Virus record (IMG/VR): IMGVR_UViG_3300036651_001490
Coordinates: 1 to 20,539 of that record
DNA length: 20,539 bases
DNA from: a virus
Reading direction: 5' to 3' (one strand)
Shown: piece by piece, positions 1-20,539 of the stretch
Position numbering within the stretch: position 1 is the first letter of the stretch
Layout: each line of letters begins with the position of its first letter
Program-made: the position numbers and the translations under genes
Notes under the pieces: generated by a model
Databases searched by the model: none
The model's input: only the letters and a program-made list of their open reading frames with translations
What the model was told of the DNA's origin: nothing

Positions 1-388
1 GTTGCGACCACAGCGCGAGCCCGCTGGCGTGGATCTCTAACGCGGCGGCGTCGGTGTCGCGGGGCGGCCAGTCGTCGCTCCAAACCATCGGGACGCAGTC
101 GGCGAGGGTCGCGGTCGCCACGATGCACCCGAGCGGCGCGGGTGCCTGCCGGAAGGTCGGCGCGTCCTGCTCGACGATGATCCCCTCGTCGACGTCCCAT
201 TGCCACCACCAGCCGGTGCCGTATTCCTCGCCTGGTGTCGGCCTGCGTGCCGCGGCGTGGATGCCGATGCGCTGACCGATCAGCGACTTCGGCGCAGGCC
301 AGGACCGCGTCTCGATCGTCTTGACGCCGAGCGCGCACAGCGACGCCCACGGCTGCCACAGCGTCAACATCGGCAGGCCACCACTCAC
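1..388 (-). CDS. ASCH-domain protein (3' end cut by window edge)
   Basis: The frame is open from a GTG at 388 to the window edge, giving 129 residues without a stop. Residues 8-29 carry the N-terminal ASCH signature (LTLWQPWASLCALGVKTIET, then RSW), followed by GIHAAAR and a later CIVATATLADC strand, as in the ASCH/PUA-like fold. ASCH proteins bind RNA or modified nucleosides, and some are small amidohydrolases acting on acetylcytidine; which activity applies here cannot be read from the sequence. The GTG start is chosen because it overlaps the methyltransferase stop (GTGA) and has a strong GGAGGT Shine-Dalgarno 6 nt upstream. An internal ATG at 370 is the alternative. Placement directly after a cytosine methyltransferase suggests a role with modified bases, but that is inference. 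Confidence 0.85.
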   Translation of the reverse strand, partial: MSGGLPMLTLWQPWASLCALGVKTIETRSWPAPKSLIGQRIGIHAAARRPTPGEEYGTGWWWQWDVDEGIIVEQDAPTFRQAPAPLGCIVATATLADCVPMVWSDDWPPRDTDAAALEIHASGLALWSQ

Positions 389-1455
389 CGGGTCACCTCC
401 ACGGGGCGGTTGGCGCGGGTTAGGGCTTCTACGAGCGGCGGCGGGCAAGCGTTTCCAATTTGGCTGCAAACGCTGGTTTTGGTGCCGCGCCACCGGTAGT
501 CGGGCGGGAAGGCTTGGAGTGCGGCGAGCTCGTGGACCTCGAGCCGCACCGCGTTCTTCATCTGTGAGCCGGACTCGTTCGGGTCGTGGCGGCCGGGCGC
601 CATGATCCGTGGGTCGCACGCGACGGTCGTCGCTGGCCGCTCGAGGAACCATTGCCCACCGGACTTCGCGGTAAGCGCTGGTGCTGGCTCGTCTACCGGG
701 CGGGTTTGGGTGGTGCCGTCTTCGCGTTGGTCGCGGTTCGTGTGCAACGTCCACCCGTAGCCCTTGAGCCGCGGGATCGCGTCGGCCATCGGCACCCATC
801 GCTGCGTGAACAAACCCGCGTGTTCGGTGTGCGTCGGCGCCGGCCACACAATCCGGCCGCCGTCACGTCGCGCGATGATGATGGTGCGTTCCCGGTTCTG
901 CGGGACGCCCTGGTCTGCACAATCCAGTATCCGCCATTGGACGTCGTAGCCGAGGATGCGGAGCCGTCGCAGGATCGACCCGAAGTAGGCGTCATGCTTG
1001 GCGAACGTGAGCCCTTTGACGTTCTCGGTGATCACCACCGGCGGCAGCAGCTCCTTCACGGCGGCGAGGAGCCAGGGGAATCCGTCGCGGTCGTCGAACT
1101 CGCCTTCCTGGTCGCCGGCAGCGGAGAACGGCTGACACGGCGGCGACGCCCACATGAGCCACGGGAGAGACAGGGGCGCCCAGTCCTGGGCGGCCGGGTG
1201 CGACAGTTCACCGAGGCTCGCCGCTGCGTCCAGCGGGTCGGAGCCGACGGTGGCCGCACGCCCCTGCTCGATCAAGGTACCCAACGTCGACCAGTCGAAC
1301 GTCGACAGATCCACACGTAGCACCGGCCGCTCGTGGTTCGCGTCGTGCGTGTCCGCGGCGTCCGCCCACTTCTCGAGTGCGACAACGTCGTAGCCAGCGT
1401 CACGCAAACCGCATGACGCGCCACCCGCACCCGAGAACGCATCCACAGCCATCAC
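385..1455 (-). CDS. C5-cytosine DNA methyltransferase (Dcm family)
   Basis: The 356-residue protein would transfer a methyl group from SAM to cytosine C5. Motifs appear in order: motif I DAFSGAGGAS (5-14); motif IV SPPCQPFS (104-111) with catalytic Cys107; motif VI ENVKG (144-148); motif VIII QNRER (186-190); and motifs IX/X in the last 60 residues (LQAFPPDY, SQIGNACPPPL). The length is that of a normal single-domain enzyme. The roughly 80-residue stretch between motifs VIII and IX should hold target recognition. No cognate restriction nuclease is seen, so it is probably a solitary phage methylase, usually anti-restriction. The GTG at 1455 is immediately followed by an ATG at 1452; the GTG overlaps the upstream stop by 4 nt. 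Target sequence is unknown. Confidence 0.95.
   Translation of the reverse strand: MMAVDAFSGAGGASCGLRDAGYDVVALEKWADAADTHDANHERPVLRVDLSTFDWSTLGTLIEQGRAATVGSDPLDAAASLGELSHPAAQDWAPLSLPWLMWASPPCQPFSAAGDQEGEFDDRDGFPWLLAAVKELLPPVVITENVKGLTFAKHDAYFGSILRRLRILGYDVQWRILDCADQGVPQNRERTIIIARRDGGRIVWPAPTHTEHAGLFTQRWVPMADAIPRLKGYGWTLHTNRDQREDGTTQTRPVDEPAPALTAKSGGQWFLERPATTVACDPRIMAPGRHDPNESGSQMKNAVRLEVHELAALQAFPPDYRWRGTKTSVCSQIGNACPPPLVEALTRANRPVEVTR
395..400 (-). promoter_or_regulatory. Shine-Dalgarno deciding the ASCH gene start
   Basis: On the minus strand GGAGGT is followed by a 6-nt spacer and then GTG (388). It is among the strongest ribosome binding sites in the window. It lies inside the last codons of the methyltransferase gene and supports the GTG over the ATG at 370. 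Confidence 0.7.
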
Positions 1456-1655
1456 GGGAGTACCGGGCGGCCCAAGCCGCGCGACTCGAACGCGTCACCC
1501 AGGCGGACCCGCGCCACCGTATGCGCCTCATTCGCGGCAGCCAACGCCGCCTTCGACGCCGTGTACGCGGCGACCGCGTCCAGCAACTCCTGGTCGGCGC
1601 ACGGCAACGGGGCGTGGGTCACGACACTGCGATCATGCGGGTGCGCAGCCATCAT
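1452..1655 (-). CDS. small hypothetical protein, 67 aa
   Basis: I do not recognise this protein. It starts ATGATG at 1655, where ATGA overlaps the stop of the preceding gene, and its own stop overlaps the methyltransferase GTG by 4 nt. A helical middle (about residues 22-50: ELLDAVAAYTASKAALAAAN...) is rich in Ala, with little aromatic or Cys content, and suggests a helical hairpin or short coiled coil. The start region holds the repeated sequence TCATCGGACGCCT (plus strand), shared with two other junctions. The junction logic on both sides supports translation. Function is unknown. Confidence 0.65.
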   Translation of the reverse strand: MMAAHPHDRSVVTHAPLPCADQELLDAVAAYTASKAALAAANEAHTVARVRLGDAFESRGLGRPVLP

Positions 1656-1664
1656 CGGACGCCT
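1652..1664 (+). repeat. junction repeat TCATCGGACGCCT, copy 1
   Basis: The plus strand reads TCATCGGACGCCT; on the coding strand it is AGGCGTCCGATGA, combining an AGG Shine-Dalgarno, the last codons GVR of the upstream gene, its stop and the ATG of the 67-aa gene. Confidence 0.85.
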
Positions 1665-2077
1665 TCGACGTCGGAGCCGTCCCACTGCATCTGCCCCGGC
1701 TCGGCGTTCCCGTCGAGCGTCTTCCACTGGCCGTGGACCGAACACCCGCGGATGTGTGCCGTGTAACGGGGCTTGTCGGTCGAGTCGAACGCGGCGCCGC
1801 ACCGGCAGATGAACACATGCATGCCCGGTGTCCGATGCACCACCTCCGACGGCGGGGGTTCGATGTGGCCGACAACGCCGTGCTCGTCGAACAACGGCTT
1901 CGGTGGCGGGTTGTCGAACGGTGGGGGTTCGATGCCGAGGTCGCGGAACGCTTTCGCCGCCTGGACATACTTCGCGTACGACTCGACCTTCCCTTCCGGT
2001 AGCAGGACAGGCATCTCGACGTCCGCGTGGACAACCTCCACGACAACGCCGGGCGGGGCGAGCACATACCACGTCAC
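1652..2077 (-). CDS. hypothetical protein with C-terminal C2HC-type zinc motif, 141 aa
   Basis: The protein begins TWYVLAPPGVVVEVVHADVE, a small beta-rich module. A charged segment and a Pro-rich linker (PPPFDNPPPKPLFDE, about 51-65) follow. A compact zinc-finger-like segment comes next: FICRCGAAF (C91, C93), then H108, C112 and H115. This resembles a single C2HC/C2H2 finger that could bind DNA, RNA or protein. GTG at 2077 overlaps the RusA-like stop (GTGA) and is preceded by AAGGAG at good spacing. In-frame sequence continues upstream without a stop, but it lies opposite the RusA-like gene and reads as noise. It ends in GVR, as two other genes here do. Confidence 0.75.
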   Translation of the reverse strand: MTWYVLAPPGVVVEVVHADVEMPVLLPEGKVESYAKYVQAAKAFRDLGIEPPPFDNPPPKPLFDEHGVVGHIEPPPSEVVHRTPGMHVFICRCGAAFDSTDKPRYTAHIRGCSVHGQWKTLDGNAEPGQMQWDGSDVEGVR

Positions 2078-2439
2078 GACGACTCCTTCGAGGTCAACGA
2101 CACGACCACCAGGCCGTTCCCGATGTACAGAACCGGGTCGGCGACAGTCACATATTCGAACGTGTCGTCGGGCCAGCAGCCGGCGTCGACGAGGCCGTCG
2201 ATGATGGGTTTCATGGTCGCGATGTAGTTGTGTGGGTCGCGTCGGCGGACGGTCCGGCACGGGAATGTTGTCGTCACGGTCGACGGCGGCATCGCCCGTG
2301 CAGATGGCCCGCCGAGCTGGCACGCCGCGTAATACGCTGCGTTGCGCCACAACTTCACGGCCCGCGCCCGGTTCGACCAGTGCATCCTGTCGTTCAACGA
2401 CAGCAACCTGCACGGCGCCGCGAACGACAGGACGGTCAC
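2074..2439 (-). CDS. RusA-like Holliday junction resolvase
   Basis: The 121-residue size matches RusA-family endodeoxyribonucleases (about 120 aa). The family pattern is visible: an N-terminal strand with LNDRMHW; a basic RRRDPHN segment (about 65-71); KPIIDGLVDAG (77-87); and WPDD (89-92). These give the acidic cluster D68/D81/D91-92 expected to bind Mg2+. RusA enzymes cleave four-way junctions as homodimers, resolving recombination intermediates before packaging. The neighbouring RecT/exonuclease operon fits. GTG at 2439 overlaps the preceding stop by 4 nt; a weak GGGGC-type Shine-Dalgarno precedes it. I am fairly sure of the family and less sure of full activity, since the N-terminal part is divergent. 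Confidence 0.8.
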   Translation of the reverse strand: MTVLSFAAPCRLLSLNDRMHWSNRARAVKLWRNAAYYAACQLGGPSARAMPPSTVTTTFPCRTVRRRDPHNYIATMKPIIDGLVDAGCWPDDTFEYVTVADPVLYIGNGLVVVSLTSKESS

Positions 2440-2576
2440 GATGCCTGCCCCTCGGGGAGGGTGACCCAGCCGTCGCCGTCGCACGAATGGCAGAACGGAT
2501 CCCCTTTGACGGACACGAAGCGGAGCGAACCGCGGTCGCATCGGCGCGGGCACCGAACCCTCTCGGGGTCGTTCAT
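2436..2576 (-). CDS. small zinc-ribbon protein, 46 aa
   Basis: The protein has two cysteine knuckles, CPRRC (residues 9-13) and CHSC (29-32), about 16 residues apart, with the second followed by DGDGW. This is the layout of a minimal zinc ribbon. Such mini-proteins are common in actinophage early operons and usually have no known role. The ATG at 2576 sits in the ATGA overlap with the HNH gene stop, inside one copy of the repeated TCATCGGACGCCT sequence. Its stop overlaps the RusA-like GTG. An in-frame extension to 2816 exists but lies opposite the HNH gene and has shadow-type composition. Confidence 0.7.
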   Translation of the reverse strand: MNDPERVRCPRRCDRGSLRFVSVKGDPFCHSCDGDGWVTLPEGQAS

Positions 2577-2585
2577 CGGACGCCT
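2573..2585 (+). repeat. junction repeat TCATCGGACGCCT, copy 2
   Basis: Identical 13-mer at the HNH / 46-aa zinc-ribbon junction, again encoding GVR-stop and the overlapping ATG. Identity with copy 1 extends to 15 nt. Confidence 0.85.
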
Positions 2586-2860
2586 TCCCAGTGGTGGCGT
2601 AGCCAGCCGTGTTCGTACGACCGGGTCGGGTAGTGGTGAATCGTTTCGTGGCAAGGGGCGCATACCCACAGGAGGTTCCCTGGCTCGTCTCCGCCGCCCT
2701 GTGACCGGGGGACGATGTGGTGTGCGTGAGCGCCGCGGCGGGTGCAGCCCTCGGCGGCGTTCGCTTCGCACCGTTCGTCGGCACGCGACGCGATGAACTT
2801 GCGGACCTGCCACCACCCCGGCCGGACCCGGGGACGGGAACGCAACGGGGTGCGCTTCAC
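2573..2860 (-). CDS. HNH endonuclease, 95 aa
   Basis: This is a canonical small HNH fold: AHHIVPRSQGG (45-55) supplies the catalytic His pair (H47/H48), N62 lies in DEPGNLLWVC, and CAPCHETIHHY (67-77) supplies the final His. C31, C39, C67 and C70 are spaced to bind a structural zinc. The enzyme should make nicks or breaks in dsDNA with a divalent metal. Phage HNH genes often sit beside terminase, where they help cos cleavage. This one is instead in the early replication/recombination operon, so it may be a free-standing homing-type nuclease or a recombination factor. GTG at 2860 overlaps the preceding stop (GTGA). The N-terminus is Arg-rich. Confidence 0.9.
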   Translation of the reverse strand: MKRTPLRSRPRVRPGWWQVRKFIASRADERCEANAAEGCTRRGAHAHHIVPRSQGGGDEPGNLLWVCAPCHETIHHYPTRSYEHGWLRHHWEGVR

Positions 2861-3021
2861 GACAGCGCCTCGAGCAGCGTGTCGTGGGCTTCAGCGAGGA
2901 ACATCAATAGATCTTCGGTGTTCCGGGCACCCATGACGCGGGCGATCAGTTCGGCTTCGGTGCGGGCTTTGCCGATGTGGCGGGCCGCGGTGATGACGCT
3001 CTCCCGGTCGATGAGCGTCAT
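2857..3021 (-). CDS. small helical hypothetical protein, 54 aa
   Basis: The sequence begins MTLIDRESVITAARHIGKA and ends in an amphipathic helix (LLMFLAEAHDTLLEALS). Composition is protein-like (balanced charges, Leu/Ala helices) and unlike the Arg/Pro-rich shadow frames. The ATG at 3021 overlaps the preceding stop by 4 nt, and its TGA overlaps the HNH GTG by 4 nt, so it fills exactly the gap between them. I recognise no family. It may be a helical DNA-binding or adaptor protein; there is no evidence beyond fold prediction by eye. Confidence 0.7.
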   Translation of the reverse strand: MTLIDRESVITAARHIGKARTEAELIARVMGARNTEDLLMFLAEAHDTLLEALS

Positions 3022-3302
3022 GCGAGGTCTGCCCGTTCACGCGGCTCGGCGAGCTCGAACGGCACTTCGTCGTCGTCGCGTTCACCGAGGATTCGGTGAA
3101 GGAGCGCCCGGCCTTCCGACGTGATGTGTGTGAACGTCCCCTCGGTTGTCCCGCAGTGCGGGCAGAGGACTTCCCACGCCTTCACCGGGACGCCGTGATC
3201 GGCGCCGATGATCCGACGGTCGGTGTGGTCATGGCGCGAGCAGCGCGGGCAGCCACGATGGCCGTTGAGGTGGTCGTGGTCCTTCGCGTCGATGCGGATC
3301 AT
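3018..3302 (-). CDS. zinc-ribbon protein, 94 aa
   Basis: The N-terminal half carries two knuckles, CPRC (18-21) in a His-rich context and CPHC about 30 residues later (VLCPHCGTTEG), the classic two-knuckle zinc-ribbon spacing. The C-terminal third is acidic (ERDDDEVPFELAEPRER). Zinc ribbons of this kind bind nucleic acid or transcription/replication proteins; no specific partner can be named. The ATG at 3302 lies in the ATGA overlap with the replication gene stop, inside a copy of the TCATCGGACGCCT junction sequence. It is translated directly after the initiator and before the 54-aa gene. Confidence 0.75.
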   Translation of the reverse strand: MIRIDAKDHDHLNGHRGCPRCSRHDHTDRRIIGADHGVPVKAWEVLCPHCGTTEGTFTHITSEGRALLHRILGERDDDEVPFELAEPRERADLA

Positions 3303-3311
3303 CGGACGCCT
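3299..3311 (+). repeat. junction repeat TCATCGGACGCCT, copy 3
   Basis: Identical 13-mer at the initiator / 94-aa zinc-ribbon junction, with the same GVR-stop and overlapping ATG. Confidence 0.85.
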
Positions 3312-4168
3312 CGGATCGCGGCGATGCGGGCGGCGCCTTCGGCCATCGGCAACGCGTCGGGGACGTCGATGGGTTGCCATTCGGCTAGGCCGAACTCGGG
3401 GCCGTCGAGTTCCGTCAGGGGTTCGACGGTGGGGATTTCTGTCCACCGCTCGTGGCGGAGCCAGCGGACTGCGTCCTCGGGGTAGCGGCCGTTCGGGCCT
3501 GTCGATGTGGCGACGTGGGCGGGGAGCGCGGCCATTGCGGCGTCGCGTTTGGCCTGGCTGAGCCGGCGCCAGACGGTCTGTGCGTCCTTCTTCGAGCCTT
3601 TCGACCCGTTGCGTGCCGGGTACTGCCGCCAGAACGGGTCGAAGCGGTCATCGCAGTCGACGGCAGTCGACGAAGCGTTTTCGGTTAGAGGTACCGGAGG
3701 TACCGAAGGGATAGGGATAGGGATAGGGATAAGGGCATCCTGAGGCATATGCGTTTCGCATCCGTTCGCACTGCTCGTCGCATCGTCATCGGATGCGTTC
3801 GCAATGCAAATCGCATCGTCATCGGACTGCGGTGCGGGTACGTCACGTCTGCCCCACCGCGCTTCGGCTGCCTTGCGTCCCGCTTCCGAACGCGACTTCT
3901 GAGGACGGTTCCAATCCGCGTAGTCGTGCACCCGGTAGTCGTCGTCGCCGACGTCTTCCCACAGACCGACCAACACCAGCCGCTCCGCAAGATGCGCCGG
4001 CCGCGGCCGATCCGACAAACGACCAATCTGCGCCTTCGGGATCACCCCGTCGGTGCCGTACCGGCGGCAGTAGCCGAGCCCGCAGACGAACAACCACGCC
4101 GCGTCGCCCCCGGCGCGTGCGACCTTCGGATGGTCGAAGAACCCGTCGTCCAAGTACACCCAGCTCAC
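3299..4168 (-). CDS. phage replication-initiator-like protein, 289 aa
   Basis: Residues 1-90 resemble the winged-helix N-terminal domain of phage replication proteins: WVYLDDGFFDHPKVARAG, then WLFVCGLGYCRRYGTDG, then a predicted helix-turn-helix around RLSDRP. A basic segment (KSRSEAGRKAAEARWG, 91-106) follows. The linker (about 110-175) is acidic and repetitive, with SDDDAICIANA next to SDDDATSSANG and an Ile-Pro repeat at 147-154. The C-terminal domain (176-245, FDPFWRQYPARNG...WLRHERW) matches the 'FW..YP...A...W' region seen in phage primosome and DnaD-like proteins. The role inferred is origin binding and helicase loading. GTG at 4168 has AGGAG upstream and a GTGA overlap. The linker DNA contains iteron-like repeats, described separately. 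Confidence 0.75.
   Translation of the reverse strand: MSWVYLDDGFFDHPKVARAGGDAAWLFVCGLGYCRRYGTDGVIPKAQIGRLSDRPRPAHLAERLVLVGLWEDVGDDDYRVHDYADWNRPQKSRSEAGRKAAEARWGRRDVPAPQSDDDAICIANASDDDATSSANGCETHMPQDALIPIPIPIPSVPPVPLTENASSTAVDCDDRFDPFWRQYPARNGSKGSKKDAQTVWRRLSQAKRDAAMAALPAHVATSTGPNGRYPEDAVRWLRHERWTEIPTVEPLTELDGPEFGLAEWQPIDVPDALPMAEGAARIAAIRGVR
3708..3731 (+). repeat. GGGATA hexamer x4 inside the replication gene
   Basis: Four perfect tandem copies of GGGATA (TATCCC on the coding strand, encoding Ile-Pro repeats), followed by AGGG. The tract lies in the disordered linker of the initiator-like gene, close to the 33-bp repeats. Confidence 0.9.
3764..3829 (+). repeat. 33-bp tandem iteron-like repeat, two copies
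   Basis: Copy 1 is 3764-3796 and copy 2 is 3797-3829. Each starts GTTCGCA, then a variable 7-nt block (with TGC conserved), then an identical 16-mer TCGCATCGTCATCGGA. A degenerate partial copy (TTCGCATCC) precedes at 3755-3763. The coding strand gives the 11-residue repeats SDDDAICIANA and SDDDATSSANG. The position within a replication initiator gene recalls the origin iterons inside lambda O. Confidence 0.85.
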
Positions 4169-4323
4169 TTCGCGCGCTCCTGCTCGAAGCGGGCGACGTC
4201 ACGCAACGCGGCGCCCATGTCCCGGTACCCCTCGGCGATCTTCTCGCCGGTCGCCGCGTCGCGTATGTCCCACTCCCATGTGTATGGGGCCACGTAGTGC
4301 TTCTCGATCGTGTACCGGCTCAT
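4165..4323 (-). CDS. small hypothetical protein, 52 aa
   Basis: The sequence begins MSRYTIEKHYVAPYTWEWDI and continues with a beta-hairpin-like stretch (RDAATGEKIAEGYRDMG) and a C-terminal charged helix (RDVARFEQERAK). It looks like a compact alpha/beta mini-protein with aromatic residues spaced as in beta strands. The ATG at 4323 overlaps the preceding stop by 4 nt and has a GCAGG Shine-Dalgarno. Its stop overlaps the initiator GTG. I recognise no family. Confidence 0.75.
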   Translation of the reverse strand: MSRYTIEKHYVAPYTWEWDIRDAATGEKIAEGYRDMGAALRDVARFEQERAK

Positions 4324-4694
4324 CGGGACCTGCCGTAGACGCCGTGGCCGGCCTGGTCGGCCACGAGTTTCACCAACGACTGCGCCCCGGACAGCTGCCC
4401 GAGGACCAACTCCTTCTTCGCTTGGAACGTCTTCACGTCCGCTCGGGCCAACAGGAGGTCGTTGAGCTCGTTGATCGCCTCGTACTCGGCGAGTTTCTCG
4501 GCGGTGCGTTCAGCGGTCTTGTCTGAGCCCATGCGGCGGCGTTGGAACGCGGCGCCGGACTTGCGTTTGTAGGCGACTTCGGCGGCGGCTTCGGTGTGGA
4601 GCGCGGTGGCGAGGTCGGCGATGAGGGTGTCCATCTGCTGGGTGGCGTGGACGATGACGCGTTCGACGTCATGCGGGGAGACGGGGTCGCTCAC
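4320..4694 (-). CDS. hypothetical coiled-coil protein next to RecT, 124 aa
   Basis: The protein is largely helical and charged. Its first helix (HDVERVIVHATQQMDTLIADLATALH) is followed by a basic patch (AYKRKSGAAFQRRRMGSDKT) and a second long helix (KTAERTAEKLAEYEAINELNDLLLARAD) with coiled-coil character. GTG at 4694 overlaps the RecT stop (GTGA), and its TGA overlaps the 52-aa gene ATG. The position immediately downstream of RecT suggests an accessory recombination or DNA-binding factor, by association only. I know of no enzymatic motif here. Confidence 0.75.
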   Translation of the reverse strand: MSDPVSPHDVERVIVHATQQMDTLIADLATALHTEAAAEVAYKRKSGAAFQRRRMGSDKTAERTAEKLAEYEAINELNDLLLARADVKTFQAKKELVLGQLSGAQSLVKLVADQAGHGVYGRSR

Positions 4695-5782
4695 GAGGTG
4701 CCGCGTGCCGTGTCCATCGCGTCGGCTAGGGGCCCGAGCGCAGTTTTCGATTTGCCGGTGGGTGCTTTCACGCCGAATAGGTCGGCGAGGGCCTGTAACT
4801 GCGGGGCCGAGCAGGTGGCGAGGTAGTCGGCCGAGGCGACGTCGTCGGGGAGGGCTTCCCATGTGTCGCCCGCGTCGTCGCCGGACGGCGCGGGCGGAGA
4901 CGCCGTAACGGCGTCACTGACGCCCGCCGCTGCCTCACGGTCAGCGGCGTCTCCGCCCGTCACCTCTTGGAGTTCGGGCACGTCGATCGCGTCGTCGTAG
5001 TCCCGTTCCTCGTCGAGCGTGTCGACGCTGTAGTCGGTGCGGACCGTCTCGTCCCGGTTGAAGGCTTGGGCCATCTCCGTCGACAGCGGCAGGTATGGGG
5101 CCATCGCCCGGATCACGGTCTTGCGGGCCATCGCGTCGAAGTCGTCGTGCCACGGCCCGGACGGCTTGTCGGGGTTGTACGACTTCGACCGGTCCCGAAT
5201 CCGGGTGATGTCTTCCATCGGCATGACGAGGAAGTAGAAGCCGCCGTCGTGGAAGTGCGCGACGCCGTACGACGCGACGGCTTGGCCGCGGTCCCGTAAC
5301 GTCGGCGTGTGCCGCAAGACCGGGGAGAGGCCGTAGCTGTACTCGAAGTCGTCGTGCTCGAACACGGTGCGCGCTTCGATCGACTTGATGTTTCCTGACC
5401 GGCGGGCCAGCTCGAGGATCCCCTTGTAGCCGATGACGAACTGGGCTTCGTTCCACTTGCGCCACTCGCCGTCGACCTTCGCGTTGCGTGTGAACGGGAC
5501 GAGGTAGGCGTGGCCGAGGGGGCCGAGTTCCAACCCGAGTTGTGCGCACGTCATGAGTGCGCCGAGGAGTGATTCCTGGGTGCACGCGGCGAGTTTCGGG
5601 TTGGTGCGGATCGTCGTCAACGCGAGACGGGCGAGCCGGTCCGGTGTCATGTTCGCCGCGGCCGGCAGGGCGCGTTGCAACTGCGGGGTCTGCTCCTCGA
5701 TGAGTTGCATGATCGTCTTGCGTTTCGGGGCGCCGTCGGGGTTGGCGCGTTCGATCGCTTGGCTCAAGCGTTCAGTGCTCAC
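4691..5782 (-). CDS. recT: RecT-family single-strand annealing protein
   Basis: This 363-residue RecT/Red-beta-type annealase pairs complementary single strands generated by the partner exonuclease. The RecT core spans about residues 22-270. Recognisable blocks are TIMQLIEEQTPQLQRALP; the segment ALTTIRTNPKLAACTQESLLGA; LGLELGPLGHAYLVPF; QFVIGYKGILELARRSG; and the C-terminal AMARKTVIRAMAPYLPLS. After about 275 the chain becomes acidic and Ala/Pro-rich, then ends in a short helical SAP-like segment (YLATCSAPQLQALADLFGV), an unusually long tail for RecT. GTG at 5782 is chosen because it overlaps the preceding stop (GTGA); farther upstream sequence in frame is shadow of the previous two genes. 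One small zinc-ribbon gene separates it from the exonuclease. Confidence 0.95.
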   Translation of the reverse strand: MSTERLSQAIERANPDGAPKRKTIMQLIEEQTPQLQRALPAAANMTPDRLARLALTTIRTNPKLAACTQESLLGALMTCAQLGLELGPLGHAYLVPFTRNAKVDGEWRKWNEAQFVIGYKGILELARRSGNIKSIEARTVFEHDDFEYSYGLSPVLRHTPTLRDRGQAVASYGVAHFHDGGFYFLVMPMEDITRIRDRSKSYNPDKPSGPWHDDFDAMARKTVIRAMAPYLPLSTEMAQAFNRDETVRTDYSVDTLDEERDYDDAIDVPELQEVTGGDAADREAAAGVSDAVTASPPAPSGDDAGDTWEALPDDVASADYLATCSAPQLQALADLFGVKAPTGKSKTALGPLADAMDTARGTS

Positions 5783-6021
5783 GACTTGATGCCGATCCAA
5801 TGGTTCGTGTCGGCAAGGCAGGCGGGGCAAAGGTCGGCGGTGACGACCATGTTCGACATGCGGCCGAACTCGTACGGGAACGTCTCCACCCGGCCCCATC
5901 CGACCCAGCACGTCGGCCCCTGCACCGGTGTCCCGTCGTCGACGATGACCTGCTCGTCGTGCGTGTCGCAGCGGTCGCAGCGGATCGACACGGTGTAGGT
6001 GTGGGTGTTGGCTTGCATCAC
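5779..6021 (-). CDS. zinc-ribbon protein between exonuclease and RecT, 80 aa
   Basis: Two cysteine knuckles, CDRC (residues 15-18) and CPAC near the C-terminus (LCPACLADTNHW), flank a beta-rich middle (VIVDDGTPV, GRVETFPYEF). That is a knuckle-strands-knuckle layout typical of zinc beta-ribbons. The start is GTGATG at 6021/6018; the GTG overlaps the exonuclease stop by 4 nt. Its stop overlaps the RecT GTG, so all three should be made together. The consistent location between a nuclease and its annealase hints at a coupling factor, but no biochemical role can be read from the sequence. Confidence 0.75.
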   Translation of the reverse strand: MMQANTHTYTVSIRCDRCDTHDEQVIVDDGTPVQGPTCWVGWGRVETFPYEFGRMSNMVVTADLCPACLADTNHWIGIKS

Positions 6022-6989
6022 TCGCCGCCTTTGAGGATGCGCAGCGGCCGCACCAGCGACGTGGCGGTGAACTCGGCGGCGATGTGGGGGTGGGCTTTGC
6101 GGAGGGCGTCGACGTCGAGGCGGGCCTGGGTGTGCGCCTTGTATCCGAGGATCGGCGCACCGTTGTAGGTGGCTTGTTCGTTACGGCCGATCGCGGCCCG
6201 CAGCCGGTTCGCCAACGCCTTCACGCGTGTCCCGATGAGGGATTCCTCAGCCTTCGCGGCGATGTACTCGTGGTACACGTCGTGCAACTGGTCGTCGAAC
6301 TCGACTGCGGTGTCGTCGATGTGGGCCGGGTACAGGGCGTTCAGGGCGTCGGTCGTCGATTGGGACGCGTCGGCGGCGGGCATGATGCCGGCGTCGACGT
6401 AGCCGAACCAGAACCGTTTCTCCTGGTCGACGATCGTGGCGATGAGGTCGGCGTCGCGTTCGATGTAGACGTGGCGGAACGTGTTCCCGCCGATGAGCGC
6501 GGCGAGGTATGCGTAGTCGAGGCCGGTGACGGCGAGGTAGTGCATGGTTTGGGCGAGGGCCCGGTTGGGGACGTCGCCGTCTTTCCAGTCCTTCGCCAGC
6601 CACGCTGATGTGGTTTTCAGTTCGAGGACGCCGACACGGCCGTCGTGGTCGGTGACGAACCGGTCGGGGGTGGCGAGCATGAATGGCCACGCGCGGGACC
6701 GGTACAGCATCCGCGGGTCGGTGACGGTGAGGCCGGTGCGTTCCGCGAATTCGGCGGCGACGACCGATTCGAGCTTGCGGCCGAAGCGCATTGCTTCGGT
6801 TTCTTCGACGAGGGAGAGGCCTTCGGCCTTGTCGAGGTAGACGGCGAGGCGGGATTTCATCGGGTCGGCGCCGAGGACGGCGAGGCAGTCGGAGCCGGTG
6901 ATGCCGGCGCGGCGTGCCTCGAGCCAGGTGGTTTCGTCGGCTTCGTCGAGGGTGAGGATGGTTTCGGCGGCGGGGAGCGTGTCGATCAT
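6018..6989 (-). CDS. YqaJ-type (lambda Exo-like) recombination exonuclease
   Basis: This 323-residue PD-(D/E)XK exonuclease would chew 5' ends to give 3' single strands for RecT. Family blocks are present in order: WLEARRAGITGSDCLAVLG (22-40); MRFGRKLESVVAAEF (67-81) with E74; FMLATPDRF (103-111) with D109; and GVLELKTT (120-127) with E123 and K125 forming the catalytic triad. AQTMHYLAVTG (146-156) supplies the conserved Gln/Tyr helix. The C-terminal 100 residues are helical with a LDVDALRKAHP segment. ATG at 6989 overlaps the preceding stop (ATGA). The in-frame extension to 7364 is rejected because it runs through the regulator gene and the promoter region. Confidence 0.93.
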   Translation of the reverse strand: MIDTLPAAETILTLDEADETTWLEARRAGITGSDCLAVLGADPMKSRLAVYLDKAEGLSLVEETEAMRFGRKLESVVAAEFAERTGLTVTDPRMLYRSRAWPFMLATPDRFVTDHDGRVGVLELKTTSAWLAKDWKDGDVPNRALAQTMHYLAVTGLDYAYLAALIGGNTFRHVYIERDADLIATIVDQEKRFWFGYVDAGIMPAADASQSTTDALNALYPAHIDDTAVEFDDQLHDVYHEYIAAKAEESLIGTRVKALANRLRAAIGRNEQATYNGAPILGYKAHTQARLDVDALRKAHPHIAAEFTATSLVRPLRILKGGE

Positions 6990-7261
6990 GCGACCGACCC
7001 CATCTCGGTCAGGTACTTGATCGTCCGTTCGATGTGGAGGTTCGCTTCCTCGATTTCGTGGTCGCGGTGCGCGATGAGGCCGTCGATGATCGACCGGGCG
7101 GCGTAGAGGCGGCGGGGGCGGTGCGTGTTGCCGCTTTCGAAGACGGGGGTGAACCAGCCGTCGCGGCACCAGAGCGCGAAGCGGTTTCTTGACATGCCGG
7201 CGGCGGCGGCGGCGTCGTCGACGGAGAGGATGAGTTGCGGGGCGGTGTCGTGGTCGGCCAT
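6986..7261 (-). CDS. small helix-turn-helix regulator / excisionase-like protein, 91 aa
   Basis: This is the first gene of the leftward early operon. Residues 11-60 read as a MerR/excisionase-type winged helix: LSVDDAAAAAGMSRNRF..WCRDGW, then a wing and RRLYAARSIIDGLIAHR. A C-terminal helix (DHEIEEANLHIERTIKYL) may dimerise. It is divergent from the repressor, the place expected for Cro or Xis; I cannot tell which. The ATG at 7261 is preferred to a GTG at 7291, although neither has a Shine-Dalgarno. A good minus-strand -35/-10 pair predicts a transcript starting at or next to that ATG, so translation would be leaderless; the GTG codon lies inside the promoter. Confidence 0.8.
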   Translation of the reverse strand: MADHDTAPQLILSVDDAAAAAGMSRNRFALWCRDGWFTPVFESGNTHRPRRLYAARSIIDGLIAHRDHEIEEANLHIERTIKYLTEMGSVA

Positions 7262-7298
7262 AGCGGTGAGTATGACGGGGAACCCCGGCACGAGTCAA
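7262..7298 (-). promoter_or_regulatory. leftward early promoter, apparently leaderless
   Basis: On the minus strand, TTGACT (7298-7293) is followed by an 18-nt spacer and CATACT (7274-7269), then 7 nt to the ATG at 7261. The predicted start of transcription (7262 or 7261) falls on the start codon. The spacer holds the inverted repeat CGGGG-AA-CCCCG (plus-strand 7276-7287), a plausible operator that would block polymerase. Confidence 0.6.
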
Positions 7299-7458
7299 GA
7301 ATCTAGGGGTGTGGATATCATCTTGGCAGATGTCCGCCTGACGAGGGTCAGCTAGACTGTCCACAGAGGCCGTCTTGATTTACACAGCCTGTGCACGTAT
7401 TGTCATGGAGACGGGCGGAAGTAACCTCCGTAGGGACTAGAGCAAGCGAGGCAGGAAC
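7299..7458. promoter_or_regulatory. divergent control region with inverted repeats
   Basis: No gene is visible here. The region separates the early operon from the repressor. Beyond the two promoters it contains three short inverted repeats: CTGAC-N4-GTCAG (7338-7351), CTGT-CC-ACAG (7357-7366) and CACAG-C-CTGTG (7383-7393). The last two share CACAG/CTGTG-type half-sites and are the best candidates for operator sites of the repressor or the opposing regulator. Confidence 0.5.
7375..7410 (+). promoter_or_regulatory. rightward promoter for repressor-integrase
   Basis: TTGATT (7375-7380), a 17-nt spacer and TATTGT (7398-7403) give a good sigma70-type promoter with a predicted start near 7410, leaving a leader of about 49 nt before the repressor ATG. 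The spacer contains CACAGCCTGTG, an inverted repeat that could allow autoregulation. Confidence 0.6.
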
Positions 7459-7848
7459 ATGGGACCGAAAACGACACCAGACCGCACGAGAGGGCTTGAA
7501 GATGTGATCGCATCACGGCTCCTCGGCGACGTCCCCCGCGTCACCAGCACCATCGGACAGCGGATGCGCCGGGCCCGCACAGCGTCCGGCATCGCGCGCC
7601 AGGAAGACATGGCCGACGTGCTACGGGTCACCCGCCAGACGGTGATGAACTGGGAAGGCGACGACCCCCACCCCTCCCGAGCCGTCCTCATCGCGTGGGC
7701 CGTCATCACCGACTGCAACTTCGTGTGGCTCGAAACCGGCGTCGGCGAACCCGCCACACAGAACGACGGGGCGTTTCAATCACTTGAACGATCACCCATT
7801 CGGCGGATGCGTTGCTTCACGACGCGCTCGGAGCTCGGCGTCGCGTGA
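7459..7848 (+). CDS. XRE-family immunity repressor, 129 aa
   Basis: Residues 32-92 form a Cro/CI-type helix-turn-helix: IGQRMRRARTASGI, RQEDMADVLRVTRQTVMNWEGD with the recognition helix at about 57-66, and a closing FVWLETGVGEP. It should bind operators in the divergent region and shut off the early operon. No dimerisation or LexA-type peptidase domain follows. Instead there is a basic, unstructured tail of about 30 residues (99-129) ending RSELGVA, whose last residues resemble small-nonpolar ssrA-like degrons. The ATG at 7459 is preceded by GCAGGA. The stop overlaps the integrase GTG (GTGA). The tail and overlap recall integration-dependent immunity repressors of mycobacteriophages such as BPs. 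Confidence 0.85.
   Translation: MGPKTTPDRTRGLEDVIASRLLGDVPRVTSTIGQRMRRARTASGIARQEDMADVLRVTRQTVMNWEGDDPHPSRAVLIAWAVITDCNFVWLETGVGEPATQNDGAFQSLERSPIRRMRCFTTRSELGVA
7775..7788 (+). repeat. inverted repeat TTCAA-TCAC-TTGAA in repressor tail (candidate att core)
   Basis: Perfect 5-bp arms separated by 4 bp lie in an AT-richer patch of the repressor 3' region, just before the integrase. Tyrosine recombinase core sites have imperfect inverted arms around a short overlap, so this is a candidate crossover site. No bacterial attB is available for comparison, so the assignment is weak. Confidence 0.25.
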
Positions 7849-8807
7849 ACACGCTCGTCGCCCGGAGTGAAATGCCGCAGCATGCGCAGCATTTGCAGAC
7901 ACAACTGACAGGTGCCACGTTGGCTGTGTCTACGACCGGGGGGGTCGACGTGCGTGCGGAAGTGGAACGGTACGTAGCCGAGAAAGTAGCCCTAGGGGAT
8001 TACAGCCCCCAGTCGGCGGTCCAAGTCGCGTCGGTCCTCCGCCGCTTCTCCGTCGGCGTCGGCGACATACACCCCGGCGAACTCACCCGCAGCCACATCA
8101 CCGCCTACCTCGCGTCGCAGACCGGGAACGCACGCACGCAACGGAACCGCCTCTCCGCGATCCGCACGTTCACCGCGTGGTGCCACGCGAACGACATCAT
8201 CGGCAAAGATCCCGCGGCGGCGATGAAATCGACGAAAGTCCCCGTCGGCGAATCCCGGTTCCTCGAGCCGGACGAGGTCACCCTCGTCCTCGCCGAGGCG
8301 AAGTCGCCGCGGGATCGGCTGTTGATCCTGCTGCTGGTCCAGATGGGTTTGCGGCGCGGCGAGGCCGCCGATATCGACATCGAAGACATCGACTTCGCGG
8401 AACGCCTCCTCGCGGTGCACGGCAAAGGGTACCGGGGCGCGGTGTCACGGGTGGTGTCGATCCCGGTGCAGGCGTTCGAAGCGTTGCGGGCGTTCCTCCA
8501 CGCGGAGCCGGTGTTCTCCGGGCCGCTGCTGCGCAACTACCGAGGGGGACGCATCTCCCGCAACAAGGTGTCGCAGATCGTCGCCGCCGCGATGTACGAC
8601 GCCGGGGTGAAGGCCAGCCCGTACGACGGCCGTTCCGCGCACGCGCTCCGGCACACGATGGTTCAGCACCTCGTCGATGCCGGCAAAGAGCTCCGCGACA
8701 TCCAAGCGTTCGCGGGGCATGCGTCGATCCAGACGACCGAGTTGTACGCCCGCCGCAAGATCGCGGTCGACAAGCTCCGCGCTGCGTCCGAGGGCCGCAC
8801 CTACTAG
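7845..8807 (+). CDS. int: tyrosine recombinase (phage integrase)
   Basis: This 320-residue integrase would catalyse attP x attB recombination. An N-terminal SAM-like core-binding domain (about 37-125, EVERYVAEKVALGDYSPQS... to HANDIIGKDP) precedes the catalytic domain. Catalytic residues are all present: Arg170 in MGLRRGE, Lys194 in HGKGYRG, His266 and Arg269 in HALRH, His292 in AGHASIQTT, and nucleophile Tyr301 in LYARR. It looks intact. There is no long arm-binding N-terminal domain, so arm-type sites may be simple. The GTG at 7845 is chosen for its 4-nt overlap with the repressor. ATG at 7872 has a GGAG 4 nt upstream and is a real alternative. The gene should be co-transcribed with the repressor. 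Confidence 0.93.
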   Translation: MNTLVARSEMPQHAQHLQTQLTGATLAVSTTGGVDVRAEVERYVAEKVALGDYSPQSAVQVASVLRRFSVGVGDIHPGELTRSHITAYLASQTGNARTQRNRLSAIRTFTAWCHANDIIGKDPAAAMKSTKVPVGESRFLEPDEVTLVLAEAKSPRDRLLILLLVQMGLRRGEAADIDIEDIDFAERLLAVHGKGYRGAVSRVVSIPVQAFEALRAFLHAEPVFSGPLLRNYRGGRISRNKVSQIVAAAMYDAGVKASPYDGRSAHALRHTMVQHLVDAGKELRDIQAFAGHASIQTTELYARRKIAVDKLRAASEGRTY

Positions 8808-8811
8808 AAGG

Positions 8812-8843
8812 GCGGTGGCCCCGCATGGGAACAGGGCCACCGC
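8812..8843. terminator. hairpin between convergent transcription units
   Basis: GCGGTGGCCC (8812-8821) and GGGCCACCGC (8834-8843) make a perfect 10-bp, very GC-rich stem with a 12-nt loop, 5 bp after the integrase stop. The leftward lysis genes end at 8863, so the hairpin could stop transcription from both sides. There is no clear T-run, which is common for terminators of high-GC bacteria. Confidence 0.65.
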
Positions 8844-8862
8844 AGACCCGACGGTAGCAGCC

Positions 8863-8952
8863 TCAGTGCGCGAGGTAGGCGATCACCGCCAACGTGACGG
8901 CGCCCAACGCGATACAGGCCAACAGATCGACGACTTCGTAAAACCGTTTCAC
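8863..8952 (-). CDS. 29-aa single-pass membrane protein, candidate lysis accessory
   Basis: The frame begins GTG at 8952 and encodes MKRFYEVVDLLACIALG, then a continuing hydrophobic stretch ending AYLAH. The layout is a short charged N-terminus followed by one transmembrane helix of about 20 residues. It lies directly downstream of the endolysin in the same direction, 36 nt after its stop, with GAGG upstream at slightly long spacing. Small membrane proteins in this place are often holins or holin partners. A single helix of this size is shorter than known holins, so a regulatory or antiholin-like role is equally possible. No other holin candidate is visible in the window. Very short, hence the limited confidence. 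Confidence 0.55.
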   Translation of the reverse strand: MKRFYEVVDLLACIALGAVTLAVIAYLAH

Positions 8953-8964
8953 GAAGCGAATCCT

Positions 8965-8988
8965 CGGCCGATGTACGCCCGATGTCAA
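8965..8988 (-). promoter_or_regulatory. possible -35 element after the endolysin stop
   Basis: A perfect TTGACA occurs on the minus strand immediately after the endolysin TAG. The best -10 at suitable spacing (GAGGAT, 17-nt spacer) is poor. It might drive the 29-aa membrane protein gene separately, but could be chance. Confidence 0.25.
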
Positions 8989-9795
8989 CTACGCGCTGCG
9001 GGGCCCGTTGTATGTCGGGTCGTACGCGGGGGCGGGGCCGATGAGGGCGAACGAGTCGATCGTCGCCCGATGCAGCCGGATCGGTGTGCCATCAAGGGCC
9101 GCTTTCGCGAGGCCGGTGTCGCGGAGTTGCGCGAGGGCGTTGCCGTCGCGGACCCATGATTTGATGACGCCGTCGGTGAGGAACACGGCGACGTCGCCGT
9201 CGTCTGCTTGCACGAGTGTCGCCACGTCGTCGTTCTCCTTGGTTTGGGCAGCGAGTCCTTCGCTGTGGGTTTGCACGAGGGCGATGTACCAGTCGATCGG
9301 GAAGTCGGGCCCGGGGTCGGTATGCCCATCGTTCGCCGGCCACGCAATGTTGACTTGGCGGTGGGTGGTGATCCCCCGGGCCCCGCCGCGGAGGTCGGCG
9401 GCGGCGAGGTACTGTTTGGGGATTTTGTACCGGTCGCACCATTCGGCGACGAGCCCGGCGGAGATGGTGAGCATCGCGGTGCCGTAGTCGTCGAGCCATT
9501 CGCCCATTGTTTGTGACGCGTAGCCGGCGTGTTCGATGTGGAGGCCGTTGTGGTTCGCGGACGGGGCGCCGTACGCGATGTCTTGGTCTTGGACGCAGCG
9601 GACAGCGGTGTCGGAGTCGACGCAGATGTGCGCGGAAGCGACACGGGCGCCGGTTTGGAAGATGGTCGCGCAGTCTTCGGCGGCGGTGCCTTTCTCGGGG
9701 TATTCCATGTCGTGGAGGACGACGAGGTCGATTTGGCGGCCGGTGGTCCGGGTGAACCAGCGGGCGGGGACGAAGGGCAGGTCGTCGATCATCAT
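8989..9795 (-). CDS. endolysin: N-acetylmuramoyl-L-alanine amidase
   Basis: Residues 20-172 form an Amidase_2/PGRP-type domain that would cut the lactyl-L-Ala bond of peptidoglycan. The first zinc ligand is H28 in LVVLHDMEYP; GLHIEHAGYA (84-93) is the conserved Glu strand; THRQ (H145) and GHTDPGPDFP (D160) supply the remaining ligands in the usual 'HR...DPGP.FP..W' form. A C-terminal region of about 95 residues (ENDDVATLVQADDGDVAVFLTD...) should be a wall-binding or accessory domain that I do not recognise. The start is the ATG at 9795 in the ATGA overlap with the fibre gene; a second ATG follows at once. There is no signal peptide, so it needs a holin. Confidence 0.9.
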   Translation of the reverse strand: MMIDDLPFVPARWFTRTTGRQIDLVVLHDMEYPEKGTAAEDCATIFQTGARVASAHICVDSDTAVRCVQDQDIAYGAPSANHNGLHIEHAGYASQTMGEWLDDYGTAMLTISAGLVAEWCDRYKIPKQYLAAADLRGGARGITTHRQVNIAWPANDGHTDPGPDFPIDWYIALVQTHSEGLAAQTKENDDVATLVQADDGDVAVFLTDGVIKSWVRDGNALAQLRDTGLAKAALDGTPIRLHRATIDSFALIGPAPAYDPTYNGPRSA

Positions 9796-10649
9796 GCGCC
9801 GAGCCTCACCATCATCAGGGTTGCCGTGTAGTTCACGGTGCCGGTGGTCTGTTTCACGTAGCAGTTGAGCGTCGCGGCGTCGGCCATGCGGACCACAGCG
9901 GTCACGTACTGCGCCGAGTGCGACTCGATGGATTCCTCACCGGACGTGTAGGCGGTGCCGCCGACGGAGATCTGTGAGTAGCCGTAGGTGGCGGTGGCGC
10001 CTCCGGCGTTGAACGTGATGAGGTAGATGCCGCCTTTGCCGACGGGGATCGTGACCTGGGCGCCGGGGACGGTGATGTAGTTCGCGGCGTTCGCGAACGC
10101 GGTGTCCCAGCTGATCGCGGTCAGGGTGTTGATCGGGATGGATTGCGCGGCGACTCGCCCGAGGCGGAGCTCGTCGAGGGCGACGACGCCGGAGGTGACC
10201 GACGCGGCGGCCATCTTCGATGCGGTGACGTTGGCGTCGAGGATCTTCGCGGTTGTCACGGCGTTCGCGGCGAGTCCTGATGCGGTCAACCCGGTGGCGG
10301 GGACGTGGAGGGTGGCGTCGGAGGCGTGGTCGTTTGCTTCGTCGAAGTCGATCGCGGTTTGTGTTAGGCGGATGGTGTCGCCGTTGGCGTGGGCTTTCGC
10401 GGTGGTGCCGTCGTAGCCGCGGTCGCCGGATGCGACGGTGAGGACGGTCCCGGTGCGGGACGTGACCGCTATTTTTTCTTCGTTGGCGGTGCCTTCGGAG
10501 ACGACGATCGCGTATTTGCCGGTTGATCCGTCGGGCCAGCCGGTCGCGTCGGCGATGGCGATGGTGACTGCGCCGGAGGATGCGACGGCGCCGGTGGTGG
10601 TGGTTTTGACGGCGGCGCCTGCGAACATGCGTCGAATCTTGAGTGCCAT
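9792..10649 (-). CDS. tail fibre-like protein with C1q/TNF-like C-terminal domain, 285 aa
   Basis: Residues 20-95 form a beta-rich module ending in the motif RGYDGTTAKAH. A Thr/Ala/Asp pseudo-repeat region (about 100-160: AKILDANVTASKMAAASVTSG) resembles trimeric fibre shafts. Residues 166-285 look like a C1q/TNF jelly roll, with the strands LTAISWDTAF, VTIPVGKGGIYLITF, GYSQISVGG and the C-terminal YTATLMMVRLGA. Such domains trimerise and bind surface glycans or proteins. ATG at 10649 follows the collar-protein gene by 14 nt, and the TGA of that gene forms part of a TGAGGAG Shine-Dalgarno. It is probably a host-recognition fibre. Confidence 0.8.
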   Translation of the reverse strand: MALKIRRMFAGAAVKTTTTGAVASSGAVTIAIADATGWPDGSTGKYAIVVSEGTANEEKIAVTSRTGTVLTVASGDRGYDGTTAKAHANGDTIRLTQTAIDFDEANDHASDATLHVPATGLTASGLAANAVTTAKILDANVTASKMAAASVTSGVVALDELRLGRVAAQSIPINTLTAISWDTAFANAANYITVPGAQVTIPVGKGGIYLITFNAGGATATYGYSQISVGGTAYTSGEESIESHSAQYVTAVVRMADAATLNCYVKQTTGTVNYTATLMMVRLGA

Positions 10650-10663
10650 ATGGGTTTCACTCC

Positions 10664-11476
10664 TCAGGTTTTGATGAACACGTTGGCGACCCCGAACGGG
10701 GGCATGTTGTTGTGCGCCGCACCGCCGCCAGCCGAGCCGGTCGCGATACCGGTGGCGGTGTTGCCGGTGAGTACGGCCATATTGTTCGCACCGGCGGCAC
10801 CGCCGGTCGTCGAGGTCGTGTCTTGGGTACCGTGCGCGTGGCCCGGCATCTCGGTCGACGTGAGGAGGTGGGTTTCTTCGCCGCCGGTAGTGCCAGTCGA
10901 CCGGATGGTCAACCCCGGCCCGGTACCGGCGCCGACGATGACACGCCCCCGGTAGTCGGGGACGTTGAACGTCGTCGACCCGTCACCGACACCGAACACG
11001 GTCGAGATCGCCGCGAACAACGTCGCGTACGTTGTCCGCGAAACCGCCGAACCGTCACACACCAACCACCCGGACGAAGGCGACGTCTTAGCCGTGATCT
11101 TCAAGTCGCCGGCCTCGAACTGCTGCGCCACCTCGAGCTTTGCCTGGGTGACGTTCGCGTCCGCCAACTTCGCGGTGGTGATCCCGGCGTCTTTGACGCG
11201 CAACCACCCGCCGCCAACTTCGATCGTCACACCATCGGCAGCGGTCGCGGCGAAGTCGGCGCCGGTGATGGTCCCGTCGAGGATGTTGGCCGATTCGACC
11301 GCGTTGATCGCGAGTTTCACATGGGTAACCGCGCCGTCCGCGAGGTCCGACGTGGCGATCGGGTTGGCTTTCTTCCGGTACTGGGCGTGGTCGTCGCGGG
11401 ACGTGTCGTCGCGGTGCTGATACAACGCCGACTGGTCGCCCTGCGCCGCCGCCGCCGGGGTCCAATCCGTTGCCAT
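10664..11476 (-). CDS. tail fibre with phage tail collar domain, 270 aa
   Basis: Residues 42-115 are pseudo-repeats (DLADGAVTHVKLAINAVESANILDGTITGADF and DAGITTAKLADANVTQAKL) typical of trimeric fibre shafts. Residues 121-183 match the Tail_Collar domain: GDLKITAKTSPSSGWLVCDG, then STTFNVPDYRGRVIVGAG. A Gly/Thr-rich loop region with EMPGHAH and the C-terminal HNNMPPFGVANVFIKT complete the standard collar-fibre form. The N-terminus (ALYQHRDDTSRDDHAQYRK) probably anchors it to the tail. The ATG at 11476 shares one base with the stop of the previous gene (TGATG), with GGTGG upstream. The inferred role is receptor binding at the tail tip, alongside the C1q-like fibre. Confidence 0.88.
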   Translation of the reverse strand: MATDWTPAAAAQGDQSALYQHRDDTSRDDHAQYRKKANPIATSDLADGAVTHVKLAINAVESANILDGTITGADFAATAADGVTIEVGGGWLRVKDAGITTAKLADANVTQAKLEVAQQFEAGDLKITAKTSPSSGWLVCDGSAVSRTTYATLFAAISTVFGVGDGSTTFNVPDYRGRVIVGAGTGPGLTIRSTGTTGGEETHLLTSTEMPGHAHGTQDTTSTTGGAAGANNMAVLTGNTATGIATGSAGGGAAHNNMPPFGVANVFIKT

Positions 11477-13275
11477 CAGAACACCACCTTCAATTGGCAG
11501 ATCATCGTCCCGTTCCACGCCTTCTGCGTCTTGCACGGCGTCACCGGCCGCCACGCGAAATCGTCGACCTTCACCGTGTACGACAAGGCGCCGATCTGGA
11601 ACGTCGTGATCGTCTGGTCGGCGGCGAGGGAACGGATCTCGGCGATGACGGCGTTGACGTCCATCGGTTCCTGCGACCCCGCGATCCCCGCCGTGATCTG
11701 TTCGGTCAACACGAGCGGCACGGTGATCAACTCGGTGCGCACCGGCGCCGGGTAGGCGTACAGCGTCGCCGCGCGCACCGTCGGCCCGGTCGTCGCATCC
11801 AGGCCCGACCGGTTCAGGGTGAGGCGGTGTTCGTGGTAGGTGCCTTTGCGGGTTTCGCCGGTGATGTTGATCTGTGTGAACGCCCCGCCTTGCGTGGCGA
11901 CAGCCATCGTGACCGTCCCGGGGTCGGACCAGTCGGGGCGGCCGCCGATCACCGTTTTGTTCTCGCCGATGTTGAAGTTGATGACCCCCGAATCCAACGT
12001 CCCCGACGCCACGAGATTCGCCGTGGGCTGGTAGATGCCGACGGCGGTGACACCGACCGCGAGGGTCGACCCGAGGAACTGCACACCGTCCACGACTCCC
12101 GAACCGGTGACCATCAGATCGGACGCGTAGGCGGGGACGTACGGCTCGGTGAAGTTCTGCAAATCCATGCGGCCGACCCCGGTCGACGCCGCGTCGTAGT
12201 TCGACCAGCCGAACCACACGTACTGCCCGCGGCCGCAGAACGCCCCGACCGTCACCCCCAAATCAACCACCGGGCCGTACGTCAGATCCCCGGACCCGGC
12301 TTGCGTCGCGACCCGGAACCCACGCGACGTGCCGATCACGATCACACCGGAGTACCCGTAGATCGCGGCGACGGTTTCGCCGTCGGGAAGGCGCGCGGCG
12401 ATGACCGGGACGTCGAGGCCGGTGCCGTCGGACTTCACGGCAAGGCGGTAGACGATGCCCTTGTCGCCGATGTTTCCCGCCGCGTACGCGTGACTGGTCC
12501 CCTCCGCGAACGCCACCCAACTGAACGCTGTGTCAAGGTTCGCCGGGGTGACGACTACCGCCGTCCCGGTCGAGATGTCCCGCAGCGCGGAACCGGACGC
12601 GGACAGGAGCCGCCCCTTCACGAACCCGACCAGCGACGTCGTCGACGCTTCGAACGACGTGAACGCCGTCCCGGTCGCCTTGTACACCCCCGACGCCCCG
12701 AACGCGGCGTAGATCGTCCCACCGGTCGACGCCAACGCTGTGACCGCCGCCGCCGGGGTCCCGGTGCACGCCGTCTTCGTCGTCAGGTCGGTCTGGTAGA
12801 CGGTTTGCAGGTCGGTGTAATACAGTTTCGTCCCCGTAGATACGATCTTCGCGGTGGTCCCCGTGTTCGCCACGGTGTGCGCCACCGCGGTGTCCGCGAG
12901 CAACGTGAGTTGGCTGCGCGTCCACGGGTTCACCCCTTTACTTGACCGGAACCGGTGACCGTCGGAGTCCTTCAAGTCACGGTGGATCTGCCCGGCACCC
13001 AAGTGCCACGACGACGTCGACCGCCGCCACGCAGCCTCCGGGTTCAACGTCTGCTCCCCCGGCTCCGCCGAGTCGACGGTCTGCCCCTTCGTCATCGTGA
13101 CCGTCTTGTGGGTGAACTTGTCGATGTAGTAGCCGCCCTCGAGGTCGAGGACGTACCCGCGGCCCGCCAACGCGACGTCGAACTTCCCCGGGACCGTCGA
13201 CGTGTTCGCGGCGACGCCGGAGTAGAACGACTCGGTGAACGTCCCGCCGATCGCGAGGGTGTACGGGACGGTCAT
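11476..13275 (-). CDS. large beta-rich virion protein (minor tail-like), 599 aa
   Basis: The sequence is almost wholly beta strands and turns. The first 120 residues hold a tyrosine-rich sheet (GRGYVLDLEGGYYIDKFTH). From about 130 to 450 there are repeated blocks of roughly 40-50 residues with patterns such as GTKLYYTDLQTVYQT, GGTIYAAFGASGVYKATG, GKGRLLSASGSALRDIS and SGVIVIGTSRGFRVAT, which read like beta-propeller blades. The last 150 residues are another sheet domain ending MICQLKVVF. I recognise no named family. Position between the adaptor-like protein and the fibres suggests a tail or tail-tip protein. The ATG at 13275 overlaps the preceding stop (ATGA). An in-frame extension to 13296 overlaps the neighbour more and is not needed. 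Confidence 0.75.
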   Translation of the reverse strand: MTVPYTLAIGGTFTESFYSGVAANTSTVPGKFDVALAGRGYVLDLEGGYYIDKFTHKTVTMTKGQTVDSAEPGEQTLNPEAAWRRSTSSWHLGAGQIHRDLKDSDGHRFRSSKGVNPWTRSQLTLLADTAVAHTVANTGTTAKIVSTGTKLYYTDLQTVYQTDLTTKTACTGTPAAAVTALASTGGTIYAAFGASGVYKATGTAFTSFEASTTSLVGFVKGRLLSASGSALRDISTGTAVVVTPANLDTAFSWVAFAEGTSHAYAAGNIGDKGIVYRLAVKSDGTGLDVPVIAARLPDGETVAAIYGYSGVIVIGTSRGFRVATQAGSGDLTYGPVVDLGVTVGAFCGRGQYVWFGWSNYDAASTGVGRMDLQNFTEPYVPAYASDLMVTGSGVVDGVQFLGSTLAVGVTAVGIYQPTANLVASGTLDSGVINFNIGENKTVIGGRPDWSDPGTVTMAVATQGGAFTQINITGETRKGTYHEHRLTLNRSGLDATTGPTVRAATLYAYPAPVRTELITVPLVLTEQITAGIAGSQEPMDVNAVIAEIRSLAADQTITTFQIGALSYTVKVDDFAWRPVTPCKTQKAWNGTMICQLKVVF

Positions 13276-14165
13276 CGCGGGTTCCTCTGCGGCCAATCCA
13301 CCAGCAACCGTCGCCGTTCAGCGGCCAGGCGGGCTTGGTAGTTCCGGATGATCGGCGTGATCGACTGCGCCTCCGCCCCGGTGGGGACTTCGGCGGCGCG
13401 GCGGGTGTTGCCTTGCGCTTCGTGGAAGTTCCGTCCGAGTTCGCGGCCGACGGTCAACCCGATCCCTGTCCCCATCGCCAGCACGTCGATCGTCGAGCCG
13501 GGGATGCCGGTGACGGTTTCGACGACCTGCGTCACGTCGCTGGTGCCGAGAAGCGTGAACGGCGCCTTGTAGTCGATGCGGATCGTCCGGCCTTCTACCA
13601 TGCCGGACCCGCGGAAGAAGATCCCGGTGCCCGACGGGAACACGGTGGCGTCCTCGTCGCGGCGGACCGTCCATCCCGACACGTCGACCCATTCGCGCAT
13701 CGCATAGTCCTGGGCCTGCACCGAATACACGGCCCCCGGCGTCGCGGCGAAGTCGTAGCCGATGTACGCCGACGTCCATGTGATTGATTTGGTGGTCATC
13801 TGGAACAGGCCGTGGCCGTAGAGGTTGTCGAGCTCGGAGTTGATGGCACGGAGGATCTGTGCGTCGGTCCACCGGGCGGCGACTCTGACGATCTCTGTCG
13901 TGGTGTGTGACACGGCGACGGTGCCGTCGACGCCGCGGTCGACGGACGCAGCTTTCGGGGTGGCGTCGGTCGACCATACGTAGATGTCTTCGAGGCCGAT
14001 CGACAGCCGTGTGTTCGGTTGCATGGCGCCGAGGTCGTAGGTGAATGTGAGGGCCGTCTGTACGTTGTCGATCGCGGCGGAGAGTTTGTTGCGGGGTTCG
14101 ACGACGCCTTGGCCGAGGTAGTCGCGGCGGATCCGGTCTATGAGTTGCTGGACCGTGGTCGTCAC
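13272..14165 (-). CDS. virion adaptor/neck-like protein, 297 aa
   Basis: The N-terminus is helical (VQQLIDRIRRDYLG). A beta module (about 20-95) ends in the motif RGVDGTVAVSH, followed by a helix with RWTDAQILRAINSELDNLYG, then a beta-sandwich region (WTSAYIGYDF, AREWVD-type strands, RTIRIDYKAPF). The C-terminus is a long basic helix (IIRNYQARLAAERRRLLVDWPQR). The 'RG..GT.A..H' element with a following 'I..aiN..l' helix occurs in phage head-tail adaptor or neck-type proteins, so I call it adaptor-like. That family call is from memory of pattern only. GTG at 14165 overlaps the preceding stop (GTGA). Confidence 0.65.
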   Translation of the reverse strand: MTTTVQQLIDRIRRDYLGQGVVEPRNKLSAAIDNVQTALTFTYDLGAMQPNTRLSIGLEDIYVWSTDATPKAASVDRGVDGTVAVSHTTTEIVRVAARWTDAQILRAINSELDNLYGHGLFQMTTKSITWTSAYIGYDFAATPGAVYSVQAQDYAMREWVDVSGWTVRRDEDATVFPSGTGIFFRGSGMVEGRTIRIDYKAPFTLLGTSDVTQVVETVTGIPGSTIDVLAMGTGIGLTVGRELGRNFHEAQGNTRRAAEVPTGAEAQSITPIIRNYQARLAAERRRLLVDWPQRNPR

Positions 14166-14473
14166 TCGATCACCTCACTGATCGGTTGGAGGATTTCGTC
14201 GGTGTGGCGCCACAGCTTCGGGAGTCCTTCGACTTCTTCGCGGGTCGAGGCCCGTTGCATGAGGTCGTGGGCGCCGACGGTGGAGCGGGGATGGACGCCG
14301 TTGCGGCGCATCGCCTTGTAGGCGGGGTGGTCCTTCGCCCATTGCTTCTCGGTGGCGTTCATCTGGTTCGTGTGAGGCCGCCGGGTCGGCATGGCGGCGG
14401 CGCCGAAGGAGATGGTGGCGATGCGGCAACCGAAGCACGAGTCACCGTGGGAGCCGTCGTGGGTGCGGATCAT
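14162..14473 (-). CDS. small CxxC protein in the virion operon, 103 aa
   Basis: The N-terminus has HDGSHGDSCFGCRIATISFG: a CFGC knuckle with nearby His residues that could bind one metal ion. A Pro/Arg turn (MPTRRPHTNQ) and a mainly helical remainder (EKQWAKDHPAYKAMRRNG, EEVEGLPKLWRH) follow. Proteins with this CxGC(K/R) start are common in actinophage virion operons, without known function. ATG at 14473 has a strong AGGAG Shine-Dalgarno 7 nt upstream and lies 9 nt after the previous stop, one of the few non-overlapping junctions. Its stop overlaps the adaptor-like GTG. It could be structural, assembly-related or regulatory. Confidence 0.7.
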   Translation of the reverse strand: MIRTHDGSHGDSCFGCRIATISFGAAAMPTRRPHTNQMNATEKQWAKDHPAYKAMRRNGVHPRSTVGAHDLMQRASTREEVEGLPKLWRHTDEILQPISEVIE

Positions 14474-14482
14474 GGTTGTCTC

Positions 14483-15256
14483 CTACGGGTAGCCGGCGAC
14501 GGTGTAGCCGGCGGATGTGAGGGCAGCTGCGGTGGTTTGGTCGATGGTGTAGGTGTGGCCGCCGAGGTACACCTCGGTGGCGGTGGCGAGGTCGTCGGTG
14601 GTGGGGGCTTCGTGGTTGACGTAGACGCCGCCGGTTTTGAGGACGGTGACGCCGCGGGTGAGTTCTTCGTTGAAGCGGACGAGGCGGCGGGCGACTCGTT
14701 CGACCCCCTGCCGGTGATACTCACGGTTGATGACGTCCGCGGCGCCTTGCGTGGTCGGCGGGGTGAAGGCGTATACCGGGGCCGCGACCAGACCTGCCGC
14801 GGCCGCGGCCGCGTTAGCGAGGACCGCGGCGCCGGCCGCGTTCGCACCCACCCCGACGACGGCACCCGACCGGAAGTCGCGGAGCGTGATCGCCGCGGTC
14901 GCGAACGTCCCCGCCGTCCCCGCCGCCGCCGCGGTGAGATTGCCGAGGACGACCGCAGCGGTGAACGACACGCCCACCCCGACCGTCGCCGCCGACACCG
15001 CATCCGCGAGGACGACGACCCCGGCCGCGTTGACGACCGTCGCCGCCGACTCCGCGAGGAGCCACGTCCCGTCCTCCAACAGAAGGTCGTCACCGTCTTG
15101 GACCAACACCGCGTCGGACACGACCGACTCGACGAGTAGCCGGTAGCCGTCCTCCAACCACATCGACGCCTGGTCCTCTTGGGACAGGGCGTCCGTCGCG
15201 ACGCCGTCCTCGAGGAGGAGCATCCCGCCGGCTTCGAGCGCGAGGCGATCAGGCAA
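14483..15256 (-). CDS. virion protein with LLLEDG repeats and paralogous C-terminal domain, 257 aa
   Basis: Residues 1-70 contain repeated acidic-hydrophobic elements (GGMLLLEDG, MWLEDGYRLLVES, LLLEDGTWLLAES). Residues 75-160 are Ala/Val/Gly-rich low-complexity repeats. Residues 161-257 form a distinct domain (AFTPP, INREYHRQGVERVARRL, GGVYVNHEAPTTDDLATATEVY). That domain is clearly related to the C-terminus of the gene at 19477-20364. The role is probably a tail or decoration protein; I do not recognise a family. The TTG at 15256 gives an 8-nt overlap with the tailspike gene and has AGGGG upstream. The ATG at residue 12 (15223) is a possible later start. Confidence 0.7.
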   Translation of the reverse strand: MPDRLALEAGGMLLLEDGVATDALSQEDQASMWLEDGYRLLVESVVSDAVLVQDGDDLLLEDGTWLLAESAATVVNAAGVVVLADAVSAATVGVGVSFTAAVVLGNLTAAAAGTAGTFATAAITLRDFRSGAVVGVGANAAGAAVLANAAAAAAGLVAAPVYAFTPPTTQGAADVINREYHRQGVERVARRLVRFNEELTRGVTVLKTGGVYVNHEAPTTDDLATATEVYLGGHTYTIDQTTAAALTSAGYTVAGYP

Positions 15257-17921
15257 GCTTCAACGCCCCTCTCGTGCGTGTCCCCGAGGTGGCGACGAGG
15301 GTGGTCTGGTCGAACACGGCGAGTTCCTGTAGGACGGTCCGTTGGCCGACGGTGACGCCCCACAGGGTTTGGTGGGCGAGCGCGGTTTCGTATCCGCCGT
15401 ATGACGGCGCCCGGAGCACGAGGCGGACTTTGGAGAACGACGTCCGCACGAACGACGCGACATGCACCCACCGGTCATCCCAATACGTTTCGAGGGTGCA
15501 CCGTTCGAGCGAGGTGAACGGGAACGTCAGCGACGCGGGCGGGGTCTGTGTGTACCGGTTTGTCCACGCCGCCCCGTCCCAGGTGTCGAGGTCGAAGTCG
15601 ACGGGGGTGGAGTGGCCTTGCCACGGTGAGAAGCCCCATAGGACGATCCGGGTCGCGGCGATGTTCGCGCCGAGGTCGACGGTGATCGTCTGCGGGTAGG
15701 TGGCGGCGGTGTCGGAGTACGGGGCGGTCGAATCGGCGAGGTTCGACGACGAGTAGCCGTACTCGTTTTCGAGGGTGCCGGACACGATCCGGGCGATGTT
15801 CGCCGCGGCCCCGGTCGTCGACGCCGTCGCGGTGGTGGACAGGATCGGCGCGGATAGCGGTTTGTTGACGGTGACGGTGACGTTCGTCGGGATCCGCACC
15901 CACGTCGGGAATTCCATGACGGGGAGGGTCGCGGCGCCCGCGTTGACGGTGGCAGTGAACGTGTTCCCCCACGAGTCCGAGCACACCAGGCTCGACGCGC
16001 CCGCCACCGTCAACGTCAACGCGGGTAGACCGGACGCGGCGCCGATCACGCCGAGTGTCTTGGTGCCGTCCGACGGGTGATTCCAGAGGCCCCCGGCGTA
16101 GATTTTGTTGCCGTAGTTCCCGAAGTCGACGCCGCCGTCGAACGCGGCGAGGGTCCGGTTGCCGATCTCCGCGACCATCGTGCGGATGGGGAGCGCTTGC
16201 GGTCCGGGGCCGACGCCGGAGATCCAGAACATGGGGAACTGGTCGAACCCGCCGTCGACGTCGTACCAGTAGTGGTTGTTCTCCACCGGGATGCCGTAGA
16301 GCTCTTGCACGAAGATTTGCAACGCGGTCCACCGGGCCGCGTACCGCGGGTAGGTGAGCCCGTCGTAGGAGAACCCGAAGCCCTGCTCGGTCTGGTAGAT
16401 GGGCAGGTTCGGGTAGCCGGCAATCGCGAGGACGTTGCGCAGCGACGACATCGTCGAGCGTGCCAGTTGCAGGTCGCCGTTGGAGCAGTTGTAGCCGTGG
16501 ACGGAGACGCCGTCGAGGTAGGCGCCGCCGCCGGCCGCGAAGAAGTCGGTGAGCCACTGTGTGCCCGACGAGTTGAACGACACGGGGTTCGGGCCGAGGA
16601 CTTTGGCGTTGGTGTCGGCGGCTTTGACCGCGTTGTAGAACGCCTGCTGTTCGGTGACGAACGTCGCCGCGGCGGTGCCTTGCGGTTCGTTGCGCGGTTC
16701 CCACGCCGTGACCTGGCCCTTGAGGTAGTTGACGGTCGCGGTGACATTCGTCGGGGTGGCGGTGCCGTTGGGGAAGGCGCCGATCTGGCGGCGCGGCCGC
16801 GACGGCCACGCCAAGTCGGCCCACTCGGCCTTGAGGGCTGTTGCGGCTGCCAACTCCGCCGTGTACGCCCCGGCGGGGGCGGCGGACCCGGAACCGAGGT
16901 TGAATCGTTGCGGACCGAGCGCCATCACCGCCCGGGCGTGCTCATCGACGAACGACACCCCCGCGGTGGCGTACTCGGCGCCCTTGTTCGCCGGGAAGTT
17001 CACGTCGCCGCGCACCCGGTAGAAGGTGCAGTCACCGTACGCGGTGCCCCACTGGCCGTCGCCATGGTCGGGCCCGGTGAGATACACCCGGTACCAGCCG
17101 TACGGGCCGCGGCCGGAGCGTTGCGTCAACGCCGAGTCGGCGACGTCGACCGTGTCGGAGGTGACCGACCCGGAGGTGACGATGGCGCCGTCCCAGTTCC
17201 GCACCGAATACGCAGTCGCGGCCGGGTTCGACGCTGCCGCCATCGACCACGACGAGAACCGGGCCGCCGCGTCCCCGGAGACGTACAGGCCGTGCGTGTT
17301 CCCTGTCGCGTTCGCGGCGGTGGTGAACGTCCCCTCGACGCTGCCGTTGAGGTACACGGTGTAGTTGTTCCCGACGCATGTGACGCGGAGGAGGTAGTAG
17401 GTGCCGGCGGTGAGGACGGTGGACCCGGTGAACGGGAACGTCGGCGTCGACGCCTGGATCGTCGAGGCGCCGACACGGAGTGACGTGCCGTCGAGGAAGA
17501 CGTTGTTGTGGTCGTTCCCTGATGTGCGCAACGTGAGCCCGACCTGTCCGGTCGACGAGGCGCCGAGTTTGACGCGGGTGGTGATGTCGAAATCGGTGCG
17601 GCCCATGCCGCCGCCGTTCCCGTTGGCTTGCAGGTAGATCGCACCGGTCCCCCCCGGGCAGTACCCCTCGCCGTTGAGCGTCCCGAACACGGACTGGAAC
17701 TGCGACCACCGGAACCCCGGCACCACCAACGCCGGTGACGCGTTCACGAGGGAACTCGTTGAGTCCCCACGCGAGAAGTCCTCAACCACGGGGCCGCCGC
17801 TGTACGCCAAACGAAGCCGCACATTCGATGAGACACGGTCGGCGTCGAACACGAAACCCGAACGCGTCAACGTCGACGGGATCACCGCATCCGCCGGCCG
17901 GGTGTAGGAATGAAAACCCAT
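15249..17921 (-). CDS. tailspike with clan GH-A-like glycosidase domain, 890 aa
   Basis: Four regions can be seen. Residues 1-45 are a short virion-anchor-like start. Residues 46-230 are a ConA/LamG-like sheet (DHNNVFLDGTSLRVG, YYLLRVTCVGNNYTVYLNG). Residues about 300-625 resemble a clan GH-A TIM barrel: VTAWEPRNEPQG has N411-E412, the expected acid/base on strand 4; DGVSVHGYN has H475; PIYQTEQGFG has E512, the expected nucleophile on strand 7. Residues 708-870 look like an F5/8 type C (galactose-binding) domain: NEYGYSSSNLADSTAP, then PQTITVDLG. GH39 or GH5-like enzymes are the nearest match I can name. It probably cuts a host-surface polysaccharide. ATG at 17921 lies 1 nt after the preceding stop, without a good Shine-Dalgarno. 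Confidence 0.85.
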   Translation of the reverse strand: MGFHSYTRPADAVIPSTLTRSGFVFDADRVSSNVRLRLAYSGGPVVEDFSRGDSTSSLVNASPALVVPGFRWSQFQSVFGTLNGEGYCPGGTGAIYLQANGNGGGMGRTDFDITTRVKLGASSTGQVGLTLRTSGNDHNNVFLDGTSLRVGASTIQASTPTFPFTGSTVLTAGTYYLLRVTCVGNNYTVYLNGSVEGTFTTAANATGNTHGLYVSGDAAARFSSWSMAAASNPAATAYSVRNWDGAIVTSGSVTSDTVDVADSALTQRSGRGPYGWYRVYLTGPDHGDGQWGTAYGDCTFYRVRGDVNFPANKGAEYATAGVSFVDEHARAVMALGPQRFNLGSGSAAPAGAYTAELAAATALKAEWADLAWPSRPRRQIGAFPNGTATPTNVTATVNYLKGQVTAWEPRNEPQGTAAATFVTEQQAFYNAVKAADTNAKVLGPNPVSFNSSGTQWLTDFFAAGGGAYLDGVSVHGYNCSNGDLQLARSTMSSLRNVLAIAGYPNLPIYQTEQGFGFSYDGLTYPRYAARWTALQIFVQELYGIPVENNHYWYDVDGGFDQFPMFWISGVGPGPQALPIRTMVAEIGNRTLAAFDGGVDFGNYGNKIYAGGLWNHPSDGTKTLGVIGAASGLPALTLTVAGASSLVCSDSWGNTFTATVNAGAATLPVMEFPTWVRIPTNVTVTVNKPLSAPILSTTATASTTGAAANIARIVSGTLENEYGYSSSNLADSTAPYSDTAATYPQTITVDLGANIAATRIVLWGFSPWQGHSTPVDFDLDTWDGAAWTNRYTQTPPASLTFPFTSLERCTLETYWDDRWVHVASFVRTSFSKVRLVLRAPSYGGYETALAHQTLWGVTVGQRTVLQELAVFDQTTLVATSGTRTRGALKLA

Positions 17922-17922
17922 G

Positions 17923-18561
17923 TCAGGTAGTCATCAGGAAGTTGTCGAACGTGGTGCCGCCGTCGTCGTAGTTCGCCGTCTCGAAGTACACGGTCGGCCC
18001 GAACTGCGTGCCAGTCAGGCCCGCGGCGACGGTCGTCGACAGGATCTGCGTCCCGTTGATCGACGCGGTGACCGTGGTGCCACTGAGGACCGACTTCAAC
18101 GTGTACGTCGACCCGTTCACGAACCCTTGCGAGTCGGCGTGTGTCAGCGACGTGAACCCGCCGGTGAGCATCTGCTGGATTTCGAGCCGGTTGAGGCCCG
18201 ACACCTTGTAGAGGATGACGCGGATGATGTTGCTCTCGTCGGTGCGGCGCAGCATGAGCCCGCCGCACGCCCGGTCCGTGGTCGCTGACAGGGTGATGTC
18301 GACGGAAACGGTGCCGTCGCCGACGGCGGGGTCGAGCCACGCGGCGTTGTGGCTGAGGTTCGACAGGCCGGACGCGATGTACGCCTTGTTCGAACTGATC
18401 CCGTAGGTCGCGAAGTTCTTCGTCCACGTCCCGCCGACGTCCGCGGTTCCGAGCGACACCGCGGAGTTGGCGCGTGTGAACGAGTCCGATAGGAGCGTCG
18501 TCGGCCCCGCCCCGGAGTTTCCGGCGGCGGCCATGAGCATCGAACGCGACACGATCGGCAT
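17923..18561 (-). CDS. ConA/LamG-like domain virion protein, 212 aa
   Basis: After a short N-terminus the protein reads as one beta-sandwich of the LamG/concanavalin type. It opens SDSFTRANSAVSLGTADVGG, then has strands such as GTVSVDITLSA, GGLMLRRTDESNIIRVILY, RLEIQQMLTGG, STYTLKSVLSGTTVTASINGT and a closing FDNFLMTT. The order of elements matches the N-terminal 46-230 segment of the adjacent tailspike. It probably binds carbohydrate on the host surface or helps attach the tailspike. It may be the result of duplication of that domain. The ATG at 18561 is 1 nt after the preceding stop in the arrangement TGACATG, identical to the tailspike start. No catalytic residues are evident. Confidence 0.78.
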   Translation of the reverse strand: MPIVSRSMLMAAAGNSGAGPTTLLSDSFTRANSAVSLGTADVGGTWTKNFATYGISSNKAYIASGLSNLSHNAAWLDPAVGDGTVSVDITLSATTDRACGGLMLRRTDESNIIRVILYKVSGLNRLEIQQMLTGGFTSLTHADSQGFVNGSTYTLKSVLSGTTVTASINGTQILSTTVAAGLTGTQFGPTVYFETANYDDGGTTFDNFLMTT

Positions 18562-18562
18562 G

Positions 18563-19066
18563 TCAGCGGACCCCGATACCGGCGGTGAACCCGAGCCAAG
18601 TGGTGCCGTTGTCGACGGTGAGGAACGTGAACACGTCGACCCGCGACGCGACCGTCGAAATCGTCGGCGCTGTCCCTGCCGGCCACTTCACTGCCGCCGG
18701 CCACGCGATCGTCCGCGACCCGGTCGCGTCCTGGCGGAGGATCAGCGTGAACGACGACGCCCGCCCCGACACCGAACCGGAGAACGTGAGGGTGCAGTTC
18801 GCGGTCAACGTGAGGTCTTCGACGGTGCCGTTCGCGACGTTGACCGTCGCCGCCGCACCCGACGCCGCGTTCGTCACCACCGTCTCCCCTTCGGAGAGAA
18901 CGGATTGGCGGGCCATTCCCTTCGCAAGTTCGGCGGCGGTCATCGACTTCGTTGTGCCCGACGCCGACATCGTCGTGTCGGAGATGTCGGTGAACGGGAA
19001 CTCGTCGCCGGTCGCGAGGTTCGCGCCGGCGAGAGCTGTGAGGTCGGTGATCTTTTTGTCGCTCAT
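18563..19066 (-). CDS. small tail fibre-type protein, 167 aa
   Basis: Residues 1-50 (KKITDLTALAGANLATGDEFPFTDISD) form the short 'DLTA...DEFPFTDISD' attachment segment common at the start of phage fibre and structural proteins. Residues 70-167 are a beta domain (LTLTANCTLTFSGSVSG, SSFTLILRQDATGSRTIAWP, RVDVFTFLTVDNGTTWLG) frequently found in tail fibre proteins. The function is probably structural. ATG at 19066 overlaps the preceding stop (ATGA). The gene sits in a run of small beta-rich genes before the tailspike. I cannot name an exact family. Confidence 0.75.
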   Translation of the reverse strand: MSDKKITDLTALAGANLATGDEFPFTDISDTTMSASGTTKSMTAAELAKGMARQSVLSEGETVVTNAASGAAATVNVANGTVEDLTLTANCTLTFSGSVSGRASSFTLILRQDATGSRTIAWPAAVKWPAGTAPTISTVASRVDVFTFLTVDNGTTWLGFTAGIGVR

Positions 19067-19467
19067 GCGTTACCCGCCGTGATCGTGAACGAACTGCACG
19101 ACACAGGGCCACCGGTGACGATGGATGTCGTGTTGAGGTTGATGTCCGCGCCGGAGGTGCCGACGGTGAAGTCGCCGATGACGGTGGTGCCGTCCGCCTT
19201 GTACATGCGGGCGAACGTCGCGGTCCCCGTCGCGGCCGCGGACGAGTCCTGTGTGATGGCGTTGAGTGTCAGGACACCGCCGGAGGACGCGGGCGCGAAG
19301 GTGGCGTTGAGGGTCAGCGTCGATAGGAGCGTGTTTCCCGAGAGTGCCGTGTTGGCGTCGGCGGGTTGGGTACCGGAGTAGATCTTGAGGAGGCCGGAGG
19401 CGCCGACGCGGGTGGTGATCGCGTCGAGCTCGGCGTTGCGGGTCGCGGTGGCGAGTTTCGGTGCCAT
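19063..19467 (-). CDS. small virion structural protein, 134 aa
   Basis: A helical N-terminus (RNAELDAITTRVGASGLLKIYSG) leads into beta strands: LLSTLTLNATFAPASSGGVLTLNAI, ATFARMYKADGTTVIGDFTVG and SCSSFTITAGNA. The 'LKIYSGTQPA...L.TLTLNATF' pattern is one I associate with minor tail or virion proteins of phages, without a defined role. ATG at 19467 has AAGGA at good spacing, and the stop TGA of the previous gene overlaps that Shine-Dalgarno. Its stop overlaps the next gene's ATG. Confidence 0.75.
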   Translation of the reverse strand: MAPKLATATRNAELDAITTRVGASGLLKIYSGTQPADANTALSGNTLLSTLTLNATFAPASSGGVLTLNAITQDSSAAATGTATFARMYKADGTTVIGDFTVGTSGADINLNTTSIVTGGPVSCSSFTITAGNA

Positions 19468-19476
19468 GTCAGTCCT

Positions 19477-20364
19477 TCATCGGTATTCGTCGGTGACGGC
19501 GAAGCCGGCTGCGACGAGTTGGGTCTTGGTGTTGTCGTCGACGTCGGTGGAGCGGCCGCCTGGGTAGATTTCGGTTGCGGTGGCGAGGTCGTCGGTGGTG
19601 GGGCCTTCGATGGTGATGTAGGCGCCGTTGACGCGGAGGACGGTCGCGGCGCGTGGCGCTGCCCGGTAGTGGGCGGCGAGGCGTCGGCCTTGGCGGCTGA
19701 GGCGCTGTTCGATGGCTTCTTGGGCGGACACGGCGGCTTTGTCGTTTGACGCGACGAGCGGCGGGGTGAAGACGTGGGCGAGGATCGCGGCGTGTCCGTT
19801 GGCGGCGGCGATGAGACTGTCGAGGGTGACCGCGGCGGTGCCGGTCACGGTGGACAGCGAGAATGTGCCGGTGGCGTTGGCGGTGACTCCGGCCAACGTG
19901 ACCGTGGCGGCGGCGTTGGCGCCGACGCCGACTGACGCGGCGGAGGTGGCGTTGCCGAGGACAGGCGCCGCGGTGCCGGTTTCGCCGATCTTCCCCGCCG
20001 CAACCGCAGTCGCGGCGGCGAGGGTCACCGCAGACGTGCCAGTCACAGCGACGATGCCGGTCGCTGCCGCCGTGATTCCGGCCAAGGTGACCGCGGCGGT
20101 GGCGTTGAGCGTGACGGTGCCGGTAGCTGTCGCCGTCGCGGCTGCCAGCGACACGGCAGCGGTCCCGGTGACCGCGACGACGCCTGTGGCCGATGCCGTC
20201 GCGTTGGCGAGGGTCGACGCCGCAGTGCCCTTCACTCCCAGCGTCCCGACCCCCGACGCCGTCACCCCAGCGAGGGTCACCGCCGCGCTACCGGTCACCA
20301 CCGCGGGGAGCGGCTGCTGGCTGAGGTGCGCCCTGATCGGGAACGAACGACCGAAACGGGCCAT
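19477..20364 (-). CDS. Ala/Thr-repeat virion protein with paralogous C-terminal domain, 295 aa
   Basis: Residues 22-190 are about eight tandem copies of a 20-21 residue repeat with the consensus VTGTAAVTLAxATAxATG, expected to form short beta strands in a stacked or fibrous array. Residues 197-295 (VFTPPLV, EAIEQRLSRQGRRLAAHYR, GAYITIEGPTTDDLATATEIYPGG) match the last 97 residues of the gene at 14483-15256. Together the two genes form a small paralogous family around the tailspike gene. Probable tail or capsid decoration protein. ATG at 20364 directly abuts the TAG of the previous gene with no spacer. Confidence 0.75.
   Translation of the reverse strand: MARFGRSFPIRAHLSQQPLPAVVTGSAAVTLAGVTASGVGTLGVKGTAASTLANATASATGVVAVTGTAAVSLAAATATATGTVTLNATAAVTLAGITAAATGIVAVTGTSAVTLAAATAVAAGKIGETGTAAPVLGNATSAASVGVGANAAATVTLAGVTANATGTFSLSTVTGTAAVTLDSLIAAANGHAAILAHVFTPPLVASNDKAAVSAQEAIEQRLSRQGRRLAAHYRAAPRAATVLRVNGAYITIEGPTTDDLATATEIYPGGRSTDVDDNTKTQLVAAGFAVTDEYR
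19797..20301 (-). repeat. about eight 60-63 bp coding repeats
   Basis: These encode the repeat array (consensus VTGTAAVTLAxATAxATG). Copies have diverged at DNA level, indicating old duplications held by protein-level selection; copy number could vary between related phages. Confidence 0.8.
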
Positions 20365-20539
20365 CTACCGCACCGCCGCCCGCTGCACGCCCTGCCCGAC
20401 GATCACAGGCCTCGGCGCGACGAACGCCACAGTCTGCACCTGGTTGATGTCGATACCGACGATCCCCCACTCATCCGCGCCGTTCGCGAAGCCGATCGCG
20501 ACCGACGCAGCACCCGCCGCTGTCGCCGTCGCGTTGTTT
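20365..20539 (-). CDS. virion-type protein, C-terminal 57 residues only
   Basis: The frame enters from the right edge and ends TAG at 20365. The visible part reads NNATATAAGAASVAIGFANG, then ADEWGIVGIDINQVQTVAF and a short basic tail ending QRAAVR. A Thr/Ala strand followed by 'DEW.I.G.DI' is a beta-domain ending seen in phage structural proteins of unknown role. Its start and most of its sequence are outside the window, so no function is offered. Confidence 0.65.
   Translation of the reverse strand, partial: NNATATAAGAASVAIGFANGADEWGIVGIDINQVQTVAFVAPRPVIVGQGVQRAAVR

Follow-up and report, generated by a model that had tools for sequence, protein, structure and literature searches.

A cassette of DNA repeats lies within the gene for a predicted replication initiator, in the stretch that encodes the linker between the two domains of the protein, and comparison of its sequence across relatives makes it very probable that this cassette is the phage's origin of replication. 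The gene stands in a 20,539-nucleotide stretch (the window), a 20.5-kb virus record without a completeness estimate. RusA-like, RecT-like and RecE-like proteins, a methyltransferase, an integrase and a repressor are encoded around it, indicating that the window contains a temperate phage's early genes. The RusA-like, initiator, RecT-like and RecE-like genes are grouped at 2074–7364 on the minus strand, and the phages Phinally and Anatole have a comparable neighbourhood. Along the gene, iterons come first, then a (TATCCC)4 array and then a hairpin (Table 1).

Table 1. The initiator gene of the window, the regions of its protein and the elements of the candidate origin
Feature	Position in window	Strand	Basis or remark
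Replication initiator gene, 289 aa, holding the candidate origin	3299–4168	−	Profile matches to PHROG 3926 and PHROG 2447
N-terminal winged-helix domain and basic helix (residues 1–107), predicted iteron binder	3848–4168	−	AlphaFold2 model
Iterons: 33-bp repeats and partial copy; five TGCGA cores	3755–3831	−	Tandem-repeat and 6-mer analysis
C3N3 array: (TATCCC)4 on the coding strand; (GGGATA)4 and a fifth GGG on the plus strand	3707–3735	−	Sequence motif
Hairpin GGTACC-TCC-GGTACC	3690–3704	−	3 bp past the last C-run, coding strand
C-terminal region, presumed to recruit the primosome or helicase	3302–3670	−	Matches to PHROG 270 and 9327

The N-terminal domain of the protein matches PHROG 3926 (E = 1.3e-23) and PHROG 2447 (E = 3.3e-23), both annotated as 'replication initiation protein'. 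Residues 91–249 match the replication initiation and primosomal protein families PHROG 270 and 9327, and related C-terminal regions occur in other loci. In MrSmee, Schmidt and Phrux, a gene for a DnaB-like helicase adjoins that of the initiator. The AlphaFold2 model of the N-terminal domain (mean pLDDT 89.8) has a winged helix-turn-helix followed by a basic helix at residues 91–107. A Pfam scan of the protein gave no family, RepA_N included, the RepA_N domain was likewise absent from all seven relatives scanned, and a profile search of the PDB gave no match. When the predicted fold of residues 1–82 was compared with the PDB, the RepA_N structures 4pql, 5kbj, 4pt7 and 4pta scored Z 7.1–7.4, tied with the winged helices of MCM8, Cdc6/ORC and LexA, and Foldseek gave E of about 0.1–0.3 against the RepA_N fold. 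Since winged-helix similarity to known initiators does not discriminate among these proteins, we dropped an identification as RepA_N by fold.

The first-pass annotation of the window had reported two 33-bp tandem repeats with an identical 16-mer, a degenerate partial third copy and four GGGATA hexamers between the two domains of an initiator-like protein, and all of these are present, between the N-terminal domain and the C-terminal region. The 33-bp copies span 3756–3788 and 3789–3821, with the partial copy ending at 3831; they are 82% identical in that register and identical at 28 of 33 positions in the best one, the longest identical run being 16. TRF assigns the repeat 2.3 copies and a score of 101, the top tandem-repeat score in the window. 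Both copies and the partial copy are made up of five TGCGA sites (leftmost plus-strand bases 3756, 3766, 3778, 3799 and 3811), which read along the gene are spaced by 12, 21, 12 and 10 bp; five within 60 bp compare with at most two elsewhere in the window. Repeated 6-mer pairs in the linker number 30, against 7.4 in dinucleotide shuffles and reached by none of 100 shuffles, and the linker's count of helically phased repeats is the highest of the window (15 versus 6 elsewhere). Degenerate repeats, several of them 63 bp apart, also occur at 19794–20298, within an open reading frame (19477–20364) rich in Ala, Val and Thr.

That annotation had counted the hexamers and the 33-bp repeats as one iteron-like set, a description that fits the 33-bp repeats; the hexamers are best read as an element of their own, a C3N3 array on the coding strand and G3N3 on the other. 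Exact GGGATA copies begin at 3708, 3714, 3720 and 3726, and with the fifth GGG at 3733–3735 they form a G-quadruplex sequence motif (at least four G-runs of at least three, with loops of 1–7 nt, on one strand). The array is 50% GC, and a scan of the whole window found no second C3 or G3 array. The TGCGA sites at 10–21 bp and the hairpin had also gone unrecorded. In the window the hairpin is short and its predicted DNA fold weak (−4.2 kcal/mol, z = −1.5), not significant when taken alone; outer arms TTCGGT/ACCGAA at 3680–3685 and 3702–3707 may lengthen it.

Repeats in a coding sequence may reflect the peptide: a flexible, proline-rich, acidic linker could have grown by replication slippage, with its DNA having no role. 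The linker does look disordered and is rich in repeats, and peptide repeats predict some 12-bp spacing. Against a null of resampled synonymous codons, the period-33 identity of the window gene is significant (P = 0.0018), with the 16-bp run (P = 0.06) and the excess of 6-mer pairs (P = 0.065) only marginal. Given these mixed results, the argument is carried by the family and not by the single gene.

A search of IMG/VR with the initiator and with RecT found no relative close to the window phage; every inference here therefore draws on distant ones, with about 30–35% identity in the N-terminal domain. These are numerous: tblastn with the window initiator matched 97 actinophage records, and 615 phage records match the N-terminal domain. 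The phages have little in common outside that domain, and the first eight homologs proved too divergent for their alignment to be scanned. In nearly all of the seven relatives inspected first, short repeats followed by a tandem array of 4–6 bp units lie just 3′ of the N-terminal domain. These elements are non-coding in Arthrobacter phage Sarge, Mycobacterium phage Piper2020 and Propionibacterium phage Anatole, where the gene ends before them. Relatives collected by the N-terminal domain alone (80 loci from IMG/VR and 73 from bacterial genomes) keep repeats in place while the repeat sequence and the encoded peptide change, the outcome that the first-pass annotation had proposed to look for.

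Of 161 loci searched for periodicity alone, whatever the sequence, 86 have arrays; CCC is present on the coding strand in all units but two, and just four of the arrays are located elsewhere. For statistics we used 135 non-redundant loci, chosen by the N-terminal domain only, and defined an array as at least four runs of CCC-N2–3. Such an array lies 300–600 bp from the start in 93 of the 135 loci, compared with 0–2 (of about 132) in any other 300-bp bin, none on the opposite strand and 0.43 in dinucleotide shuffles. The first-pass annotation had named relatives with no linker repeats as evidence against an origin; about 30% of loci (42 of 135) lack the strict array, some of them having one just outside the bin or a degenerate one and some Streptomyces loci only the hairpin. 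The number of runs peaks at five, with loops of 2–3 nt, and the gaps are 2 or 3 nt in 395 of 403 cases where chains allow gaps of up to 3 nt and in 402 of 435 where they allow up to 7 nt. Units in the relatives are mostly CCCGA or CCCGT, 80% GC, with two-C units in place of CCC in Sarge, Arib1 and locus L124. The presence of an array is not simply tied to base composition, as 11 of 13 loci at 50–60% GC carry one.

The association also holds in the reverse direction. Of 85 (CCCGA)4CCC arrays in IMG/VR, 54 share their locus with the initiator N-terminal domain, nearly always encoded 350–700 bp upstream and on the same strand; the remaining matches are mostly a different, often multi-copy intergenic repeat. 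A second, apparently unrelated (CCCGA)n array with no initiator N-terminal domain nearby was seen in L181, L183, L184, L201, L202, L207, L222, L224, L228 and L238, sometimes in two or three copies per contig. Schmidt has a single array in 43 kb, within the initiator. Jinkies has an additional C3N2–3 array at 44362, away from the initiator. Only four plasmid records contain the N-terminal domain, at least one of which looks like a phage-plasmid, and among three examined only that of Saccharopolyspora pogona has a clear C-array and hairpin; we therefore dropped plasmids as independent proof.

Upstream of the array, the relatives carry iterons. Repeated 6-mer pairs average 25.3 just upstream of it, against 7.9 in shuffles and 8–9 in control segments. 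The raw density of 6-mer repeats was discarded as a marker because it is non-specific within whole genomes, where helical phasing and the array discriminate better. The iteron sequence is specific to each lineage, and the spacing peaks at 11–12, 22–24, 33–36 and 45–48 bp, extending to the family the earlier remark that the 33-bp period amounts to about three helical turns. Spacing of 11–12 bp scores 92, versus 8.6 in shuffles and 32 under the synonymous null, and 11-bp spacing alone occurs in 42 loci versus an expectation of 5.8 under reshuffling of synonymous codons. As 11 bp is no multiple of a codon, the spacing follows the DNA helix and not the reading frame.

Constraint at the level of DNA is seen in the array as well. 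When codons were resampled with the peptide held fixed, the array persisted in 7% of draws (an expected 6.5 of 92 loci) and was lost in 93%. In 89 of 92 loci, third codon positions in the linker are poorer in GC than those elsewhere in the gene. An origin of the repeats in the peptide is contradicted by this loss on recoding, by arrays of period 5 and iteron spacing of 11 bp that ignore codons, by the strand and position specificity of the array and by the non-coding copies, including a cassette detached from the initiator gene (below). We regard it as highly improbable.

The detached cassettes occur in two loci, L177 and L225, whose initiators keep the N-terminal domain and the C-terminal region but have a short linker without an array (checked directly in the L177 gene; the L225 record encodes a near-identical protein). 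In L177, GTTCG sites spaced by 11, 11 and 22 bp, five CCCGA units and a hairpin lie 6.2 kb from the initiator and outside recognised genes, 'non-coding' here meaning only that no conserved gene is recognised, as short open frames cross the cassette. L225 has the same arrangement, with its parts in the same order, and between the two loci both arms of the hairpin have changed together, a compensatory pair change. The cassettes are at 8394–8416 in L177 and 3135–3157 in L225, the initiators at 1523–2200 in L177 and in L293. These loci amount to a natural experiment and may offer a ready-made minimal candidate origin. The first-pass reading of the window as an embedded origin gains from this comparison, through repeats at the same place in relatives, non-coding copies and cassettes about 6 kb from the initiator.

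A perfect hairpin with a stem of at least 7 bp follows the array within 50 bp in 46% of loci, compared with 1.6% in shuffles and 1.1% in a downstream control, at a median distance of 3 bp and with stereotyped loop cores (CTAAAG, CTACGG, CTAACG and CTGACG). In six Streptomyces and Kitasatospora loci (L140, L142, L143, L146, L147 and L154), about 530–560 bp past the initiator start, the C-array is degenerate and the hairpin is kept (for example, AGTACTTCCTACGGAAGTACT), so that in these loci the hairpin may matter more than the array.

Hairpins and C-rich tracts might instead regulate the gene, either as an operator at which the initiator binds its own gene or as a C-rich tract and stem-loop acting in the mRNA. 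Autoregulation by initiators is common, the elements lie within a transcribed gene, and the hairpin would form in RNA too. An operator in mid-gene would be odd, however, and at the cassette we found no promoter-like or terminator-like site and no known RNA family in Rfam. Pairing that RNA would tolerate is not enriched either: the mismatched pair beside the stems is C-A in 22 of 75 cases and G-T or T-G in 5, with no excess of G-U-type pairs. In L177 and L225, moreover, the whole cassette stands apart from the gene with its parts in the same order. Regulation without origin function is therefore an unlikely account.

Iterons and N-terminal domains vary together. Classes of iteron were assigned by half-site, and pairs of loci whose N-terminal domains are at least 60% identical share a class in 94–100% of cases, against 36% by chance; the agreement is supportive and not decisive, as this simple rule could class only 62 of 189 loci, leaving out the window, and part of the agreement stems from common descent. 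Iteron class is linked most closely to the alignment columns of residues 97–112, the basic helix after the winged helix. By contrast, 790 of 991 pairs with N-terminal domains at least 50% identical have no detectable homology in the C-terminal region, indicating that the N-terminal domain and the candidate origin travel together while the C-terminal region is exchanged. These patterns suggest a module of N-terminal domain and origin that is exchanged as one and combined with C-terminal regions of various kinds.

The initiator might also bind the cassette in another capacity, such as packaging, recombination or incompatibility, while replication starts at a different site. The RecE, RecT and RusA genes lie close in the window, and GC skew, which the first-pass annotation had proposed as a check, gives no sign of an origin: the cumulative curves of two complete phages, Jinkies and Schmidt, pass the initiator without an inflection, and skew was dropped as evidence. 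Yet the cassette is tied to the initiator N-terminal domain and not to a terminase or recombinase, and its layout matches the experimentally known origins of lambda in O and of pSK41 in rep (PMC3349717, PMC7466680, PMC5703833). We give such a function only the slimmest chance.

For an origin at this site, we propose that iterons spaced by whole helical turns (about 11–12 bp) would be bound cooperatively by the N-terminal winged-helix domain encoded there. The strand-specific CCC triplets, recurring every 5–6 bp, would be where the duplex opens or stays open, in the place of the AT-rich stretch of lambda, possibly aided by formation of a G-quadruplex on the G-rich strand. The small hairpin would mark the entry of helicase or primase, and the swappable C-terminal region would recruit the primosome. 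Tentatively, in these high-GC phages the array may act through a G-quadruplex or through a lattice of C-triplets for single-strand binding, replacing the melting of AT-rich DNA in duplex opening. The lattice explains the array equally well, since a quadruplex would tolerate wider spacing and since two-C units, or the hairpin alone, occur in some relatives. A further thought, that CCC is recognised by primase, was abandoned because we found no usable statement on it in the literature.

Phages of many actinobacteria share this plan of spaced sites, C-rich repeat and hairpin, and the resulting sequence rule predicts where replication starts in hundreds of actinobacteriophages and prophages, for which we found no mapped origin in the literature. 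It also raises the testable question of how an origin opens without AT-rich DNA, and such origins might serve in vectors and synthetic replicons for Gordonia, Arthrobacter and Mycobacterium smegmatis.

Among known systems, the direct sequence family of the window protein is that of the PHROG 2447 and 3926 initiators of actinobacteriophages, for which the open-access literature gave no published origin, iterons or array. Miko and Rachaly are RepA-dependent extrachromosomal mycobacterial prophages for which an origin within repA or immediately 5′ of it has been suggested, by analogy with lambda; for Miko, repA with 171 bp upstream suffices (PMC7157519). The suggested placement resembles that in the window, unlike the repeat content, as the authors found no repeats in the regions they examined (PMC7157519); their RepA may belong to a different protein family.

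The lambda origin, drawn on as a parallel by the first-pass annotation, lies inside gene O and consists of four 18-bp iterons in mid-gene and an adjacent 38-bp AT-rich tract (PMC3349717, PMC7466680). The window initiator, with no detected sequence relation to lambda O, is likewise predicted to have an N-terminal DNA-binding part and a C-terminal helicase-side part, and its gene holds iterons between the two with a distinct element adjoining. The parallel fails at that element: unlike lambda, the iterons lie on an 11–12 bp grid, and the AT-rich tract is replaced by a C3N2–3 array (GGGATA/TATCCC and 50% GC in the window, CCCGA/CCCGT and up to 80% GC elsewhere) and a hairpin. This regular array of G-quadruplex type is the new part, for which we found no describing paper in the open-access literature; its role in unwinding is offered only as a hypothesis.

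The gene also resembles rep of pSK41, a RepA_N initiator whose winged-helix N-terminal domain binds Rep boxes central in rep, whose linker peptide is dispensable and whose C-terminal domain contacts primase (PMC5703833). At the sequence level, the window gene shares the central repeats of binding-site type, and the predicted fold of its product overlaps 4pql, 4pt7, 4pta and 5kbj over residues 1–82, with a score that other winged helices tie. It differs in having no Pfam RepA_N match and in its C3N2–3 array and hairpin, where Rep boxes hold A+T-rich tracts. In the pPR9 chimera, the N-terminal domain and origin have been replaced as one block by a phage-like version (PMC5703833).

What the first reader, a model, noticed from the sequence alone, without database searches (positions are those of the whole stretch)
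7459..8807. Possible integration-dependent immunity switch (repressor overlapping integrase, degron-like tail)
Seen: a repressor with a complete HTH but no second domain has a basic 30-residue tail ending RSELGVA. Its stop overlaps the integrase start, both are read from one promoter, and a Cro/Xis-like gene is divergent. Known: in mycobacteriophages BPs, Brujita and Charlie, attP lies inside the repressor 3' end, the viral repressor carries an ssrA-like tag and is unstable, and integration removes the tag. Inferred: the same logic here, with crossover in roughly 7750-7845. If the phage is not close to those clusters, this would be an independent example.
Basis: partly seen in the sequence, partly recalled or inferred. 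Interest (0 to 1): 0.8.

Follow-up and report, generated by a model that had tools for sequence, protein, structure and literature searches.

The report
Phage repressor–integrase lysogeny switch
A phage gene pair (repressor followed by integrase) looks like a distant relative of a known switch in which inserting into the host chromosome trims and activates the repressor, but the piece that would prove it, an attachment site inside the repressor, could not be found.

Summary
The genes are as described: a 129-residue HTH repressor (7459-7848), followed on the same strand by a tyrosine integrase. The repressor belongs to PHROG 2328, the family that holds the integration-dependent immunity (IDI) repressors of Mycobacterium clusters P, I and G and of Gordonia phages. 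In 23 of 26 relatives examined, a tRNA T-arm lies in the repressor 3' end, directly after the conserved part. In four of five bacterial genomes the prophage repressor runs into an intact tRNA gene. So IDI is this family's normal behaviour, and the window would not be an independent invention. The window itself has no tRNA core. Its tail gave only chance matches in 396 Actinomycetota genomes, while a known IDI phage's tail found its site in 101 of them. Integrase and repressor lack -AA degron ends. IDI with non-tRNA attB sites and untagged proteins is published for M. abscessus prophages (MabC/N/O/H). MabN phage phiT45-1, with a 129-aa repressor of the same family and an 18-bp non-tRNA core, is the best parallel. 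I favour an IDI switch of that kind (about 0.55). Conventional immunity with attP elsewhere, or a decayed core, is not excluded. Integration, truncation and degradation were not shown.

The parts
7459..7848 (+). Immunity repressor, 129 aa, HTH domain at residues ~29-98, PHROG 2328 (family of IDI repressors)
7771..7848 (+). Non-conserved, predicted disordered tail of the repressor (residues 105-129, AFQSLERSPIRRMRCFTTRSELGVA); the place where relatives carry their att core; no tRNA core here
7774..7792 (+). Imperfect palindrome CGTTTCAATCACTTGAACG, one of three candidate core-type sites (not significant by itself)
   Evidence: sequence; no exact match in IMG/VR
7870..7894 (+). 9-7-9 inverted repeat AAATGCCGC-AGCATGC-GCAGCATTT, alternative core-type candidate inside the integrase 5' end; 9 such repeats occur in the whole window, so chance is likely
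7845..8807 (+). Tyrosine integrase (XerC/D-like; PF00589 7e-25); start GTG 7845, ATG 7872 or GTG 7950; C-terminus EGRTY without degron
7292..7458 (.). Intergenic control region between repressor and divergent gene: candidate repressor promoter 7376-7403 and palindromes 7357-7366 and 7383-7393 (inferred operators)
   Evidence: reading of sequence
6986..7291 (-). Divergent 101-aa gene, first gene of the leftward early operon (position of Cro/Xis in relatives; identity unverified)
8812..8843 (.). Perfect 10-bp inverted repeat (GCGGTGGCCC/GGGCCACCGC) directly after the integrase, likely transcription terminator

Best explanation
Lysogeny module of an actinobacterial temperate phage, most likely an integration-dependent immunity switch of the untagged, non-tRNA kind. 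Repressor and integrase are read in one direction from the 7292-7458 control region. The DNA-binding part of the repressor ends near residue 100, and a disordered tail of about 25 residues follows. [quoted passage not shown] The viral form would be unstable or inactive through a signal in the tail, and the trimmed form would hold lysogeny. Shown: gene order, repressor family, position and disorder of the tail, absence of a tRNA core. Not shown: attP, attB, truncation, instability.
For: Repressor best matches PHROG 2328 (65 bits, next 37), which is also the best family of known IDI repressors Fishburne, Bakery, Typha and phiT45-1 and of prophage repressors. Relatives have a tRNA T-arm in the repressor 3' end right after the conserved 'WLETG...DG' part: 23 of 26 distinct ones examined. 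In four bacterial genomes the prophage repressor ends inside an intact opposite-strand tRNA gene, that is at an att junction. In seven IMG/VR records the contig ends within about 70 nt of that T-arm, as expected for provirus ends. The window's similarity to the family stops at residue ~105, exactly there, and the remainder is predicted disordered. Repressor-integrase overlap like that in Bakery and Hope. Non-tRNA, untagged IDI is published (PMC8092301). The MabN pair phiT45-1/prophiGD53-3 shows it: 129-aa PHROG 2328 repressor, 18-bp non-tRNA core inside it, no -AA ends. A control shows that such a core is invisible to the genome search (0 of 396), so the window's negative result is what this model predicts.
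Against: No attP or attB identified by any search. No prophage form found. C-terminus LGVA is not a standard tag, and the integrase has none. The integrase is not placed in the clade of known IDI integrases (12 rows, support 91/93) and lies unresolved near XerC. Candidate palindromes are not above chance.
Confidence: 0.55

Rival explanations
1. Ordinary immunity: the full 129-aa repressor is the active form, attP lies outside the repressor gene (for example in the 7845-7960 stretch before the integrase core-binding domain, or near the integrase end), and integration does not change the repressor.
For: No att core or degron found in the tail. Integrase is XerC-like and outside the known IDI clade. 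ATG 7872 or GTG 7950 as integrase start would leave a short repressor-integrase gap holding the 7870-7894 inverted repeat.
Against: Almost all relatives of this repressor have the att site in the gene. No attB match for 7270-7480 or 8780-9010 either. The 9-7-9 repeat occurs nine times in the window, so it is not distinctive.
Confidence: 0.27
2. Decayed or displaced IDI: an ancestral tRNA core in the repressor tail has mutated beyond recognition or was replaced by recombination, and the phage now integrates poorly, elsewhere, or in a host whose site is not sampled.
For: A degenerate tRNA-Lys-like core does occur in a relative (L039: alignment score 67.5 against 35.7 +/- 4.2 for shuffles). Gordonia phages with IDI features but no identifiable attP are reported (Nyceirae, Bowser; PMC5559632).
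Against: The window tail is no more like tRNA-Lys than shuffled sequence (40.0 against 38.4 +/- 4.8). The frame is open to a stop that overlaps a possible integrase start, and the integrase catalytic residues look intact.
Confidence: 0.13

Closest known systems
M. abscessus MabN prophages (phiT45-1, prophiGD53-3; attB-13), PMC8092301
   Same: PHROG 2328 repressor of 129 aa directly followed by a tyrosine integrase; basic tail with no -AA end; untagged integrase; core inside the repressor is not tRNA-derived (18 bp AGTTCTTACTCACGAGTA)
   Different: Only low sequence identity (integrase 31%); its att site is known, the window's is not; the integrases are not sisters in the tree
IDI cassettes of Mycobacterium clusters P, I and G (Fishburne, Brujita, Hope/BPs)
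   Same: Repressor family (31-35% identity for Fishburne and Brujita), gene order, tail in the same place, overlap with integrase in Hope
   Different: They have a tRNA T-arm core in the repressor; Fishburne and Brujita have -AA on repressor and integrase (Hope ends KAS/AGF); the window has neither core nor -AA
Gordonia IDI phages (Emperor, SallySpecial, Wizard/Bakery; also UmaThurman, Obliviate)
   Same: Best integrase BLAST matches (31-33%), WLETG repressor motif, ATGA/GTGA repressor-integrase overlap in Bakery
   Different: tRNA attB core and -AA tags present; integrases form a clade that excludes the window
Gordonia phage Nyceirae
   Same: Same repressor family with no tRNA core in the tail and no identifiable attP
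   Different: Repressor ends -TAA and integrase ends -LAA (putative tags); repressor and integrase are about 300 nt apart

Membership tests
Integration-dependent immunity (Broussard et al. 2013 kind) | Repressor and integrase co-directional and adjacent | tested here: met
   7459-7848 and 7845/7872-8807 on the + strand
Integration-dependent immunity (Broussard et al. 2013 kind) | Repressor homologous to known IDI repressors (not strictly required) | tested here: met
   PHROG 2328 E 1e-17; shared with Fishburne, Bakery, Typha, phiT45-1
Integration-dependent immunity (Broussard et al. 2013 kind) | attP common core inside the repressor ORF | tested here: inconclusive
   No tRNA core (with control 71); a short non-tRNA core cannot be seen without the host (control)
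Integration-dependent immunity (Broussard et al. 2013 kind) | Prophage form of the repressor is truncated | not testable with these tools
   No prophage of this phage found; shown only for relatives L040-L043
Integration-dependent immunity (Broussard et al. 2013 kind) | Viral repressor destabilised by a C-terminal signal | tested here: inconclusive
   Tail disordered and ends LGVA, not -AA; published IDI members without the tag exist
Classical tRNA-attB subtype of IDI (BPs, Brujita, cluster P) | attP core equals a host tRNA 3' end | tested here: not met
   positive control 101 of 396 genomes
Classical tRNA-attB subtype of IDI (BPs, Brujita, cluster P) | -AA (ssrA-like) end on integrase | tested here: not met
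   Integrase ends SEGRTY
Clade of known IDI integrases | Window integrase nested within it | tested here: not met
   12-row clade 91/93 without the window; window unresolved with XerC, Maja and L057

The most novel reading that the evidence does not exclude
An integration-dependent immunity switch assembled independently on the integrase side: an IDI-family repressor joined to a XerC/D-like integrase outside the known IDI integrase clade, using a non-tRNA attB and a new, non-ssrA C-terminal instability signal.
Probability: 0.15. Interest if true: 0.55.

Novelty: new member of a known kind. Interest (0 to 1): 0.33.

Why it matters
It extends the probable range of integration-dependent immunity to an uncultured phage with no close relatives in the collections searched. 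It also adds a candidate for the poorly studied untagged, non-tRNA subtype, whose instability signal is unknown. The survey around it shows that PHROG 2328 repressors sit at tRNA att junctions in Propionibacteriaceae, Marmoricola, Pseudoclavibacter and Dietzia genomes as well, so a repressor of this family next to an integrase is a usable marker for the switch.

Tried and rejected
tRNA core in the tail: rejected (ARAGORN; T-arm pattern; Rfam with Brujita as control, where a T-arm match appears; tRNA-Lys alignment; genome search). The eight weak genome hits were checked: they lie inside long ORFs of unrelated genes in 66-73% GC genomes, so chance. Palindromes as core sites: not distinctive, and no exact copy of two 20-mers in IMG/VR. 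Integrase BLAST hits as proof of IDI: dropped after the tree, since XerC proteins are as near. Close relatives by protein in IMG/VR and in 84,980 genomes: none; one weak repressor match (L002). Phages sharing the 606-aa tail protein (L015-L031) carry no such integrase. attP in 8780-9010 or 7270-7480: no support. The original 2013 paper is not in the library, so details of BPs come from PMC4557955 and PMC9262239.

Full report
What is there. The window is a 20,539-base IMG/VR virus record. ORF 7459-7848 encodes a 129-residue protein with one HTH domain (PF07022, PHROG 2328 E 1e-17). The frame ending at 8807 encodes a tyrosine integrase (PF00589 E 7e-25). GTGA at 7845-7848 allows a 4-base overlap, but ATG 7872 has a better-placed GGAG, so the overlap is possible rather than shown. 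A 15-sequence AlphaFold model gives helices 32-93 at pLDDT above 90 and a disordered tail at 104-128.

Repressor family. The top PHROG is 2328, far ahead of the next (65 against 37 bits). It is also the top family for repressors of Fishburne (cluster P), Bakery and Typha, for phiT45-1 and for three prophage repressors in bacterial genomes. tblastn hits among phages are almost all annotated immunity repressors of Mycobacterium and Gordonia phages.

Where relatives keep their att site. In phages Fishburne, Brujita, Emperor, SallySpecial, Bakery, Bipper, Hope, Typha and Paito the repressor 3' end contains the reverse complement of a tRNA T-arm (GGGATTCGAACCC or close), right after a conserved W-L-E-T-G...D-G stretch. 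Hope's record annotates AttP there. A scan of bacterial genomes with a three-repressor alignment gave five loci. In four of them (Marmoricola, Pseudoclavibacter, Dietzia, a Propionibacteriaceae MAG) the repressor ORF runs into a complete tRNA-Lys, -Thr, -Lys or -Asn gene on the other strand, which is the expected attL-type junction of an integrated IDI prophage. The fifth, L039, has a degenerate tRNA-Lys-like core. In IMG/VR, ten further relatives show the T-arm, and seven of those records end within about 70 nt of it. In all, 23 of 26 distinct relatives have the T-arm. The exceptions are L039, phiT45-1 (IDI with a non-tRNA core) and Nyceirae (no attP known; PMC5559632).

The window differs. 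Its similarity to the family stops at residue ~105, exactly where relatives begin their core, but the following 78 bases are not tRNA-like by pattern, ARAGORN, Rfam or alignment. DNA 7740-7960 against 396 Actinomycetota genomes gave eight weak, scattered hits in unrelated genes. The same search with Bakery's tail hit 101 of 396 genomes, best 39 bases at 97%. So a tRNA attB is excluded as far as this sample allows. The same search with phiT45-1, a real IDI phage with a non-tRNA site, hit 0 of 396, so the negative result says nothing against a short non-tRNA attB. Segments 8780-9010 and 7270-7480 gave one weak and no match in 178 genomes.

Known precedent. PMC8092301 reports that M. abscessus clusters MabC, MabN, MabO and MabH use integration-dependent immunity without ssrA-like tags on repressor or integrase, that four of the six attB sites used by IDI prophages are not tRNA genes, that non-tRNA cores are 3-25 bp, and that prophage repressors are 20-35 residues shorter. 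I checked the MabN pair here: phiT45-1's 129-aa repressor ends RRIRIT, its integrase ends DGTVT, and prophiGD53-3's two ends share AGTTCTTACTCACGAGTA, which lies inside the phiT45-1 repressor. The window, with LGVA and EGRTY ends, resembles this subtype more than BPs or Brujita.

Integrase. Best BLAST hits are IDI phages, but NCBIfam puts XerC first, Actinomycetota XerC proteins score as well, and the tree leaves the window outside a 12-member IDI clade with 91/93 support, its position unresolved. The integrase therefore does not prove membership.

Verdict. Works like: probably integration-dependent immunity of the untagged, non-tRNA kind (0.55). Member of the classical tRNA subtype: no, since tested features are not met. 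Novelty is modest: a new, divergent candidate member of a known kind. The decisive feature, attP within the repressor, remains unproven.

Noticed in passing
L040:5962-6308, L041:5935-6334, L042:2872-3211, L043:2421-2575: Prophage repressors of this family end inside intact tRNA genes in Marmoricola, Pseudoclavibacter, Dietzia and a Propionibacteriaceae MAG: apparently unannotated integration-dependent immunity prophages outside Mycobacterium and Gordonia.
   Followed up: partly
L039:6210-6290: Propionibacterium MAG repressor with a degenerate tRNA-Lys-like core (score 67.5, shuffles 35.7 +/- 4.2): possibly a decayed att site frozen in the repressor tail.
   Followed up: partly
window 15249-17921 (-): 890-aa probable tail or fibre protein with a weak glycosyl hydrolase catalytic-core match (PF11790, below cut-off) and a galactose-binding-like stretch.
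   Followed up: no
window 4691-7001 (-): RecE-like exonuclease and RecT annealing protein genes next to the immunity region, as in Brujita and other IDI phages.
   Followed up: no
window 385-1455 (-): C5 cytosine DNA methyltransferase in the early region.
   Followed up: no
   Followed up: no
window 11476-13296 (-): 606-aa protein with 29-40% relatives in 17 IMG/VR contigs and in Streptomyces phages (Immanuel3 group), but those contigs lack this integrase: the lysogeny module is mosaic.
   Followed up: partly

Follow-up and report, generated by a model that had tools for sequence, protein, structure and literature searches.

Most phage enzymes that cut capsules are beta-helical, and the locus described here raises the question of what a large protein with glycosidase-type motifs would do among phage tail genes. 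The window (the whole stretch of DNA analysed, 20,539 nt; positions 1 to 20,539 of IMG/VR virus record IMGVR_UViG_3300036651_001490) contains an 890-aa open reading frame inside a tail/virion module. A sequence-only reading had described its product as a tailspike carrying a clan GH-A-like glycosidase between two carbohydrate-binding-type domains. The frame fills 15249-17921 exactly, as that reading had it, and lies on the minus strand, which had been omitted. It was taken as coding because of its GC content by codon position (0.58/0.55/0.90) and its tight packing with the neighbouring genes (the upstream gene is 1 bp away, and the downstream gene overlaps it by 8 bp). The gene and its parts are:

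15249..17921, minus strand, 890-aa gene, proposed virion depolymerase (tailspike/adhesin); open reading frame and translation, GC3 0.90
17235..17786, minus strand, tentative LamG-like domain, residues 46-229; Laminin_G_3, E 0.0088, 16.6 bits, cut-off 27.6
17025..17234, minus strand, Ig-like beta domain, residues 230-299; alignment with relatives L003, L004 and L006
16131..17024, minus strand, (beta/alpha)8 glycosidase barrel, residues 300-597; profiles, tblastn, half-barrel model and PDB fold matches
16686..16688, minus strand, codon of E412, proposed acid/base (NEP); aligned to PslG Glu165
16386..16388, minus strand, codon of E512, proposed nucleophile (TEQG); aligned to PslG Glu276, invariant in alignments A2-A7
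15852..16130, minus strand, C-terminal beta-sandwich of the glycosidase, residues 598-690; blastp homology and modelled strands
15252..15851, minus strand, tentative F5/8C-like galactose-binding domain, residues 691-890; PF22633 (F5_F8_type_C_2), E 0.00083, 20.4 bits, cut-off 27.8

In the layout proposed earlier the Ig-like domain and the beta-sandwich had been missed.

Judged from sequence, residues ~300-690 appear to be a diverged clan GH-A (beta/alpha)8 glycosidase with a C-terminal beta-sandwich, closest to GH39-like enzymes. A profile made from bacterial and viral relatives only scored the 890-aa protein with 73.6 bits (E 1.9e-21). Scores of three homolog-only profiles were 73.6, 63.1 and 47.0 bits, and the best control scores of the same profiles were 7.7, 9.8 and 9.5 bits; 2000 shuffled versions of the protein, its reversed form and 142 further frames from the window served as controls. 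The relatives had originally been picked for matching the window protein, so that the retrieval of GH39 structures from the PDB is the more independent support. GH39 enzymes are the closest solved relatives, topping profile searches in which the profiles include relatives: with the window protein and three relatives combined, 5jvk (GH39, E 1.8e-31), PslG (1.5e-7) and GH39 xylosidases were retrieved, and with the protein alone no PDB match was obtained. The earlier assignment to a clan GH-A-like glycosidase is borne out by the homolog-only profiles and these structures. Neither the whole protein nor the barrel was matched at E <= 1 by the GH39 Pfam model (PF01229); this model matches 6/14 members of alignment A4 at E <= 0.01, and one relative (L024) lies above its cut-off. 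PF11790 (Glyco_hydro_cc, which we take to be GH128) scored 19.7 bits on the whole protein, 21.4 on residues 300-700 and 21.0 on residues 230-690 (cut-off 21), with a match spanning only profile positions 94-170 of 237.

Secreted-type bacterial proteins were found by tblastn with the barrel against genome_contigs (116/252 candidate stretches, best E 1e-13), and Caballeronia plasmid genes were matched at E 8e-6. Identity to the relatives is mostly 22-29%, and in most of them blastp homology extends to residues 675-687. Neither the whole protein nor the barrel had a similar record among the phage records, and direct searches of IMG/VR and the PDB with either found nothing; one direct search returned two chance matches only (E 0.45-0.47). 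The protein was matched by no NCBIfam model, by no PHROGs family at all and, at E <= 1, by no beta-helix family in Pfam. Recent uptake from actinobacteria was considered and is not supported, since only 1/396 genomes of that phylum matched at E <= 1e-6, namely the genome used as starting point.

AlphaFold prediction of the whole protein from a 23-row alignment gave a mean pLDDT of 42.5, and a second model gave 50.8. In the barrel model, the second half is beta/alpha with mean pLDDT of ~60-92 per block, the first half is below 50, and the confident part comprises residues about 392-512. E512 lies at the end of strand beta-7 (508-512), and E412 follows the weakly modelled beta-4. Foldseek with this partial model had 5jvk as top PDB match (E 1.3e-9), with glycosidases as all of the best 50 listed. 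The matches listed by VIA-align were likewise glycosidases, and all fold and profile matches are (beta/alpha)8 barrels. The check suggested earlier, for a TIM barrel with the two glutamates facing each other, was run in part: the second barrel half and the strand positions of both residues agree, and the first half is without a confident model.

Both catalytic-type motifs are present as described (E412 in NEP, 411-413; E512 in TEQG, 511-514). In the profile alignment, NEP and TE pair with Glu165 and Glu276 of PslG, given as acid/base and nucleophile in the available text of PMC11912335; by sequence alignment the GH-A signature is found with N411-E412 on beta-4 and E512 on beta-7. E412, E512 and the beta-6 residues D470/H475/Y477 are invariant in 14/14 rows of alignment A7, a count that is not independent evidence because the rows were chosen for both glutamates aligning, after comparison of alignments from many row choices. 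A7 includes 12 relatives from 86 listed ORFs (near-duplicates removed at 88% identity) and L105. E512 is invariant in every untuned alignment; E412 is invariant in untuned A5 (4/4) but not in A3, A4 and A6. In the Paraburkholderia relatives, most of which have WEP instead of NEP, the aligner can put E408 in place of E412.

The GH39 structures (5jvk of Bacteroides cellulosilyticus, PslG, beta-xylosidases) resemble the window protein in NEP on beta-4, TE on beta-7 and a barrel with C-terminal beta-sandwich, and they are its top profile and Foldseek matches. They differ in being cellular enzymes, whereas the 890-aa protein has no PF01229 score and adds LamG-like and F5/8C-like parts. Relatives from Paraburkholderia/Caballeronia, Streptomyces and Oscillospiraceae (L003-L086) have, in those aligned, the barrel and then the beta-sandwich; L003, L004 and L006 also have the Ig-like domain ahead of the barrel, for which strands 236-242, 247-253, 275-282 and 294-302 were placed in a low-confidence model of the window protein. 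Unlike the latter, these relatives are apparently secreted and mostly carry WEP for NEP, and a phage setting was seen for none of them. As for the two carbohydrate-binding flanks of the sequence-only reading, LamG- and F5/8C-like signals are present but weak, both below the Pfam cut-offs on isolated segments. The flanks (1-229 and 691-890) had no phage relatives at E <= 0.1.

The genes around the 890-aa gene are:

8989..9795, minus strand, endolysin, N-acetylmuramoyl-L-alanine amidase; Amidase_2 E 6e-17, phrog_12609 E 3e-38
10664..11506, minus strand, tail collar protein; PF07484 E 6e-20, phrog_9116 tail protein E 3e-33
11476..14165, minus strand, two conserved genes, phrog_7578 and phrog_11667; E 5e-51 and 4e-47
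14483..15256, minus strand, 257-aa repeat-rich gene with phrog_8987 C-terminal domain; direct repeats
17923..18561, minus strand, 212-aa gene upstream of the 890-aa gene; weak phrog_17388 minor tail protein
18563..19066, minus strand, tail fibre protein; phrog_9017 E 4e-25
19063..19467, minus strand, virion structural protein; phrog_3758 E 1.6e-34

The tail fibre, virion and collar genes share one gene run with the 890-aa gene. The phrog_8987 domain is common to the repeat-rich gene and a gene at 19477-20364 (E 4e-13 and 1e-9). By tblastn the 212-aa gene matched 5 records (E 4e-5 to 1e-3), 4 of them Gordonia phages, and its relatives include minor tail proteins of these phages; as a possible duplicate of the N-terminal LamG-like part it was rejected (E 0.054 only). 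The window is syntenic with Streptomyces podophages, the phrog_7578 and phrog_11667 genes anchoring the synteny (phrog_11667 protein: 31 phage records, 17 IMG/VR loci); the available text of PMC11536984 gives phage Abafar as of podoviral morphotype. The host is probably an actinomycete. In relatives L099 and L102, tail fibres occupy the slot of the 890-aa gene. We infer a virion location because this same slot in syntenic podophages carries tail fibres, and any oligomeric state would likewise be a prediction. The name tailspike, as used earlier, would be consistent with synteny, tail-type neighbours and slot contents.

Taken together, the 890-aa protein is probably a virion-attached glycan depolymerase with a GH-A glycosidase centre and LamG-like and F5/8C-like flanks. 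Its centre (barrel and beta-sandwich, nearest to GH39-like enzymes) would be preceded by the Ig-like domain. The N-terminal LamG-like and C-terminal F5/8C-like modules would probably hold host glycan and may aid attachment to the particle. If retaining enzymes of family GH39 are taken as the model, the glycosidic oxygen would receive its proton from E412, and E512 would be the residue that forms the covalent glycosyl intermediate. Extracellular polysaccharide or wall polysaccharide of the host, probably an actinomycete, would be cleaved in this way, giving the phage access to the membrane.

It is unlikely that the protein is instead a non-virion enzyme, made late and released at lysis, which clears matrix for the progeny or frees sugars. 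IMG/VR contigs L087, L111 and L112 do carry relatives as lone genes with no recognised tail genes around, and their N-termini resemble secretion signals by eye; the 890-aa protein, however, has no secretion-signal-like hydrophobic stretch at its N-terminus, and its gene lies between tail-type genes and has the LamG-like and F5/8C-like additions instead. A catalytically dead barrel, in a receptor-binding protein that only binds host glycan, would fit the strong sequence divergence and the resemblance of both flanks to glycan-binding domains. We regard it as quite improbable in view of the five residues invariant in A7, with its rows chosen for aligned glutamates, and of E512, invariant in the untuned alignments also.

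Cutting of cell-wall glycan at the DNA entry site, rather than of capsule or exopolysaccharide, is very unlikely. Xylosides, glucosides or Psl, not peptidoglycan, are the substrates of the nearest structures, and the phage already encodes an amidase endolysin, although the likely host group is thick-walled and virion glycoside hydrolases with cell-wall activity are known. One of these, according to the available text of PMC4870245, is Gp255 of Bacillus phage BpSp, with demonstrated activity on the cell wall; it is a protein in its own right, which interacts with the baseplate.

For the preferred reading, a virion depolymerase, a barrel-type glycosidase appears uncommon, yet with precedent. The rarity claimed earlier agrees with the DepoScope survey, the available text of which lists TIM barrels as 10/984 phage depolymerase fold hits, ~1% (PMC11326577). 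In a set of Acinetobacter phage tail fibres and spikes, 4/313 proteins have TIM barrels, all from phages with reported depolymerase activity (PMC11823257, available text). These are likewise (beta/alpha)8 barrels in phage tail proteins; they differ in their Gram-negative hosts and 'transglycosidase domain', and are likened by description. Among the three publications listed for GH39, phages and depolymerases together, none was about a phage virion GH39 enzyme, judging by title and abstract opening.

Related barrels in tail-type genes were found on two other phage contigs. L114 (IMGVR_UViG_3300036376_000001) has terminase, portal and beta-helix spike genes followed by a GH-A gene, and the spike and the GH-A protein are alike in their N-terminal segments. 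The GH-A protein resembles the window protein in a barrel with NEI and TEFG (blastp E 1e-5 to 6e-6 in a 6-sequence database; tblastn E 4e-5); it differs in its 529 aa and the short N-terminal segment common with the adjacent spike, and had no LamG family match. On L105 a single ORF encodes both the barrel and a tail-protein-like stretch. Possible but rather doubtful is a wider reading, in which phages have their own branch of GH39-like enzymes, with this barrel as its founding member, repeatedly recruited as virion depolymerases (window phage, L114, L105), with an actinomycete-glycan specificity unlike any characterised depolymerase.

As TIM barrels were excluded from training of the DepoScope predictor (PMC11326577, available text), proteins like the 890-aa one would be missed by it. 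The tail-type genes of L114 and L105 suggest that the barrel class is undercounted in environmental phages. To our knowledge, few phage depolymerases for actinomycete surface glycans have been characterised; if active, the 890-aa protein would supply a retaining glycosidase for such a glycan.

The window, an IMG/VR virus record of 20,539 bases and probably a fragment of a virus genome, has a G+C content of 67%. The codon-position GC of the 890-aa ORF was 0.58/0.55/0.90, and the numbering of its two putative catalytic residues, E412 (NEP) and E512 (TEQG), was correct. The gene and its surroundings are as follows.

15249-17921, minus strand: 890-aa ORF from ATG (ORF translation)
Upstream of the 890-aa gene: virion protein, phrog_3758 (PHROGs)
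Upstream of the 890-aa gene: tail fibre, phrog_9017 (PHROGs)
Upstream of the 890-aa gene: 212-aa protein, with minor tail proteins of Gordonia phages among its relatives
Downstream of the 890-aa gene, in this order: phrog_8987, phrog_7578, phrog_11667, tail collar and amidase genes
7812-8807, plus strand: phage integrase (Phage_integrase, E 7e-25), between YqaJ and amidase genes

Since integrase, RecT and YqaJ genes are present, the phage is probably temperate. Its phrog_11667 protein is matched in 31 phage records, and Streptomyces phages account for 29 of these. Among the 31 is Abafar (H25), which has a podoviral morphotype and, in contrast to the probably temperate window phage, is described as virulent (PMC11536984, excerpt). 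A phrog_8987 C-terminal domain is common to the genes at 19477-20364 and 14483-15256, both on the minus strand, around the tail fibre and spike genes; Ala/Thr/Gly-rich repeat units occur in the former and similar, weaker repeats in the latter.

ORFs upstream of phrog_7578 were tabulated for 12 of 17 IMG/VR relatives. This slot differs among them: in L102 it holds a collagen-like tail fibre, in L099 a tail fibre, and in L089 and L095 glycosyltransferases, the identities coming from 8 chosen proteins (including one from L105). The glycosyltransferase genes (L089:3-1253 and L095:2182-3264) lie directly upstream of the phrog_7578 gene. Among the 8 proteins searched, the 450-aa slot gene of L088 had no family match.

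For the 890-aa protein, the following domain order was obtained.

N-terminal segment, about 45 residues
Residues 46-229: LamG-like domain (sub-threshold Pfam match)
Residues 230-299: Ig-like domain (alignment with relatives)
Residues 300-597: barrel, the central glycosidase
Residues 598-690: beta-sandwich, directly C-terminal of the barrel
Residues 691-890: F5/8C-like domain (sub-threshold Pfam match)

The sequence-only reading had placed the barrel between LamG-like and F5/8C-like domains; both of these Pfam matches were sub-threshold. Secretion- or lipoprotein-like signals, judged by eye, start several bacterial relatives, and no such start was seen by eye in the window protein.

Pfam Glyco_hydro_cc was marginal, scoring 19.7 bits against the whole protein and 21.4 against residues 300-700 (cut-off 21). 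Plasmid tblastn with residues 300-700 retrieved Caballeronia and Paraburkholderia genes (E 8e-6 and weaker). A collection of 84,980 species, each represented by a single genome, was scanned by an alignment-based pattern; relatives were encoded in 116 of the 252 matches, and 80 were retained, mostly Paraburkholderia, Burkholderia and Caballeronia, plus two Streptomyces and one Oscillospiraceae MAG. Across the pooled loci, 86 ORFs reached blastp E <= 1e-3, the similarity covering barrel and C-terminal beta-sandwich in most. In Trinickia symbiotica, GH39-like secreted-type genes stand in tandem (L083:616-2790 and 2957-5017).

Profiles built without the window protein scored it at 73.6 bits (13 relatives), 63.1 (L024, L040 and L048, three bacterial loci) and 47.0 (9 Paraburkholderia-type relatives), against top control scores of 7.7, 9.8 and 9.5, respectively. 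The controls were 2000 shuffled sequences, the protein in reverse and 142 other frames of the window. As these relatives had been picked for likeness to the window protein, a PDB search is the more independent test. A profile of the window barrel with L024, L040 and L048 retrieved 5jvk (1.8e-31), PslG (1.5e-7) and GH39 xylosidases. NEP and TE of this profile aligned to PslG chain residues 139 and 250, counted on the alignment; with an offset of 26 these are Glu165 and Glu276, general acid-base and nucleophile of PslG, Glu276 being covalently bound in a crystal (PMC11912335, excerpt). The proposed clan GH-A assignment is well supported at the level of sequence. PF01229, the GH39 Pfam model, matches 6 of the 14 members in an alignment of relatives (A4) at E <= 0.01 but gave no match at E <= 1 to the window protein; 'GH39-like' is therefore the fair label and GH39 membership itself is not claimed.

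The whole-protein model was too poor to use (pLDDT 42.5). A model of residues 292-690 from a 14-row alignment had a mean of 50.8, with block means of about 60-92 for residues 392-511, 57-77 for 632-690 and below 50 elsewhere. Helix/strand alternation was present in the modelled part (beta-5 440-443, beta-6 471-475, beta-7 508-512, beta-8 546-549). Beta-7 terminates in E512; beta-8 was modelled at low confidence and beta-4, preceding E412, weakly. Foldseek of this partial model against the PDB returned 5jvk as the top match (1.3e-9), followed by GH39 xylosidases, heparanases and other proteins; the 50 matches listed were all glycosidases, at low query TM-scores (0.30-0.39). VIA-align likewise gave glycosidases only among the 50 matches listed (Z up to 14.2). 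Of 576 matches to predicted viral proteins, 13 had E <= 0.001, the top two (E 1.9e-12 and 6.3e-12) being 'Glycoside hydrolase, family 5' proteins from uncultured Caudovirales. These fold matches are not wholly independent, because GH39-like relatives underlie the model itself.

GH-A barrels were also found on other viral contigs. The 41 kb contig L114 encodes, in order, terminase, portal, small genes, a beta-helix protein (PF13229, E 8.6e-13), a 529-aa GH-A protein with NEI and TEFG, and a virion-type protein. The adjacent beta-helix and GH-A spike genes (L114:5194-9374) have closely similar short N-termini, MFSPRGLGSGVAIFTGG and MMFTPRALGRGVALFTGG; since both proteins start alike, a common short, swappable anchor is suggested. 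On a 4 kb contig, L105:2-2587 is an 861-aa open-ended ORF with a partial GH-A barrel (NEG, TETG), a weak BACON domain and a long C-terminal region, tail-protein-like by eye, to which PHROGs gave weak unknown-function matches only. Relatives resembling secreted or lipoprotein-type versions of the Paraburkholderia enzyme lie on further viral contigs, one of 524 kb (L087:6933-8987, L111:6387-8972, L112:6423-9026); none of their neighbours was recognised as a tail gene.

On balance, the GH-A glycosidase encoded by this tail-module gene is real, though diverged, and is most likely a depolymerase of the virion. The expected rarity of TIM barrels in phage depolymerases agrees with DepoScope, where they made up 10 of 984 fold matches of depolymerase candidates (PMC11326577, excerpt). 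The kind of protein is already known from that set, from Acinetobacter phages, where 4 of 313 tail fibre/spike proteins have a TIM barrel and each of the four belongs to a phage with depolymerase activity (PMC11823257, excerpt), from a peripheral TIM-barrel domain of the RcGTA megatron protein, its function called unknown in an excerpted preprint (PMC13420450), and from an active virion glycoside hydrolase of a Bacillus jumbo phage (PMC4870245, excerpt). The GH39-like type, this domain order and the actinophage-like context were not found in the literature searched. The enzyme is uncommon rather than startling, and would gain interest if it were active on a defined actinomycete glycan, or if such barrels proved recurrent across phage tails.
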